From Rheinheimera sp. 1928-s (GTDB lineage Bacteria; Pseudomonadota; Gammaproteobacteria; Enterobacterales; Alteromonadaceae), in NCBI RefSeq assembly GCF_029269265.1, contig NZ_JARIXP010000004.1, forward strand, positions 248,001 to 312,000: a stretch of 64,000 nt of DNA. Reading direction: 5' to 3'. The number at the start of each line of letters is the position of its first letter. The first letter of the stretch is position 1. A program made the position numbers and the translations under genes. Positions 1 through 64,000 of this stretch are shown here, in pieces. The notes under the pieces are model-generated. The model was given only the letters and a program-made list of their open reading frames with translations. It was not told the DNA's origin and did not search any database.

Positions 1-487
1 TTGCCGGCACACCAGCCACAATGGCAAAATCAGGAACGGAATGGGTCACTACAGCACCAGCACCGACAATAGCTCCTCTGCCAATGATCACTCCGGGGAG
101 TACCACTGCATTTCGGCCAATCCACACATCATCAGAGATGGTTACTGCACGTTCCTGGCTATAACCTTGCAGGCTCATCGGAGTGTCTGTTCGATCAAAC
201 GCATGCATCCGGCTTAAAATGGAAACATTAGGTGCTATAAGGACATTATTGCCCAACGTTACTTTTTCTAAATAAACATTTTCATTGATCCGGCAACCGG
301 ATCCGATTTTGATATTCTTACCATTCCCTATATAAAGATTAGGACCGATCATGGAAGGATTACCTCCGGGTTGAATAATTTTCATCACCCTTGTCAGATA
401 GGCCACTCTCAAGTCACAGAAAAAAGAAACAAATCGTGCCGAAGGAAGTTTTGATATCAGCAAATAATATAAAATCAACTTAAACAT
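1..487 (-). CDS. Hexapeptide-repeat acyltransferase (partial, C-terminus beyond window)
   Basis: The reverse strand reads from ATG at 487 through the left edge without a stop, so the C-terminus is missing. The visible 160 or so residues have the left-handed beta-helix hexad pattern (for example IGPNLYIGNGKNIKIG and VWIGRNAVVLPGVIIGRGAIVGAGAVV) and end in VAGVPA, the usual close of the core in maltose/galactoside O-acetyltransferase-like enzymes. The likely role is O-acetylation of a sugar in the surface polysaccharide built by the adjoining glycosyltransferases. It starts 3 nt after the stop of the next gene upstream, so it is in the same transcription unit. The family is clear; the acceptor sugar is unknown. 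Confidence 0.85.
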   Translation of the reverse strand, partial: MFKLILYYLLISKLPSARFVSFFCDLRVAYLTRVMKIIQPGGNPSMIGPNLYIGNGKNIKIGSGCRINENVYLEKVTLGNNVLIAPNVSILSRMHAFDRTDTPMSLQGYSQERAVTISDDVWIGRNAVVLPGVIIGRGAIVGAGAVVTHSVPDFAIVAGVPA

Positions 488-490
488 AGG

Positions 491-1651
491 TCACCCATTC
501 AGAGCATTAATATAACGTTCAACGATGTGTTCAGATGTAAATGTCTTAAAAAAACCTGAATCAATCAGCTCAGTAATATGATGACGAAACTCATCTCCTC
601 TCTCGGTCAAAACTAAAATGGCCTTGGCGATCTCCTCCGGGTCTTGTGTTGTGACAGACACACCAATTAAATCATCAGAGAAAATGCCGTCTATTCCGGT
701 TCCTTTCATATATAAAACAGGAGTTTGGCTGGCGATCGACTCTAGATAAACCATGCCAAAGGTCTCATCCAACGCCGGAAGTAACATGCCATCTGATCGG
801 GCAATAATACGCAGAAGCTCAGCATGCTCCAGCAATCCGCTATATAAAATCCGATCAGACAACAGCAGAGAAGAAACGTGGGATTGTATAATTTTAAGGA
901 CTGAATCATCTCCACCACCTATAATATTCAGTCTGATATGAAGTGTCGGAAATCTATCCTTTAATACGCTGATGGCACTTATAAGGTTTAATATGCCTTT
1001 CCTTTTATACTGATGAAAACTCAGTACAGTGGTGTACTCAAAATGAGTTTTTTTCTTTTTATCATCGTCACTGTCAGTTTGACTGCCACGTTTGAGCTTG
1101 AATCGGCATAAATTAGGCATAACAATCGCATTGTCTAAATGAAGACCACTTAGTTTTTCCATACTTTGTTTTGCGGCCGGGGTTAAAAATATGACTTTTT
1201 TCGCATCGGTCAGAACTTGGTTAAATATCGCCTTACAGTCATGCATTCTGCTGTAAAACCTGAAATCAGTTCCGCCTCTGATGGTAACCAGATAGCCTAC
1301 AGACCAGGCCGCTGCTAAGTACTTTGCAACTAGTCCCTCAGCGGTTAATTTATGGGCATGAATGACATCAAACTTCATTTGATTCAGGTAAAAAAAGCGG
1401 ATCAAAGTAGCCCAAAAAAACAGCAGAAACCTATGCACATAAGGCAGCGGCAAAGAAAAATAAACCACACAAAGCCCACGCTCAAAGGGCTTTACAGATA
1501 TCCTGAACGGATTGCTGGTTCTGTGTAGCGACAATACATAACTGCTGATATTGCTGTTTGCTTCAACAGCTTCAATCAAATTCAGTACAGCCTTGGTATA
1601 GGGATAAGAACTGCCGTCCGGAAAATCCTGATGGATATGCAAAATGTTCAT
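491..1651 (-). CDS. GT4 family glycosyltransferase
   Basis: This 386-residue protein looks like a GT-B fold retaining glycosyltransferase. The N-terminus MNILHIHQDFPDG fits the first Rossmann strand, and an E-x7-E element typical of GT4 is seen at residues 296-304 (ETFGMVYLE). An Asp/Lys-rich stretch (TDSDDDKKKKT, about residues 192-202) lies in the inter-domain region and is probably a surface loop. It should act at the cytoplasmic membrane, adding a sugar to the lipid-linked repeat unit. The start overlaps the end of the upstream glycosyltransferase by 4 nt, so the two are translationally coupled. Donor and acceptor cannot be told from sequence. Confidence 0.85.
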   Translation of the reverse strand: MNILHIHQDFPDGSSYPYTKAVLNLIEAVEANSNISSYVLSLHRTSNPFRISVKPFERGLCVVYFSLPLPYVHRFLLFFWATLIRFFYLNQMKFDVIHAHKLTAEGLVAKYLAAAWSVGYLVTIRGGTDFRFYSRMHDCKAIFNQVLTDAKKVIFLTPAAKQSMEKLSGLHLDNAIVMPNLCRFKLKRGSQTDSDDDKKKKTHFEYTTVLSFHQYKRKGILNLISAISVLKDRFPTLHIRLNIIGGGDDSVLKIIQSHVSSLLLSDRILYSGLLEHAELLRIIARSDGMLLPALDETFGMVYLESIASQTPVLYMKGTGIDGIFSDDLIGVSVTTQDPEEIAKAILVLTERGDEFRHHITELIDSGFFKTFTSEHIVERYINALNG

Positions 1652-2763
1652 CTTGCCACCAACTGGAGTAATGCAATGCGGGACCTCAACTTCTCTCTGA
1701 ACGCGACATCAGAAAATGTTTCGCTATGGGTCCGGATCGCCGCGACATTAAATGCGACCGGCATCTGCTCAAATCTGTTGATACATTCAATAATACTTTC
1801 TGTTGACTGTTCACTGAAGAATAACCCTGTCACTCCATCCACTACGGTTTCAAGACTGCCGCCTTTGCCAAAGGCCAGAACCGGTGTACCTGTGGCCTGC
1901 GCTTCAACAGGCATGATGCCAAAATCTTCTTCAGCCGCGAAAACAAAGGCTTTGGCATTTGACATGTAAGCCAGCAGACTGACATCGTCCTGATACCCCA
2001 GCACTTTAATGTTTGGATAGTCTTTGGCCAGAGCTGCAATTTTTTTCATCTCAGGACCATCGCCGATAACAATCAACTTCTTATCTTTAAGCTGTTGAAA
2101 ACTAGAAACAATTAAGTCTATTCTTTTATAGGGAACCAGCCTGGAGGCGGCAAGATAATAGTCGCCTTTTTTCTCGTGTAACACGAAACGGGCTATATCC
2201 ACAGGCGGATACAAAGTTTCTGATAACCGGCCATAACATTTTTTGATTCTGGCTTTTATAAAGTTTGAATTGCTGAAAAACAGATCTACGCCATTTGACG
2301 TGCGGGTATCCCATATTCTGAATTTATGCAGAAAGTAGCGTGCAATAAAGGACTTCACGCCTGAATTCATATTCGCTTCCTTCAGGTACTCATGCTGCAA
2401 ATCCCAGGCATAACGGGCAGGTGAATGGCAATAACAGATATGCGTCTGATTTGGGCCTGTGATCACCCCTTTTGCCACCGAATAACTGGAGGAAATCACC
2501 AGGTCATAGCTGGACATATCAAATTGTTCTATCGCGAATGGAAACAATGGAAAATAATTCCGGTACCACGTTTTTGAAAACAATAAATCTTGTATAAATG
2601 AAGTATGGATAGTGCAACCATTTAACCAACCCGCATCTTCTTCAGGAAGGAAATTCACCAGTGTATAAATATCAGCCCCCGGATACAGAGTTATAATTTC
2701 TTTAAGAACCTTCTCTGCACCACCATTGACTATTAGCCAATCGTGAATTATTGCCACCTTCAT
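1648..2763 (-). CDS. GT4 family glycosyltransferase, WbaZ-like
   Basis: I place the start at ATG 2763 (371 residues) rather than the longer in-frame ATG at 2796. AAGGAAG precedes 2763 at good distance, the protein then begins with the family's MKVAIIHDW, and the longer form would run into the upstream gene. The motifs NGGAEKVL near the N-terminus, HSPARYAWDL near residue 125 and the GT4 E-x7-E (EDFGIMPVE) resemble the WbaZ-like GT4 group, which often transfers mannose or a similar sugar in O-antigen and EPS loci. It starts 1 nt after the upstream stop and overlaps the next gene by 4 nt. The sugar specificity is inference. Confidence 0.85.
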   Translation of the reverse strand: MKVAIIHDWLIVNGGAEKVLKEIITLYPGADIYTLVNFLPEEDAGWLNGCTIHTSFIQDLLFSKTWYRNYFPLFPFAIEQFDMSSYDLVISSSYSVAKGVITGPNQTHICYCHSPARYAWDLQHEYLKEANMNSGVKSFIARYFLHKFRIWDTRTSNGVDLFFSNSNFIKARIKKCYGRLSETLYPPVDIARFVLHEKKGDYYLAASRLVPYKRIDLIVSSFQQLKDKKLIVIGDGPEMKKIAALAKDYPNIKVLGYQDDVSLLAYMSNAKAFVFAAEEDFGIMPVEAQATGTPVLAFGKGGSLETVVDGVTGLFFSEQSTESIIECINRFEQMPVAFNVAAIRTHSETFSDVAFREKLRSRIALLQLVAR

Positions 2764-2764
2764 G

Positions 2765-3823
2765 CTATTTCTTCCTTGAGCTTGGGCGCTCAGCAAATAT
2801 TAATATTGAATAAAGAAATAAAATCATGATTAAAAATGCTGATATTTCCAGGACTTTACTCGCATATCCAAAAACAAAATAAATGAAAAATGATGACAAA
2901 AATAATGTGTAGTGCAGCACATAGGCCAGTAGACTATTTCTGCCTACCGTATTCAACACATCGACTATCCATTCCGGAACAAGGCTTCTCTGAATTAGAT
3001 AGGCATTGATTAAAACAATAATGATAACCACACCTATATACAGCAACATGTACGATACTGCGGGTGGTGCTTTTAATCCTGCGTTGGCGAGCACCCTAAG
3101 CACATCGCCGGACGTTCTCATAAAAATAAAAAATGAGCACAATATCGAAACCAGGCTAACACTTAAAAAAAATATCGTCCGATGACGATCGGCGGACCAA
3201 TGAGAATACATTTTTGAAAAAAAGAACCCCAACAACACAAGGCCATAAAACGGAAAAAATGGATACACATCATAAAAGAACAGCCGGAACAATATAGTTT
3301 CACGCAAGTGCTCAAAATTACTGCCAACAGCATATCCAAACCCATACACAATGACCGCGATGCATAGCAACCACAGCGGATTTAACGCCTTTACAAAATG
3401 CAGCACCAGCGGTGAAACTGCCAAGGCAAGCATATAAAAAGTAAGAATTTCTCCAGATCCAGACGTTTCTCTGTACAGCAGAATATTCATCAAATTCTCA
3501 GATACATACTCATACCGAAAGGCGCTGATCAAAACAATAAGCTCTCTGGCCAGAAATATATAAAAAATCTTGCTGGCTAATTTTTTGTATAAAAAAGACA
3601 CATCCGACATACTCTCTACTTTTCTTGAAAAAATAGTAAAGAACGTAAAGCCAAATATAAGAATAAAGAACGGTGTTGCCACCCTTAGCACGGCTTTAAC
3701 ACCAAGCATTACGTCTTCGGAGATAATATCCCGAGTTTCAAGCGCCCCTACATAATGGATGAGAATCAGCATTAATATGGCTAATCCTCTACTACTATCT
3801 AGCCAACCGATTCTTTGCATCAT
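2765..3823 (-). CDS. Acyltransferase-3 family membrane protein
   Basis: This is a 352-residue, strongly hydrophobic protein with about ten membrane segments. The N-terminal pattern RIGWLDSSRGLAILMLILIHYVGA, with its Arg-Gly and Ile-His elements, is that of the acyltransferase-3/OafA-like family, in which the His in the first helix is functionally important. The start ATG at 3823 has a strong AAGGGAG ribosome-binding site and overlaps the preceding polymerase gene by 29 nt. It probably adds an acyl group (acetyl or similar) to the polysaccharide at the inner membrane. The substrate is not recognisable. Confidence 0.8.
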   Translation of the reverse strand: MMQRIGWLDSSRGLAILMLILIHYVGALETRDIISEDVMLGVKAVLRVATPFFILIFGFTFFTIFSRKVESMSDVSFLYKKLASKIFYIFLARELIVLISAFRYEYVSENLMNILLYRETSGSGEILTFYMLALAVSPLVLHFVKALNPLWLLCIAVIVYGFGYAVGSNFEHLRETILFRLFFYDVYPFFPFYGLVLLGFFFSKMYSHWSADRHRTIFFLSVSLVSILCSFFIFMRTSGDVLRVLANAGLKAPPAVSYMLLYIGVVIIIVLINAYLIQRSLVPEWIVDVLNTVGRNSLLAYVLHYTLFLSSFFIYFVFGYASKVLEISAFLIMILFLYSILIFAERPSSRKK

Positions 3824-5030
3824 AATCTCCCTTTATACAGCTGTACGATATGATGAAAATTGTAAAAAACCATACCATAGAGTCATCTTTGACAACTGAG
3901 CTTTCAGTGAAGTTATGAACAACTGGCAGAATTAACGCGGCAAAAATATATTTATCTTTTATGAATTTGGCGACCTTTAAAAATATGTACATAATACAAA
4001 GAGACAATGTAGTCCCCACATGAAGCAACATATCTAAGTATCCATTGTGTGTACTACTTATAAATCTGATGAAGCTAAAACGATTATCAAAGAAATAAGG
4101 TAAGACGGGCACACCGAAGTAAGAGCCGTAGCCATAGCCCAAGCCAAATTTATTGAAATGATGCAGGTCGTAATACAATGTATTCCAGATAAAGCCCCGC
4201 CCCGTGAGGGTCTCATCACTGACGATGGTGAGCATATTATCCATGGAACCAAAATAATGTACGTAACTTGGGTAAACTATAAACAAAGACACACAGGTGA
4301 CGAATAACGACGTAACAATCCATCGCTGAGTAAAAAATGACAGCTGGCTTAATACAACAAATAATAACAAGATGAACATCGAGGTTTTACTATGCGAAAG
4401 CAGTAGGACCATCAGAGCTAGCGCTATCAGATAACTTATATTTCTGACCTTTATATTCATGCTCTTGTAGAGCAGAACCAGCATTAATGTCAGGCATAAC
4501 ATGTTCATGCCCAGAGCATTTTTACCTTTTGCGTAGCCAACCATATCGCCATTTGGATGAAAGGCTGTACCTAAAAGAACAGAGACCGCTATCAAAAAAA
4601 ATGCACTGTAGGCGGCATACTTAATATTTTCACCGATCAAGCCATGTTGGTAGCAATACAATGTGGATGACATCACAGTAAAAACGAATATCAGCTGAAA
4701 GATGGTTCGCTTTATCGAAATGCCAGGATAAGCAGCCCATAAGGCACTAATGAAAAAGACTAAACAAATAAGTAAAAACAGGACCATGGCCGCGCTGAAT
4801 CTTTTCCCTTCGGCCAATAAACGGGTATTCAGGCAATGTTTAGTCAAAAAGAATAAGAACAACCCACCCCACAACAGCTGCTTTAAAATACTGCCGCTTG
4901 AGATTTCTGCTATTTGCACGTCTAAATCAGTGTCGACCAGGCTAATTTTTGCTGCCAGTTGCGGCTCCATTAAGCCCATGCAAAAAAGCAGGATCAGCGA
5001 CAGAGAGTATCGTTCCAAAAAGACACTCAT
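3795..5030 (-). CDS. O-antigen ligase/polymerase family protein (Wzy_C type)
   Basis: This 411-residue integral membrane protein has roughly ten to twelve hydrophobic segments and a large periplasmic loop in the second half containing TLTGRGFIWNTLYYD and SSTHNGYLDMLLHVG. The Gly-Arg and the H-N-x-Y-L-D motifs are characteristic of the O-antigen ligase/Wzy_C superfamily. Inside a locus with glycosyltransferases it could be the Wzy polymerase of this first polysaccharide, or a ligase; sequence alone does not separate the two. It overlaps both neighbours (4 nt with the GT2, 29 nt with the acyltransferase). Confidence 0.82.
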   Translation of the reverse strand: MSVFLERYSLSLILLFCMGLMEPQLAAKISLVDTDLDVQIAEISSGSILKQLLWGGLFLFFLTKHCLNTRLLAEGKRFSAAMVLFLLICLVFFISALWAAYPGISIKRTIFQLIFVFTVMSSTLYCYQHGLIGENIKYAAYSAFFLIAVSVLLGTAFHPNGDMVGYAKGKNALGMNMLCLTLMLVLLYKSMNIKVRNISYLIALALMVLLLSHSKTSMFILLLFVVLSQLSFFTQRWIVTSLFVTCVSLFIVYPSYVHYFGSMDNMLTIVSDETLTGRGFIWNTLYYDLHHFNKFGLGYGYGSYFGVPVLPYFFDNRFSFIRFISSTHNGYLDMLLHVGTTLSLCIMYIFLKVAKFIKDKYIFAALILPVVHNFTESSVVKDDSMVWFFTIFIISYSCIKGDYDAKNRLAR

Positions 5031-5923
5031 TTATACAGTTCCACTTTCGCCCCGCTAAATACGCAGGCTACTTTTCCATATTTATCCAGTGCTTTCAGAT
5101 AAAGCTTTAAAAACAGCTGCTTATTCACAGGATAGGAAAACAAACTGACGATGGAGATGCAGATCAGCAGCAACATATTTTTAACTGTGAACCAGAGTTT
5201 CTGCGCTACTGTTGCTTGTTCTAACCGGTATCGCGCATAGGTTTGGCCTACTCTGAGCGCGCGCTTCTTCAGATAACTTAGATTCAACCTGTCACTTTCC
5301 ACACCTTCGTACACTATTGCATCTTTACAAAAAACTAATTTGGCGCCGCGGCAAAACATTCTGAAAAACAGCTGTGCATCCTCACCGCCCGTAGTGCCGT
5401 AGGCGACGTCAAATTTCATGTTGTTTTTTTCCAGAAATAATCTGTTGATCAAGGTACAACCACTTCCACCGCTACTTAATTCAGTTCCGGTTTCATGTGT
5501 TTTTCTCGAAAAGAAATTGCCTTCTTTAATCCAGGCAGGAGTATGGTCAGGGTAACAAGGGACAACATGGCCAAACACAACGTCTGCAGCATAAGTGTCA
5601 GCTGTCTCTTTAAGTCGGAGCAGCCATAACTCATCGGCCACTTCGTCATCGTCAATCGAAGCTATCCAGTCTCCCCTGGCTTTTTCAAGCAGCTTGTTTC
5701 TCGCCGCTGAAATGTTTTTTACCGGCTCTGAGTAATAGTTCAGTTGATGTGGAAAATCGCCCTGAAAAGCATCTATGGTAGCCCTTGCGCTAAGCTGTTC
5801 ATCGTTATCAACAACAAGAACTTCAACATCCACTCCCTGTGGAATAACCAAACGGGCTATGCTTTGCAAAGTCAGCCGCAGATGTTCCCGCTTGTAAGTG
5901 CACATGCAGATCGAGATCAGCAT
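5027..5923 (-). CDS. GT2 family glycosyltransferase
   Basis: This 298-residue GT-A fold enzyme begins [15 protein letters not shown], the classic GT2 nucleotide-binding start, and carries the metal-binding acidic motif in [16 protein letters not shown] at about residue 92. [11 protein letters not shown] (about residue 186) is the acceptor/catalytic E-D pair. A hydrophobic C-terminal segment suggests membrane association. The start overlaps the 3' end of ugd by 7 nt, so it is in the same operon. It should be an inverting transferase for the lipid-linked repeat unit; the sugar is unknown. Confidence 0.85.
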
Positions 5924-7281
5924 ATAGAAGGTCTGCCGATGGAATAGTACTTCACCCCCTGTTCAAGCATTTTTGCAAGGTTAAACAAGTTACGGCCATC
6001 AAACACAACCATATCTTTCATATTGCTTGCTAAAATTTCTGCATTTAATGTCTTAAACGACTTCCATTCGGTGCAGATCACCAAGGCGTCAGCGCCCTTT
6101 AATGCAGACTCTTTAGTCCCGGTTAATGCTAATTTATCTGTGCTGCCGTAAATACGCTGCGCTTCCTCCATAGCTTCGGGGTCATACGCCTGAACTTTGG
6201 CTCCTGCCGCCCAAAGCTGTTCCATCAACACCCGGCTTGGTGCCTCACGCATGTCATCTGTGTTGGCTTTAAAAGCCAAGCCCCATAATGCAAAAGTTTT
6301 GCCTTTTAAACTGTCTGTTACATTGCCTTTGCCAGTGGTGGTTTCCACTTCGTAATGCTTGCAAATCAGCTCAAATAGCTTTTCTTTTTGCTTAGTGTTT
6401 ACCGCTTCAACGGCGTCAAGAATGCCCGGCACGTAACCATATTGTTTTGCTGTTTGTGCCAGCGCCTGCACGTCTTTTGGAAAGCAACTACCACCGTAGC
6501 CACAGCCTGCATAAATAAAGTGGTAACCAATGCGGGGATCGGAACCTATTCCTTTGCGCACATTTTCAATGTCAGCCCCCACCAGCCCGGCAATATTAGC
6601 CATCTCATTCATAAAACTGATTTTGGTGGCTAACATGCAGTTGGCGGCATACTTGCTCAGCTCACTGCTGCGTACATCCATCACTATTATTTTTTCGTGA
6701 TTGCGGTTAAAAGGCGCATACACCTCACGCATAATGCTTTCGGCAGAGTCGGAGCTGGTGCCAATTACAATGCGGTCTGGCCGCATAAAATCGGCTAAAG
6801 CTGCGCCTTCTTTTAAAAACTCGGGATTGGAGACAACATCAAACTCAGCAACACTATTTCGCTCTTTCAGCGCCTGCTGAATGACAGCTGTTACCTTGTC
6901 CGCCGTACCGACAGGCACGGTGCTTTTGTTGACGATCACCTTGTAGTTGCTCATCAACTGCCCTATGGTCTCGCCAACTGCCATCACATATTGCAAGTCA
7001 GCTGAGCCGTCTTCATCGGGTGGTGTCCCTACCGCAATAAAAATAACCTCTGCATGTTGCACCGCTTCTTCAGCGCTGGTGGTAAACCTTAAATTGCCTT
7101 GTGCAATATTACTTTTCACCACACTTTCCAGACCAGGCTCATAAATAGGGATCCCGCCCTGTTTCAGGCTGTCAATTTTACTTTGATCGATGTCCACACA
7201 AATAACATCGTGACCTACATCAGCCAGGCAAGCCCCGGTGACCAGCCCTACATAACCTGTACCAAAAATACTTAACTTCAT
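5917..7281 (-). CDS. ugd: UDP-glucose 6-dehydrogenase (copy 1)
   Basis: The 454-residue protein oxidises UDP-glucose to UDP-glucuronate with two NAD+. It has the N-terminal Rossmann motif [20 protein letters not shown], the middle-domain segment FLKEGAA, and the catalytic cysteine in [13 protein letters not shown] at about residue 264. The C-terminal UDP-binding domain contains [20 protein letters not shown]. It is downstream of galU in the same orientation, and together the two make UDP-GlcA from glucose-1-phosphate. A second, very similar copy is at 26351-27730. A hairpin with a U-tract lies between galU and this gene and may reduce read-through. Confidence 0.96.
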
Positions 7282-7363
7282 CTGTTATTCCTTTGACTTT
7301 GAAGCATTATAAAAAGCGGTTCGCTCAACAATAGAAAGCACTGTAGGGAGCACTGTGCATGGC

Positions 7364-7394
7364 AAAAACCAAGCCTGTTCAGGCGATCAGGCTT
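7364..7394 (-). terminator. Putative intrinsic terminator/attenuator after galU copy 1
   Basis: On the minus strand a 7-bp stem AAGCCTG/CAGGCTT with a 10-nt loop overlaps the galU stop region and is followed by GGTTTTTG. It sits between galU and ugd, so it could partly uncouple the two. The U-tract is short; efficiency is uncertain. Confidence 0.5.
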
Positions 7395-8311
7395 AGCTTT
7401 TTATTGCTTAATAAAGTCTGCAGATAGACGCCAAATTCCGCCCCTAAGGCAGGGTCTTTCAGTGCATAAGTGACGATCGCTTCCAGATAGCCCAGTTTGC
7501 TACCGCAGTCATGACTGCGGCCCACAATCCGATAAGCTTCCATGTTTTGCTCTTTCAGCAATTGAGCCAGGGCGTCTGTCAACTGAATTTCATTGCCAGT
7601 CCCAGGTTGGGTAAAACGCAGGATGTCCATCACAGCAGGAGACAACACATAACGACCGGTAATCGCCATATTAGAAGGAGCTTCATCTATGGGCGGTTTT
7701 TCAACCATGGCGTGCAGCCGCACAGATTGCCCCGCTGCAATAGGTTCACCGTTTAAGTCAACCACACCATAAGAACTGACAGCGGCATCCGGAACCGCTT
7801 CAACCATCACCTGACTGGCGCCGGTAAGCTGGTAACGATCAAGCATGGTTTTGAGGTTTTCTTGTTTTAAATTGCTTTCGTACTTGCTGATAAGAACATC
7901 AGGCAGCAATACCGCAAAAGGTTCGTTCCCAATCACTGGCGCAGCGCATAAAATGGCATTCCCAAGACCCAGAGCCATGGGCTGACGCACAGAAATCACT
8001 GTGACATGTTTGGGATTAATAGAGCGCACTTCTTCCAGCAAGGAGCGTTTTACTCTTTTTTCCAGCTGGGTTTCTAATTCAAAGCTGGTATCAAAATGGT
8101 TTTCGATCGAGTTCTTGCTGCTGTGAGTAACCAATACGATTTCAGTAATACCTGCAGCGGCGGCTTCTTCAATCACATACTGGATCAGCGGTTTATCCAC
8201 AACAGGCAACATCTCTTTAGGAATGGCTTTTGTTGCTGGCAACATACGGGTACCCAAACCCGCAACTGGAATAACGGCTCTGGTGACTTTACGAAATTCT
8301 GACAACTGCAT
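7379..8311 (-). CDS. galU: UTP-glucose-1-phosphate uridylyltransferase (copy 1)
   Basis: The 310-residue enzyme makes UDP-glucose from UTP and glucose-1-phosphate. The nucleotide-binding signature [25 protein letters not shown] begins at residue 14, followed by [12 protein letters not shown] and, later, [11 protein letters not shown] and the sugar-binding VEKP region. The length is normal for bacterial GalU. It is the promoter-proximal gene of the minus-strand unit and is divergent from the small exported protein at 8927. A close paralogue is at 27860-28792. Confidence 0.96.
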
Positions 8312-8926
8312 TAGCGCCTTCCTTCTGTTGTGTGCTGATTACTTTGTTGTGCAATGTTGGTGTTTGCTCACAAGAACCTCTGGTGATGCAACAAACACCT
8401 CGCTACATGCCTGAGCAAAGAGCATTCCCGACGATCATAATTTGATAAAAACGATAATTTCATCTGCTTTTTTTTAGTCTACCCCAGGGGGCTATGCGTG
8501 ATTGGTGCGGTAGCGCTCTAAACTCATGCAGAAGATTTGGCGCCTTAGCCAACAGGTGAAAACTGAGAGATTGAAGTGGCTTCTTAAGCCTGAGGGTTTT
8601 CGCCACCATCAGGTGTTTCTGATTACACAGAATAAAAATTGCAGCAGCGTATGCCAGCGCACTGAAAGCGCACTGCAAAAGGTTCCTTATAGATAGCTTG
8701 TGGCAGATCAGTCACGGCATTAGCGCCAAGGTGCTGGCCTCTTTTACTGAATGTAAACAGAACAAGGATATGTGTTGCGTTTAGAGAGCTCATGGCGGTT
8801 CAGAACAACGGGTTGCTTTCACCACAAAAGGTCAATGTACAGGTAGAAAAATCTGGTTTTATGAGGGAATTCATCAACCTGAAGTTGCTGCATTCGCCCA
8901 AACTTTAACCCCAAAGGACATTCGGA
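8312..8926. promoter_or_regulatory. 615-bp divergent intergenic region (galU copy 1 / tail protein 1)
   Basis: No convincing gene is seen here; the short ORF at 8460-8678 has no ribosome-binding site or recognisable motif. The region must hold divergent promoters. It contains a block (8489-8534) that is also found upstream of galU copy 2 and lapG (29105-29145): gggctatg, then a 33-nt stretch beginning TTGGTGC with 25 of 33 matches by eye. That points to a conserved regulatory site or a duplicated control region. Confidence 0.45.
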
Positions 8927-9481
8927 ATGAAAAAATTCACTATTCTTGCTGCTTTATTTGCAGCTGCAATCTTTAGTTCAGGTCAGGCGATGGCGCAGGA
9001 TGCGGCGACTGTTGAAGCAGTCATAACTCAGTACCAAACATTGGTTGCGCACTATCAAAGCCAAAACATGACCTCAGGACAAGCCGGAACTCAGGCTCTG
9101 GCGGATATCGAAGCTGAAATTCAGGCCATGATTGAAGCGGCGCGGGATCAGGAAACCAAAGAAGCAATACTGCAGGCAGCTCTGGAAGCCGCTGCAGTAT
9201 TGTGTATTGTCAGGCCAGGAGATCCGGTTCTGAATCAAAATCTGACGCTGTGTAATGACGCCGTAAGTGCAGTGCTTGCCGCTGCCTCTGCCGCAGGCAT
9301 GACTGCAGATAGCATCGCTGCTGTTGCGGCTGCTTCAACTGGTGTAGATCAGGACCTGATCGCAGAAGAAACAGCTTCAGGTGGTGGTGGCGGTCTGTCA
9401 GGCCCTGGTACCTCAGCTCCCGGAGCTCCTGGTTTTGGCGGTGGTTCAGGCGGCGGCGGTGGCACTGCATCCGGTAATTAA
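8927..9481 (+). CDS. Small exported Ala-rich protein with Gly-rich C-terminal tail (tail protein 1)
   Basis: I do not recognise a named family. The 184-residue protein has a clear Sec signal peptide (MKKFTILAALFAAAIFSSGQAMA, cleavage near residue 23) and a helical Ala/Gln-rich body with VITQYQTLVAHYQ near residues 32-44. Two cysteines (93 and 109) bound an insert absent from its paralogue. A low-complexity Gly/Ser/Pro linker then leads to the terminal GFGGGSGGGGGTASGN. The protein at 32061-32594 has the same architecture and an identical last 16 residues. The gene stands alone between galU and the EPS export operon, like a matrix-protein gene. Function is unknown; a secreted matrix or polysaccharide-linked protein is inference. 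Confidence 0.75.
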   Translation: MKKFTILAALFAAAIFSSGQAMAQDAATVEAVITQYQTLVAHYQSQNMTSGQAGTQALADIEAEIQAMIEAARDQETKEAILQAALEAAAVLCIVRPGDPVLNQNLTLCNDAVSAVLAAASAAGMTADSIAAVAAASTGVDQDLIAEETASGGGGGLSGPGTSAPGAPGFGGGSGGGGGTASGN

Positions 9482-9506
9482 CACCAGCATTGTCCGGCTA
9501 GATAAT

Positions 9507-9532
9507 GAGGGTCTGTTGGCCCTCACTATTTG
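9507..9532 (+). terminator. Weak hairpin terminator after tail protein 1
   Basis: A TGAGGG/CCCTCA stem lies about 25 nt after the stop codon and is followed by CTATTTGATTTG. The stem is short and the U-tract imperfect, so this is a plausible but weak intrinsic terminator. Confidence 0.4.
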
Positions 9533-10079
9533 ATTTGTTCACTAAACCTGATGAATATTCTTCTTGAATTCTTCCTTTTAAGTTCAGTATTTTCTGAAAC
9601 AACTAGGATTGGATCGCAACCCAGAAATAATCACAAAAAATTTACATTGCAGTATAACAATGCACCTCTGTAGACATACTAGAAACGCCATAAAAAATGG
9701 CTAAAATAGGTCCGCATCTCATGCCGTTGTAGATTTTATACACGATTTTTTTTAACTCATAAGCGATAAAACACAGCCTGATTTTTGCGACACTTTTTGT
9801 ACATTAGAAAAAAAACATGTTAAAGATCAAGACAAACTGAGCATAAAACCAACACCCTCTCCTTCCAAACCCGCACTAGAACTACAGGTGAATATTTTTC
9901 AACCAGTTGAACATTCATATTTTTTAGTTAAGCCTGTTTAAGACGGCTGTAACAACTTCTGATTACAGTCGCAAACAGGGCAAAAAATTTTGAGCCAAGT
10001 ACTCGTCGTTTTAATTTTTTTGCTGTATAAATTCTAACCAGCAATACTTTTGCGAGCTGGTGGTTAACAGGATGTTACT
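9533..10079. promoter_or_regulatory. AT-rich leader upstream of the EPS export operon
   Basis: About 550 bp are without a gene and rich in A/T tracts (for example around 9744-9760 and 9808-9822). The length and composition suit a complex promoter region for the operon starting at 10080. I saw no ops/JUMPstart element, no c-di-GMP riboswitch core and no unambiguous sigma-70 promoter. The final AGGA before ATG 10080 is the ribosome-binding site. Confidence 0.4.
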
Positions 10080-11477
10080 ATGAACACTCACACAAGTTTT
10101 AAAGCTGAAGATAGTGGTCTCTGCTTCCTAAACCGACTTTTTGACATAGTGGCCATTGGCGCCGCTTTATACCTGAGCCTTAAACTTTATGGTCAGGTCG
10201 TGACAACCAGTTACATTATGTTGTACTTCACTGTGATGGCTGTTTACTTATATGCAGCGGAGTCGGTACAACTATATCGCTCATGGCGGGTTGGTTCTTT
10301 TTCACACAATATCCTTTTTGTAGGGATTTGCTTATTTTTAGCTTTTAGCATGATGCTGCTAATAACCTTTGCCTTAAAAAATACGGCTAGTTACTCGCGT
10401 GTAGTTTTTATGGGCTGGTTTACTTTGGCTTTTTGTTTTTCGGCACTGTGGAGAATTGCAGGCCGTATGCTGAAAAACACATTGCATAAAAGAGGGTTTA
10501 GCACCAGACGAATTGCTGTTATTGGTTGCACAACCAATGCCAGACGGCTTATTACAGAGATTGCCAATAAACCAGAACTCGGGCTACATTTTTTTGGCGT
10601 CTATGATGACCGCGTGCCTGATCGCCTGCCAGAGTGTGGCGAAATGTTGCACGGTAAAATTGATGAATGTGTGGAATCGGCCAGAAATGGTGCCTTCGAC
10701 AAACTTTATATCACTTTGCCATTATCTGCAGATAAACGTATTTCGGAAATTATCCAACGTTTAGGCGATACCACTGTCGACGTGCATATAGTGCCGGATT
10801 TACTGCTGTATAACCTGATGCATGCCAGATTGGGCAATATAGGCAGTGTCGAAACACTAAGTGTATTTGAATCGCCCTATTACGGAGCCAGAGATTGGAT
10901 CAAGCGCTCATTTGATGTCAGCGTTAGCGCTATAGCCCTTTTATTACTTGCTGTTCCGATGCTGGTTATAGCGGCAGCAGTCAAGCTGACCAGCCGTGGT
11001 CCGGTGTTTTTTAAACAGGATCGGTACGGATTGGACGGCAAGCCAATCAAGGTCTATAAATTTCGTAGCATGACGGTCCAGGACAACGGCGACACTGTAA
11101 TTCAGGCAAAAAAAGGCGATGCACGAGTTACTCCTTTGGGCGCGGTGTTACGCCGGACATCACTTGATGAGTTACCACAGTTTATTAATGTATTAAAAGG
11201 GGACATGTCTGTTGTTGGTCCTCGCCCACATGCTGTGGCGCACAATGAGCAATATCGTAAGCTGGTTGCCTTTTATATGCTCAGACACAAAGTGAAACCA
11301 GGCATTACGGGCTGGGCACAAATAAACGGCTGGCGCGGTGAGACAGATTCATTAGAAAAAATGGAAAAACGCGTAGAGTTCGACCTGAATTATATTAAAA
11401 ACTGGTCACTCTGGTGGGACGCAAAAATTGTATTTTTAACCTTTTTCCGGGGTTTTACAGGAAAAAATGTCTATTAA
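10080..11477 (+). CDS. Undecaprenyl-phosphate sugar phosphotransferase (WcaJ/VpsL-like)
   Basis: This 465-residue enzyme starts repeat-unit synthesis by moving a hexose-1-phosphate from a UDP-sugar to undecaprenyl phosphate. It has four N-terminal membrane segments (about residues 20-125), a central Rossmann-like CoA_binding_3 region beginning IAVIGCTTNARRL, a fifth membrane segment near residue 285, and the catalytic bacterial sugar transferase domain. That domain shows KFRSMTVQDNG, RRTSLDELPQFINVLKGDMSVVG and the near-terminal GITGWAQINGWRG. It heads the operon 10080-16977, whose order matches my recollection of Vibrio vpsL-M-N-O-P. The specific hexose, probably glucose or galactose, is not determinable. 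Confidence 0.92.
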   Translation: MNTHTSFKAEDSGLCFLNRLFDIVAIGAALYLSLKLYGQVVTTSYIMLYFTVMAVYLYAAESVQLYRSWRVGSFSHNILFVGICLFLAFSMMLLITFALKNTASYSRVVFMGWFTLAFCFSALWRIAGRMLKNTLHKRGFSTRRIAVIGCTTNARRLITEIANKPELGLHFFGVYDDRVPDRLPECGEMLHGKIDECVESARNGAFDKLYITLPLSADKRISEIIQRLGDTTVDVHIVPDLLLYNLMHARLGNIGSVETLSVFESPYYGARDWIKRSFDVSVSAIALLLLAVPMLVIAAAVKLTSRGPVFFKQDRYGLDGKPIKVYKFRSMTVQDNGDTVIQAKKGDARVTPLGAVLRRTSLDELPQFINVLKGDMSVVGPRPHAVAHNEQYRKLVAFYMLRHKVKPGITGWAQINGWRGETDSLEKMEKRVEFDLNYIKNWSLWWDAKIVFLTFFRGFTGKNVY

Positions 11478-11489
11478 AAGGGAAACTTT

Positions 11490-12671
11490 ATGAAATCCAA
11501 GTTAGCTGTTATGGTGGCATTGGCATGTGCCAGCTCGCAGGTGTTTGCTGTAGAACCGCAGTCTATTCAGACTGGGTCAGGTTTTGATATTACGCCACTA
11601 CTGACCACTGGTTTAAAATTTGACGACAACATCACCAGCAGCAGTGCCAACGAAATAGACAGCTGGATCCTGACCGCAGTACCTTCAGTAAAAGCAGTGC
11701 TGGATGATGGTGTCACCAAAACAGAATTCAGCGCAGCTTTATTTAACGGCACTTACCTAGACAGTAGTGATGACAATTTTACTGACACTATGCTGGGTGC
11801 TCTGTTTGACACCCAACTGTCAGAGCAAGGAAAGTTTAATGCCAAAGCAGATTTTGTCTGGGGTCATGAAGACAGAGGTACAGGTATTACTGAAGGCCTG
11901 AGCAACAGTCAGGATGAGCCTACCCGATTTAATAACCAAACTGTATCTGGCTACTATGAATACGGCGCTCAAGCAGCCCCTGCCCGCGTGCGTTTTGGTG
12001 CTAAGTACTTTAATAAAGAGTATATGAATCAGCGCGAAGTAACACAGTTCCGTGACTACGACTCAGTACTGGGTGGTGTGAACTTTTATTACGATACCTT
12101 ATCCGGCACTACGGCAGTACTGGAAACAAGTATTGAAGACACCAGTTATGATTTTGTCGACCCTACAGCACCACGCGACAGTAAAGATAGCAATGTGAAA
12201 GTAGGTGCTGAATGGCAAATTAGTGCTTTAACTTCAGGTGAAGCAAAAATTGGTTATCAGAAAAAGGATTTTGATGACAGTGCACGCGAAGATTTCAGCG
12301 GTGTATCCTGGATAGTGAATGCCACTTGGTCACCACTGACTTACAGTAATATTAATGTAGGCACAGGCCGCAAAGCCAAAGACCCGTTGCAGGGCGGCGA
12401 TTACATTAAAGAAACCACTTATGTTGTAGGCTGGAGCCATAACTGGACTGACGCTATGCAAACCAATCTGTCGTACAACAGAATGGAAGAAGACTATGTG
12501 GGTATCAGCCGCAAAGACGAGAACGATTCTTACACGGCCAGTGTAAAATATGCCTTCCGTCGTTTTGTTGACGTGACGTTGTTTACTACTGTGACAGATA
12601 AAACCTCTTCTGTGCAGGGTATTGAATTTGATCGCAATATCACAGGCTTGAGTTTCGACTTTTCGCTGTAA
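11490..12671 (+). CDS. Outer-membrane beta-barrel protein of EPS operon (EpsL/VpsM-like)
   Basis: The 393-residue protein has a signal peptide (MKSKLAVMVALACASSQVFA). The rest alternates polar and aromatic residues, with many short beta-strand-like stretches, and ends in the terminal-Leu pattern GLSFDFSL, as expected of an outer-membrane barrel. Its place between the initiating transferase and the Wza-like gene corresponds to EpsL-type barrels in EPS operons, which may help secretion through the outer membrane. AGGGAAA lies at good distance before the ATG. The barrel assignment is firm; the exact role is inferred from position. Confidence 0.8.
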   Translation: MKSKLAVMVALACASSQVFAVEPQSIQTGSGFDITPLLTTGLKFDDNITSSSANEIDSWILTAVPSVKAVLDDGVTKTEFSAALFNGTYLDSSDDNFTDTMLGALFDTQLSEQGKFNAKADFVWGHEDRGTGITEGLSNSQDEPTRFNNQTVSGYYEYGAQAAPARVRFGAKYFNKEYMNQREVTQFRDYDSVLGGVNFYYDTLSGTTAVLETSIEDTSYDFVDPTAPRDSKDSNVKVGAEWQISALTSGEAKIGYQKKDFDDSAREDFSGVSWIVNATWSPLTYSNINVGTGRKAKDPLQGGDYIKETTYVVGWSHNWTDAMQTNLSYNRMEEDYVGISRKDENDSYTASVKYAFRRFVDVTLFTTVTDKTSSVQGIEFDRNITGLSFDFSL

Positions 12672-12724
12672 CGCAGTGTTTTTAGTTCGTATTCATAGTG
12701 TTCACAAACTTTAGGCTAAACCTC

Positions 12725-13252
12725 ATGCAACAACTCGTAGTGCTGTTTGTTGCCCTTTGTATCAGCTGGTCGTCCTGGGTAGTGGCCCAGGACGATTCCG
12801 GTTATTTATTAGGGCCAGGCGACAAAATTATTATTCAGGTATACGGTGAAGAAGAGTTGAAAATAGAAACTCAGCTTACCGACAGCGGCAAAATTAATTA
12901 CCCTTTTCTTGGCGAAATAATGGCAAAAGGCCTGACGATTAAGCAGCTGGAAAGCCGCATTTATAGCGGCTTGAAAGGCGACTATTTTGTTGAGCCCAAC
13001 GTATTTGTCGGTATTGTGGAATACCGGCCATTCTTTATACATGGCGAAGTAAAACAACCTGGAGGTTACCCTTATAAACCGGGTATGACGGTCAACCAGG
13101 CCATAGCTTTGGCCGCAGGTTTAACTGAACGCGCCTCTAGGGAAAAAATCTTTATTTACCGCGAAGGCAATAAAACGCAAGCCTTAAACGCTAACCTGAA
13201 CTCGAAAGTCAGTGCAGGCGACACCATTACCATAGAACAGAGATTCTTTTAA
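12725..13252 (+). CDS. Polysaccharide export protein, Wza/VpsN-like
   Basis: I place the start at ATG 12725 (175 residues), which gives a compact signal peptide (MQQLVVLFVALCISWSSWVVAQ). An in-frame GTG at 12698 would add nine residues. The mature part begins GYLLGPGDKIIIQVYGEEEL, the poly_export domain signature, followed by IMAKGLTIKQLESRI and a SLBB-like repeat with FFIHGEVKQPGGYPYKPGM. It is a short member of the outer-membrane export channel family, without a long C-terminal barrel helix. The barrel encoded upstream may complete the pore. It is followed 2 nt later by the co-polymerase gene. Confidence 0.92.
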   Translation: MQQLVVLFVALCISWSSWVVAQDDSGYLLGPGDKIIIQVYGEEELKIETQLTDSGKINYPFLGEIMAKGLTIKQLESRIYSGLKGDYFVEPNVFVGIVEYRPFFIHGEVKQPGGYPYKPGMTVNQAIALAAGLTERASREKIFIYREGNKTQALNANLNSKVSAGDTITIEQRFF

Positions 13253-13254
13253 TT

Positions 13255-15447
13255 ATGGCAGTAACGGACTTAGTGGTTAGCCCTGCACCACAGCAGGATG
13301 TAATAGACTTACGTAAATACTTCAGCATTATTAATATTCATAAATGGCGCATTTTTAGCCTGGCTGTATTGGTTACGTTAATTACTGTATTAGTGGTATT
13401 AAATATTCGCTCTCAGTACTCAGCTACTGCCACTTTATTAATAGAATCCCAGCAAGCCAAGGCTGTATCTATTGAAGAAGTTTATGGCATGAACTCTAGC
13501 CAACAGGAGTATTATTTAACCCAATTTGAAATTTTAAAATCCCGCTCTATTGCTCAAACTGTAGTGGAGCGTATGGATTTAACCAATCACCCGGACTTTG
13601 AAGTAAAACCAGGCTTAATGGCGCGCTTACGCGATTTATTACCTTTTTTACCTACCACCGAAAGTACCTTAACCGAAGCCGAATTAGCGCATAAAGCCCG
13701 CGAAGATTTAATTAGTGCGTTTCAGCAGCGATTAACTATAAGCCCTATCCGTAAAACCCAGCTGGTCAATATTAGTTTTCAAACCTACACGCCTGCGTTA
13801 GCTGCAGATATAGCCAATGCTGTTGCTGATACTTATATAGAAAGCCAGTTAGAAGCCAAACTGGGTATTACGCAAAAAGCCGCCAGTTGGTTAGGGGGAC
13901 GTTTAGGTGAGTTACGGGCCCAGTTGGATGATTCCGAAGCCCGTTTACAGGCCTACCGTGAAAAAGAAGGTTTAATAGACGTAGAGGGTGTGCGTGGTTT
14001 AGGCGCAAGAGAGCTGGAGCGATTATCAGAGGCTCTAACCGAAGCGCGTTCCCGCAAAGCTCAGGTCGATGGTTTTATGCGGGTGATACAGCAATATGGC
14101 ACAGATAAAATTGAGCGCTTAGAAAGCTTGCCTGAAATTACCGCCCATAAAGGTGTGCAGGATGTTAAAGCCCAACAGGTTTTAACTGAGCGCCGGGTAT
14201 CTGAACTGTCAAAAATTTATGGTGCCAAACACCCAAAACTATTAGCAGCCAAAAGCGAACTGACTGCAGTGCAGGATAATTTGCGCAGCCAGATTAAAAA
14301 GCTAATAGCAGGTATAGAAAACGAGGCTCAGACCATACAGGAAACTGTAAATTCTTTAGAGGCGGAAATAACCAAAGCTAAAACTTTGTATCAGGATGTA
14401 AGCCTGAAAGAAACTACTTATCAGCGTTTACAACGTGAAGTGGCAACCAATAAACAGCTATTTGATACATTTTTATCAAGGCAAAAAGAAACTGAAGTCA
14501 CCAGTGACTTTAACTCCGCCATAGCACGTTTTACGGATAAAGCGGTAGCAGCCACAGAACCAGTAGCGCCCAAACGTAAGCTGATCGTAGTGTTGGCTTT
14601 TATAGCAACTTTAGGCTTTGGTGTAATGCTGGCCTTTGTGCTGGATGCGTTAAACGACACTATAAAATCACCACAAGAAGTAGAAAGCTTATTAGCCCAA
14701 CGTTCCTTAGGTTTTATTCCTGCTATACCTCATAAAAAGACAGTGGATTTACCTATTCATACCTTTTTTAGTGAGCAGCATAAACAGTATGCCGAGTCGG
14801 TGCGCAGCATACGTACCAGTTTAACCTTGCTGGCGCTAGACCGTAGCTTAAAAACTATTGAAGTGACCTCTTCAGTGCCAGGTGAAGGTAAATCAACAGT
14901 AGCTGCCAATATAGCTTTTGCTTTTGGCCAGATGGAAAAAGTATTACTGGTAGACGCTGATATGCGCCGCCCTACTCTGGCCAAACGTTTTGGTTTACCA
15001 GCCTATCAGCCGGGTTTGGCCAATATTATTGCCGGCCGCGAGCAAATAGACGACTGTATAGTGGTAGATGAAGCCTCAGGCATTAGCCTATTACCAGCTG
15101 GTAATGTGCCACCTAACCCGTTGGAGTTGTTGGCTTCAGAACAATTTAGCAAAGTAATAGCAGAGCTGGCATTACGATTCGATCGCATTATTGTCGACAC
15201 CCCACCAGTGCAGGCAGTCAGCGACCCGCTGATCATCGCCAAACAAATGGATGCAGTAGTTTATGTAGTGGCTGCTGATCATACCAGAGGCGGTGCGGTA
15301 AAAAGTGGTGTAGCTAAGTTACTGCAAGCCGAAAACAACCTCTATGGTGTGGTACTGAATAAAGTAGATATGAAAAAAGCAGCTCAGGTATACGGCGATT
15401 ATGGCCAGTATGGTTATTACCACTACTACAGTAGCGAAAAGAGTTGA
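13255..15447 (+). CDS. Polysaccharide co-polymerase with BY-kinase domain (Wzc/VpsO-like)
   Basis: The 730-residue inner-membrane protein sets EPS chain length and drives export. Two membrane segments (about residues 34-52 and 440-462) flank a periplasmic Wzz/GNVR domain with a long coiled coil (about residues 200-400). The cytoplasmic C-terminus is a bacterial tyrosine kinase: Walker A SSVPGEGKSTVAANIA, Walker A' LLVDADMRRP, Walker B IIVDTPPV, and a terminal Tyr cluster (YGDYGQYGYYHYY) that is the expected autophosphorylation site. The PHP phosphatase encoded just downstream should reverse this. Confidence 0.95.
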   Translation: MAVTDLVVSPAPQQDVIDLRKYFSIINIHKWRIFSLAVLVTLITVLVVLNIRSQYSATATLLIESQQAKAVSIEEVYGMNSSQQEYYLTQFEILKSRSIAQTVVERMDLTNHPDFEVKPGLMARLRDLLPFLPTTESTLTEAELAHKAREDLISAFQQRLTISPIRKTQLVNISFQTYTPALAADIANAVADTYIESQLEAKLGITQKAASWLGGRLGELRAQLDDSEARLQAYREKEGLIDVEGVRGLGARELERLSEALTEARSRKAQVDGFMRVIQQYGTDKIERLESLPEITAHKGVQDVKAQQVLTERRVSELSKIYGAKHPKLLAAKSELTAVQDNLRSQIKKLIAGIENEAQTIQETVNSLEAEITKAKTLYQDVSLKETTYQRLQREVATNKQLFDTFLSRQKETEVTSDFNSAIARFTDKAVAATEPVAPKRKLIVVLAFIATLGFGVMLAFVLDALNDTIKSPQEVESLLAQRSLGFIPAIPHKKTVDLPIHTFFSEQHKQYAESVRSIRTSLTLLALDRSLKTIEVTSSVPGEGKSTVAANIAFAFGQMEKVLLVDADMRRPTLAKRFGLPAYQPGLANIIAGREQIDDCIVVDEASGISLLPAGNVPPNPLELLASEQFSKVIAELALRFDRIIVDTPPVQAVSDPLIIAKQMDAVVYVVAADHTRGGAVKSGVAKLLQAENNLYGVVLNKVDMKKAAQVYGDYGQYGYYHYYSSEKS

Positions 15448-15479
15448 CACTGTGAGCCGCTATTTAGGGGGAAGCAGCT

Positions 15480-16208
15480 GTGTATGATCTGCATTGCCAT
15501 ATCATTCCTGGCATAGACGATGGTGCCAGGGATATGCAAGAAGCTTTGGCTCTGCTGCAAATAGCAGAGCAGGAAGGCATCAGCCATATGGTGATTACCC
15601 CCCATATTAATCCTGGCCATTTTGACAATACCAGTAGCATTATTCAGCAAGGTTTATCCGAACTTAAAGCCGCCAGCAAAAATGCCGGCCTGCAGATACA
15701 ACTGGCCGCGGCAGCTGAAGTGCGTTTATCTACAGAGATACTGACATGGGCTGAGCGTGATATGTTGCCTTTTATCGGCAGCTACCAGGGCTTTCATGTC
15801 TTGCTGCTGGAGTTTCCTCATAGCCATATTCCGGCTGGATCAGACAAACTGGTGAAATGGTTGTTAAGTAAAAATATCCTGCCGATGATAGCTCACCCGG
15901 AGCGTAACAGAGATGTACAAAGTGATCCGGCAAAATTAGCACCTTTTATCCGACTAGACTGCTTATTTCAGCTGACTGCCAGTTCTGTACTGGGTGATAT
16001 GGGCGAACGCAGTACAGCCTTATCTGTGCAGTTACTAAAGCAAAAGCTCTTTCATGTGATGGCCACTGATAGTCATAATTTATTGCGTCGCCCGCCTAAG
16101 TTAAAACAAGCGGCGCAGCAGGTCAGCGAACTGGTCAGTGCAGACTATGCAGAACAATTAGTACTGCAAATGCCAAAACAAATCAGCGAGGTGTTGTTTG
16201 CAGGCTAA
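15480..16208 (+). CDS. PHP-type tyrosine-protein phosphatase (CpsB/YwqE-like)
   Basis: This 242-residue metal-dependent phosphatase starts with GTG at 15480, chosen because AGGGGGA lies just upstream. The N-terminus YDLHCHIIPGIDDGARD holds the first metal-binding His pair. Further metal-site motifs are ITPHINPG, AAEVRL, IAHPERNR and the C-terminal ATDSHN. CpsB/YwqE proteins dephosphorylate the Tyr tail of the partner BY-kinase. The gene's position next to the Wzc-like kinase supports that. Many proteobacterial EPS operons use a low-molecular-weight phosphatase (Wzb) instead. Confidence 0.9.
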   Translation: MYDLHCHIIPGIDDGARDMQEALALLQIAEQEGISHMVITPHINPGHFDNTSSIIQQGLSELKAASKNAGLQIQLAAAAEVRLSTEILTWAERDMLPFIGSYQGFHVLLLEFPHSHIPAGSDKLVKWLLSKNILPMIAHPERNRDVQSDPAKLAPFIRLDCLFQLTASSVLGDMGERSTALSVQLLKQKLFHVMATDSHNLLRRPPKLKQAAQQVSELVSADYAEQLVLQMPKQISEVLFAG

Positions 16209-16977
16209 AGTAAGCAGTTCTAACCATAAGCACAGAAGTGAGCTGATAACAGATAGTCATGGCACACCATACTATGTGTTAACACATAAAGTGTTGCCTG
16301 CGCTGCTCTTGCTGTGCTGCTGCTGGCTGGTTTTTTACATTACTTCTAAAGGTTTGGCTAATGCATATTATTTTAAGGCCAACTATTATCTGGGGTTATG
16401 GCAACGTAAGCCACAAACGCTGATGCTAGAAAGCTGGCAACAAGCGGCTGATGCCATTCAAACTGCAGTAAAATACCACCCAAAGCACCCGCACTATTTG
16501 TTAACTCAGGCTAAGATAAACGAATGGGCTTGGTATGGCAGATTTAAAACTGCTGACAAAATTGAAGTGAATGACCAGCTTTACAAAAAAGCAATTCAGT
16601 TAAGACCTGGCTGGCCTAACGCTTATGCTGACTATGCTTACTATTTGGGCGTTATTAACTTTAGAATTACCGAGGCCTTCGAAGAGTTGGCTAACGCCAA
16701 GCAAGTTGGACCATATATGCCAGAAACATTTCAGCGTACGTTAGTGGTCGCTGCAACCCATTGGCCATTACTAAATGCAGTCCAAAAAAACCAAGGCTTT
16801 CATGCGATGGAGCATATGGTGACAAATTCATTAACCACCTATCGCCAAGCGTTACAAATAAGCCAACAACACCACTTGCAACGACAATTTTGTATCTATC
16901 TGAAAGTTAAAAAAGCAATGCTTAAACCAAGTACCAATAAAATGATAAAAAGAGACTTTTGCACGAATCCGGCGTAA
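16198..16977 (+). CDS. VpsP-like TPR membrane protein of EPS operon
   Basis: A TTG start at 16198 overlaps the end of the phosphatase gene by 11 nt, so translation is coupled. The 259-residue protein has one membrane segment (about residues 31-52) after a polar N-terminus. A region with TPR-like helices follows, including AIQTAVKYHPKHPHYLLTQAK and KKAIQLRPGWPNAYADYAYY. The remainder is probably periplasmic. Position after the Wzc-like gene and the TPR pattern fit VpsP of the Vibrio vps-II operon, whose biochemical role is not established. This is the last gene of the plus-strand operon. Confidence 0.6.
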   Translation: MQAKVSSSNHKHRSELITDSHGTPYYVLTHKVLPALLLLCCCWLVFYITSKGLANAYYFKANYYLGLWQRKPQTLMLESWQQAADAIQTAVKYHPKHPHYLLTQAKINEWAWYGRFKTADKIEVNDQLYKKAIQLRPGWPNAYADYAYYLGVINFRITEAFEELANAKQVGPYMPETFQRTLVVAATHWPLLNAVQKNQGFHAMEHMVTNSLTTYRQALQISQQHHLQRQFCIYLKVKKAMLKPSTNKMIKRDFCTNPA

Positions 16978-17122
16978 CCGTTGGATGGAGTCATTTGAAA
17001 TATATGCACAACAGCTGTGAATAAATTAGGATGGAAGTCATTGAGCAGTTAATCAAAACTCAGACTACGACTGTATCTTGATTTGTTATTTTTCCAATCT
17101 ACCCCGGTAATCCCCCCGCCAT

Positions 17123-18715
17123 TCAATTCACATAAATTTCACCCACATTTAAACCATTAATATATTTATTACGTACGTTATTCGGCCATTGATCATTTGT
17201 TGATTCCACGACGTTTATGATAGTTTCATTATCGAAAACAAAAGCGGGGGCATTTGAATTGAATATTCTATTATTTTCCGTAACAATTACACTTATATTG
17301 GCCACACCTTGGTTTAAAACTCTCACAGATCTGAAGTAGCAGGAATTCTCCGCATTCTTCGATGCATTTCTTTTAATCTCGATTAGATCTATTGTTCCTG
17401 TAAGTTCAGCCAATACAAAATCAGTTAACTTGTCTGCTTCTATCTCAGATATTGAAATTTGACTTACACCAGCATCTCTAATATATAACACAGATTTCGC
17501 ATTTTTAACTGTGCCACCAGAAATTCTGATGAGGCCCGACTTTATGTCGCCATATAACCGATATGCATGTGCCTTTTCGTCAATCATATTTATACTATTT
17601 CCAACACATTCAACACTAATCACATTTTTAAAACCAATTCCAGCACTTACTGTATCCGTCTTGCTAATATCATTAATTGTATTACATATTATCTTAAGAT
17701 TTTCAGGCCTTGCGGCGCTGTTCACTGAATTGTCTGCAGCAATAATTCCAAAGAGATCACTATTTTCTATTACATTACCAACAGCTATACCAGATCTGTT
17801 AAGCCTAATGCCTGAACCACCAAGGTTATATGAGCCTGCGCCTTTTATACTGTTGAATGACGCTACAGCGCTATAAGAGTTGCCAGCAAACGCTATTGAG
17901 TCATCACCAGTGTTGATTAGAGTGCAAAGAGAAACCCTTGAATTAACGCTGTTTAACAAGAATATACCATCCCTTGCTGTCTCTTCTATTCGACATAACA
18001 GTACATTAATCCGTTCACTTGACTTGTTAAAATTAATACCCTGTTGAAACGTACGATATATACTTACACTATAAATTGTTATATCTGTAACATGCTCATC
18101 CGCATATATCAGGCGCGCATTTCCTATATCGTATTCTTCAATTGACGCATCATTTGTATAGGCGCCGTAATTTAATCTCGAACCGGAGCATCCGTTAAGA
18201 TTAAAAAGGGGTTTATTTTTTGTTCTCTGACATATCGTTGCTCCTTCGGCATTTAGTGTAAACTTTCTCAGTGGCTGAATAGTATCGTTGACTAAAAAAT
18301 TATATTGCCCTCGACACTCACACACAGGGAAGTTCTGTAGCATCTTGTTAAATGCAACTGAGTTATCCGTACCTTTTTTTTTCTTATTGTCGTAATCTGC
18401 TACCGCACCAAACATAAGCACATGCGGTACTTTAAAACCAACCCGTTCAAAGCAACCAACACCTATACCTTTCCAGTTCAAAAATTCAAGAACTGTTGCG
18501 ACAGTGCCATCGTACACATCAAAAGCTGCAGCAGCAAACAGTATACCTCCATTCGGTCCAGGATGAAGATGCAATGATTGGTCTGCGTCTGGCAGCCATA
18601 CAAAATCCCCGCCGCCTACCCCCGAATAATTATGGAAGCCGAGCGTGCTCTGAATTTGATGAGGTACCATCTTAAGATGTTTTATACCGGGTAATCTATG
18701 GATAACAAACCTCAC
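17123..18715 (-). CDS. Right-handed beta-helix (pectate-lyase-like) protein
   Basis: The 530-residue protein has an entry motif MFGAVADYDNKKKKGTDNSV at about residues 100-120. This resembles the DFGAxGDGxxDDT start of the pectate-lyase superfamily repeat (PF12708-like). About 350 residues of beta-helix rungs follow, rich in Asn, Gly and Ile/Val, for example SSRINVLLCRIEETARDGIF-like coils. No signal peptide is seen. The first 90 residues do not resemble a known module to me but recall the head of phage tailspike depolymerases. It lies convergent to the export operon and downstream of wzx. It could be a lyase, hydrolase or epimerase acting on this EPS; a phage-derived origin is also possible. 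Confidence 0.65.
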   Translation of the reverse strand: MRFVIHRLPGIKHLKMVPHQIQSTLGFHNYSGVGGGDFVWLPDADQSLHLHPGPNGGILFAAAAFDVYDGTVATVLEFLNWKGIGVGCFERVGFKVPHVLMFGAVADYDNKKKKGTDNSVAFNKMLQNFPVCECRGQYNFLVNDTIQPLRKFTLNAEGATICQRTKNKPLFNLNGCSGSRLNYGAYTNDASIEEYDIGNARLIYADEHVTDITIYSVSIYRTFQQGINFNKSSERINVLLCRIEETARDGIFLLNSVNSRVSLCTLINTGDDSIAFAGNSYSAVASFNSIKGAGSYNLGGSGIRLNRSGIAVGNVIENSDLFGIIAADNSVNSAARPENLKIICNTINDISKTDTVSAGIGFKNVISVECVGNSINMIDEKAHAYRLYGDIKSGLIRISGGTVKNAKSVLYIRDAGVSQISISEIEADKLTDFVLAELTGTIDLIEIKRNASKNAENSCYFRSVRVLNQGVANISVIVTENNRIFNSNAPAFVFDNETIINVVESTNDQWPNNVRNKYINGLNVGEIYVN

Positions 18716-18819
18716 TTAATCATGCCAATACCAATCCATTAAACCTGATTTCTTGCATCAAATTTAAGTTATCTCATCTAAAATTCGGCACCTAACAGCT
18801 CGAACACTTAAATAAATGA

Positions 18820-20055
18820 TCAGGGTATTGATTTTAACCTACGTATAGATATTAAAGTTCGTCCGGCATAAACATATAGAAGGAAAAGCCTCAAAAATGA
18901 AGATAAAACAAATGACCAAGCCAAAGATGCCAATCCATAATGATCAATAAAAAGCAGCATAAGAAACAAATTAATCACAATGCAAAACAACATTATATCT
19001 CTCTGTAGCTTATACTTCTCACAAGCCGTAAGCACCACAGTGGAGAGTGAGGCGATATAGTTAAAAGAAACACCCAGCAGACACACGGTAAATATATAAT
19101 AGCAATTAGCTATATCAGAGTTATAAATGTACTCCAATATGACTTCACCAAAAAAATAAGCACCCATCATCAACAATGTAGACATAAAAAACAAAACGAT
19201 TGTTAAAACGACAAAGTAAGATATTGCTTTCTCAACCGAACTATTTGAAATGAGCTTAGAAAACTTGGGTAATATTACTTGAGAAAAACCTGTAACTACA
19301 GGAGTAAGAGCTAATGAAAGTTGCAATGAAGCAGCAAGAACAGCTGTATCGAACTCAGAAAGATACATACCGCTCATGATCCGCGACAAATTCAGGTTTA
19401 AATTAATCAGAAACAATCCAACACCAAGAGGAAATGCAAATTTAACAAACTCAAAATCACTACGATTTAGCATAAAAACATTGAAAAAACTTAAGCTAAC
19501 TAATTCCTCTTTAAGTTTTGGCAGCTCGAAAAATACGATAGAAGCAAAATGAAGAGAAGAAATAAAAAACAATATTTGCGTCAAGGTGAAACCTTGTTTT
19601 ATTAAAAAATAAACCAGAAGACCAGATAATAAACTTTTGAAAAAAAGCAACTTACTCTGATAGTTATGATTTTGATACTTTTGAAAATATGCATAACCAA
19701 TTTCACTAATAGACTCAAAAAACTTAATCGAAGAAATCAATAGGCACAAAACAAAGTAGTCTGGCTTCAATAAAAAACCTACAACCGAAACAAAAACCAT
19801 CGAAATAATAGAAAGAACAAATCGAACTTTCATATATTGAGATGTGTCATGATAAATAGAACTTGTGACAATCAACTGGCGAAAGCCAAGATTTGTGAGA
19901 AAGAATACTATTGTCGACAATGAAAAGAAAAAAGCATAAACACCTAAATCTTCCATTGTATAAAACTTACTTATCAATGAAAGCAAGATAACTTGGTAAA
20001 TAGCATTACTACCAACGCCGATAAACGTGCTTATTAACTTCCGGATGAAGTTCAT
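18820..20055 (-). CDS. wzx: Repeat-unit flippase (Wzx-like)
   Basis: The 411-residue membrane protein has about twelve hydrophobic segments and the polysaccharide-biosynthesis (MATE/MVF superfamily) N-terminus, MNFIRKLISTFIGVGSNAIYQVILLSLIS. It should flip the undecaprenyl-linked repeat unit to the periplasm for the Wzy at 23388. It is AT-rich, like the neighbouring genes up to about 25330. It overlaps the upstream glycosyltransferase by 4 nt. Confidence 0.87.
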   Translation of the reverse strand: MNFIRKLISTFIGVGSNAIYQVILLSLISKFYTMEDLGVYAFFFSLSTIVFFLTNLGFRQLIVTSSIYHDTSQYMKVRFVLSIISMVFVSVVGFLLKPDYFVLCLLISSIKFFESISEIGYAYFQKYQNHNYQSKLLFFKSLLSGLLVYFLIKQGFTLTQILFFISSLHFASIVFFELPKLKEELVSLSFFNVFMLNRSDFEFVKFAFPLGVGLFLINLNLNLSRIMSGMYLSEFDTAVLAASLQLSLALTPVVTGFSQVILPKFSKLISNSSVEKAISYFVVLTIVLFFMSTLLMMGAYFFGEVILEYIYNSDIANCYYIFTVCLLGVSFNYIASLSTVVLTACEKYKLQRDIMLFCIVINLFLMLLFIDHYGLASLAWSFVLSSFLRLFLLYVYAGRTLISIRRLKSIP

Positions 20056-21092
20056 TTATTTTCAAGACTATAAATATTTTTTAAAGCAGTAACTTGATTT
20101 TCGAAACTACATATTTCATTAACTTTCACAAACTGATCATTCACGTTATCATTGCGTGTAACGAAATGTTCAAATATCAATTGCGCACACCCCTCTGGAG
20201 TACTCGATAACTTAGTCAGCCCGATAGATTCAAGAGAAGGAATTCTCCTAGCTACACATGGCATTTCCATTCGCGAAATTTCTAATACGGACATTGGATT
20301 ACCTTCCCAACTCGCACTATGAAAATACAAATCGCTACTCATAACATCCTTCAATAAATTTTCCCTAGATAACCAACCACTACATCCTATACCATTATTC
20401 AGCAATTTATCTACGCTACTTTCATTACCGTCTCCAATCCAATAAAACTGTATAGACTGGTCTAATAATTTGATTTTATGATACGTATCAATGAAAAATT
20501 CAGCATCTTTTTGTGGACAGATCCTGCCGATCATAATTACTCGTTTAGTGTCGTTTTCCGGACGTTTCCACTTCAGGCTAATGTTAGAGTAGTTTGTCAA
20601 AAAAATATTATGCATCCTACTTCTAAAAATTTTCAAAACCAAATCATTTGCCAAATTAACTTCCCGAGGAGAACATCCGGCTACAGTCACTGGTTTAAGC
20701 GACAGCAATTTCTCTGCGTAGTAGAAAAATTTTCTTGTTGCTAAAGAGACATCAGTGCGCTCAAATGCGTAGCAATGAGGTGTATATATCAGTTTTTTAT
20801 AGAATGGAAACATCAATCTCCCGATAGCTCCAGCCATGGAAGAATGCAAATGAATATGTGTAGGTCTTATTTCTCTATAAATTCTGTAAATATCAATCAA
20901 ACCCGTGATATTCATTTTTATAAAATAACTTTTCACTAGGTTGTCAGGGTTAGACAGATTAATTTGGCAAGAGTCATCATTAGCAGCGATAAGAAAATGC
21001 TCAGCAAAGGAGCTATTTACTACATAGCTTTCCAACGCACTTATTATCCCACCACCATGAGATAATGATAAATGCAAAACTTTAGGCTTCAT
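20052..21092 (-). CDS. GT4 family glycosyltransferase
   Basis: The 346-residue GT-B protein begins MKPKVLHLSLSHGGGIISALESYV, with the glycine-rich acceptor loop. It has RVIMIGRICPQKDAEFFIDT at the start of the C-terminal Rossmann domain, then WIGDG and the donor-site segment SASWEGNPMSVLEISRMEMPCVA, in which EGNPMSVLE matches E-x7-E. HIHLHSSMAGAIGRL resembles the Fringe/CapM-type transferases that act on lipid-linked acceptors. It overlaps the upstream GT4 by 11 nt. Sugar specificity is unknown. Confidence 0.85.
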   Translation of the reverse strand: MKPKVLHLSLSHGGGIISALESYVVNSSFAEHFLIAANDDSCQINLSNPDNLVKSYFIKMNITGLIDIYRIYREIRPTHIHLHSSMAGAIGRLMFPFYKKLIYTPHCYAFERTDVSLATRKFFYYAEKLLSLKPVTVAGCSPREVNLANDLVLKIFRSRMHNIFLTNYSNISLKWKRPENDTKRVIMIGRICPQKDAEFFIDTYHKIKLLDQSIQFYWIGDGNESSVDKLLNNGIGCSGWLSRENLLKDVMSSDLYFHSASWEGNPMSVLEISRMEMPCVARRIPSLESIGLTKLSSTPEGCAQLIFEHFVTRNDNVNDQFVKVNEICSFENQVTALKNIYSLENK

Positions 21093-22248
21093 GATTTCTC
21101 TCCCTAACGGCTTTATAAAAAGCTTCTCTTCGCTTTTGTACTATTTCACCTTTGTAATCTTGGGATGTAATTAGGTTTTTCTTTGATTGAAGCTCCATTA
21201 CCTCCGGGTTACTACACAAATATTCAACCTTCGACGCTAATGCCTCAGCATTGTCAACTTCAACTATAAAATTCGAATCTAATAACTCAGAAACCCCACC
21301 TACATTTGTACCAACACAAGGAAGAGCGCGACTCATTGCTTCAATCATTACCCGAGGTAGGCCCTCTTGCCGTGATGGTAGTAAGAATATTTCAGCCTCA
21401 TCATAGTATTTTCTAATCGATGTTCGATCTGATATTTTTCCAACAAATTTTACTTGGTCTGAAACATCCAAATCTACTGCTAATTTTTCGAGGAATTCTT
21501 TATACTCACCGTCGCCAACAAATGTTACAAAACACAGAAAATTTCGCTTTTTTAGTATAGAAACCATTTCTAGAATCACATCTTGCGCTTTGTACAACTG
21601 GACCATCATTCCAATATTAAGCAGATGAACAGATGTTAATTTATCATAGACCCTTGATTTTTCCACGAACCACTCGTTACCCAAATTGAGACTTGTGTAA
21701 TTGGTGGTCAAATCACTACCTGGCGGATATCTTTTTTGCAAAGCAGACTTTGTAACATATGCCGCGCCTATCGCTCTTTTACATTGCCATTTCAAAAAGC
21801 TTGAATATAACTTTTGAAAGAAAATTCGGATGGGGTGCTTTACAGCTCCTTTGCTTAACTGGTCATGAGGATCAGCAACGACTTCCACTGCAAAAATTTT
21901 TCTCTTTAAGAGCAAAATTATCGAAAATATAAATGGTATTGTTCCTGGAGTTCTTAGAAAAACAGCGGTGTCATGCAGATCAATACTCCATAACAACTTT
22001 AATATAATTGGCATCTTAAATAAAAAGCTTTTAGGGCCCACATATCCTGGGACACCTACAAATGATGCATTTTTTCCAATGACGGATTGAGCACCATCAT
22101 CGGGATGATTAAATAAACGACCAACAATAGTGACAGTATCAAATTCGTTTAAGTATCGCTTCGCGAATAATTCATAATTAAGATGATATGAAGATGGGAT
22201 TCCGTGATTATCATAAAAACGCCCATCAAACACAACTAAAGCTTTCAT
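21082..22248 (-). CDS. GT4 family glycosyltransferase
   Basis: The 388-residue GT-B transferase has VHLLNIGMMVQLYKAQDVIL at the start of the C-terminal domain, then FVGDGEYKEFLEKLA and the donor-binding LLPSRQEGLPRVMIEAMSRA, where EGLPRVMIE fits E-x7-E, followed by PCVGTNVGGVSEL. It probably adds the second or third sugar of the repeat unit. It overlaps the pyruvyltransferase gene by 4 nt and the next GT4 by 11 nt, so the three are translated in a tight series. Confidence 0.87.
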   Translation of the reverse strand: MKALVVFDGRFYDNHGIPSSYHLNYELFAKRYLNEFDTVTIVGRLFNHPDDGAQSVIGKNASFVGVPGYVGPKSFLFKMPIILKLLWSIDLHDTAVFLRTPGTIPFIFSIILLLKRKIFAVEVVADPHDQLSKGAVKHPIRIFFQKLYSSFLKWQCKRAIGAAYVTKSALQKRYPPGSDLTTNYTSLNLGNEWFVEKSRVYDKLTSVHLLNIGMMVQLYKAQDVILEMVSILKKRNFLCFVTFVGDGEYKEFLEKLAVDLDVSDQVKFVGKISDRTSIRKYYDEAEIFLLPSRQEGLPRVMIEAMSRALPCVGTNVGGVSELLDSNFIVEVDNAEALASKVEYLCSNPEVMELQSKKNLITSQDYKGEIVQKRREAFYKAVRERNHEA

Positions 22249-23357
22249 TCTTCGTATCCTCTTTTGACACGCCGAATTATGCTAAGCATTAATTCCCTCT
22301 TTTCCAATATTGAATCTACACTTAAACTAATTTTTTTCCAGTATTCGCTGGAATCAGCCTTCAAATCATCAGCTTGCTTCTTCACTAAATTAGGATCAAA
22401 ACGTTTAAAGCCATGACAATACTCTGTGATACCAAGATCAGAGAACGCACCAAACCCCTTGCGTTCATAAGATAAATGTATCGAGGGACAACCTGAAATC
22501 ATACTCTGCAAGGAGCCGTGTAATCGAACAGAGATAACGACACCTCTATTTTCCGGATTATCAAGTACATCTTTGACTTTACGCAAAGACCCGTGCCAAC
22601 CCAGCTTTTTATAAAAGCTAACATCATTATTACCTCTTCCTTCACTTTGAATAAGGGGCTCCAAGCCAGGTATACTATTTTTTAGCTCCAACAATTTTTT
22701 AATATAATCTTCTTCACCATGCACACTAACAGCTCTCGCAATCAAATAAATTTTATCAAATTTATTTTCTATATTTGTAGCCTTATATGACATAGCCAAC
22801 TCTTGAACAGCTAAGTCAGGTACGCGAATTACGTTGTCTAAGTTTAACTCTTTAACGGTTAAATCATCCCTTGCGAAAATAACATCTAAACATTTCATTT
22901 TATTATGAATTAAAGCTCTCATTGGTCCTTTAAAAGGCCCTATACTTTGCGGCAAATATATAACTGGTGCAGTCTTTTGCCTACTAGCCCAGATAAGTTG
23001 TGGACCATGCGCTAAAAATGTTTTTAGACTCTCAATTAGAGTCCTGCCCCTCATGTAACCACCGCCCACAGCGAGAATGATTTCTTTCGGATTATCTGGC
23101 AAGTACCTTTCAAACAAATCTATTTTAATAAAAACATTCAATAAACTCTTGAATGCATAATTAATTTTCCCGAGAAGGCCTGAGTTAACAATCATTGGTT
23201 CATATATAGAATCAAACCCACTGAAGGATTTCTTATCCAAAGCAACTAATTTACTTATAGGACCTAAATTTGTCTCAACTCCAACTTCTTTTGTAAGCTC
23301 AACCAACAAACCATCACCACTATTTTTCGTACTGTATGAATGTAAAACTATCATCAA
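22245..23357 (-). CDS. Polysaccharide pyruvyl transferase family protein
   Basis: The 370-residue protein carries the N-terminal GDGLLVELT and the C-terminal VISVRLHGSLQSMISGCPSI, both hallmarks of the PS_pyruv_trans family (PF04230). The Arg-Leu-His-Gly element is the most conserved. These enzymes add a pyruvate ketal from PEP to a sugar of the repeat unit, giving the polymer extra negative charge. In this locus, together with uronate supply from Ugd and the epimerase, it predicts a strongly acidic EPS. The start is one of two adjacent ATGs at 23352-23357. Confidence 0.85.
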   Translation of the reverse strand: MMIVLHSYSTKNSGDGLLVELTKEVGVETNLGPISKLVALDKKSFSGFDSIYEPMIVNSGLLGKINYAFKSLLNVFIKIDLFERYLPDNPKEIILAVGGGYMRGRTLIESLKTFLAHGPQLIWASRQKTAPVIYLPQSIGPFKGPMRALIHNKMKCLDVIFARDDLTVKELNLDNVIRVPDLAVQELAMSYKATNIENKFDKIYLIARAVSVHGEEDYIKKLLELKNSIPGLEPLIQSEGRGNNDVSFYKKLGWHGSLRKVKDVLDNPENRGVVISVRLHGSLQSMISGCPSIHLSYERKGFGAFSDLGITEYCHGFKRFDPNLVKKQADDLKADSSEYWKKISLSVDSILEKRELMLSIIRRVKRGYEE

Positions 23358-23387
23358 TAAGCCACCTTAGGAGTCATGGTTATATAA

Positions 23388-24860
23388 TCAATTGTTACTT
23401 TTAACTATTTTTGGGCAACACAATAACACGATTAAAGGAACAGTTAGAAATCTAAATAAAAACTGAGAAACGACATTGCTATCAGACATAAGAAGTTGAA
23501 TAGAGAGGAGAACTAATACTGGGACAATCAAATTGTATACACCATCTTTTGGAAAAACTTTCGAGTAGCCATCAATCCAGGAGATTACAACCCCGAATAT
23601 GTAGAAAAAAGTTAACCCGAAAAATATACCAAAATTTATTACGAACTCTCCATAGCCGCCTGCAAGCAAAGTAGTGTAACTGCTATCAGTGAAACTGTAG
23701 TCACTCCAAAATATACCAGTCTTTTCTTTTATTGCAGTGACTGGTTTATTAGGCAACAAAAAGCCCGGCACAAACGAAACAGCGCCTGCAACCAAAGTCC
23801 TACCGTATGATAATGGATACTCGTCATTCCAGTATGTTTTCAGAATATATGACTGCACGTCTGCTCTTCCTGCATCCCTTACAAGAGCAAATTTTTCCGA
23901 GTCCTCTATATATTTCTGCTCAAATACCTGCGCTTTAATATCTTTATCCCATAGACCTTGCAACCCTTCAATACCGCCAAACTTATATAAACTATAGCTG
24001 GTCATAAACAGGAAAAAAATAGCACCTAGAGCTACCAACAACTTCAAACTTAGCTCTTTAACATTATTATGATATACAACAACAAACCAGAACAATGACC
24101 ATACAGTAGTGCTCCTACTGCCTCTCAAACCACCAAAAAGCATATTTAACAGAAACAAAAACACCAACAAAGAAACCAACACTTTAACATCTCGGGACCA
24201 AGACTTATCTTTGATAAATAAAACCAAATATATAGCAACTAAATTAGGAAGTGATTCTGAAAATGTAAATAAGAAACCGAAGCCATCGTATGGGTTATAA
24301 TTTTGTATGGAGTCCTCTAATCTTAACTCATATGCATTTAGATAACCGTCATACCCTCCCATTTTCACTAGAACGACAATCTGACATATAAGACAAAAAA
24401 CAATACCAACAATAAAAGGCATGTGCATTTTATTTGTGTCTATATGATAATTAAGTGGACGCCTAAAATTGACCTTTGTGCTTTTGCAACCAATCGCTGT
24501 AATAAAAAAACCTAACAAGCAAAGAATAGCCCAGCCTCCGACCCAGCCGCTCATTCCATCGGCCACTGGAATACTCGGCCAGTAATCCCATATTAATTGA
24601 TTAAACGGGACAATATAAAAAAAAGAGAATCCGAAAGCTAAAAATATCGACAAAGCTGAAAAATAACTTTTCCTACTATTCAATGTGTATAAGTTTTCAT
24701 ATAAAAAAACCACACCCAAAATTGTAACAGGAAAAAAAGACCATACCATACTAGCCCCCTCATCAATCAACCTGAAGAGTGTATATGATACAATTGCAAT
24801 AAAGCTAAAAATCAATAGAACCACATCTATTGATTTATTATCCTGCCTTATAAAACTCAC
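23388..24860 (-). CDS. wzy: Oligosaccharide repeat-unit polymerase (Wzy-like)
   Basis: The 490-residue protein has twelve or more hydrophobic segments and a large loop at about residues 290-400 containing RDAGRADVQSYILKTYW and LAGAVSFVPGFLLPNKP. This layout is that of the oligosaccharide repeat-unit polymerase (O-antigen polysaccharide polymerase) family. It should join flipped units in the periplasm. Polymerases are poorly conserved, so the call rests on topology, loop motif and the lack of another candidate between wzx and the epimerase. The gene is AT-rich. Confidence 0.78.
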   Translation of the reverse strand: MSFIRQDNKSIDVVLLIFSFIAIVSYTLFRLIDEGASMVWSFFPVTILGVVFLYENLYTLNSRKSYFSALSIFLAFGFSFFYIVPFNQLIWDYWPSIPVADGMSGWVGGWAILCLLGFFITAIGCKSTKVNFRRPLNYHIDTNKMHMPFIVGIVFCLICQIVVLVKMGGYDGYLNAYELRLEDSIQNYNPYDGFGFLFTFSESLPNLVAIYLVLFIKDKSWSRDVKVLVSLLVFLFLLNMLFGGLRGSRSTTVWSLFWFVVVYHNNVKELSLKLLVALGAIFFLFMTSYSLYKFGGIEGLQGLWDKDIKAQVFEQKYIEDSEKFALVRDAGRADVQSYILKTYWNDEYPLSYGRTLVAGAVSFVPGFLLPNKPVTAIKEKTGIFWSDYSFTDSSYTTLLAGGYGEFVINFGIFFGLTFFYIFGVVISWIDGYSKVFPKDGVYNLIVPVLVLLSIQLLMSDSNVVSQFLFRFLTVPLIVLLCCPKIVKSNN

Positions 24861-24875
24861 ATTTCACCTTAGTAG

Positions 24876-25334
24876 TTATATACGTTTTACTATTCTACTT
24901 AACGCGGGAACGATTTCATTTTCAAGCCTAACATCACCACAAATAACCGATGACGTATATACTGTTACATTATTCAGGTGAGGGTAACAGCCTCTGTTCA
25001 CACCTAATGTTACATTCTGATAAATAACATTTGTCCCCTCTAAAACAACACCTTCACCTATTACGATTCCCAACGGATGCGGCATGATTACGGAGCCTTC
25101 AATTTTGCACCTTGGATTAATATCACAACCAAATAAAAAATAACTAATTAGCCAGAGAAACCTACCCAAAACTCGGAAAACGCTACCTAAGTTGTATATA
25201 TAGGAATAAAGCCTGTATGCTACCAGCAGTAGATAGCCCGGAGTCATTAACACTTGGAACAGAGCAAAACGACTTTTATATTTATAAAATGATACATAAC
25301 ATTTATAATCTGCAATAAACTTAAAGTTAGCCAT
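24876..25334 (-). CDS. Serine-acetyltransferase-like (CysE/hexapeptide) O-acetyltransferase, short
   Basis: The 152-residue protein resembles the serine acetyltransferase branch of left-handed beta-helix enzymes. An amphipathic N-terminal part with hydrophobic helices comes first, then HPLGIVIGEGVVLEGTNVIYQNVTLGVN with the usual catalytic His. After YTSSVICGDVRLENE the sequence ends in EIVPALSRIVKRI, about 20 residues earlier than most relatives and without the usual closing hexad coils. The 3' end may be worn or frameshifted. In EPS loci such proteins O-acetylate a sugar rather than serine. It is 5 nt downstream of the epimerase. Confidence 0.72.
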   Translation of the reverse strand: MANFKFIADYKCYVSFYKYKSRFALFQVLMTPGYLLLVAYRLYSYIYNLGSVFRVLGRFLWLISYFLFGCDINPRCKIEGSVIMPHPLGIVIGEGVVLEGTNVIYQNVTLGVNRGCYPHLNNVTVYTSSVICGDVRLENEIVPALSRIVKRI

Positions 25335-25339
25335 CTACA

Positions 25340-26347
25340 TTAATACCTACGATACCAATTCACAAAGTTGTTAATTCCCTCTTGTAATTCAGTGTTCGGT
25401 CTAAAACCAACTGCAATCTCCAGACTACAGACATCAGCAAAAGTTGTCACAACATCACCATCTTGCATTGGTAAATAGTGTTTGTTCGCTTTTTTCCCTA
25501 GAGCATTCTCAATACAATTTATAAAATACTCTAGAGCTACCGGTTTATTATTACCTATATTATAGAGTTTATAAAAATGCGCCCCATCTGCTAACGTTTC
25601 ATTATTCACAGCTGCTGTCGGTACAACATCCTGAATACGGACAATACCTTCGACAATATCATCAATATACGTAAAATCTCGCTGCATTTTGCCATTATTG
25701 AATACCTTGATAGGCTGATCATTTTCGATGGCGTTGGTAAATAAAAAGGGAGCCATATCTGGACGACCCCAAGGGCCATAAACAGTAAAAAACCGCAGAC
25801 CCGTAGTTGGTAGCTGATATAAATGGCTATAGGTATGCGCCATTAACTCATTTGCTTTTTTGGTGGCTGCATAAAGTGATATAGGATGGTCGACTCTGTC
25901 ATCTTCAGAAAATGGGATTTTTTCCTGATTACCATAAACCGAGCTACTAGAAGCGTATACCAAGTGTTCAACTTTGTTGTGGCGGCACCCTTCCAGTATA
26001 GTCATCATGCCAACCAGGTTTGAATCTACATAAGCCATTGGGTTATCTATGGAATAACGTACGCCAGCTTGCGCAGCCAGATGTATTACGCGCTGAAATT
26101 GTTCAGTAGCAAACAATGAAGCTATGCCTTCTCTGTCAGCTAAGTCCATTTTCAGGAAACGAAAATTGTCTTGCTTATCACGTTCAGTAAGCAAGTCTTC
26201 AATACGTTTTAAACGCGCCAATTTTAAGTTTGGGTCGTAATAGTCGTTTAAGTTATCTAAGCCAATAACATCATGGCCTAGTAAGGCTAATTCTTCTGCT
26301 ACACGGCTACCAATAAAACCTGCCGCTCCTGTAACCAAATACTTCAT
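25340..26347 (-). CDS. NAD-dependent nucleotide-sugar epimerase (UDP-glucuronate 4-epimerase type)
   Basis: The 335-residue extended SDR enzyme has GAAGFIGSRVAEEL at the NAD site, HLAAQAGVRYSIDNP, the catalytic Ser in YASSSSVYG and the Y-x3-K of SLYAATKKANELMA. Length and motifs such as GLDNLNDYYDPNLK match the UDP-glucuronate 4-epimerase (Cap1J/LpsL) group. It lies 3 nt downstream of ugd copy 2, which makes UDP-GlcA, so UDP-galacturonate is the likely product. The GC content is back near the background level here, unlike the genes that follow it. Confidence 0.88.
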   Translation of the reverse strand: MKYLVTGAAGFIGSRVAEELALLGHDVIGLDNLNDYYDPNLKLARLKRIEDLLTERDKQDNFRFLKMDLADREGIASLFATEQFQRVIHLAAQAGVRYSIDNPMAYVDSNLVGMMTILEGCRHNKVEHLVYASSSSVYGNQEKIPFSEDDRVDHPISLYAATKKANELMAHTYSHLYQLPTTGLRFFTVYGPWGRPDMAPFLFTNAIENDQPIKVFNNGKMQRDFTYIDDIVEGIVRIQDVVPTAAVNNETLADGAHFYKLYNIGNNKPVALEYFINCIENALGKKANKHYLPMQDGDVVTTFADVCSLEIAVGFRPNTELQEGINNFVNWYRRY

Positions 26348-26350
26348 AGT

Positions 26351-27730
26351 TTAAACACCAGATACTTTTAAAGTATCACCACGGCCTATCGCATAATAAG
26401 CCAGACCATTACGATGCACTGTTGCAGGCTCAAATAAATTCCTGCCATCAAAAATAACGGCATCACTGATATTTTCTTTTACAGCGCTAAAATCTGGCGC
26501 ACGGAAGTTTTTCCATTCAGTACAAATCACCAACGCATCGGCTTTATTAATTGCGGCCTCTTTAGTGCCACATAACACTAAGTCAGCTCTGTTACCGTAA
26601 ATACGTTGAGTTTCTTCCATAGCCTCAGGGTCGTAGGCTTTGACTGTAGCGCCTGCCAGCCATAAGTTTTCCATTAATACCCGGCTTGAAGCTTCACGCA
26701 TATCGTCGGTATTAGGTTTAAAAGCCAGGCCCCACAAGGCAAAGGTTTTACCTTTCAGAATATCTTTAATTTCGCCTTTAGCCGCTTGCTGCCAAACGCC
26801 GTAATGCTTGCAGATCAATTCAAACAGTTTGTATTTCTGCTTGTCGTTTACTTGCTCCACCGCGTTCAGAATTTTTGACTCGTAACCATACTGCTCGGAT
26901 GTGCGGGCTAAAGCCTGTACGTCTTTAGGGAAACAGCTACCACCATAACCACAACCAGGGTAGATAAAGTGGTAACCGATACGGGGGTCTGAACCAATAC
27001 CTTTTCGCACGTTTTCGATATCGGCCCCTACCCGCTCGGCTATATTGGCCATTTCGTTCATAAAGCTGATTTTGGTGGCTAACATGCAGTTGGCGGCGTA
27101 TTTGGTCAGTTCAGAACTGCGCACGTCCATTACTATCACTTTGTCGTGGTTGCGGTTAAAAGGTGCATAGACCTCGCGCATTATGTCTTCGGCAAATTTA
27201 GAGCTGGTGCCTATCACTATACGATCTGGCCTCATGCAATCGGCAACTGCAGCACCTTCTTTTAAAAATTCAGGGTTTGACACCACGTCGAATTCAGCTT
27301 TAAAGCCACGCTCGTTTAAAACCTGCTGAATAACAGCTGTGACTTTGTCTGCGGTGCCTACAGGCACGGTGCTTTTATTGACTACCACTTTATAAGTTTG
27401 CATCAGCTGGCCGATGGTTTTCCCTACAGCCATTACATACTGTAAGTCAGCCGAACCGTCTTCGTCTGGTGGTGTGCCTACTGCTATATAAATGACTTCA
27501 GCATGCTGCACTGCTTCTTCAGCGCTGGTGGTAAAACGCAAATTGCCCTGGCTGACATTGGTTTTAACCACGTTTTCCAGACCTGGTTCGTAGATTGGGA
27601 TAACGCCTTGCTTTAAACCGTCAATTTTGGCCTGATTTACATCTGCACAAATAACGTCGTGGCCCACATCAGCCAAACAAGCGCCAGTAACCAGGCCAAC
27701 ATAGCCTGTACCAAAAATGCTAATTTTCAT
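26351..27730 (-). CDS. ugd: UDP-glucose 6-dehydrogenase (copy 2)
   Basis: The 459-residue protein has the same domains as copy 1: [27 protein letters not shown], the catalytic Cys of [13 protein letters not shown] and [20 protein letters not shown]. Most residues are shared with the copy at 5917-7281, with changes scattered through the protein and a different C-terminus. Many DNA differences are silent, so the duplication or acquisition is not recent. It feeds the adjoining epimerase with UDP-GlcA. Confidence 0.96.
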
Positions 27731-27780
27731 TCCCTTTCCTTTCTATCTATATGGCTTTTAAACCCGCCATACTTTGCTTT

Positions 27781-27808
27781 CCGGGCGGAGATAAACCCCG
27801 CCCCTACG
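27781..27808. repeat. REP-like GC-rich palindrome
   Basis: CCGGGCGG and CCCGCCCC-TACG flank a 9-nt A-rich loop between galU copy 2 and ugd copy 2. The same pattern (GTAGGG-C-GG...CCGCCCG read on one strand) occurs twice in opposite orientations at 52455-52537. It may also act as a transcript stabiliser or attenuator here. Confidence 0.5.
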
Positions 27809-27859
27809 TTATGCTCGCCTGATTTTTCGGACAGAGATAAACACCAAACCTACATCAGA

Positions 27860-28792
27860 TCAGGCAATTAAACTCAGTTGAGTACCTGTAACGACCTTTT
27901 TTAGCAGTGCCGCAAAATCGGCGCCTAGTTTTGGGTCTTTTAAGGCGTAATCTACTATAGCCTCCAAATAACCTAATTTACTGCCGCAGTCGTGGCTTCG
28001 CCCCACTATGCGGTAGGCTTCCATAGCTTCTTCGGTTAGCAGTTGGGCTAAAGCGTCAGTTAACTGTATTTCATCGCCAGCGCCAGGTTGAGTGAAGCTT
28101 AAAATTTCCATGACGGTAGGGGATAAAACATAACGCCCGGTGATAGCCATATTGGAAGGCGCGTCGTCTGCATCTGGCTTTTCAATCATAGCTTTCAAAC
28201 TGACCGAATGCCCTGCCTCTATCTGCTGGCCTGATAGGTCGACAATACCGTAGCTGCTGACTAAATCACGTGGCACTGGTTCTACCATAATCTGGCTGGC
28301 GCCGCTTTGTTCGTAGCGGTTGATCATGGCTTTGAGATTGTCTTGTTTTAAGTTGCTGCGGTATTTGTCGATGAGTACGTCGGGTAATAACACTGCAAAA
28401 GGTTCTTTACCTACCACTGGAGCCGCACACAAAATGGCATGGCCAAGGCCCAGGGCCTGATGTTGGCGCACAGAAATTACCGTTACGTTTTTAGGATTAA
28501 TACAGCGAACTTCTTCCAGTAATGAACGTTTTACCCGCTTTTCCAGCTGGGTTTCTAATTCAAAGCTGGTGTCAAAGTGGTTTTCGATGGAATTTTTACT
28601 GCTATGCGTGACCAATACTATTTCGGTAATACCAGCGGCAGCGGCTTCTTCAATCACATACTGGATTAAAGGTTTATCTACCACAGGCAGCATTTCCTTT
28701 GGTATTGCTTTGGTTGCAGGTAACATGCGGGTGCCAAGACCTGCAACAGGAATAACAGCTCTGGTTACCTTACGAAATTCAGACGGTTGCAT
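27860..28792 (-). CDS. galU: UTP-glucose-1-phosphate uridylyltransferase (copy 2)
   Basis: This 310-residue enzyme matches copy 1 residue for residue over its N-terminal half and has the same [25 protein letters not shown] signature. Differences cluster in the middle ([14 protein letters not shown] in place of [14 protein letters not shown]) and at the C-terminus ([13 protein letters not shown]). It heads the galU-ugd-epimerase series of the second locus and is divergent from lapG. Confidence 0.96.
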
Positions 28793-29355
28793 AACAAACT
28801 CCTTCTCTATTTTTCTGCCGAATCAAAGTTGTATTGAAACTGTTGGTATTCGCTCAACTGCTCAGCAAAGGCCGTTCCTTGCCCAAAATATGCCTAAAAT
28901 CGAAGGCTGGTATTCATCAACTTTATTTGTGCATTGTGACAACAAAGTTAAAACGCGATCGACTATACAACAGGACTAAATTGTTCACAAATTAAGCATT
29001 TATTGTGCCAGTAAAAAATTAGTAAATTCGATAGTTGCGATTTGATAAATTTGGCAAATATGGTAAATTTGATTGATGTTTTCCTTAATTCACTCCAGCG
29101 GTTCGGGCTATGTTGGTGCATGATCGCCCCAAACTAATGCACAAGCTCTGACTATTAATTATTCATGATCCTGCACCTTGGCAAGTCAGGTAGAAAGTGG
29201 CAAATTAATGTATCTTTTTCAACCAAATCTGGTTTACTCAAAACAAAGCATCTCTTTAAAACGCTTCGAATGCGGATTAGATGGAACCCTATGTCATGGA
29301 AGTTACCTGAGTGAGTGCTAATGTCAGACGCACAGCAGGTTGCGCTGGGAGGTTT
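28793..29355. promoter_or_regulatory. Divergent intergenic region galU copy 2 / lapG
   Basis: About 560 bp hold no gene. The middle is AT-rich with repeated 'AAATTTG/GATAAATTTGG' runs (29035-29080). The block 29105-29145 repeats, with changes, the one at 8489-8534 upstream of galU copy 1, making it a candidate regulator-binding site shared by the two polysaccharide loci. Confidence 0.45.
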
Positions 29356-30009
29356 ATGCTACACAAGTATGCTTTTGTAGCAGTGCTGTCTCTTTCCATA
29401 TCTGTCTTTAGCAATGCCAGTTATTTACTGCCAGTGTTTAAGCCAGAAATGCTGGAGAGTATCCGCAAGCAGTATGGCGACCAAGCGTTGAGCAGAGTGG
29501 AACTTTGGCGTGATTTGCTTGAAGAAAGCAAGGCTGAATCTGACTGGGTCAAAGTAAATAAGGTTAATAAATTTTTCAATGATCAGATCCAATATAAGTC
29601 TGATCAAGCACATTGGGGACAGGCGGATTATTGGGCCACGCCACTGGAGACTCTTGGCACTGCAGCTGGCGACTGTGAAGACTTTGCGATAGCAAAATAT
29701 GTATCCCTGAGGGCAATGGGTGTACCGGATAATCAACTACGGATCATGTATGTCAGGGCATTGTCAGTAAATGAACCCCATATGGTGCTCATTTATATGG
29801 AAACTGAAGACTCAGTCCCATTGGTTTTAGACAATCTGATAAAAAAAGTTCAGCCGGCAACCCGCAGACCTGACCTGAAACCTATTTACGGCTTTAACGC
29901 CGAAGGGTTATGGCTTGCAAAAGCTCAGGGACTGGGACGTAAGGTTGAAGGTAAAACAGGCGGTTCGAACTGGCAGGATTTGCTAAACAGAATTGAAAAG
30001 GGAATGTAA
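29356..30009 (+). CDS. lapG: LapG-like periplasmic cysteine protease (transglutaminase-like, BTLCP)
   Basis: I place the start at ATG 29356 (217 residues), just after GGAGG; the GTG at 29311 would put 15 polar residues before the signal peptide (MLHKYAFVAVLSLSISVFSNA). The catalytic triad of the bacterial transglutaminase-like cysteine proteases is visible: Cys in GTAAGDCEDFAIAKY, His in VNEPHMVLIY and Asp in LVLDNL. LapG cleaves LapA-type giant adhesins near the N-terminus at a (T/A/P)AAG site and is held inactive by c-di-GMP-bound LapD. The gene for a LapD-like partner follows at once. No giant RTX adhesin gene is in the window. Confidence 0.88.
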   Translation: MLHKYAFVAVLSLSISVFSNASYLLPVFKPEMLESIRKQYGDQALSRVELWRDLLEESKAESDWVKVNKVNKFFNDQIQYKSDQAHWGQADYWATPLETLGTAAGDCEDFAIAKYVSLRAMGVPDNQLRIMYVRALSVNEPHMVLIYMETEDSVPLVLDNLIKKVQPATRRPDLKPIYGFNAEGLWLAKAQGLGRKVEGKTGGSNWQDLLNRIEKGM

Positions 30010-30014
30010 CTGTT

Positions 30015-32042
30015 ATGGCTCATAAATTTTGGGGGAAACTCCCGGGTATTTCGTTAAGAACACAGCTGCACTTATTGATAGTGCTGGTGGCCTTATTTAC
30101 CTTTTCGTTCAGTTTGTATATCTCGGTGCAAAGTACACAGAATTATCTGAATACTCAGATGAAATCTCATGCTCAGGATGCTGCAACAAGCTTAGGTTTG
30201 TCGATGTCAGCTTATATGGACGACCCGGATCTGGTTATAGCTCAGACCATGGTCAATGCTATTTTTGATTCAGGCTACTATGCAGATCTTGAATTTAAAA
30301 CCAGCAAAGGCGAAGTAAAAATTAAGCGACAAAACCCTATTGAATACGACGAAGTACCCCAATGGTTTGTTGCGCTTTTTCCGCTATCGCCACCAATACA
30401 AAGCAGCGAAGTAAATAATGGCTGGATGGTTGCGGGTGTATTGTCCATTCAGTCGAACCCGGGTATCGCTTACAAAACGCTGTGGCAACAGGCCAGGCAG
30501 AGCTTTTATAGCATTGCAGTGATCACTTTATTAAGTGCGCTCTTTATTCAGTTGATTGTGTTTGCTGTGCTGAACCCGTTACGCCGCATTGAGATTCAGG
30601 CGCAGGAAGTGGGTAAAAAGAACTTTTTACAACAGGAAAAGCTACCTTTTACTACTGATCTTCGCTCTGTGGTGAAAGCCATGAATGCGATGGTGGCAAA
30701 TATTCAACGTAGTTTTAAGTCCTTGAGCTTGCAAGCTGATGAGCTGAAAGTAAAAGTTTTCACCGATATGCTGACAGGCCTGGGCAACAGAAGGCTGCTG
30801 GAGCAACGCTTCACTGCAGAGAAGAATGAGCAAAAAGCCCATGACTTACATCTGCATATTGGCATGATGAGCCTGCATTCTCTGACAGATGTGCATCACC
30901 GCCAGGGTTTTGAAGCTGCAGATCAATATATCTTGCTGGCAGTTAAAGAATTTAAAGAAGCGCTGGAACAGATGACCAATAACCAGCTGTTCCGGCTTGG
31001 CGGTAGTGATTTCATCTTTTTAAGTCATGCCAGTGCAGACGTGCTGGAGCCTCAGGTGCAGCAGTTAAGTTCTAAGTTGAAACTGCTCGACAGTGTATTT
31101 TTCCCAAATGGTTTTGCCTCAGTCGCACTGATGGAGGTGGAACCCGAAGACACTCTCCCCCACTGCCTTTCCACTTTAGATAGCGCCATTATTCAACGTG
31201 CGCAGCAGCCGGATTTACCTTTACTTATTAAAGACGAAAGTATGCTGATTAAGCCTGAAGGCAGAATGGCATGGCATGCAGTTATAAAAGATCTGATCCA
31301 GAACCAGAATTTTGAGTTGTGGGCACAGCCTGTAGTGAATCCGGATAAGTCTATTGAGTACATTGAAACCTTCGTGCGATTTTATTATCTGCATTCCCAG
31401 CTGTCGACGGCTGAGGCTTATGCCATGGCTGAACAGCAGGGGTTGTCGTTGCAGTTGGACCAACAGGTGATCCATTTTATTCTGCAACAAGTGAAAAACG
31501 AACCTAGCCACACTTATGCGATTAATTTGTCCCAGGGCGCCGTTAGTTCAGCGTCGTTTTTACAGTGGCTGGATAAAGAGTTGCAGCAACTGACTGTCAA
31601 AGTTCGTCTGGTGTTTGAGGTGTCTGAGTACTCTATTTTGCGCGCACCTGACGAAACCAAAGCTCTGATGAACACAATTAAACGCAACAGATGCAAAGTA
31701 TGTATCGAACGTTTTGGTTCAAGTATGACCACCTTCAAATACCTGCAAGGTCTGAATGTGGACTATGTAAAAGTTGACGGAGCCTACATCACAGCTCTGA
31801 ATGATCAGGACAACAAGTTCTTTATCAAGACCTTATGTCAGATTAGTCACGGCATAGGTATCAAGGTTCTGGCACCTCATATCGAATGCGAACAGATCAT
31901 GGATAATTGTTTTGCAGCAGGCGTGAATGCTGTTCAGGGAAACTGGTTGCTGGCGCCGCAAAAAGTAAATGTACAGATGAAAAAATCTATCTTGACACAA
32001 CCGTTCATTAACCTAGAATTGGTTCATTCGCCTAAATATTAA
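30015..32042 (+). CDS. lapD: LapD-like c-di-GMP receptor (degenerate GGDEF-EAL)
   Basis: The 675-residue inner-membrane protein has membrane segments at about 17-37 and 168-190 bracketing a periplasmic LapD/MoxY-type domain, then HAMP, GGDEF and EAL domains. Both enzyme sites are degenerate: GGSDF replaces GG(D/E)EF near residue 328 and ETF replaces EAL near residue 451. So it should bind c-di-GMP rather than make or break it. In the known LapD mechanism the periplasmic output domain sequesters LapG when c-di-GMP is bound to the EAL domain. It starts 5 nt after lapG, so the pair is co-transcribed. Confidence 0.9.
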   Translation: MAHKFWGKLPGISLRTQLHLLIVLVALFTFSFSLYISVQSTQNYLNTQMKSHAQDAATSLGLSMSAYMDDPDLVIAQTMVNAIFDSGYYADLEFKTSKGEVKIKRQNPIEYDEVPQWFVALFPLSPPIQSSEVNNGWMVAGVLSIQSNPGIAYKTLWQQARQSFYSIAVITLLSALFIQLIVFAVLNPLRRIEIQAQEVGKKNFLQQEKLPFTTDLRSVVKAMNAMVANIQRSFKSLSLQADELKVKVFTDMLTGLGNRRLLEQRFTAEKNEQKAHDLHLHIGMMSLHSLTDVHHRQGFEAADQYILLAVKEFKEALEQMTNNQLFRLGGSDFIFLSHASADVLEPQVQQLSSKLKLLDSVFFPNGFASVALMEVEPEDTLPHCLSTLDSAIIQRAQQPDLPLLIKDESMLIKPEGRMAWHAVIKDLIQNQNFELWAQPVVNPDKSIEYIETFVRFYYLHSQLSTAEAYAMAEQQGLSLQLDQQVIHFILQQVKNEPSHTYAINLSQGAVSSASFLQWLDKELQQLTVKVRLVFEVSEYSILRAPDETKALMNTIKRNRCKVCIERFGSSMTTFKYLQGLNVDYVKVDGAYITALNDQDNKFFIKTLCQISHGIGIKVLAPHIECEQIMDNCFAAGVNAVQGNWLLAPQKVNVQMKKSILTQPFINLELVHSPKY

Positions 32043-32060
32043 TCAATAAGGATATCTGAT

Positions 32061-32594
32061 ATGAAAAAAATGAACACTATTGCTGCAGCGGTGTTTGCTG
32101 CTTCGCTGTTCAGTACAACTGCTATGGCTCAGGACACTTCAGCTGTTGATGCTGCTGTTGCTCAATATTCAACTTTAGTTGCTCAGTATCAGGCTGAAGG
32201 TATGACTGAAGAGCAAGCTGAAGCCGCTGCTGCCGAAACAATTGAAAGTCAACTGCAAGCTTTAATTGCTGCTGCTCCGACCGCAGAAGCAAAAGAAGCT
32301 TTAGTAGCTGCTGCTCTGGCAGCCGCTGCTACTTTAGGTGATGCAGCTGTTGCTGCTGTAGCTTCAGCTGCTGCTGCAGCCGGTGTACCAGCTGATACTA
32401 TCACTGCTATCGCAGCTGCAACTCCTGGTGTGAACGTTGCTACTGTTGCTCAGGCAACTGCTGCTGGTCCGGCCACTGGTGGTGAGGGCGCTGGAGCTGG
32501 CACTGGTGCAGGCACTGGAACAGCTGGTGCTCCTGGTGGCGCTGGTTTTGGTGGCGGTTCAGGTGGTGGCGGTGGCACAGCCTCAGGTAACTAA
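32061..32594 (+). CDS. Small exported Ala-rich protein with Gly-rich C-terminal tail (tail protein 2)
   Basis: The family is unrecognised. The 177-residue paralogue of the protein at 8927 has a signal peptide (MKKMNTIAAAVFAASLFSTTAMA), the shared AVAQYSTLVAQYQAEGM block, and an extremely Ala-rich helical body (about residues 52-130). A Gly/Ala/Thr linker leads to the same terminal 16 residues, GFGGGSGGGGGTASGN. It lacks the Cys-bounded insert of paralogue 1. It contains TAAG at residues 133-136 and AAAG at 105-108, which match the recognition motif of LapG, the protease encoded two genes upstream; in so Ala-rich a protein this may be chance. AAGGATAT precedes the start. It lies 18 nt after lapD and ends in a strong terminator. 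Confidence 0.75.
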   Translation: MKKMNTIAAAVFAASLFSTTAMAQDTSAVDAAVAQYSTLVAQYQAEGMTEEQAEAAAAETIESQLQALIAAAPTAEAKEALVAAALAAAATLGDAAVAAVASAAAAAGVPADTITAIAAATPGVNVATVAQATAAGPATGGEGAGAGTGAGTGTAGAPGGAGFGGGSGGGGGTASGN

Positions 32595-32617
32595 TAACTG
32601 TAACTTTTCAGTAATAT

Positions 32618-32641
32618 GAGGGCCGCAAGGCCCTTTAGTTT
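32618..32641 (+). terminator. Intrinsic terminator after tail protein 2
   Basis: AGGGCC-GCAA-GGCCCT forms a 6-bp GC-rich stem with a stable tetraloop about 25 nt after the stop, followed by TTAGTTTTT. It should end the lapG-lapD-tail transcript before the ligase-family gene. Confidence 0.8.
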
Positions 32642-32692
32642 TTATACTCTGATACATTTTGAGTATCGGTGCGATATGGAAAGCGCTCTCCG

Positions 32693-34033
32693 ATGGCTAC
32701 ACGACAATTTCTGTTCACTGTTATCCGAGCCCTGTGTTGTTTCACCCTATTTTGGTGTCCTATTCCGCTGGCTAGTAACAGACCCTGGGCCTGGGCTATC
32801 CTGGAACTTCTGGTCGCACTCATTTTCAGCCTGCACTTAATTTCAGTGTACCGTGGCCGTTCGCCCTGGTTTGCCGGACGCTGGCAACAACTCAGCCTTG
32901 TGCCTTTTATGGCTGTATTAATAGTGCTTGGCGCGCAACTCTGGTCTCCAGCTCCCTGGCTCAGCACTGTGGATCCCAATCAGACGGAGATCCTGTGGTT
33001 TAAAACACTATTTTACGGGCTCTTTGCCTGGATGATCAGCAGCTATTTCCGCACCGATAGCGAACTTAAACTGTTGTGCTACGTCGTTGTGGCCAGTGGT
33101 GTTTTTCAGGCTACTTATGGCTCCATCCTCAATTTACAAGGCGTTGAAACCTCGCCGGTTTTTGGGGTGCCTGAAGGCAACAGAGCTCGCGGTTCTTTTG
33201 TATACCAAAACCATTTTGCCAACTATCTGGCCATGACTCTGGCACTGGGAGTAGGCTTACTGATGGCAGAGTTATCCAGTAGGGCTATGCAGTGGAACTG
33301 GCGGAATTTCAGCCGCACTGTGCTGGAGTCTTTACTCAGTACCAAAATTTTGCTGCGTCTGGCGCTGGTGATTATGGTAATTGGTTTGATCTTAAGCCGC
33401 TCCCGTATGGGCAACGCGGCCTTTTTCACCGCCTTGCTGGCGATATCTTTGTACGCCATTTGGTTTTACAAAAACAAACCTGCCTTGCTTAAACCTCTGG
33501 TGATCAGTATTTTTGTGCTGGATATGATTGCTGTAGGGTCTATTTTTGGCATTGAAAAGCTGCAGCAGCGTTATGAAGAAACCTCCTTTAGTTCGGAAAC
33601 ACGGGATGAAGTGGTCCGGGACAGCTTGCCTATTGTTGCTGATGCTCCTTGGTTTGGTCATGGTGGCGGCACTTTCTATACAGTATTCCCGGCTTATCAA
33701 CCGAGCCACTACTCTGCCTTTTACGATCACGCTCACAATGAATACCTGCAATTTTCAATTGAGATGGGTATTCCCTTAACTCTGCTGCTTGGGCTCTGGC
33801 TGTTATGGATGTTGTGGCTAAACTTACAAACCATGAGGTTAAAACAGAATAAACTAAGCAGAGGCATAGCTTTCGGCTGCGCCATTGCTATTGTGCATAT
33901 GTTGATCCACAACCTGGTGGATTTCAATTTACAGGCACCCGCTAATGCGGTGCTATTTATCACAGTGTTGTGTTTAAGTTGTATTGTTTTTACACGACAA
34001 GACATAAGAGGAATAGGTTCCACTCCAGCCTAA
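32693..34033 (+). CDS. O-antigen ligase (Wzy_C) family membrane protein
   Basis: I place the start at ATG 32693 (446 residues), preceded by GGAAAG; a GTG at 32669 is the alternative. The protein has about ten to twelve membrane segments, the motifs GNRARGSFVYQNHFANYLA and SRSRMGNAAFF, and the large periplasmic loop. That loop carries GHGGGTFYTVFPAYQP and YDHAHNEYLQFSIEMG, the His-x-Asn-Glu-Tyr signature of Wzy_C enzymes. Family members are WaaL ligases, Wzy polymerases or protein O-oligosaccharyltransferases (PglL/PilO); which applies is open. Being next to a secreted Gly/Ser/Thr-tailed protein makes a protein-glycan transferase worth considering, but that is inference. Confidence 0.82.
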   Translation: MATRQFLFTVIRALCCFTLFWCPIPLASNRPWAWAILELLVALIFSLHLISVYRGRSPWFAGRWQQLSLVPFMAVLIVLGAQLWSPAPWLSTVDPNQTEILWFKTLFYGLFAWMISSYFRTDSELKLLCYVVVASGVFQATYGSILNLQGVETSPVFGVPEGNRARGSFVYQNHFANYLAMTLALGVGLLMAELSSRAMQWNWRNFSRTVLESLLSTKILLRLALVIMVIGLILSRSRMGNAAFFTALLAISLYAIWFYKNKPALLKPLVISIFVLDMIAVGSIFGIEKLQQRYEETSFSSETRDEVVRDSLPIVADAPWFGHGGGTFYTVFPAYQPSHYSAFYDHAHNEYLQFSIEMGIPLTLLLGLWLLWMLWLNLQTMRLKQNKLSRGIAFGCAIAIVHMLIHNLVDFNLQAPANAVLFITVLCLSCIVFTRQDIRGIGSTPA

Positions 34034-34111
34034 TGCCTGAGGAACAAGGGAAGTCTGTTATTCGGCTGGAATTGATTTAGCAACCATTGAGTTGCAAGGA
34101 TTGCAAATATT

Positions 34112-35089
34112 ATGGGGAACTCACAAGGTTTGACACGTCGCCAGTTTTTACAGCTGTGCGTGGCAAGCCCTTTGCTGGTGACTGCGGCATCAGCCTGCAG
34201 CAATAGAAAAGCTTTTAGCCTTGGGGTCTACCAACACCCAGGGCATGAAGCGTTTTACTTAAGCGAGCATTTCAATTTACTGCCCACCGATGTGATACTG
34301 CGAAAAAGTCAATCTGCCGACGCTGTGGTAAGCGCTATGCTGTCAGGTCAGCTGGATGCTGCTGCTCTGGCACTGGATGAAGTACTGATCTGTCTGGCCG
34401 CAGAGATCCCGCTGCAGGTGATCCTGGTACTTGCCCGCTCCTGTGGTGCCAATGCACTACTATCCCGCCCTGAGCTGAGTAATGCGGCGCAATTGAAAGG
34501 GAAAATTATCGCATTGGAATCACGCGCTGTGACAGAGTTATTGCTGGAACATTACCTGCAAAAATCAGGACTGCAACGCCAGGACATAGACATAGCGTAC
34601 CTGCCACAACTTAAACAACTGATGGCCTGGGAAAATGGCCAGATTGACGCTGCAATAAATTCTCCCCCAGTGTCCCACTATATCGAACGCACAGGTGCTA
34701 CACGATTGTTTGATAGCAGTCAGTGCCCACCATTTATGTTTCAAGTGTTGGCAGTGCGTACGGACAGAATTGACTGGCTGAATGACATTCCGGCGCGCTT
34801 GCTCAACAGTTACTATCTGGGGATGCAGCACCTCCGGCTTTTTTCCGGTGACAGTATCAGGCGTACCGCACTGTGGCGTAATCTGACCTTAAAGGAAACT
34901 CATAGTTACTTTGCCAGTGTGCAGTATCCAACACCGCATCAGAATATGTCTCTTCTATCTGGCTCCGGCACTATGCATAATGCCATGCAGAAGCTGATCG
35001 CATTTATGCCAGCCACTGATCAGCTCAGATCATACAACCCGGATTTATTTAGTTCCTCAGCGCTGCAACAACTGGTGCTGAACTCATGA
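34112..35089 (+). CDS. Tat-exported lipoprotein, NMT1/TauA-like substrate-binding protein
   Basis: The 325-residue protein has a twin-arginine signal TRRQFLQLCVASPLL, ending in a lipobox-like ASAC (Cys near residue 29). This suggests Tat export followed by lipidation. The mature part has the periplasmic binding-protein pattern of the NMT1/SsuA/TauA group (LGVYQHPGHEAFYLSEHF, then SADAVVSAMLSGQLDAAALALDEV). No permease or ATPase gene is adjacent. The stop overlaps the next gene's start (ATGA), so it is co-translated with a diguanylate cyclase. It may therefore be a ligand sensor rather than part of a transporter. The ligand is unknown. Confidence 0.78.
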   Translation: MGNSQGLTRRQFLQLCVASPLLVTAASACSNRKAFSLGVYQHPGHEAFYLSEHFNLLPTDVILRKSQSADAVVSAMLSGQLDAAALALDEVLICLAAEIPLQVILVLARSCGANALLSRPELSNAAQLKGKIIALESRAVTELLLEHYLQKSGLQRQDIDIAYLPQLKQLMAWENGQIDAAINSPPVSHYIERTGATRLFDSSQCPPFMFQVLAVRTDRIDWLNDIPARLLNSYYLGMQHLRLFSGDSIRRTALWRNLTLKETHSYFASVQYPTPHQNMSLLSGSGTMHNAMQKLIAFMPATDQLRSYNPDLFSSSALQQLVLNS

Positions 35090-37833
35090 AGAATCTGCTG
35101 CTCTGCATACTCTCTTTGTATTGTGCCACTGTGCAGGCCTCTTCTGCACCTGTCCGCTTTGGCATACTGACACACTATGACATTCACGAAGCAAAACAAC
35201 ATTATGCAGCTCTGCAGAGTTTTCTTTCTGCGCAGATGACGCCAGAGCAAGTACAGTTGGTTGTGATTGAACCTGCCAATCTGGAGCTAACTGACATTCA
35301 GACTAAAACCGACTTTCTGCTGACTGATCCTTATCATTATCTGCAGTTGAAAGCGAAAGGCGATTTACCTACGCCGCTGCTGAGCCAGGTCACGTTGACG
35401 GCCTCTGGCCAGTTTGAGTTATCAGGTGGCGTTATTCTTTGCCTGGCTTCAAATCCACTCTGTGATTTAAGCCAAATATCTCAAGCCCGGATTGCTGCTA
35501 CAGGCCCCTTTTCCTTGCTGGGCTATGTTGCTCAATTAAAGGAGCTGCAGCGGATGAGGCTCAGCCTGAATCCACACTTATTGCATCATTTAACCTCAGA
35601 TAAGGCCGTAGTTGCCGCGGTAAAAAATAAGCAGATGGATATAGGTTTTGTCCGCAGCGGTGTGCTGGAAACTATGATCCGGCAAGGGAGCATTGGAAGA
35701 GAAGAAATGAAGGTGCTGAACACACAGGCACTGGCAGAGTTGCCTGTACAAAGTTCAACCCGCCTTTACCCGGACTGGCCTGTACTGGTGATGCCCGGCG
35801 TGCCATCGGCTTTATCGAACCGGATGATGGCATCGCTGCTGCAGTGGGAAAAGCAGGCCAGAGCATCAGGGCTTTCTCAAGCCTTTGGGGTGGCTGCTGA
35901 TTATCAGTCTGTTGAACATAGTTTACAGGCGCTCGCTTTGCCTCCCTATCAAGACACTGGGGTGCACAGCTATCTTCATAGCTGGAGTGATCACAAAGGA
36001 GTACTGTTTTTTGTAGCGCTGCTGCTGGCATTCATTCTTGTGCTGTACATTGCGTTTCGACAGCGAAACACTCAGCTTCGCCTGACGAATGACAAACTGC
36101 AACAGTTGAATCAAAAGCTGATGTTGCAAAAAAACCAGATGAGCACAGTGTTTAATAATACAGTTCACGTGCTGTTATTTGGTTTGGATATGCAAGGCCG
36201 TATTGTGCATTTTAATGACAATGCGCTGAAGCTTCTGCATGTCACTGAAGATAGTCTGCAAGGGCAGTTTTTAATAGACTGGTTACCTGATCCTGGCCAG
36301 AGATCGACACTGCAATCAGCCATGCAATGCCTTCAGGATAAACCGCATGAAGCTGTGGTACTCAGCCTTAAAATTCAGCTGGCCAACGGCAAAGAGCTGT
36401 ATTTGGATTCAGATTTGTTCCATTTGCCCGGAGCTCCAGCTGATGGTTCAGACTTTGTGTTGCTCTGCACCGATGTAAGCCGGCGTCACTGGATAGAAAA
36501 ACGTCTGCAAAAGAGCTTTAAACGACTGGATCAACTGATTGAACGCAGCCCCTCTGTTATTTATGCTTTTGACCCCGTCACCATGAGACTGAATTACATT
36601 AGTCCGAACTGCTTTACTATGTATCTGAAAAGTTCGATGGAAATAATGCGCATGGCCAATTGGTGGGATCTGTCAGTGGGTCCGGATGACAAGCAATTGA
36701 TTGCTCAAAAGTTTATGGACTGGGTCGGTGCAGGTTACCCCGGCGTGTTGAAATACAGTTGTACCCAGGAGCGTAATGTCGCGAACTCAGGACTTTATGC
36801 CGAAGAGTCCCAACAAAAACATCAGCAGATCTGTATTGAAAACCAGTTGTGTGCTTTGCGTGATGAGCATGGTCAGGTGACTGAAGTAATAGGGTCACAA
36901 CTGGACATTTCGGAACGGCATCATGCGCAAATGAAACAGGAACTGGCCGCCAGTGTGTTTATTCAAGCCCGCGAAGGTATTTTTATAACGGATGCCACAG
37001 GCACCATTCTGGATTTAAATCACTCTTTCTGCCGAATTACAGGTTATACCGAAACAGAAGCCTTGGGCTGCCATCTGGCGCTGTTGGGAGCTTCACAGTC
37101 AGACAAACTGTATTTCGAAGCCTTATGGCAGGAACTAAGCCGGGCAGGTTTCTGGGAAGGCGAAATTCAAGGGAAACGCAAAAACGGCGAATCTATCGTA
37201 TTGGCTCTGACTATCTCAGTAGTGCAGGATGTTCAGCATCAGGCTGTGCACTATGTCGCTTTGTTTTCTGATATCACGGTGCAAAAAGCTCAGGAAGATA
37301 AGCTACGTTTTATTGCCCATTTTGATGCGTTGACAGGTTTACCAAACCGACTGTTGTTAAAAGACAGGATTGCGCAAAACATGGCGCTGGCCAAACGCAG
37401 AAAGCAGCTGATGGCTGTTATTTTTATTGATATAGATGGATTCAAAGCAGTGAATGATAGCCTGGGTCATGAAGCCGGTGATTATCTGCTGGTGGAGCTG
37501 GCAAACCGGATGCGTTGTGTGATGCGGGAAAACGACACGCTGGCCAGGTTGGGCGGTGACGAGTTTATAGCCTTGTTAACTGAATTACCCGGCGAAGCTG
37601 AATGTATTCCTCTGATTGAACGTTTGCTTTACAGCGCCAGCAAACCTTTTGAATTGCATGCGCAGCAAGCTCGTGTCAGCGCCAGTATCGGTATTACCTT
37701 TTACCCACAGAAAAAACCAGTGGATGATGCAACCTTAATAAGACAAGCCGATATGGCTATGTATCAGGCCAAACACTCAGGGAAAAACCAGTACGCTATT
37801 TTCGCCAGTAGTGATAAAGAAATGGTGGGTTAG
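35086..37833 (+). CDS. PhnD-like sensor / PAS / GGDEF diguanylate cyclase
   Basis: The 915-residue protein has a signal segment, then a periplasmic phosphonate-binding-like (PhnD family) domain (about residues 20-290: VRFGILTHYDIHEAKQHY, FLLTDPYHYLQL, DIGFVRSGVLETM). One membrane segment follows (about 305-325), then a short coiled coil, two or three PAS domains (about 340-740) and a C-terminal GGDEF domain. GGDEF is intact at about residue 823 (ARLGGDEFIALL), so cyclase activity is expected. DALTGLPNRLLLKDRI is the usual domain entry. It is coupled to the Tat binding lipoprotein upstream and could turn ligand binding into c-di-GMP for the biofilm genes nearby; this link is inference. Confidence 0.88.
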   Translation: MKNLLLCILSLYCATVQASSAPVRFGILTHYDIHEAKQHYAALQSFLSAQMTPEQVQLVVIEPANLELTDIQTKTDFLLTDPYHYLQLKAKGDLPTPLLSQVTLTASGQFELSGGVILCLASNPLCDLSQISQARIAATGPFSLLGYVAQLKELQRMRLSLNPHLLHHLTSDKAVVAAVKNKQMDIGFVRSGVLETMIRQGSIGREEMKVLNTQALAELPVQSSTRLYPDWPVLVMPGVPSALSNRMMASLLQWEKQARASGLSQAFGVAADYQSVEHSLQALALPPYQDTGVHSYLHSWSDHKGVLFFVALLLAFILVLYIAFRQRNTQLRLTNDKLQQLNQKLMLQKNQMSTVFNNTVHVLLFGLDMQGRIVHFNDNALKLLHVTEDSLQGQFLIDWLPDPGQRSTLQSAMQCLQDKPHEAVVLSLKIQLANGKELYLDSDLFHLPGAPADGSDFVLLCTDVSRRHWIEKRLQKSFKRLDQLIERSPSVIYAFDPVTMRLNYISPNCFTMYLKSSMEIMRMANWWDLSVGPDDKQLIAQKFMDWVGAGYPGVLKYSCTQERNVANSGLYAEESQQKHQQICIENQLCALRDEHGQVTEVIGSQLDISERHHAQMKQELAASVFIQAREGIFITDATGTILDLNHSFCRITGYTETEALGCHLALLGASQSDKLYFEALWQELSRAGFWEGEIQGKRKNGESIVLALTISVVQDVQHQAVHYVALFSDITVQKAQEDKLRFIAHFDALTGLPNRLLLKDRIAQNMALAKRRKQLMAVIFIDIDGFKAVNDSLGHEAGDYLLVELANRMRCVMRENDTLARLGGDEFIALLTELPGEAECIPLIERLLYSASKPFELHAQQARVSASIGITFYPQKKPVDDATLIRQADMAMYQAKHSGKNQYAIFASSDKEMVG

Positions 37834-37857
37834 CACTAAACCACACAACATGAAAAA

Positions 37858-37898
37858 GGGAGCAGAACACATAAGTTATGTGTTCTGCTCCCTTTTTT
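37858..37898. terminator. Bidirectional intrinsic terminator
   Basis: A perfect 17-bp inverted repeat beginning GGGAGCAGAACACA (arms 37858-37874 and 37876-37892) is flanked by AAAAA on the left and TTTTTT on the right. It lies between the convergent cyclase and carboxypeptidase genes and can terminate both strands. Confidence 0.92.
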
Positions 37899-37900
37899 CA

Positions 37901-39688
37901 TTATTCAATCAATATTGGGTATTTCAGGTAGTTCTGATCGTAGTACGGCATGCGCTGGTACAACCATTGCAGCTTGGCGTTTGAGTCTGCCGCCAGCTTT
38001 TTATCCTGCTTCAAGGCTTCGTCAAATTCAGCTTTGAGCTTTTTGTCCTGCTTCAGCGCAGTTTCAATCAAGGGCACTATAGCGTAGGTTTCAAAGTACT
38101 CTGTCCGCTCAAACATGCCAGGCATATAACCCCAGCTGAATAACGAATCCGGTGCTGTGGGTTCCAGTAGCGCCACAGCTAAAGCACCTAAAGGCTGATC
38201 GGTGCTGACGCGGACTGAACCTGCAGGTAAACGAATTTTTTGCCAATTGCGGCTAAACTGCGCAGTGACACCAAAACGGCCCTCAAAAGGCTTATTTGCA
38301 AATTGATGCGACGTTGCAGTTAACTGCTGCAACTGCACGGTTTTTGGTGATTTTAACGTCGTAAACTGCACACCATGTAGGGCCAGCTTAGCGATCACGT
38401 CCTGTTGCTCTGGCGGGATCCAATAGGCAGTTGGTACTTCAATTTCTGCCGCGACTTCTTTTTCCCAATAAACTGGCAACTGCTCAAACAACAGTGGCTT
38501 TCCTGTCCAGGTTTGGTAAGTCACCCCTGTAATGGCATCTTTTTTCTGTACCGCTTCAACGCCTTTAAAGCTGATAAAGTCTGGTGTTTCACTAGATTTC
38601 CAAGCCAGAACCTGACGCTGAGGGCGGGCATTTTCGTCGGCTTTTTTAGCCAGTTTCAGCACTGAACCTTGTTGTTGCAGCAATTTTAAACTCTGCTCCA
38701 GCAGCACATAAGTACCTAACACTCTTTGTTTGTAAGGCTTTAAGCTGTGGTTTTCCACCAGTACTGTCGGAATATGCCGCACATCACCATAACCATTAGA
38801 AAAACGCGGGCTGGACGTTGAACCTGCCAAGCCTTTACTGAAATCAGTACTGTCGTAGGCAAACACCAGAGGACCTGGAATATGACCCGCTTCGCTCAGC
38901 GCCTGATCCATAGCAGGACGGAAACTACTGGCAAGCCAACTGGCAGCATTAGGACTGGTCGCAGCAAAAGGTTCGTTAAAACCATAAGTGATGTCGTACT
39001 GATAATCTTCACCGTCTGTGACATGCAAGTCCAGATATAAATCCGGCTGATAACGATTCAACAGTTTCAGCAGCGCCTGCATCTCTGGCGCTTCCGCTTT
39101 CATATAATCACGGTTTAAATTTAAGTTTTGAGCTGTGGCGCGCCAGCCTTGCAGTTCTGGCCCACGTTGATTCATACGGTTGTATTTACCGCTGCGCTCA
39201 TGACCGTCCACTGAAAAAATAGGAATAAACAGCAGGTTTACTTCTTTTAATAAATCAGCCTTGTCGCCATGCACTATGTCGCGCAATAGCATTAAACCTG
39301 CATCCTTGCCGTCAATTTCTCCGCTGTGGATCCCGGCCTGTGCCAATAATACCGCTTTATTATCCCGGCCTATCATATCCGGATCTGTGCCTGCTTTAAC
39401 CAGATAAATAGCCCGGCCCTGTGGGCTTTGGCCTATCACTTCCAGCTTGACTGATGAGGTGCTTGCAGCCAGGCGTTCCAGATACTTGATGGTCGTTTCG
39501 TAGTCAGGGGTTTCCGACAGATCAGACACTTCTGCCGGAGTCACCCAGGGGTGCTGGGCAGGTTTAATCAAACTTAAACTGGCGCCTTGCCAGTCAGGCA
39601 AAGGCGGTAAATGGTCGGCAGCAGTAACAGAGAAGACAAAGCTGCACGCCAGAACAAGGGCGAGTTTTTTCATTCTAAACAGATCCAT
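37901..39688 (-). CDS. M14 family zinc carboxypeptidase, exported
   Basis: The 595-residue protein has a signal peptide (MKKLALVLACSFVFSVTA). The start may be ATG 39688 or the second in-frame ATG at 39673; the latter gives a cleaner signal. Zinc ligands fit the M14 pattern: H-x2-E in AGIHSGEIDGKDAG (about residue 120) and the later His in DLYLDLHVTDGEDYQYD (about residue 217). The segment NYLNLNRDYMKAEAPE-like around residue 195 is the substrate Asn-Arg motif. A C-terminal region of about 200 residues is of unknown role. It probably removes C-terminal residues from peptides in the periplasm or outside. Confidence 0.85.
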   Translation of the reverse strand: MDLFRMKKLALVLACSFVFSVTAADHLPPLPDWQGASLSLIKPAQHPWVTPAEVSDLSETPDYETTIKYLERLAASTSSVKLEVIGQSPQGRAIYLVKAGTDPDMIGRDNKAVLLAQAGIHSGEIDGKDAGLMLLRDIVHGDKADLLKEVNLLFIPIFSVDGHERSGKYNRMNQRGPELQGWRATAQNLNLNRDYMKAEAPEMQALLKLLNRYQPDLYLDLHVTDGEDYQYDITYGFNEPFAATSPNAASWLASSFRPAMDQALSEAGHIPGPLVFAYDSTDFSKGLAGSTSSPRFSNGYGDVRHIPTVLVENHSLKPYKQRVLGTYVLLEQSLKLLQQQGSVLKLAKKADENARPQRQVLAWKSSETPDFISFKGVEAVQKKDAITGVTYQTWTGKPLLFEQLPVYWEKEVAAEIEVPTAYWIPPEQQDVIAKLALHGVQFTTLKSPKTVQLQQLTATSHQFANKPFEGRFGVTAQFSRNWQKIRLPAGSVRVSTDQPLGALAVALLEPTAPDSLFSWGYMPGMFERTEYFETYAIVPLIETALKQDKKLKAEFDEALKQDKKLAADSNAKLQWLYQRMPYYDQNYLKYPILIE

Positions 39689-39758
39689 TTCAGGGCTTTA
39701 ATTCATATCGAACCAGTTTTTACCATTAACAGCCAACACAAGCCATAGCTAAATTACA

Positions 39759-39814
39759 AAAATGGGGTCAGATCACATTAGTTATGCGTAACTAATGTGA
39801 TCTGACCCCATTTT
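39759..39814. repeat. Perfect 26-bp palindrome with 4-nt loop
   Basis: Arms 39759-39784 and 39789-39814 are exact reverse complements (beginning AAAATGGGGTCAGATCACAT) around TGCG. It lies downstream of the RND permease gene and upstream of the carboxypeptidase gene. Flanking A/T runs mean it can act as a terminator, but its length and the GGGGTCAGA core recall dispersed REP-like elements seen in many gammaproteobacteria (from memory). Confidence 0.85.
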
Positions 39815-39818
39815 AATC

Positions 39819-42800
39819 TTAGGTTTTTGACGGGATGCGGTAAACAGAACAATACATCAAAGGTAAAAACAGCAAGGTCAGGACAGTACCAAAACCTAAA
39901 CCAAACATAATCACCACCGCCATGCTGGCAAAGAAGTCATCAGTGACCAAAGGTAACATACCAAGGATAGTGGTAATGGCCCCCATGGAAACAGGACGAA
40001 CCCGGCTGACGGCACTGTTAAATACGGCCTGATAAGGTGCTAAACCCTGAGTTAATTCCAGTTTGATCTGATCCAACAGCACTATGCCGTTTTTAACTAA
40101 CATGCCCGATAAACTTAAAAACCCCAACAGGGCTAAAAAGCCAAAAGGCACGTTCACCACCAACAGGCCCAGCGTGACGCCAATCAATGCCATAGGGACA
40201 CAAGCCCAAATTACCAGTGCATCCCGCATTGAACTGAACAGCAGCACAGTGATCACAAACATCACCAGATAACCCATAGGTAAGGAACTGAACAAGGCTT
40301 TTTGTGCTTTGTTTTGGGCTTCCAGCTCCCCTCCCCAGCTCAGGGTATAACCCGGTGGTAAAGGAATAGCTTCGATCTGAGGCTGTACCCTTTGCAATAA
40401 AGCTGCAGCCGTATCATCACTTAAAATATTATGATCGGCCATCACAGTCAGGGTTCGTTTGCGGTCACGGCGCATAATTTGTGGATCTTCCCACTCCAGA
40501 GCAAAACTGCTAACCACCTGGCTGATTGGAATATAGCGGTTTAGTTTAGGACTGTAGACCTGCAGATCGGCCAACGCATCCACACTTTGCCGTTCTGAAT
40601 CTGGCGCTCGGGTGATAATGGGCAATAAGTGAGTGCCATCACGGTAAATACCCACAGTACGGCCATTGACATGAGTCAGCAGCACATCGTCAATGTCCTG
40701 TTTGCTAATACCAACCCTGCGCGCCAAAGCTTCGTTAAACTGCGGCCGGATCACTTTGACTCTGTTACTCCAGTCATCACGTAAATTCCTGGTGCCGGCA
40801 TCTTCAGCCAGAATAGCTTTGGCCTGCTCAGCCAATTGCCGTAATACATCAGGATCAGCGCCACTAAAACGAGCTTCCAGTTTGGCCGCCGTTGATGGCC
40901 CTACATCTAAACGTTTTAATTTATGTTGTAAGCCAGGATGTTGCTCAGCAATATACTGGCTAATATCGGCCATACGACCTGCCAGCAAGGATTTATCCTC
41001 TACCCTTACGATTAACTGGCTGTAAGCGGCATAAAAACGTTCTGGCTGATAGGTCAGCATAAAACGGTCAGCGCCACGGCCTGAAGTTAAGGTTACCGCT
41101 TCCACTCCATCCAGACTTTTTAAATGCTGCACAACCTCTAAAGCTTCCAGGTCAGATTGGCGTACATCAGTGCCAGCAGGTTGCCATAGATCAACCAGAA
41201 AAATCGGCGTGTTAGACGGAGGGAAGAATACCTGTTTTATTTTGGCAAAGCCCACAACAGACAGGATCAACAGCAGGATCATCAAAGCATAACTTAAAAA
41301 CCTGTACCGAAGTACGGCAGTTAAAAGCGCTTTGTAGCCGTCGAAAATAAAACCACGGTACAACTCTGGTTCTCCCTGCGCCTCATCCGCATCAGCTTTC
41401 AGTTCTTCTTTGAAAAATAAGCTGGCAAAAAATGGGGTCAGGGTAATAGCTGTTATCCAGCTCAGCAGCAAACTAACTAATAATACCCAAAACAAACTAC
41501 CGGCAAATTCCCCTGTGGCGTCACTGGATAAACCAATAGGCGCAAAAGCAGTAATAGCAATAATAGTTGCACCCAACAAAGGCCATTTGGTTTGTTTGAC
41601 TATGGCGGAAGCCGACTGGCTGATGGTTAAGCGCCTTTGCATCCCAATCAATATACCTTCGGTAATGACAATGGCGTTATCCACCAGCATACCCAAAGCA
41701 ATAATTAAGGCGCCAAGCGAGACGCGTTGCAGCTCAATTTGCATCTGCTGCATAAAAATAAAAGTGCCAAGTACAGTCAGCAGTAAAATAAGCCCAATCA
41801 GCAAACCACTGCGAAGTCCCATAAAAATCAACAGCACCACGATAACAATGAGCACAGCTTCCAGCAGATTCAATACAAAACCACCGACTGAAGCTTCCAC
41901 TTCAGCCGGCTGGTTATAAATGGTATTGATTTCCATACCTACAGGACGGGCATAGTCCAGTTCGGCCATACGTTGTGTCACCAAAGCACCTATATCAACA
42001 ACATTTACGCCTTTACTAAAGGAGACCCCCAGGGTCAGCGTATTTTTGCCATCAAACTTTAAAATCTGGCTCGGCACTTCCTGCACATCTTTGTAAACTT
42101 TGGCCACATCTCCTAAATAAATCAGCTCTTTAGCGGCTGGGTTGCTGATAATCAGTTGTTCCAGTTCCTGTACAGACTGAAATTCGCCTGTTGGATGAAT
42201 ACGGATCCGATCTGGCCCTACCCGCAAAGCTCCCGCGTTGGATACGACATTCTGAGTTTGCAATAAACTGGCAATTTGTGTTGGCGGGATCCCTAAAGCA
42301 GTCAGACGAGAGCGGGAGATTTCGACCACTACTTGCTCTTGCTGGCGACCGCTGACAGAGACTTTGCCTACGCCCTCCACCAGCACCAGCTCACGGCGTA
42401 AAAAATCGACATAGTCGCGAATTTCTTCGTCTGAGTAACCATCCCCTGTCACGGCATACAACATGCCATACACATCACCAAAGTCATCGTTTACCACTGG
42501 GGTTTGCACTCCAGGTGGCAACTGTGGCGTTAAATCATTGACCTTACGCCGCAGTTCATCCCAAATCTGTTTCAGTTCTGTCGAACGATAAATGCCTTTC
42601 ATTTCCACCATAATCTGCGACGTGCCATTGGTAGAAATAGAGGTCACATGGTCGACATAAGGCAGTTGCTGAATGGCATTTTCAATCGGATAACTAACCT
42701 CTTCCTCCACCTGCAAAGGCGAAGCACCTGGGTAGGATGTAATGATCAAAGCTTGTTTGAGGGTAAACTGCGGATCTTCCAACCGGCCCAGGCCAAAGTA

Positions 42801-42884
42801 AGCCATAGTGCCGCCGATTAGTAAAATAGCGGTCACCAGCCAGGAAGAGGTTTTATTTTTAATAAAATACTGAGCCACATCCAT
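39819..42884 (-). CDS. RND efflux pump permease (AcrB-like)
   Basis: The 1021-residue inner-membrane transporter has the RND layout: one N-terminal membrane helix, two large periplasmic loops and two groups of membrane helices (about 335-480 and 860-1015). The fourth-helix motif GMLVDNAIVITEGI carries the proton-relay Asp. DPQFTLKQALIITSYPGASPLQVEEEV near residue 37 is the usual porter-domain entry. With the adaptor upstream it should expel hydrophobic compounds by proton antiport. No outer-membrane factor gene lies nearby, so a TolC-like protein elsewhere is presumably used. Substrates are unknown. Confidence 0.93.
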   Translation of the reverse strand: MDVAQYFIKNKTSSWLVTAILLIGGTMAYFGLGRLEDPQFTLKQALIITSYPGASPLQVEEEVSYPIENAIQQLPYVDHVTSISTNGTSQIMVEMKGIYRSTELKQIWDELRRKVNDLTPQLPPGVQTPVVNDDFGDVYGMLYAVTGDGYSDEEIRDYVDFLRRELVLVEGVGKVSVSGRQQEQVVVEISRSRLTALGIPPTQIASLLQTQNVVSNAGALRVGPDRIRIHPTGEFQSVQELEQLIISNPAAKELIYLGDVAKVYKDVQEVPSQILKFDGKNTLTLGVSFSKGVNVVDIGALVTQRMAELDYARPVGMEINTIYNQPAEVEASVGGFVLNLLEAVLIVIVVLLIFMGLRSGLLIGLILLLTVLGTFIFMQQMQIELQRVSLGALIIALGMLVDNAIVITEGILIGMQRRLTISQSASAIVKQTKWPLLGATIIAITAFAPIGLSSDATGEFAGSLFWVLLVSLLLSWITAITLTPFFASLFFKEELKADADEAQGEPELYRGFIFDGYKALLTAVLRYRFLSYALMILLLILSVVGFAKIKQVFFPPSNTPIFLVDLWQPAGTDVRQSDLEALEVVQHLKSLDGVEAVTLTSGRGADRFMLTYQPERFYAAYSQLIVRVEDKSLLAGRMADISQYIAEQHPGLQHKLKRLDVGPSTAAKLEARFSGADPDVLRQLAEQAKAILAEDAGTRNLRDDWSNRVKVIRPQFNEALARRVGISKQDIDDVLLTHVNGRTVGIYRDGTHLLPIITRAPDSERQSVDALADLQVYSPKLNRYIPISQVVSSFALEWEDPQIMRRDRKRTLTVMADHNILSDDTAAALLQRVQPQIEAIPLPPGYTLSWGGELEAQNKAQKALFSSLPMGYLVMFVITVLLFSSMRDALVIWACVPMALIGVTLGLLVVNVPFGFLALLGFLSLSGMLVKNGIVLLDQIKLELTQGLAPYQAVFNSAVSRVRPVSMGAITTILGMLPLVTDDFFASMAVVIMFGLGFGTVLTLLFLPLMYCSVYRIPSKT

Positions 42885-42887
42885 GAT

Positions 42888-43967
42888 TTACAGTCCCCGC
42901 TCACGTTGCCATGGCCGTACCTGCTGGTTTTCAGTCAGTTGCTGTACACCTGCTGTCACCACCTGATCCCCAGCGGTTAAACCAGATAAGACTTCAATGC
43001 CCTGCTCGGTTAAGCGCCCTACTGTAACGGCACGACGATTCACTTTGCCTTCACTGAACACCCAGACAAAACGCTCTGTAGCGTCCACAGGCTGATCATT
43101 GGCAGCAAATACAGCTGTAGCAGGCACTACAACGGCAGAGGCCTGAGCCCGCATCAGTTGGCTCATATCAGCCACTACATTGGCAGTCATACCGGAGAGC
43201 ACATTAAACTCTTCAGGCGCAGCCATACTGAATACTACTTTAAAACTGTTGGTGGCACTGTCTGCTCTGGTGTCCCACTCTTTAATGCTGGCTTTGTAAC
43301 TTAAACTTGGGTAGGAATCAAAAATCACTTCTGGCTGATAACTGATGTCTTTTTTCACCAGCGCTATCACATCTTCAGGCACCTGGATCACCACATCCAC
43401 CATGCCTTTGAGTTGCAATTCCAGAATAGCTTGCTGAGCGGCGACATTTTCATGATTTTCAACTAAAGAGCGCGACACTATGCCGCTAAAAGGCGCCACT
43501 AATTCGGTGTAACTTAAATTCGCTTGTGCTGTTTTTAAATCTGCATCCGCCACCTGCAACTGAGCCTTAGCTTCATCGTACATGGCTTGCGACACCAGAT
43601 TCTGCCCAATCAGGCTGGCAGCACGATCAAACTGAGCCTTGGATAACTGATATTTCGCCTGAGCTTGTTCGACCCTGAGTTTAAAATCAGTCGGGTCCAA
43701 ACGCGCCAGCACATCACCTTTTTGTACTTCCTGGCCAGGGCGGATAGAAAATTGAGTCAGTTTACCGCTGACTCGAAAAGTTAAACGGGCATTTTCAGTG
43801 GGTTCGACCAGAGCAGGAAACTGCCGGATCAATTTTTGCTGACCGTCCTGCACCATATGCAGTTTTACCGGCCTATTCAGGCTTTGCTCAGTGGTTGCAA
43901 CCGGCTTGGAACAACCCGCAACCAGCCCCATAACTAAGACTGCATAGATCATTTTTTGTCTGGACAT
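42888..43967 (-). CDS. RND efflux periplasmic adaptor (membrane fusion protein)
   Basis: The 359-residue lipoprotein-type adaptor has a signal with lipobox (VMGLVAGCSKP, Cys near residue 19). A barrel-sandwich half follows (TFRVSGKLTQFSIRPGQEVQKGDVLARLD), then a coiled-coil hairpin (about residues 100-155), the second lipoyl half LVAPFSGIVSRSLVENHENV and a beta-barrel domain. It links the permease (3 nt downstream) to an outer-membrane channel. It is divergent from a LysR-type regulator gene, the probable local controller. Confidence 0.92.
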   Translation of the reverse strand: MSRQKMIYAVLVMGLVAGCSKPVATTEQSLNRPVKLHMVQDGQQKLIRQFPALVEPTENARLTFRVSGKLTQFSIRPGQEVQKGDVLARLDPTDFKLRVEQAQAKYQLSKAQFDRAASLIGQNLVSQAMYDEAKAQLQVADADLKTAQANLSYTELVAPFSGIVSRSLVENHENVAAQQAILELQLKGMVDVVIQVPEDVIALVKKDISYQPEVIFDSYPSLSYKASIKEWDTRADSATNSFKVVFSMAAPEEFNVLSGMTANVVADMSQLMRAQASAVVVPATAVFAANDQPVDATERFVWVFSEGKVNRRAVTVGRLTEQGIEVLSGLTAGDQVVTAGVQQLTENQQVRPWQRERGL

Positions 43968-44068
43968 TTAACGCTCTCCCTTGTCACACCACTTAATTTG
44001 CGCTGGCACTATACAAAAGCCACTATAAGATTAAAATTTATATTTACTTCAGTTCTATATAAGAATAA
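43968..44068. promoter_or_regulatory. Divergent promoter region RND pump / LysR regulator
   Basis: This 101-bp AT-rich gap lies between divergent starts. A LysR regulator commonly binds such a region to control both sides; I cannot fix the exact T-N11-A site. Confidence 0.45.
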
Positions 44069-44956
44069 TTGATGAACTTAACTCAGCTTTATATTCTCGA
44101 CGCTGTAGCCAGCAGTGAAAGCTTGCTGCAAGCCGCGGTAAAACTACATAAAACCCAACCTGCTTTGAGCATGGCACTGAAAAAGCTCGAACAGGAATGC
44201 GGTTTTACTATAGTGGATCGTAGTCAATATCGCCTGCAATTTACCGAAGCTGGTAAACGTTTTTATCAACAGGCTCAACAACTTCTGCATCAAAGTGCTC
44301 AATTAAAATCTTTGGCTCAACACTTAAGCAGAGGCGCTGAAGCCAGTTTAGGCTTAGCCTTTGACGAAGCAGTCGACCTACAGCCTTATATGAGTGCTAT
44401 CCGTCAGGCGCAGCAGCAGTTTCCTCATACCGAATTATTGCTAAGTTGTGACTACCGGCTACAAGCGCTGGAAAAGCTGAAAAACCAGCAGGTCGATTTA
44501 GCCATCAGCCCCTGGTACCCGGTTTTTGTTAGTTTGGGTGATTTTGAATCAGTGGCTATTGGAAGTTTTGATGTTTTATGTGTCGCCAGTCCAGAGTTTT
44601 TACAGCAGTTGACTGAACCTTTAACTCACCAGGCTCAGTTGGCCGAATTACCACAATTGGTAGCGAATTCAGAAGCACTGGATTTTGACAGCGGAAAATT
44701 ACTCCCCCTGCAATCGGCACGCCGCGTTAAAGTGAATAACAGTTTATGCATGAAACAAGCGCTGTTAGCTCATTTGGGCTGGGGCATGGTTGCCCGGCAT
44801 CAGGTGGCTGATGAATTAGCTCGCGGTGCTTTAGTGCAGCTCAAACCTAAAGAGTTTCCAAAATTTATTCAGGGCGAAGTGCATTTAGTGCGGCATAAAG
44901 ATCAGTTATTAGGCCCAGTGGCAAAAGCCATCTGGCAACAACTGACCGCAGGTTAG
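44069..44956 (+). CDS. LysR family transcriptional regulator
   Basis: The 295-residue protein has the N-terminal winged helix-turn-helix of LysR regulators (YILDAVASSESLLQAAVKLHKTQPALSMALKKLE, with the recognition helix near TQPALSMALK). A periplasmic-binding-like effector domain follows from about residue 90. It is divergent from the RND pump genes and is probably their regulator. The inducer is unknown. Confidence 0.9.
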   Translation: MMNLTQLYILDAVASSESLLQAAVKLHKTQPALSMALKKLEQECGFTIVDRSQYRLQFTEAGKRFYQQAQQLLHQSAQLKSLAQHLSRGAEASLGLAFDEAVDLQPYMSAIRQAQQQFPHTELLLSCDYRLQALEKLKNQQVDLAISPWYPVFVSLGDFESVAIGSFDVLCVASPEFLQQLTEPLTHQAQLAELPQLVANSEALDFDSGKLLPLQSARRVKVNNSLCMKQALLAHLGWGMVARHQVADELARGALVQLKPKEFPKFIQGEVHLVRHKDQLLGPVAKAIWQQLTAG

Positions 44957-44970
44957 TACCGCAGAAAAGA

Positions 44971-44994
44971 GAAAGGAGCCTAGCGGCTCCTTTC
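44971..44994 (+). terminator. Intrinsic terminator after LysR gene
   Basis: AAAGGAGCC-TAGC-GGCTCCTTT forms a 9-bp stem about 15 nt after the stop and runs into TTTCTTA. It is well placed to end the regulator transcript. Confidence 0.8.
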
Positions 44995-45025
44995 TTACAT
45001 AATCACTTCAATTACAACTGACATT

Positions 45026-45271
45026 GCCCTAAGTAGTTGGTGTTGCAGCCAGGCGGCAAGCGAGCGAGACCTCAGGAGCATAGTTGTCCTATGTGACTGA
45101 GGCGACGAGCGCAGCCAACAACGCTGCGGCGCCAAATACGACGGGCATGCCCTAAGTAATTGATGTTGCAGCGCGGCGGCAAGCGCACAAGACCCCAGGA
45201 GCATAGTAGTCCTATGTGACTGGGGCGAGTAGCGCAGCCAACAAAGCTGCAGCTTCAAGTACGACGGGCAT
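45026..45271. repeat. Two tandem copies of a 123-bp repeat
   Basis: Copy 1 is 45026-45148 and copy 2 is 45149-45271. Each starts GCCCTAAGTARTTGRTGTTG and ends in ACGACGGGCAT. Within each copy lies a strong hairpin, CCTCAGGAGCATAG/CTATGTGACTGAGG in copy 1 and the matching CCCCAGG.../...CTGGGG in copy 2, with compensatory base changes. The right end meets the stop codon of the barrel gene exactly. The ORF that can be drawn across it (44995-45258) is an artefact of the repeat. Similar elements recur in alteromonads and vibrios as far as I recall. Confidence 0.85.
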
Positions 45272-46044
45272 TAGAAGCGGTAGCTTGCGCCTAACTGATA
45301 CAGATCATCACCCGTCTCCAGCGCATCAAAGGCCACGCCTGCTGATAACGACAGATTTGGCAGCGCAAACCATTTCGCACGCAAGCTCAGGCTGTCATCG
45401 CTTTCGCTCAATACGTTATCCGAGATCCATTCATAACCTACACCGGCAGAGAAGTTTTTACCGAAGTAATAATCTGCACCTACCCCATAACGGGTGCCTG
45501 AAGCGTTACGATAATCCAGAATGCTTGCTTCAAGGTTCATCATATCGCCTGTGCCTAAATCCCACAGTTTTTTGGTCATCACACCATAGTTAGTGCTGCT
45601 GCCGCCTTGATCTGGTCTGTCGTGCTCAAAAATTGCACCTACTAACCAGTCATTGCTGATGAAGTAACCAACAGTACCATCAACATCTTGTTGATCCGTG
45701 CCGCTGTAATGTGACCATTCCAGTTGACCGTAGAAGTTATGGCTTTGATCCATATACTCACCACCCACTGACCAAGCGTTACCGTTCAGATTTTTAATTG
45801 GATTATGTGAAAGTGTGCCAAAGACACTGGCGTTTTTATTGATAAATGCAGCTTCAGCTAATGGTGTCTTGCCTGAAGTATCTACGGCATTAAAGAAATA
45901 CTGGTGCTTCAGTGTCCATGAATCAATATCTGAGGTGCCGAAATCACCATTGATATAATCCACTGAAGATTCATTTTGATAGCTGTTCGCTGCTGCACCG
46001 GTTGAGACTACAGCGATAAGTAAAGCGAGCATGGAACTTTTCAT
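45271..46044 (-). CDS. Putative porin-like outer-membrane beta-barrel protein
   Basis: The 257-residue protein has a signal peptide (MKSSMLALLIAVVSTGAAA). The mature part has alternating hydrophobic strands with many Tyr/Trp residues and closes in a terminal aromatic (LYQLGASYRF), the outer-membrane assembly signal. It resembles the putative porin family of gammaproteobacteria. It stands alone, and its stop codon abuts the 123-bp repeat. Its substrate, if it is a porin, is unknown. Confidence 0.75.
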   Translation of the reverse strand: MKSSMLALLIAVVSTGAAANSYQNESSVDYINGDFGTSDIDSWTLKHQYFFNAVDTSGKTPLAEAAFINKNASVFGTLSHNPIKNLNGNAWSVGGEYMDQSHNFYGQLEWSHYSGTDQQDVDGTVGYFISNDWLVGAIFEHDRPDQGGSSTNYGVMTKKLWDLGTGDMMNLEASILDYRNASGTRYGVGADYYFGKNFSAGVGYEWISDNVLSESDDSLSLRAKWFALPNLSLSAGVAFDALETGDDLYQLGASYRF

Positions 46045-46180
46045 AATTACTACCTTTTGGTTGAGAAAACGCAGGCAGTGTAAACTTATGAAAGTTAATG
46101 CTCTCTGAACGACTCCGTAAAGAAATGTATAAATATCAATCAGATAACTATGTAAAACAGGAAAACTCCGATGGTTCCGG

Positions 46181-48178
46181 TTAAATTTCCAGCAAAGCTT
46201 CGCGTAACTGATGAATTTGATCCCTTACTTGCGCTGCCAGTTCAAACTCCAGATCTTTGGCATGCTGCAGCATTTTCTGCTCCAGTTGCTTAATTTCTGC
46301 CTGCAGCTGATACGGAGTTTTGCCTTTGGCCAGTTTGATTTTCTCTGCCACTTTAGGCAAATCAGCATCCTGCCCGAGGTCCATCACGTCCGACACCTTC
46401 TTCTTAATAGCTGTAGGTGTGATGCCATGCAGTTCGTTATAAGCGATTTGCTTATTGCGCCGACGTTCAGTTTCGTTAATAGCGCGCTGCATAGAACCGG
46501 TAATACGATCAGCATAGAGCACAGCTTTACCATACAAATTACGAGCGGCACGGCCCATGGTTTGAATAAGCGAACGCTCTGAACGTAAAAAGCCTTCTTT
46601 ATCCGCATCCAGAATAGCCACTAACGACACTTCAGGAATATCCAAACCTTCCCGCAGCAAGTTAATACCGACCAGCACGTCAAAGACGCCTAAACGTAAA
46701 TCCCGGATAATTTCCATCCGCTCTACTGTGTCGATGTCGGAGTGTAAATAACGCACCTTAACGCCATGACCTGCTAAATAATCTGTTAAATCCTCAGCCA
46801 TTTTTTTGGTCAGTACTGTCACCAGAACCCGCTCACCAATTTTGGCGCAGCGAAACGCTTCCGACATTAAATCGTCCACTTGTGTGGCTACAGGCCGAAT
46901 TTCGATGACAGGGTCTAATAAACCTGTAGGACGCACCACCTGCTCTATCACTTCGCCTGCCGATTGCTTTAACTCGTAATCTGCTGGTGTGGCCGACACA
47001 TAAATGCGCTGCGGCGCTATAGATTCAAACTCATCAAACTTTAACGGCCTGTTATCCAAAGCCGAAGGCAAGCGAAAACCATAGTTCACCAGGTTTTCTT
47101 TGCGCGAGCGATCGCCTTTGTACATAGCGCCAATTTGTGAAATGGTGACGTGCGACTCATCAATAAACATCAAACCATCAGCAGGGAAATAATCCAGCAA
47201 AGTTGGCGGTGGCTCGCCTTCGGCCCTGCCTGATAAGTAGCGCGAGTAGTTTTCAATGCCAGAGCAATAGCCCAGCTCCACCATCATTTCTAGATCAAAT
47301 AAAGTGCGCTGGCCAATACGCTGCTCTTCAATCAAACGGTTTTCGGCAAGTAATTGAGCACGACGCTCTTTTAGCTCCACTTTAATACGTTCAGTGGCTG
47401 CCAGAATTTTTTCCCGGGGCGTCACATAGTGAGTTTTTGGATAAATAGTGTAACGGCTGACCACTTTCTCCACCGAACCTGTCAGTGGGTCAAATAAACT
47501 GATGCGCTCAATTTCTTCATCAAACAGCTCAATCCGTACAGCGATTTCATCCGATTCGGCCGGAAACACATCAATCACATCGCCACGCACACGATAAGTC
47601 GCGCGTTCAAAAGCCGTATCATTGCGGCTGTATTGCAGCTCGGCCAAGCGGCGCAAGATAAAACGCTGATCGACTATATCGCCCACTTTGAGATGCAACA
47701 GCATCTTCATATAGGATTCCGGATCGCCCAAACCATAAATAGCCGACACTGAGGCGATAATCACTACGTCCCGTCGTTCCATCAAGGCTTTGGTCGCCGA
47801 TAAACGCATCTGCTCTATATGTTCATTAATAGAAGCGTCTTTTTCGATAAAGGTATCGCTGGACGGCACATAAGCTTCGGGCTGATAATAGTCGTAATAA
47901 GACACAAAGTATTCCACCGAGTTATTCGGGAAAAATTCTTTCATCTCACCATAAAGCTGAGCGGCCAGTGTTTTGTTATGCGCCATAATCAGTGTGGGTC
48001 TGTTCACTTGCGCTATCACATTGGCCATAGTGAAAGTTTTACCAGAACCGGTGACACCCAATAAGGTTTGATGAGCTAAACCAGATTCCAGCCCTTCCAC
48101 CAGCTTGGCGATGGCCGTAGGTTGATCGCCTGCAGGCTGATAATGGGAAACCAATTCAAAATCACGACTCATCGACAT
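46181..48178 (-). CDS. uvrB: Excinuclease ABC subunit B
   Basis: The 665-residue DNA-repair helicase-like protein has Walker [15 protein letters not shown] near residue 40, the beta-hairpin region [12 protein letters not shown], and [14 protein letters not shown] with the DEAD-like box. Helicase motifs V and VI follow ([39 protein letters not shown]). A C-terminal UVR domain binds UvrC. UvrB verifies lesions handed over by UvrA. No clear LexA box (CTG-N10-CAG type) was seen in the 58 bp upstream. Confidence 0.98.
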
Positions 48179-48236
48179 CCACCACTCAAAGTTATGACAT
48201 GCTGCTCATGCAAAACCAATTTACTATCGCGACTCA

Positions 48237-49601
48237 TCAGGATTCCCCACTTATTCGTAAAGCAGCCAGTTTACGCTTAAACCAGTTGTATGCCAGACCG
48301 GAAGTAAAGGCATTCGCAATAAGCCCGCCAACAAAGACCCCTATCACTCCTCCCAGTAAACCGCCTATATAAGCAAAAGGTACATAAAATACAAAGAGGC
48401 GAACCACACTGAGTTGCAGCGCACTCATCGGCAGATGCAAGGCATTAAAAGAGGAGTTGGTCAAAATAATAATGCCCTGCAAGCCGTAGCCTAAAGGCAA
48501 AATCCAGATAAAGTAGCGAATATACTGTGCCACTAAGGGATCGTCAGTAAACAGATCAGCCACCAGCCAGGCACCAGCGGCCAATCCTATATAAACCAGC
48601 AACTGCCAGGCCAGAATAAATTTGATGCAGCTTCTGTATGCATCATCAATGCGCTGATAAGCACAGGCCCCATAATTTTGACTGACAAAAGGCGGTAAAG
48701 TCATCGAAAGCGCCAGCACGACTAAAGAAGCAATACTCTCAATGCGGGCACCGACGCCAAAAGCAGCGACAGCTTCAGCACCATAACTTGCCATCAGTGC
48801 AGTTAAAATGGCCATAGCTAAAGGGGTCAGCATATTGGCACCCGCCGCTGGCAGGCCTATATGTAAAATTTTACGGCTTATTTGAATAAATTCTTTCAAA
48901 GGCTGATGCCCTATATCCACCAGCTTACGACGCACCATCAGCAAATACAGAATAAGGCCAAAACCCAGTAGCCAGGAAATAAGGCTGGCTATAGATGCTC
49001 CGGCTACGCCCATAGCCGGCACAGGCCCCCAGCCAAAAATAAATATCGGATCCAGCACGGCATTTAACAAACCGGCACTGGCCATCAGAATACTGGGGGT
49101 TTTGGTATCTCCGGCAGCGCGCAGCACCGCATTGCCAATCATGGGGGTAATTAAAAACACAGCGCCAAAAAACCAGATCTCCATATAGTCATGGATAAAA
49201 GGCAAAGTATCGTCTTTAGCGCCTAATAAACGGAATAAGGGCTCAATAGTCAGATAGCCCACCACAGACAAAGCAATGACTAAATATGCTGACAACCATA
49301 ACGCTGCTAAACCATCACTACGGGCACTTTGCTGATCGCCACTGCCCAAAGCCCGGGCAATCACAGCGGAAGTACCAATGCTCAGGCCTATGGCTAAGCT
49401 AATCACGGTAAAGGTAATAGGAAAAGTAAAACTGACTGCAGCCAGTTCTGCCGTGCCCAACATACTTATAAAAAAGGTATCTACCAAGTTAAATGACATT
49501 AAGGTAATCATGCCAAACAGCACAGGTACCGTCATTTGTTTCATAGTGGCCTGAATATCACCTTTGAGCAGATCAGGGCGTGTCGAAGTGGATTGAGTCA
49601 T
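48237..49601 (-). CDS. MATE family efflux transporter
   Basis: The 454-residue protein has twelve hydrophobic segments in two homologous halves and the MATE N-half pattern PVLFGMITLMSFNLVDTFFISMLGTAELAAVSFTFP. It should export cationic drugs or metabolites with Na+ or H+ antiport. It lies 58 bp upstream of uvrB on the same strand, so co-transcription is possible. The substrate is unknown. Confidence 0.92.
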   Translation of the reverse strand: MTQSTSTRPDLLKGDIQATMKQMTVPVLFGMITLMSFNLVDTFFISMLGTAELAAVSFTFPITFTVISLAIGLSIGTSAVIARALGSGDQQSARSDGLAALWLSAYLVIALSVVGYLTIEPLFRLLGAKDDTLPFIHDYMEIWFFGAVFLITPMIGNAVLRAAGDTKTPSILMASAGLLNAVLDPIFIFGWGPVPAMGVAGASIASLISWLLGFGLILYLLMVRRKLVDIGHQPLKEFIQISRKILHIGLPAAGANMLTPLAMAILTALMASYGAEAVAAFGVGARIESIASLVVLALSMTLPPFVSQNYGACAYQRIDDAYRSCIKFILAWQLLVYIGLAAGAWLVADLFTDDPLVAQYIRYFIWILPLGYGLQGIIILTNSSFNALHLPMSALQLSVVRLFVFYVPFAYIGGLLGGVIGVFVGGLIANAFTSGLAYNWFKRKLAALRISGES

Positions 49602-50084
49602 AACAGTCAGCTTAAGCGCAAGTGGCCGCTATTGTAGAGAAAAGTCAGAGCTCGCACTACCTACGATGCGACCAAATTGAGCTAAAACTGAGCAAGAATA
49701 AGAAAAAATGTTCACAATCTGCTTTTGCATAGAAATTTTGTTTCATCAAAAGTGTATTGCATAAGGTTTCAATTCTTTCAAATTCGTAAATCATTGTTTT
49801 ATATAGAATAAAAAATTAGTCTCAAACCTATTGATCTGGCGCTAAGCCTTACCTGTTAAGGCTTAGCCTATCCATCAGGCCAACAATTCACAGACTTATC
49901 CACAGATTCTGTGGGTAACTTACGCCAGCCCTTGAGTGGCCTGACTTTGCCAAAAATCATTCAGGTAACGAAAGCCCGAATAGCTTTTGCATATGCAAAA
50001 ATTAGATTTGTGCAGCTTTTCTGCCCGCTTTGGCTAAACAAGCAGCAAGTAAACTTCTTTTATGAAAAAGCACTGGGCAAAGTG
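49602..50084. other. Intergenic region upstream of tRNA-Asn cluster, with palindromes and DnaA-box-like pair
   Basis: No real gene is seen. Two structures stand out. A perfect 10-bp inverted repeat CTAAGCCTTA/TAAGGCTTAG with a 5-nt loop lies at 49842-49866. A consensus DnaA box TTATCCACA (49896-49904) faces a one-mismatch box TGTGGGTAA (49910-49918), 5 nt apart. The short ORF at 49911-50159 runs into a tRNA and is rejected. Confidence 0.5.
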
Positions 50085-50113
50085 TTGACAGTGTTTAAGA
50101 CGGGCATTAGTAT
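50085..50113 (+). promoter_or_regulatory. Sigma-70 promoter of the tRNA-Asn cluster
   Basis: TTGACA (50085-50090), a 17-nt spacer and TAGTAT (50108-50113) are followed by a G/C-rich discriminator (TGCGCCCCG). This is typical of strong, stringently controlled stable-RNA promoters. The first tRNA begins 23 nt further on. Confidence 0.85.
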
Positions 50114-50136
50114 TGCGCCCCGTTGCAGAACACAGT

Positions 50137-50213
50137 TCCTCAGTAGCTCAGCCGGTTAGAGCGGCGGACTGTTAATCCGTAGGTCGTTGGTTCGAGTCCA
50201 ACCTGGGGAGCCA
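50137..50213 (+). tRNA. tRNA-Asn (GTT), copy 1
   Basis: 77 nt including encoded CCA. Acceptor stem TCCTCAG pairs with CTGGGGA (one G-U), anticodon loop CTGTTAATC gives GTT, and the T-loop is GGTTCGAGTCC. The sequence matches copies 2 and 3 exactly. Confidence 0.98.
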
Positions 50214-50239
50214 CTGTAGTCTCAACATATTATTTCAGT

Positions 50240-50316
50240 TCCTCAGTAGCTCAGCCGGTTAGAGCGGCGGACTGTTAATCCGTAGGTCGTTGGTTCGAGT
50301 CCAACCTGGGGAGCCA
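50240..50316 (+). tRNA. tRNA-Asn (GTT), copy 2
   Basis: Identical to copy 1. The 10 nt directly before it (TTATTTCAGT) and directly after it (ACTGAAATAA) are perfect reverse complements, so the precursor could extend the acceptor stem by 10 bp. Confidence 0.98.
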
Positions 50317-50351
50317 ACTGAAATAATCACAATTTGATAACCGTATACAAT

Positions 50352-50428
50352 TCCTCAGTAGCTCAGCCGGTTAGAGCGGCGGACTGTTAATCCGTAGGTC
50401 GTTGGTTCGAGTCCAACCTGGGGAGCCA
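50352..50428 (+). tRNA. tRNA-Asn (GTT), copy 3
   Basis: Identical to copies 1 and 2 and 35 nt after copy 2. The three are probably one transcript from the promoter at 50085. No clear intrinsic terminator follows before the gene at 50507. Confidence 0.98.
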
Positions 50429-50506
50429 CCTAAATCACATCTTGTTCCTTCCCTTAATTATCTATTTTCCTTAGTGTTTTTCTGTGAAATACCTTAAGCT
50501 TATTTT

Positions 50507-52408
50507 TTGATGTTCAAGCCCGGACAAAAAATTCAGTATGGGTTGCCTGCTATGAAGTCTCCGTCCTTTATTGCTTTAAGTCACTGGACTGCCGCTTTGC
50601 TGTCAGCAGTGCTTGCGCTTTGGCTGTTCTGGTTTGCCGCAGCCCAACAAATTCAAAGCTTGTATCAGCTGCATTACAGTGCGATTCAGCAAATGTTAGC
50701 CAGTGATTTAACAGGCGATACAAAAATTCTGACCCGTCAGCTTCGTAGCAGTTTTGATTTGCCTTACTTAAAAGTAAGCCAACTGGATGGCGTGGTACTG
50801 CATGAACAAAGCAATACTATGCCTGCTTATACTGTGGCTTCCTGGGTGCTGAACCGGTTTGGCCGCCCCATCACTGCAGCTTCCGTCAACGATCAGGCAC
50901 ATAATTTACAGGTCGAGTTTTTACCGCAACTTTCAGAGCAGTTAAGTACGCTGGAGCTTTTTAGTTTGTTTTTGTTTTTTGGCCCGCTGATTTTAGGTGT
51001 ATTGCCTTATTACCTGCAGCCGGGCCGACCCAAAAAGCAAAAAGCCCTGCCACCTCATCCTATCGAAGCTGCGGTGCATCAAGCACCAGCGGTCGTACAA
51101 CAATTGCAGCCTCAGGCAACCACTTCAGGCACCGACTATTTATTAGAACTGGCCTTGTATGATCAACTGACCTCTTTACCTAACCGTCAGCAGTTTGTCC
51201 GTTATTACGAACAGCAACTCAAAGCCGCTAATGCGGTGCATCAGTCAGTATTTTTGCTGGTCCGTTGTCACAGTCTGGCCCAGATCAACCACAAACAAGG
51301 TTATCTGGCTGGTGATTTGTATATTAAAGAGATGGCGGACTTATTAAAGCAGCTACCACAGTTGTCCGACGAAAGCCCATTGTTCCGGCTGAATAACACT
51401 GACTTTTGTGTGTTGTTTCCGCAAATGACCACTGAACAAATGGAAGAGCTGGTGTTACTGCTGCAGCAGAACTTTGACAGCTATCAGCAGCAAAAACAGC
51501 TGGATTCGGTGGCATTAACAGGTTTAGTTCAGGTCGCCCAAGGCAAACCTTTAGGTGAATTACTGGCAATGGCAGACACAGCCTTAGGGCTGGCAAAAAC
51601 CAAACAGAGCAAAGTCACCAAACAAAGCAACTTATGGTACTTATTTACCGATGCTCAGGAGCAAACGGCCCAGTCATCGTTCAGCACCAAAAACTGGCGC
51701 AGTCTTATTGACGATGTTCTGCAAGGTCAGCGTTTGAGTTTATTAGCCCAACCTATCCAGCCACTGAATAAAACCAGTAAAACCTATTCCGAATTACTAG
51801 TGCGCTTTCGCAGTAATGAAGATCAGTTGTTACCCACTGCATTATTTTTAGAAATGGCACAAAAACTCGACAAACTCATCGACATTGAGCAGATGATCGT
51901 AGAACAGGCATTAACGATAGTGGCGAATCATCCGACACAAAGTTTTGGTTTGAATCTGTCAGCCCATTGTGTGCAGGACGAAGGCTTTATCAGTTATCTT
52001 GAACGGCGACTATTAAAGGAAACCGAACTGACACCCCGACTGGTATTTGAAATCAGTGAATGGGGTTTGCAGCAAAACCTGAAGTTAAGCAAACGCCTGA
52101 TTGATATGTTGCATCAGTGTGGCTCTCGGGTGACAGTCGAAAAATTTGGAGCAGGTATTACTTCTTTTAAGTTTTTCCGCGATTTGAAACCTGATTTTGT
52201 CAAAATGGATGGCAGCTACACCCGACAAATTGAAGAAGATAAAAACAACCAGTATTTTGTCCGGCTGATGGTCGACTTAGCACACCGCATTGGCGTGGCT
52301 GTATTTGCCGAAAATGTGGAAACTGCAGCAGAAAAACAAATGCTGGAGTCGTTGTTGATTGATGGCATACAAGGCTACTTCTTAAGTAAGCCAGCGCCAC
52401 TGGAATAA
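50507..52408 (+). CDS. Degenerate GGDEF-EAL membrane protein (c-di-GMP receptor candidate)
   Basis: The 633-residue protein has two membrane segments (about residues 25-45 and 150-172) around a short periplasmic loop, then GGDEF and EAL domains. The GGDEF signature is lost (RLNNTDFCVLF) and EAL is replaced by ELL (SELLVRF). NLSAHCVQDEGF and FVKMDGSYTRQI keep the EAL fold. It resembles the LapD-like protein in domain order but lacks a full LapD periplasmic domain and has no LapG neighbour. It is probably a c-di-GMP-binding or purely regulatory protein. An alternative start is ATG 50552. It lies 79 bp after the tRNAs. Confidence 0.82.
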   Translation: MMFKPGQKIQYGLPAMKSPSFIALSHWTAALLSAVLALWLFWFAAAQQIQSLYQLHYSAIQQMLASDLTGDTKILTRQLRSSFDLPYLKVSQLDGVVLHEQSNTMPAYTVASWVLNRFGRPITAASVNDQAHNLQVEFLPQLSEQLSTLELFSLFLFFGPLILGVLPYYLQPGRPKKQKALPPHPIEAAVHQAPAVVQQLQPQATTSGTDYLLELALYDQLTSLPNRQQFVRYYEQQLKAANAVHQSVFLLVRCHSLAQINHKQGYLAGDLYIKEMADLLKQLPQLSDESPLFRLNNTDFCVLFPQMTTEQMEELVLLLQQNFDSYQQQKQLDSVALTGLVQVAQGKPLGELLAMADTALGLAKTKQSKVTKQSNLWYLFTDAQEQTAQSSFSTKNWRSLIDDVLQGQRLSLLAQPIQPLNKTSKTYSELLVRFRSNEDQLLPTALFLEMAQKLDKLIDIEQMIVEQALTIVANHPTQSFGLNLSAHCVQDEGFISYLERRLLKETELTPRLVFEISEWGLQQNLKLSKRLIDMLHQCGSRVTVEKFGAGITSFKFFRDLKPDFVKMDGSYTRQIEEDKNNQYFVRLMVDLAHRIGVAVFAENVETAAEKQMLESLLIDGIQGYFLSKPAPLE

Positions 52409-52454
52409 TGCTTTGACAAACATCTGTCTGAACCGTTGTAACATTTAGACAGGT

Positions 52455-52537
52455 GTAGGGGCCGCGGCTTGTCCCGGCCCGCCCTAAACAACATCGGATT
52501 TGTATTCGAGACGGGCGGATACAAGACCCGCCCTACG
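52455..52537. repeat. Inverted pair of REP-like GC-rich palindromes (BIME-like)
   Basis: Module 1 (52455-52484, GTAGGGGCCGCGGCTTGTCC...) and module 2 (52512-52537, CGGGCGG...CCCGCCCTACG) are in opposite orientations. Each folds on itself and they resemble the single copy at 27781-27808. They lie between the GGDEF-EAL gene and rnfA. Confidence 0.6.
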
Positions 52538-52643
52538 TTTTATCAGGCGCCATAGGCTCAGATATGGGCCATTCGCGCTCAGCGCTGTTGTTTCAATAAC
52601 AACAAAGCCGCATAATAGCGCGACTTTTTTCTGGGGTTCTTTT

Positions 52644-53225
52644 ATGTCGGAATTTTTGCTGTTGCTGGTCAGCACAGTGCTGGTGAATAACTTCGTGCTG
52701 GTGAAGTTTCTCGGCTTATGCCCTGTGATGGGTGTATCAAAAAAACTCGAAACTGCTATTGGCATGTCGATGGCCACTACTTTTGTTCTGACCTTAGCTT
52801 CCCTTTGCAGTTACTTGGTGGATTTTTACTTATTACAGCCACTGGATTTAATCTACCTGCGCACCTTAAGTTTTATTTTGGTGATCGCTGTGGTCGTGCA
52901 ATTTACCGAAATGGTGGTGCATAAAACCAGCCCTACTTTGTATCGTTTATTAGGTATCTTTTTGCCTTTGATCACCACCAACTGTGCAGTGTTAGGTGTG
53001 GCTATATTAAACGTCAACGCCCGTCATGATTTTTTCTCTTCTGTAGTCTATGGATTTGGCGCTGCAGTAGGGTTTTCCTTAGTGCTGATCTTATTTGCAG
53101 CTATGCGTGAGCGTCTGGCCGCAGCCGATGTACCAGTATCTTTTAAAGGTGCCGCCATCGGCATGATTACCGCGGGTTTAATGTCTTTAGCCTTTATGGG
53201 CTTTACTGGTTTGGTGAAAGCGTAA
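52644..53225 (+). CDS. rnfA: Ion-translocating oxidoreductase subunit A
   Basis: The start is ATG 52644, giving 193 residues beginning [34 protein letters not shown], the exact length and start of known RnfA/RsxA. The upstream in-frame extension to 52500 is not homologous. Six membrane helices are expected. Two half-membrane cysteines (GLCP and TTNCAVLG) are in the positions that bind the intramembrane iron-sulfur cluster with RnfE. It is the first gene of rnfABCDGE, which couples ferredoxin/NADH electron transfer to ion movement and in some species controls SoxR. Confidence 0.97.
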
Positions 53226-53780
53226 ATGTCTATTATCACAGCCCTGTGGGCTTTGGGTATTCTGGCGCTGGTATTTGGTGCTGCGCTGGGATATGCCGCT
53301 ATACGTTTCAAAGTGGATGCAGATCCACTGGTTGAACAAATTGATGAAATTTTACCGCAAACCCAATGTGGTCAATGTGGTTATCCCGGTTGTCGGCCTT
53401 ATGCCGAAGCTATTGCCAATGGGGATGACATTAATAAATGCCCGCCCGGTGGCGACACTACCATTAAAAAACTGGCCGACTTAATGGGGGTCGAAGCCAA
53501 ACCTCTGGATGCAGCCCAAACTCCGGCGGTAAAACGTGTAGCCTATATCCGCGAAGATGAATGTATTGGCTGTACCAAATGTATTCAGGCCTGCCCTGTG
53601 GATGCCATAGTGGGTGCCTCGAAGCAAATGCATACCGTTATTGTCGACGAATGCACTGGTTGTGATTTATGTGTTGAACCTTGTCCTGTGGATTGCATTG
53701 ATATGGTGCCCTTGGCCAGCAGTATTGAACGCTGGAAATGGGACTTAAATGCCATTCCGGTAAAAGTGCTGGAGTCGTAA
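53226..53780 (+). CDS. rnfB: Ion-translocating oxidoreductase subunit B (ferredoxin-like)
   Basis: The 184-residue protein has an N-terminal membrane anchor, the Fe-S motif [18 protein letters not shown] with following cysteine in NKCPPGG, and two [4Fe-4S] ferredoxin motifs ([15 protein letters not shown] and [15 protein letters not shown]). It takes electrons from the soluble donor and passes them through the complex. The start ATG follows the rnfA stop directly. Confidence 0.97.
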
Positions 53781-53781
53781 C

Positions 53782-56160
53782 TTGCCTACTTTATTTCAAC
53801 AAATTCAGGCAGGAAAAGTCTGGGATTTTCATGGCGGCATTCATCCACCAAGCCGTAAAGAGCGCACGAATCAAAAACCTGTGGCGCTTTTAGATATTCC
53901 TGATCGTTTATATATCCCGCTGCGCCAGCATATAGGTGTGGCAGGCAAAGTACTGGTCAAAGTGGGCGATCGTGTACTGAAAGGTCAGGCCTTAACTCAG
54001 GCTGAGAACGCCATGGCTGTGCCTGTACATGCCCCTACCTCAGGCACAGTGCTGGCAATTGAACTGCATACCAGCACGCACCCTTCCAGCTTAGCCGAAC
54101 CTACTTTAATACTGGCGCCTGACGGCATGGACGAATGGCGACCACGTAAGCCGTTGGATCCAGAGCAGGTAGATCTTTACACCTTGCTGGAACGTATTCA
54201 GGAATCTGGTATTTCTGGTATGGGCGGTGCAGGTTTCCCAACTCATATCAAAGTGAATGTAAAACAGCCGGTGGATTATCTGATCATCAATGCTGTGGAG
54301 TGCGAGCCCTATATCACAGCAGATGACATGCTGATGCAGGAGCGCGCCAGCGATATTATTGCCGGTATTGAGATACTGGTGAAACTGCTGAGTCCAAAAG
54401 CTGTATTGATAGGCATAGAAGACGACAAACCTATAGCGGTCGCATCTTTAAAAGCCGCTATAGGCCAAAAAGATAACTACTTCGTGCGGGAAGTCCCTAC
54501 CAAGTACCCATCTGGTGGTGAGAAACAACTGATCCAGTTGCTGACCAATAAAGAGGTACCAGCAGGTCGCAGGCCTTTAGATATTGGCATAGTGATGCAA
54601 AACGTCGGTACTGCTTTTGCCATAGCTCAGGCGGTGCTGGACGATATTCCGCTGATCCACCGTGTGGTGACAGTGGCAGGTGAAACTTTAGCTCAGCAAC
54701 AAAATGTGCTGGCACTAATAGGCACGCCTATTTCTGATTTGTTAAATGCCTGTGGTTTTCAGGCAGAGCCGCAGCAGCGCATCATTGTTGGTGGCCCTAT
54801 GATGGGCTTTGCCATAGCAGACTGGTCTGTGCCTGTGGTCAAGACCACCAACTGCATCTTGGCGCCTACAGAAAACGAATTAGGTGCCGCCAGTGATGAA
54901 ATGGACTGTATTCGCTGTGGCGCCTGTGCTGACGCCTGCCCGGCCAGCTTATTGCCGCAGCAACTCTTGTGGTACAGCAAAGCCCATGATCAGGACAAAC
55001 TGGCTGAATACAATTTATCTGACTGCATTGAATGCGGTGCTTGCGCTTATGTCTGCCCAAGCGAAATTCCATTGGTGCATTATTACCGTGTTGCCAAAGC
55101 CGAAATTCGTGAAACTCAACGTGAAGCCTTAAAAGCCGAACAAGCCAAAGCCCGTTTTGATGCCCGAACTGAACGTTTAGAGCGGGAAAAACAAGAACGT
55201 CTGGAACGCAATCAACAACTGGCGGCTCAGCGAGTAGCACAGCAACAAGCCAGCGGTCAGACGACTCAGAGCGCAGCAGCAGTGCAACAAGCCTTGGAAC
55301 GCACTCAGCAGCAAAGTGCCCAGCCACTGGACAAAGAACAAATTATTGCAGAGCGTGAACGTAAAAAAGCCGAAGCTTTGGCCTATCAGCAGCAAAAACA
55401 GCAGGCTCAAACTGCAACCCCGGCTGAAGACACAACAGCAACTACAGCCGAAGATCCACGCAAAGCAGCTATAGCTGCAGCTTTGGCCCGTGCTAAAGCG
55501 AAAAAACAAGCTGAAGCACAACCAGAAGCTGTTGGACAACCAGCCCCGGCTGAAACTGCTACTGCTGATATTCCTGAAGCAGATGCAAAAAAAGCCGCAG
55601 TAGCAGCCGCTATAGCCCGCGCTAAAGCGAAAAAACTAGCAGAAGCACAACCAGAAGCTATTGAACAACCAGCACCAGCTGAAACAGCAGCTCCAGAAGT
55701 GGATGCGAAAAAAGCAGCAGTAGCCGCCGCTATAGCCCGTGCTAAAGCGAAAAAACTGGCTGACGCACAACCGGAAGCTAGTGAGCAACCAGCCCCAGCT
55801 GAAACAGCAGCTCCAGAAGTGGATGCAAAAAAAGCAGCAGTAGCCGCAGCTATAGCTCGCGCTAAAGCGAAAAAACTGGCTGAAGCACAGCCTGAAACTA
55901 GTGAGCAACCAGCCCCAGTTGAAACAGCAGCTCCAGAAGTGGATGCGAAAAAAGCCGCAGTAGCCGCAGCTATAGCCCGCGCTAAAGCGAAAAAACTGGC
56001 CGAACAAACGCAGATGCAACAGATAGCGAGCGAGCCTGCAACAGAAGCAACAGTGCAAGCTGAGGCTGTACCAGCAGAACAAGATGCAAAAAAAGCCGCC
56101 ATAGCAGCAGCTATAGCCCGGGCCAAAGCTAAAAAACAACAAAACAGTGAGCCGTTATGA
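53782..56160 (+). CDS. rnfC: Ion-translocating oxidoreductase subunit C with long Ala-rich repeat tail
   Basis: A TTG start at 53782 lies 1 nt after rnfB and gives the normal RnfC N-terminus ([10 protein letters not shown]). The 792-residue protein has the NADH/FMN-binding core ([23 protein letters not shown]) and two [4Fe-4S] motifs ([29 protein letters not shown]) at about residues 375 and 415. After residue 450 comes a charged coiled coil and then six imperfect copies of a roughly 40-residue unit [18 protein letters not shown]...[12 protein letters not shown] (about residues 555-790). Repeat tails of this type occur in gammaproteobacterial RnfC and vary in number. Confidence 0.96.
55450..56145 (+). 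repeat. Tandem repeats inside rnfC
   Basis: Six in-frame copies of an approximately 120-bp unit encode A-A[12 protein letters not shown] helices separated by Pro/Ala/Glu linkers. The middle three copies are nearly identical in DNA and protein, as expected from unequal exchange or slippage. Confidence 0.9.
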
Positions 56161-57221
56161 GTTTTAAAATCGCCAGCTCCCCGCACCAGCACAGTCAAAA
56201 AACCACGGCCCAGTTAATGAAGCTGGTGGCTTTGGCTGCTGTGCCTGGTATTGCAGTGCAGGCTTACTTTTTTGGCTACGGTGTACTTATCCAATTGCTG
56301 CTGGCCATTAGCACAGCTTTGCTTTGTGAAGCTGCAGTACTGGCCCTTCGTGCTAAAAAAGTGAAAGTGAAATTACTGGACCATAGCGCTCTGGTCACCG
56401 CTTTATTGCTTGCAGTCGCAATCCCCTCTTATGCGCCCTGGTGGCTGGTGGTAATAGGTACGGCTTTTGCCATTATTGTGGTGAAACAGCTGTACGGAGG
56501 CTTAGGCAACAACTTATTTAACCCGGCCATGGCCGCTTATGTGTTGCTGTTGGTGTCTTTTCCTCTGCCTATGACCAGTTGGTTACCTGCTGCTCCTTTG
56601 CAGCAGCAGAGCTTGAGTCCTGCCGATGCCGTTTGCACTATTTTTACCAATTTCAGTTGCAGTGGGTACAGTATCAGTCAACTGCGGCAAGATGCAGATG
56701 GCATCAGTATGGCTACGCCGCTGGATACGTTAAAAACCGATCTGTCGCAAGGTTACACCACACAGGAGAGTATGAAAAAACCGGTGTTTGGCTGGTTGTC
56801 CGGTGAAGGTTGGTTTTGGGTCAATTTGGCTTATTTGCTCGGCGGTTTGTTTTTGTTGCAGCAAAAAGTGATTCAATGGCGTATTCCGGTGGCTGTATTA
56901 GGCTCCTTGTTTGGCTTTAGTTTAATCGCCTGGTTACTATCGCCAGACACCAATGCCAGCCCGCTGTTTCAGTTATTTTCCGGCGCTACTATGCTGGCGG
57001 CTTTTTTTATCGCCACAGATCCGGTGTCCGCTTCAACCACAGAAAAAGGCAGGCTGATTTTTGGCGCTTTAATAGGCGGATTGGTGTTTGTGATCCGCAG
57101 TTACGGTGGCTACCCGGACGCTTTTGCTTTTGCTGTGATGTTAGCCAATATGACAGTGCCTTTAATTGACTACTATACCCAACCCAGAACTTATGGTCAC
57201 AAAAGCAAGGGAGAGCGCTAA
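56157..57221 (+). CDS. rnfD: Ion-translocating oxidoreductase subunit D
   Basis: The 354-residue membrane protein has about ten hydrophobic segments. The covalent-FMN threonine region typical of RnfD/NqrB is represented by the [20 protein letters not shown] segment, with its ATDPVSA signature. [15 protein letters not shown] at the N-terminus is also family-typical. It overlaps rnfC by 4 nt (ATGA) and rnfG by 1 nt. Confidence 0.96.
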
Positions 57222-57847
57222 TGCTGAGTTCTGTTGGTAAAAATGCGCTGTTGCTCGGCACTGCAGCTGTGCTTTGTGTCTTTGCAGTGGCTGCTGTCAA
57301 TGAAATCACAAAAAGCGAAATCGCTCAGCAACAGCTGGACGGCAAACTTCGCACCTTAGTGGAAGTGATGCCAGAACTGGCGGGGAATACAACTATTTTG
57401 AACGACTGTGTAGCCGCGCTGGATACTGAGTTATTAGGCAAAGAAGCCAAACAGAATATCTACCGCTATCGGGTGGATGGCGCAGTTAAAGCCTATTTAG
57501 TTGAAACCACAGCACCAGATGGCTATAGCGGCGCCATTGAAGTGCTGGCCGCTATCAGTCCCGACAGTGAGATTATTGGTGTGCGGGTACTGAACCATAA
57601 AGAAACTCCAGGCCTTGGTGATAAAGTTGAACTACGCAAAACGCCTTGGGTATTAAGCTTTAATGGCCAGACTGTAGGTTCAACTGACGATCGCAGCTTT
57701 GCCGTGAAAAAAGACGGTGGTCAGTTTGACCAGTTTGCCGGAGCTACTATTACCCCACGTGCTGTGGTGAAAGCAGTGAAAAACGCTGCGATTTATATTC
57801 AGCAACATCCAGAACTGGCCAGTCTGCCAGCCAATTGTGGAGTCTGA
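57221..57847 (+). CDS. rnfG: Ion-translocating oxidoreductase subunit G
   Basis: The 208-residue protein has one N-terminal membrane helix and a periplasmic FMN-binding domain. The FMN attachment motif S/D-G-A-T is present as [15 protein letters not shown] (the Thr bears the flavin in homologues). [13 protein letters not shown] is another conserved element. The start shares the last base of the rnfD stop (TAATG). Confidence 0.96.
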
Positions 57848-57852
57848 GCACT

Positions 57853-58575
57853 ATGGAGTCCTCTTTGATGGAAAGCAAAATGAACCAGTATCAGGAGTTA
57901 GTCCGTCAGGGGTTATGGAAAAATAACCCGGGCTTAGTACAGTTATTAGGCCTTTGTCCTTTGCTGGCGGTCACCAGCAACTTAACCAGCGCATTGGGCT
58001 TAGGTTTAGCCACTATGTTGGTGTTACTCAGCACCAATACTGTGGTGTCGTTAATTCGTAATTATGTGCCGAATGAAATCCGTATTCCGGTCTTTGTGAT
58101 GGTGATTGCCTCTGTAGTGACAGTGATAGAGCTGTTGATGCACGCCTTTATGTATAACCTGTATCAGGCCTTAGGTATTTTTATTCCGCTGATGGTAACT
58201 AACTGTATTGTGATTGGTCGCGCCGAAGCCTACGCCTCCAAAAATGCTGTAGCGCCAGCCGCCTTTGATGGCCTGATGATGGGCACTGGTTTTGCGTTAG
58301 TGTTATGTACTTTAGGCGCGGTACGCGAAGTAATAGGTTCTGGTACTTTGTTTGCCGGAGCAGATTTACTGCTGGGTGATTGGGCCAAAGTGCTGACTAT
58401 TCATCTGTATCAGGCCGATAACCAGTTTTTATTGGCCATATTGCCACCAGGCGCTTTTTTAGTGATGGGCTTTCTGATCGCGGGTAAAAACGCTGTAGAT
58501 GCCAGAGCAGCTGCTAAAGCAAAACCTGTGGAACAAAAAATCAGCAGAGCACGAGTCACCCATGTCAGCAGTTAA
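57853..58575 (+). CDS. rnfE: Ion-translocating oxidoreductase subunit E
   Basis: Possible in-frame ATG starts are at 57853, 57868 and 57880; GGAG lies before the first. The third would align the N-terminus ([16 protein letters not shown]) with E. coli RsxE. The protein has six membrane helices and the paired-Cys motifs [10 protein letters not shown] and [13 protein letters not shown] that complete the intramembrane cluster with RnfA. It overlaps no other gene if 57853 is used and is followed 15 nt later by nth. Confidence 0.96.
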
Positions 58576-58590
58576 AGTAAAACGAGCCAA

Positions 58591-59250
58591 ATGAACAAAG
58601 AAAAACGTATTCAGATTTTACAGCGCCTGCGGGAAAACAATCCGAAGCCAACCACAGAGCTGGAGTTTAACTCGCCTTTTGAATTGTTGGTGGCTGTGTT
58701 GTTATCGGCTCAGGCCACGGACGTCAGCGTCAATAAAGCCACCCGTCTGCTCTACCCTGTTGCTAATACACCACAGGCTATTTTTGATTTAGGTGTTGAC
58801 GGCGTCAAACACTACATCAAGACGATTGGGCTTTTTAACTCAAAAGCCGAGAACCTGATCAAAACCTGCCGTATTCTGATCGACCAGCACAACAGCATAG
58901 TGCCGGAAAACCGCGACGCTTTAGAAGCCTTGCCAGGCGTAGGCCGTAAAACGGCTAATGTGGTGCTGAACACCGCCTTTGGCTGGCTAAAAGATAACGA
59001 GGGTAAATACTTTATCGCCGTCGATACCCATATCCAGCGCGTCGCAAACCGTACAGGCTACGCCAAGGGCAAGACAGTTGAAGAAACCGAACAAAGCATT
59101 ATTAAAAACACCCCAAATAAATCTGAGTTTATGTTCGACCTGCACCACTGGTTGATCCTTCATGGCCGCTACACCTGCGTGGCCCGTAAACCAAAATGTG
59201 GCTCTTGTATCATTGAAGATCTGTGTGAGTTTAAAGAGAAAACTGAATAG
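58591..59250 (+). CDS. nth: Endonuclease III (DNA glycosylase/AP lyase), divergent allele
   Basis: The 219-residue enzyme removes oxidised pyrimidines. It has the helix-hairpin-helix LPGVGRKTANVVLN with catalytic Lys, the catalytic Asp in AVDTHIQRVANR, and the C-terminal [4Fe-4S] ligands C-x6-C-x2-C-x5-C in CVARKPKCGSCIIEDLC. Compared with the usual GWPTIAVDTH it has GWLKDNEGKYFIAVDTH, a short insertion before the catalytic Asp loop. The following part (GYAKGKTVEETEQSIIKNTPNKSEF) also differs from the common FAPGKNV...LLKVVPAEFK form. Fragments of nth-like sequence lie at 62783 and 63793. The rnfE-nth order is a conserved one. Confidence 0.96.
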   Translation: MNKEKRIQILQRLRENNPKPTTELEFNSPFELLVAVLLSAQATDVSVNKATRLLYPVANTPQAIFDLGVDGVKHYIKTIGLFNSKAENLIKTCRILIDQHNSIVPENRDALEALPGVGRKTANVVLNTAFGWLKDNEGKYFIAVDTHIQRVANRTGYAKGKTVEETEQSIIKNTPNKSEFMFDLHHWLILHGRYTCVARKPKCGSCIIEDLCEFKEKTE

Positions 59251-59263
59251 CCAAATGACGTTA

Positions 59264-59294
59264 GAGCTTATAGCTGTTATCCAGCCATAAGCTC
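59264..59294. other. Stem-loop after nth
   Basis: GAGCTTAT and GCTG pair with CAGC and ATAAGCTC (one A-C mismatch, 5-nt loop) 13 nt after the nth stop. No U-tract follows, so it is a processing or stability hairpin, or a weak terminator. Confidence 0.5.
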
Positions 59295-59444
59295 CAGGTG
59301 AATGAAAGATGCACCGCATTGAATAAGTGCCGATAGGTCACAGAGCTTGGTTTTCCCAACCCTTGCCCACAATTGGTGCCCCACCCCAAAGACGCTAACT
59401 TTAATAGTATTTATAGACCGGCGCGTTATTTATAGAGCCGGGCT

Positions 59445-60413
59445 CTATGGTGTTCCATTCTTTAGCGTTGTTATGGCTTGCTGGTGTTCGGCAAAGACTT
59501 CAGCAGAAGGCTCTGGCTCTGTTGCCCAGTTCACTTTATTGTCCTTAGATTTATCCCAGCGAAACAGCCAATGAATACCGAATTTAAATGCCTGAGTTGG
59601 TTGAGCATATACCGGGTGCTGTAAAGTTTTCTCTAGGCTTTGAAAGTGATAACCACGTGATTGCAAGGACATCAGAATGCTGTCTAAACTATCGGCGTTT
59701 AATTGATTCACATGCAGCATTAATATGTGCGGCACTGGCTGGTCAAACATTTTTGCACAGGCACTTTCGTAAAAATCTAATCGATGCTCTGTAAACGCAA
59801 GGTACTGCTGCTTATAAGTATTTGCCTCTGATAGCTGTTTATTTTGTAGCTTGACTGTATAGGGCGCATCAAACACGTAATCTGCATTTTCCATCGTCAC
59901 CGGAACTAATCTGAGGCCTAGCTTTTCCAGGCCCTTATCGAGCATTTGTTGCGACGCATTGGTGTCGCCCGCATGCAAATAAGGCGGGCGAAAGAACTTT
60001 TGCTTTTGTTTGCCTAGTACTGTTTGCGTTGTTATCGCACCTTTTTGAATATCCGCCAGATAAGTGTCTAATTCAGTCTTATGGTAGGAAATATGTGAAA
60101 ATGTATGGTTGCCAAGAGCGTGCCCATGCTTGTGCCAGTCTGATAACAGAGACTGCAATAATTTGGGGTCGTTTTTAAGGTGGCCTTCATTCACAAATCC
60201 AGTTGCTTTTACATTGTATTTCTTGAGGGTATCAAGGAGTTGTTGGTTGATGTCTTTGAGTGATTGCGCAGGTAAAGTAAATTCACCGTGGATGGGGACA
60301 TCATCAAAGGTGATTGAGATATTCTTAGGATGGTGCTCCCTTGCATCCACACAAAGACTGGCAAGGCACGCACAAGCGACGATTGACATATGAATCAACT
60401 TAATAATAAACAT
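59445..60413 (-). CDS. Exported polysaccharide deacetylase (NodB-like)
   Basis: The 322-residue protein has a hydrophobic signal segment (about residues 3-22), then the NodB domain. Motif 1 is ISITFDDVPIHG with catalytic and metal Asp, motif 2 is HGHALGNHTFSHISYH with the H-x3-H metal pair, and motif 3 is KFFRPPYLHAG. ILMLHVNQLNAD near residue 230 supplies the later His. It could deacetylate chitin-like oligomers, peptidoglycan or an EPS. It converges on nth and is in the accessory segment. Confidence 0.87.
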   Translation of the reverse strand: MFIIKLIHMSIVACACLASLCVDAREHHPKNISITFDDVPIHGEFTLPAQSLKDINQQLLDTLKKYNVKATGFVNEGHLKNDPKLLQSLLSDWHKHGHALGNHTFSHISYHKTELDTYLADIQKGAITTQTVLGKQKQKFFRPPYLHAGDTNASQQMLDKGLEKLGLRLVPVTMENADYVFDAPYTVKLQNKQLSEANTYKQQYLAFTEHRLDFYESACAKMFDQPVPHILMLHVNQLNADSLDSILMSLQSRGYHFQSLEKTLQHPVYAQPTQAFKFGIHWLFRWDKSKDNKVNWATEPEPSAEVFAEHQQAITTLKNGTP

Positions 60414-60547
60414 GACTATTTTCCACTTCCCTTTGGTTTTTTAGATATCAACATAGTCTTTGGGTTCATTTGGCATGAAATCAAAGTGTAATTGGTCTTC
60501 TACTTTTGGCTCAATTCGAATAATGTTTTCCTACTGCTTATACCGCC

Positions 60548-61594
60548 TTAAGCAGAGGTGCGGGTTAGCGCGTCCTGCTGACTAAATTTATTAAATGCGT
60601 TACTTCGCACTAGCTTAGCTACAGGTTTTTCAAAGGTTCTGTATGACACATAAGCGGCCAATACACTTAAAATGAAAGACAACACTAACTTTAGTTCGAC
60701 GGATAAATCAAACTGATTTACTTGCACAATAATTGGCAGATGCAGCAAATAGAAGGAGTAGGAAATTTTTCCGATGAAATCACCAAGCTTGTTAGCCAGC
60801 AAAATATTGTTATCAGGGACTAAGAACACGACACAAAAGAAAACTGAGCTCATTACCAGCAGTACTTCGTAGCTTAACCACATTTTAACCTTTGCATCAG
60901 AACTCACAGGCGAAAACTCAGGGTACATCAGTGGGATTAAGCAAAGAACGAATATAAACCTGTTTTTCCTCAGATACTCTGGAACTTTCAGCTGTTTATA
61001 GTGCATGCCAAAAATGACACCGATAAAAAAGTAAGGCAAGCTTCTGAGCACACTAAACAAGTTGTATGGAACGCCGTTGATATCACCATGTATTTTGGGG
61101 AAGTTCGAAAAAAACAGCACAATCATCACGGCCAGGATGAGTAGATAAATATAGCCAGCTCTGTTTTTTGAGAATGCCCAAAAAATAATAAAAATGAAAT
61201 AGAAGTGAATTTCTGCCGGAATAGACCAGAGTACACTTTCACCATAGAGAAATAACAAATGTCCTACTAACGCATTAAAATCCGGAATGTTATAGAGAAA
61301 ATCTTTATCTGCCAGCGACAACAGATAAGAGCAGAATACAATCACCAGGTACAGCGGTAGCACCCTGCCCGCCCGGGCTAAAAAATAACTTTTGATATTC
61401 ACCTGATTAAAGGCTTTATCCAGATAGAGATAAGACATCAAAAATCCGCTCAGCATAAAGAACAGCATCACGCCATAAGCGCCAGAGCCGCCGCCTAAAG
61501 AGCCATCAAGCCAATGGGTTATATCACTAAAGTGGGTGACAAAAACGATGAGCGCAGCCAGGCCCCGCAACGTATTAAGCTTTCTAATTTCCAA
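60548..61594 (-). CDS. Acyltransferase-3 family membrane protein
   Basis: The start is TTG at 61594, preceded by AAAGGAG at 6 nt; the nearby ATG is out of frame. The 348-residue protein has about ten membrane segments and the family start KLNTLRGLAALIVFVTHFSD, with the conserved R-G and the His of the first helix, and later MLFFMLSGFLMSYLYLDKAF. It likely acylates a cell-surface sugar. There are no glycosyltransferase genes beside it, unlike the acyltransferase at 2765. Its target is unknown. Confidence 0.85.
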   Translation of the reverse strand: MEIRKLNTLRGLAALIVFVTHFSDITHWLDGSLGGGSGAYGVMLFFMLSGFLMSYLYLDKAFNQVNIKSYFLARAGRVLPLYLVIVFCSYLLSLADKDFLYNIPDFNALVGHLLFLYGESVLWSIPAEIHFYFIFIIFWAFSKNRAGYIYLLILAVMIVLFFSNFPKIHGDINGVPYNLFSVLRSLPYFFIGVIFGMHYKQLKVPEYLRKNRFIFVLCLIPLMYPEFSPVSSDAKVKMWLSYEVLLVMSSVFFCVVFLVPDNNILLANKLGDFIGKISYSFYLLHLPIIVQVNQFDLSVELKLVLSFILSVLAAYVSYRTFEKPVAKLVRSNAFNKFSQQDALTRTSA

Positions 61595-61687
61595 ACATGA
61601 CTCCTTTGTCGGGTTTTAGCGGGATCTAAAATCTTTCTCTGGCGCGCGGGCGCGCTTTAGACAACGAATAACACAGCTTGTGAAACC

Positions 61688-62530
61688 TCATTGCCGCTTT
61701 ATACCATAAACCCAGTCCAGGCCCTGAATGGCAGTAGTGGGAAATGCGGTGACATGACTCGCGCCTGAAATAGTTGAAAATTTCAGTTCAATATCAGCAC
61801 TATCGAGGCCAGTAATTTTTTCCTTGAGCTGAACTGCTCCCTTGACCATATCTTGCCCTTCGCCATAAGCAGGCGTTTCATACTCACCTACTGATAAGTA
61901 CACTTTTGTTTTTAACTTTGGTTTAACCGCTTGCAGCGCCAGAATCACGTTATGATCAAACCAGACGGACGGGCTACCCAGTATGTAGTTTGAAAACAGA
62001 TCTGGCTCGCTAAACAAAATATAAGCGCCAAACAAAGCGCCGAGCGAATTGCCGACAAAAGTTCTATCTTTTTTGCTTGCCCGATAATGATGTTCGATAA
62101 ACGGAATCACTGTGTCACGAAGAAACAGCTTATGCCCTATCGCGTTGCCGGTCTGTTGCTTCCAGGCTTTTATGACTGTGGGGGTGTAGTCTCTGGTTCT
62201 ACTGTGGGTGCCCACTGAACCCTTTTCATAAGATACAGCCACAATAATGGCATGCTGCATAACACCGTTGTTCATCGGAAAACGAGTCGCACCTGCTACG
62301 ATCGGAAAAGTGTAATGGGCATCAGTCAGGTATATCACTGGATAAAGGTTGTCCGTTTGACTGGCGTAGGATACAGGCAACTGAATAAACAACGGATAGA
62401 CACGACCAGTGGATTTTTCTTCAAGCTCAATCACTGAACTCCTTGGTAATTCATAGGGGGTTTCAGCATTTAACTTAAAACAGATCAGCAGTAATGCCGA
62501 TAGCACATACAACTTCATTTGATTTACCAT
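61688..62530 (-). CDS. Exported alpha/beta-hydrolase, putative esterase (Fes/IroE/EstD-like)
   Basis: The 280-residue protein has a signal peptide (MKLYVLSALLLICFKLNA, possibly starting at the second Met). The putative-esterase (PF00756-type) domain follows, with the nucleophile elbow GNSLGALFG near residue 164 and GASHVTAFP near the C-terminus supplying the His. VYLTDAHYTFPIVAG carries the oxyanion-hole strand. Members cleave siderophore or other esters in the periplasm. There is no siderophore gene nearby, so the substrate stays open. Confidence 0.82.
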   Translation of the reverse strand: MVNQMKLYVLSALLLICFKLNAETPYELPRSSVIELEEKSTGRVYPLFIQLPVSYASQTDNLYPVIYLTDAHYTFPIVAGATRFPMNNGVMQHAIIVAVSYEKGSVGTHSRTRDYTPTVIKAWKQQTGNAIGHKLFLRDTVIPFIEHHYRASKKDRTFVGNSLGALFGAYILFSEPDLFSNYILGSPSVWFDHNVILALQAVKPKLKTKVYLSVGEYETPAYGEGQDMVKGAVQLKEKITGLDSADIELKFSTISGASHVTAFPTTAIQGLDWVYGIKRQ

Positions 62531-62889
62531 GTTTTAGACCACTCAAATTGAGAGCGACCTCGTACCTATTCAGCATCGTAGTCAAGGCTTTTGCTGACGA
62601 TAAAATGTATTGGCCACGCGGAAGAACTTCTATAAATAATTGTTTTTCCTGACGTATTTTCAGCTTATCCAACTCAGCCACAGCCGGTTATTACATCACG
62701 GAATAATTTAGAATGCCAAGAGTGCGACAAGTGTCGCTCACAGTCAAGAATAATATGCGACATCTGTCGCATCATGATATTGGGCTGGCTAAAAGATGAT
62801 AAAGGTAGACGCTTTATCGCCGTGAGCATGTGCAGTGTAATTAACTGCACATGCTACAAGACCTCACAGGTACAGTGATTGGTAGTATT
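62531..62889. other. Intergenic region with paired palindromes and an nth fragment
   Basis: About 360 bp are without an intact gene. It contains two copies of a GCGACA-N2-TGTCGC palindrome (62724-62737 and 62757-62770), the nth-like fragment at 62783-62824, and a 12-bp inverted repeat AGCATGTGCAGT/ACTGCACATGCT (62825-62855) that starts where the fragment ends. A short minus-strand ORF (62475-62681) overlaps the esterase and is not convincing. Confidence 0.6.
62783..62824 (+). pseudogene. nth: nth gene fragment
   Basis: In frame it reads GWLKDDKGRRFIAV, the counterpart of GWLKDNEGKYFIAV in the complete nth at 58591. In DNA, 36 of 44 positions match by eye over 62780-62823. Nothing recognisable of nth lies on either side. 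It is a remnant of a second copy of the divergent nth allele. Confidence 0.7.
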
Positions 62890-63456
62890 CTAATTGCAGA
62901 ATTGTTGCATTCGTTCTATGTACGAATGCAGCGGAGCTAGCTTCATTTTCTCCCGTCGTAAATGGACATACTGTGGTTCCTCAATTTCATTGGGTTGCCA
63001 GCCATGACCTTCTTCACACCGACCTTGAGTACCATACTGCTGAGGACGATTTTCAGCAACTGCGATGCGATCGCTAAGCAGGGCAACATCCTGCGGATTA
63101 GCCTCTCCTTCAGGCAGATAGCTTTCAAGGATCTGAAGAACGGCTTTTTGGAGATCTCGGTTGTGATCCGCGTGCTGGACAAGTAGCCAGGCGGCTTTGG
63201 CTCCATCAGGTCCCACTTCAGATATACGCGGCCAATCAGAATCACGAAGCAGATCAGACAGAAATTTTGAATGCTCATGATCCAACTCTTTTACCCTTCC
63301 CCAATCTCCTTCATTTCGGGCCTTCTGATCCGCTGCCATCTTTTGGAGCAATTCTGCACGCAACTCGGGTCTCTGGTAGATTTCCTCTGCCATTATAAAA
63401 AGCGACAGAAGTAATGCAGTAAGCAAAAGCAAGACGTTTCGTTTCCCTGGGACCAT
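62890..63456 (-). CDS. Exported DUF6624-like protein of unknown function
   Basis: I place the start at ATG 63456 (188 residues), which has GAGAGG 5 nt upstream and a proper signal segment (MVPGKRNVLLLLTALLLSLFI); the longer ATG at 63495 would put polar residues first. The body has ELRAELLQKMAADQKAR, AAWLLVQHADHN and RIAVAENRPQQYGTQ, which I recall as the pattern of DUF6624-containing proteins, with conserved His and Gln. No catalytic role is established to my knowledge. It stands alone in the accessory segment. Confidence 0.65.
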   Translation of the reverse strand: MVPGKRNVLLLLTALLLSLFIMAEEIYQRPELRAELLQKMAADQKARNEGDWGRVKELDHEHSKFLSDLLRDSDWPRISEVGPDGAKAAWLLVQHADHNRDLQKAVLQILESYLPEGEANPQDVALLSDRIAVAENRPQQYGTQGRCEEGHGWQPNEIEEPQYVHLRREKMKLAPLHSYIERMQQFCN

Positions 63457-63792
63457 AATTCCTCTCAATTCTGATTCGTAAACCGCTCTAATCAACGAGC
63501 TAGTAAACTACGCTATTTTTTGATCTTTTCTCAATCTGGCTTGTGCGTCAGAGAAAGATTGAAAGCCACATTTTTTATCAAACTAGCGCGGATGTACCTC
63601 TATTTCAACAGTATTTTCTAAAATCACTAAATGTATGCCCATCAAAATTGATAGATGCAATACGGAAGTTGTTTTTCAATTAACTCAACAGCTACCACTT
63701 GAAATTTGACCTGTAGTTATATGTAGTTTGCTCCAACAGAATGAGTGCTCAGCAAACTTTTGAAGCACGTATTGCTAAGTTTCTGGCACTGA
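63457..63792. other. Intergenic region before the truncated nth
   Basis: No gene is supported here. 63741-63790 reads MSAQQTFEARIAKFLAL in another frame and may preserve a trace of the Nth segment LSAQATDVSVNK, but the likeness is weak. Confidence 0.4.
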
Positions 63793-64000
63793 ACCTTTCT
63801 TCCATTACGGTTGAATATGTTAATATCCGCTGCCGCACTGAGATATTTAGGCTGGCCGACTACAGCGGTCGACACACATATTTTCCTTGTTAGCAACAGA
63901 ACTAAATTTGCGCCTGGCAAAAATGTCGATGAAGTGGAACAAAAGTTACTCAAAGTGGTGCCAGCCGAATTTAAGCTGGATGTGCATCACTGGCTTATTT
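63793..64000 (+). pseudogene. nth: Remnant of a second, canonical-type nth (5' part lost, 3' end beyond window)
   Basis: The frame is open from just after a TGA at 63790 to the window edge. From 63850 it reads GWPTTAVDTHIFLVSNRTKF, then APGKNVDEVEQKLLKVVPAE and FKLDVHHWLI. This is close to the usual gammaproteobacterial Nth and clearly different from the complete copy at 58591. Upstream of it the helix-hairpin-helix region is unrecognisable and there is no start or N-terminal half. The fragment therefore looks like the 3' part of the original chromosomal nth. Confidence 0.78.

Follow-up and report, generated by a model that had tools for sequence, protein, structure and literature searches.

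A conserved C-terminal tail encoded beside a Wzy_C ligase-like gene and lapG-lapD in Rheinheimera and related genomes: a candidate cleavable polysaccharide tether

Two small exported proteins encoded in the window, i.e., the 64,000-nucleotide stretch of Rheinheimera sp. 1928-s DNA analyzed here, share an identical C-terminal tail, a looser form of which recurs in related genomes on proteins encoded beside a Wzy_C (O-antigen ligase) membrane protein and, in most cases, beside lapG and lapD as well (Table 1). The interpretation developed below, to which we give almost an even chance, is that these proteins are miniature counterparts of LapA, the tail of which would receive polysaccharide from a dedicated Wzy_C ligase, forming a cuttable, c-di-GMP-controlled polysaccharide anchor.

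Table 1. Coordinates of the features discussed, in positions of the window
Feature	Position	Strand	Basis
P0001, exported protein, 184 aa, tail GFGGGSGGGGGTASGN	8927..9481	+	ORF and translation
P0001 residues 149-152, TASG, in the position of the LapG-type site (Ser instead of the second Ala)	9371..9382	+	
P0001 tail codons, encoding GFGGGSGGGGGTASGN	9431..9478	+	codon comparison
wcaJ, undecaprenyl-phosphate glucose phosphotransferase	10080..11477	+	TIGR03023, over cut-off
BBP2_2 outer-membrane barrel of EPS system	11490..12671	+	
wza-type polysaccharide export protein	12698..13252	+	
wzc-type chain-length protein/tyrosine kinase	13255..15447	+	
CpsB/CapC-type protein	15480..16208	+	
Separate candidate repeat-unit polymerase	23388..24860	-	TIGR04370, 24.2 bits, cut-off 40
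lapG, C93 cysteine protease	29311..30009	+	PF06035, 72.1 bits, cut-off 27
lapD	30015..32042	+	LapD_MoxY_N, GGDEF and EAL domains, each over its Pfam cut-off
P0002, exported protein, 177 aa, modeled as a helical body followed by an unstructured tail	32061..32594	+	
P0002 residues 133-136, TAAG, at which LapG is predicted to cut between the Ala residues	32457..32468	+	
P0002 tail codons	32544..32591	+	codon comparison
wzyC, Wzy_C (O-antigen ligase) membrane protein, WaaL-like fold	32669..34033	+	Wzy_C domain, 86.9 bits, cut-off 31.7

The first line of evidence concerns the tail itself. An earlier note on this DNA had reported that two exported proteins with diverged bodies end in the same 16 residues, encoded by codons that differ only synonymously, and had ascribed this to selection on the peptide and not to recent gene conversion; translation and codon comparison bear these statements out. 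The last 16 residues, GFGGGSGGGGGTASGN, ending in Asn, are identical in P0001 and P0002. Eight of the 16 tail codons differ, by eight nucleotide changes, all eight of them synonymous (p ~8e-5 under a simple equal-rate model), whereas the 151 codon pairs aligned outside the tail comprise 34 identical, 47 synonymous, and 70 amino-acid-changing pairs. Because tail codon changes are exclusively synonymous while 70 of the 151 outside pairs alter the residue, the codons indicate selection on the tail peptide.

The pattern ACNGCNWSNGGNAAYTRR has four matches in the whole genome, namely P0001, P0002, and two spurious ones, of which one ends a 7-residue frame and the other ends in TGG, with no stop codon; no third real protein end with the TASGN-stop pattern is present in the whole genome. 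The exact 16-mer was seen in the P0001 and P0002 genes only, and the orthologue from Rheinheimera sp. YQF-1, the nearest named relative found, ends in GFGGGSGGGGGSASGN. The tail, which the earlier note had called invariant, therefore varies as a 16-mer; what recurs on exported proteins is its looser form. Two ugd-galU pairs (names assigned by reading) occupy positions 5917-8311 and 26351-28792 of the window, on the opposite strand, each preceding one tail gene or its lapG-lapD group. With such a pair beside each copy, the tail genes seem to have arisen by a single local duplication; the arrangement suggests that a segment around the EPS locus was duplicated, with P0001 probably being the duplicate that lost lapG-lapD. 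The confinement of the exact 16-mer to these two genes and the paired ugd-galU genes would also agree with coincidence, or with a duplication or gene conversion that took place recently in a single strain. We consider this extremely improbable in view of the eight synonymous differences and of related tails at 37 loci, other genera included.

Neither P0001 nor P0002 matches any NCBIfam or Pfam family over its cut-off, in agreement with the earlier statement that the tail belongs to no named family. A pattern-based scan with P0001 found one relative in the genome contigs and none in plasmids. Signal peptides were judged by eye, without a predictor. In the structural model of P0002 (mean pLDDT 78.2, pTM 0.63), the last helix ends at residue 134, beyond which there is no regular structure and pLDDT is near 50, so that the TAAG site lies at the border of the helical and unstructured parts. 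A fold search with this model gave no match at E 0.001 or better.

The second line of evidence is the pairing of the tail with wzyC. A direct search with P0002 found relatives in only 9 of 147 genomes, because the bodies are too diverged; the neighboring Wzy_C protein worked better as a bait, matching at E 1e-30 or better in 38 of 145 genomes of the family, taken one per species. In 37 of these 38, a gene for a protein with a Gly-rich tail lies upstream of wzyC, directly so in 36 and next but one in G093, where the gene directly before wzyC encodes a relative of the body that has another end and no tail. The 38th and weakest bait match is G084, in which wzyC stands behind wza, wzc, and cpsB. 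The conserved form of the tail is Gly-rich followed by approximately T/S-A-S-x-N; examples are GAGGTGGGDTTASTN, GTGGGGTTASNN, NGNGGPGGGAITPSVN, GGRNGG..AASNN, and GGGGGGISPNQ. Ser is found within the last five residues, usually third from the end, in all 39 tail proteins, a set picked by Gly content and length and hence lacking homologues whose ends are not rich in Gly (the G093 protein encoded directly before wzyC is an example). Mean identity among tail proteins is 51% over the last nine residues and 24% over the bodies. Alignment A2 has 34 rows, namely P0001 and 33 of the 39 tail proteins (those excluded are L027, L041, both of L042, L046, and L047); a single Gly and the tail Ser are its only invariant positions. 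Related tails with a Ser close to the terminus are found in homologues from several genera; freely varying tails, or a tail found in one strain only, would have spoken against the signal proposed in the earlier note.

A composition signature of the tail selected 29 of 616 ORFs (at least 90 aa, overlapping ORFs included) in 37 regions; all 29 are among the two genes before wzyC, and the signature missed eight tail loci of the same regions. The tail proteins are 146-372 aa long, apart from a shortened G062 ORF of 103 aa, and their starts look exported by eye, with the exception of G062; that of G093 is lipoprotein-like. The G062 ORF (L017:1068-1379) has no signal-peptide end, and its longer match contains in-frame stops; by its sequence, this copy may be broken or misread. 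Taken together, the pairing makes us fairly confident that the tail is functionally tied to the Wzy_C protein.

Profile searches with A2 add little to the identity of the body. In a PDB search, a designed helical bundle was the sole match below E 0.01; all others had E 0.2 or worse. One of these, 5ix9, 'Antifreeze protein' (E 0.26), aligns with profile positions 130-157, the stretch of the LapG-type site; we take 5ix9 to be the N-terminus of an RTX adhesin, hence it is a hint only. Helical-repeat proteins found with A2 at other loci were rejected as members, being relatives of the body without the tail (four were read). Those at L192, L196, L189, and L190 are about 250 aa long; a gene near L192 and L196 is presumably rpoA-like.

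The product of wzyC is modeled with a mean pLDDT of 84.9. Its best Foldseek match is WaaL (7tpg, E 6e-8), to which it aligns over 374 residues with a Z of 23.9 and an rmsd of 4.6 (VIA-align), the HAHND region falling on the same residues of WaaL. The two are thus alike in fold and in this region, but WaaL links O-antigen to lipid A-core, whereas wzyC here accompanies a protein gene. TfpO, TfpM, and PglS are described as enzymes with an O-antigen-ligase domain that serve a single substrate, the gene of which is often their neighbor; the residue modified is reported to be a C-terminal Ser or Ser/Thr for TfpO and TfpM, and reducing-end glucose to be accepted by TfpM and PglS (PMC12645811). The likeness to the TfpO/TfpM pairs lies in an acceptor-type gene beside a gene for an O-antigen-ligase domain. 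The differences are that the acceptors of TfpO/TfpM are type IV pilins with Ser/Thr as the last residue, whereas P0001 and P0002 match no Pfam family over its cut-off and have Asn as the last residue, with the Ser near the end, and that TfpO, TfpM, and PglS offer no parallel to the LapG site or to c-di-GMP control. By analogy, the acceptance of glucose by TfpM and PglS fits the WcaJ-type EPS starter encoded here.

The third line of evidence is the linkage to lapG and lapD. In the window, lapG, lapD, the P0002 gene, and wzyC are four consecutive genes on one strand, and the same order is found at 34 of the 37 loci (33 and the window), in a genome set with one member per species, where shared descent may partly account for the association. 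The window lapG is the only PF06035 match in its genome, and the stretches of its Cys-His-Asp triad align with those of 4u65 and 4fgo; it scores 225.6 bits with NF045674, under the cut-off of 320, and lapD scores 338.6 bits with NF045673, under the cut-off of 1020.

Many tail proteins read like AGxDPTxVSxATAAG between body and tail. A motif xAAG occupies this place at 25 of the 34 lapG-linked loci (24 by script, and L027), compared with a mean of 5.7 and a maximum of 14 of 34 when the same stretches were shuffled in 2000 rounds; exact TAAG was observed 22 times versus 1.5 in the shuffles. Di-alanine is present at the site in 29 of the 34, four of which read TAAP or TAAL, and the five loci without it have one residue changed (TASG, PSAG, TAVG, and twice PARG). 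L043 (G093) has TASG at the aligned position, immediately followed by AAAG. The TAAG of L027 lies 191 residues before the protein end, a long Asp/Thr-rich linker separating site and tail (L027:2955-4070, G089); the length of the arm is therefore free to vary. Four LapA proteins of the same family that were read have LEATAAG (two), DTAAG, and APAAG (e.g., GDGDLLDSLEATAAG). LapG is reported to cut LapA between two alanines, leaving AGPSAAGTGG (PMC3032545); a cut of P0002 at its predicted site would leave AGPATGG. It is quite probable, in our opinion, that the tail proteins are LapG substrates.

Three loci depart from the common order. G118, where no LapG was found, keeps AAAG and the tail. In G052 and G087, which have no LapG nearby, the bodies are of other kinds and the site is absent, but the tail and wzyC are kept. 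The latter two bear on the reading in which the tail proteins are ordinary matrix proteins released by LapG, with a low-complexity tail suited to a matrix role and a link to wzyC that merely reflects hitch-hiking in an EPS locus. The setting in an EPS locus, and wzc lying within 22 of 36 tail regions, agree with such a reading, yet the adjacency of tail and wzyC persists without lapG-lapD and with an unlike body, and we hold it to be distinctly unlikely.

As in the LapA/LapG/LapD system of Pseudomonas fluorescens, lapG and lapD adjoin a putative substrate gene, and the order of parts, a helical segment, an xAAG site, and then a Gly-rich stretch, is that of LapA. LapA, however, is a giant T1SS adhesin, whereas the window proteins have 184 and 177 aa and a signal sequence; unlike LapA, the tail proteins have a conserved C-terminal tail and a paired Wzy_C gene. 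Analogously, CdrA of P. aeruginosa is reported to be cut by LapG at a C-terminal TAAG site (PMC7484184), but CdrA, a large adhesin, is described as having a dedicated translocator, CdrB (PMC4694147). The LapA retention model has no hit for a LapA adhesin in the genome of the window, and its module, NF033682, has none among the window proteins. The model did hit the tail proteins of G004, G089, G093, G098, and G141 (E 4e-5 to 4.4e-4), and among eight relatives, chosen to include these five, six match NF033682 with 14.5-24.3 bits, all under the cut-off of 50. To our knowledge, no conserved tail or Wzy_C partner is known for CdrA.

LapA-type hits occur in 9 of 34 genomes with lapG-linked tails versus 27 of 33 other PF06035-positive genomes (hand tally at E 0.001, tail proteins excluded; p 7e-6, with no correction for kinship). 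Five genomes, G024, G054, G089, G117, and G141, combine a tail locus with a LapA over the cut-off; each carries two LapG genes, of which the second is no more than about 10 kb away from LapA. A LapG tree was built from 29 sequences, a subset of 30 of the matched LapG loci having been taken and no LapG frame having been found by script in L118; 19 are tail-linked, and two long-branch rows stand apart. The eight LapGs from genomes with LapA hits form one supported clade nested among the tail-linked LapGs, which therefore are not one clade themselves.

Beyond the family, the Wzy_C profile matches 30 of 369 genomes of the class, 28 of them outside the family, and 26 of these 28 loci were readable within 1.5 kb (L079 and L090 were excluded). 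A TASxN tail next to wzyC was found in none of the 26, so that Wzy_C alone does not predict the tail. Other Gly/Ser-tailed proteins are encoded beside wzyC in five genomes (G265, G330, G355, G324, and G401). In G401, from another order, a small exported protein beside the Wzy_C gene (L167:7302-7739) has a Gly/Pro tail ending in GGSPSN and matches the LapA retention module NF033682 with 39.3 bits (E 6.8e-10), below the cut-off of 50; no lapG hit lies in the 18 kb read there. G330 has two identical tandem genes for a 188-aa exported protein with the tail GGSPLTPAEF... upstream of wzyC (L169:9288-10543). In G355, two different exported proteins encoded upstream of wzyC have the common tail GGGS.A.QTVSE..P (L168:6697-7963), by sequence as if this were another tail/Wzy_C pairing. 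In G278, outside the order, lapG, lapD, and wzyC are together with no tail gene alongside wzyC, and a homologue ending in ASAAG...GSGSGGGGVASPS is encoded about 22 kb off, beside bbp2-wza-wzc-cpsB.

It should be noted that PEP-CTERM and GlyGly-CTERM do not account for the tail, as the earlier note had maintained. PEP-CTERM is described as marking the C-terminus of varied exported proteins and as being associated with EPS loci (PMC1569441); the likeness ends there, since PEP-CTERM involves a transmembrane segment, a basic end, and an exosortase. PEP-CTERM/exosortase was ruled out, the tail having no PEP motif, transmembrane segment, or basic end and the genome having no hit to exosortase TIGR02602 at E 0.01. 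GlyGly-CTERM/rhombosortase was ruled out as well, the tail ending the protein without a transmembrane helix or basic end. The genome does encode a rhombosortase over its cut-off (L202; G000:C20:89642-90091) and therefore probably has a separate GlyGly-CTERM system. The broader proposal of a sorting, anchoring, or modification signal gains from the recurrence of the tail; it had missed the wzyC partner, the LapG-type site, and lapG-lapD.

The P0001 gene lies upstream of wcaJ, the BBP2_2 barrel gene, wza, wzc, and cpsB, and in G052, G087, and class-level loci wzyC is inside a bbp2-wza-wzc EPS operon. The latter position would suit protein-primed synthesis, in which Wzy_C would polymerize the EPS and the chain would start on the tailed protein as a primer. 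The window, however, has a separate candidate for the repeat-unit polymerase, under the cut-off, as well as a flippase-like gene (PF01943, just under the cut-off) and a second Wzy_C gene, and we regard this reading as quite improbable.

In the tether mechanism, the signal sequence would take the tail protein to the periplasm, where the helical body would stay as a plug. The adjacent Wzy_C ligase would recognize the Gly-rich tail and join EPS, or another und-PP-linked glycan, to the Ser near the C-terminus; the chain would exit through the Wza/BBP2 exporter and thus be held by the body. In Pseudomonas, falling c-di-GMP causes LapD to release LapG. LapG freed in this way may cut xA|AG between body and tail, releasing the polymer. 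The arguments for and against a covalent glycan on the tail appear to us evenly balanced. An unmodified tail might instead serve in docking or regulation, bound to the Wzy_C protein or to the Wza/BBP2 exporter, the LapG cut switching polymerization or export. The tail-wzyC pairing and the LapG-type site fit this equally well, but by itself it leaves unexplained both the constant Ser at the tail end and a partner from the ligase/O-OTase superfamily; we think it unlikely. Returning to the tether, we suggest only tentatively that the locus represents a new class of envelope machinery, in which a dedicated Wzy_C enzyme would link a polysaccharide covalently to the C-terminal tail of a small periplasmic plug protein, capsule or EPS thus being held through the outer-membrane exporter and shed when LapD-LapG cuts the plug on a c-di-GMP signal.

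In the open-access PMC literature, no report of a tail-Wzy_C-LapG system was found; no paper in the open PMC literature treats LapG together with O-antigen ligase, and the combination of LapD, O-antigen ligase, and biofilm gave unrelated matches only. A related precedent is HvyA of Caulobacter, described as a LapG relative that prevents capsulation in G1 cells (PMC4241560). The likeness is a LapG relative that restricts a capsule, and the difference is control by the cell cycle.

The locus offers a testable set of a small protein tether, a predicted ligase, and a predicted c-di-GMP-controlled release protease, and a new single-substrate ligase/tail pair would be useful for making glycoproteins. 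If the tether reading is true, Gram-negative bacteria would have a protein-anchored, Wzy-dependent polysaccharide that a protease can release, and other orders would have sister versions built on different tails. The same reading would explain the role of LapG in genomes without a detectable LapA, and it suggests what kind of target to seek for HvyA in Caulobacter.
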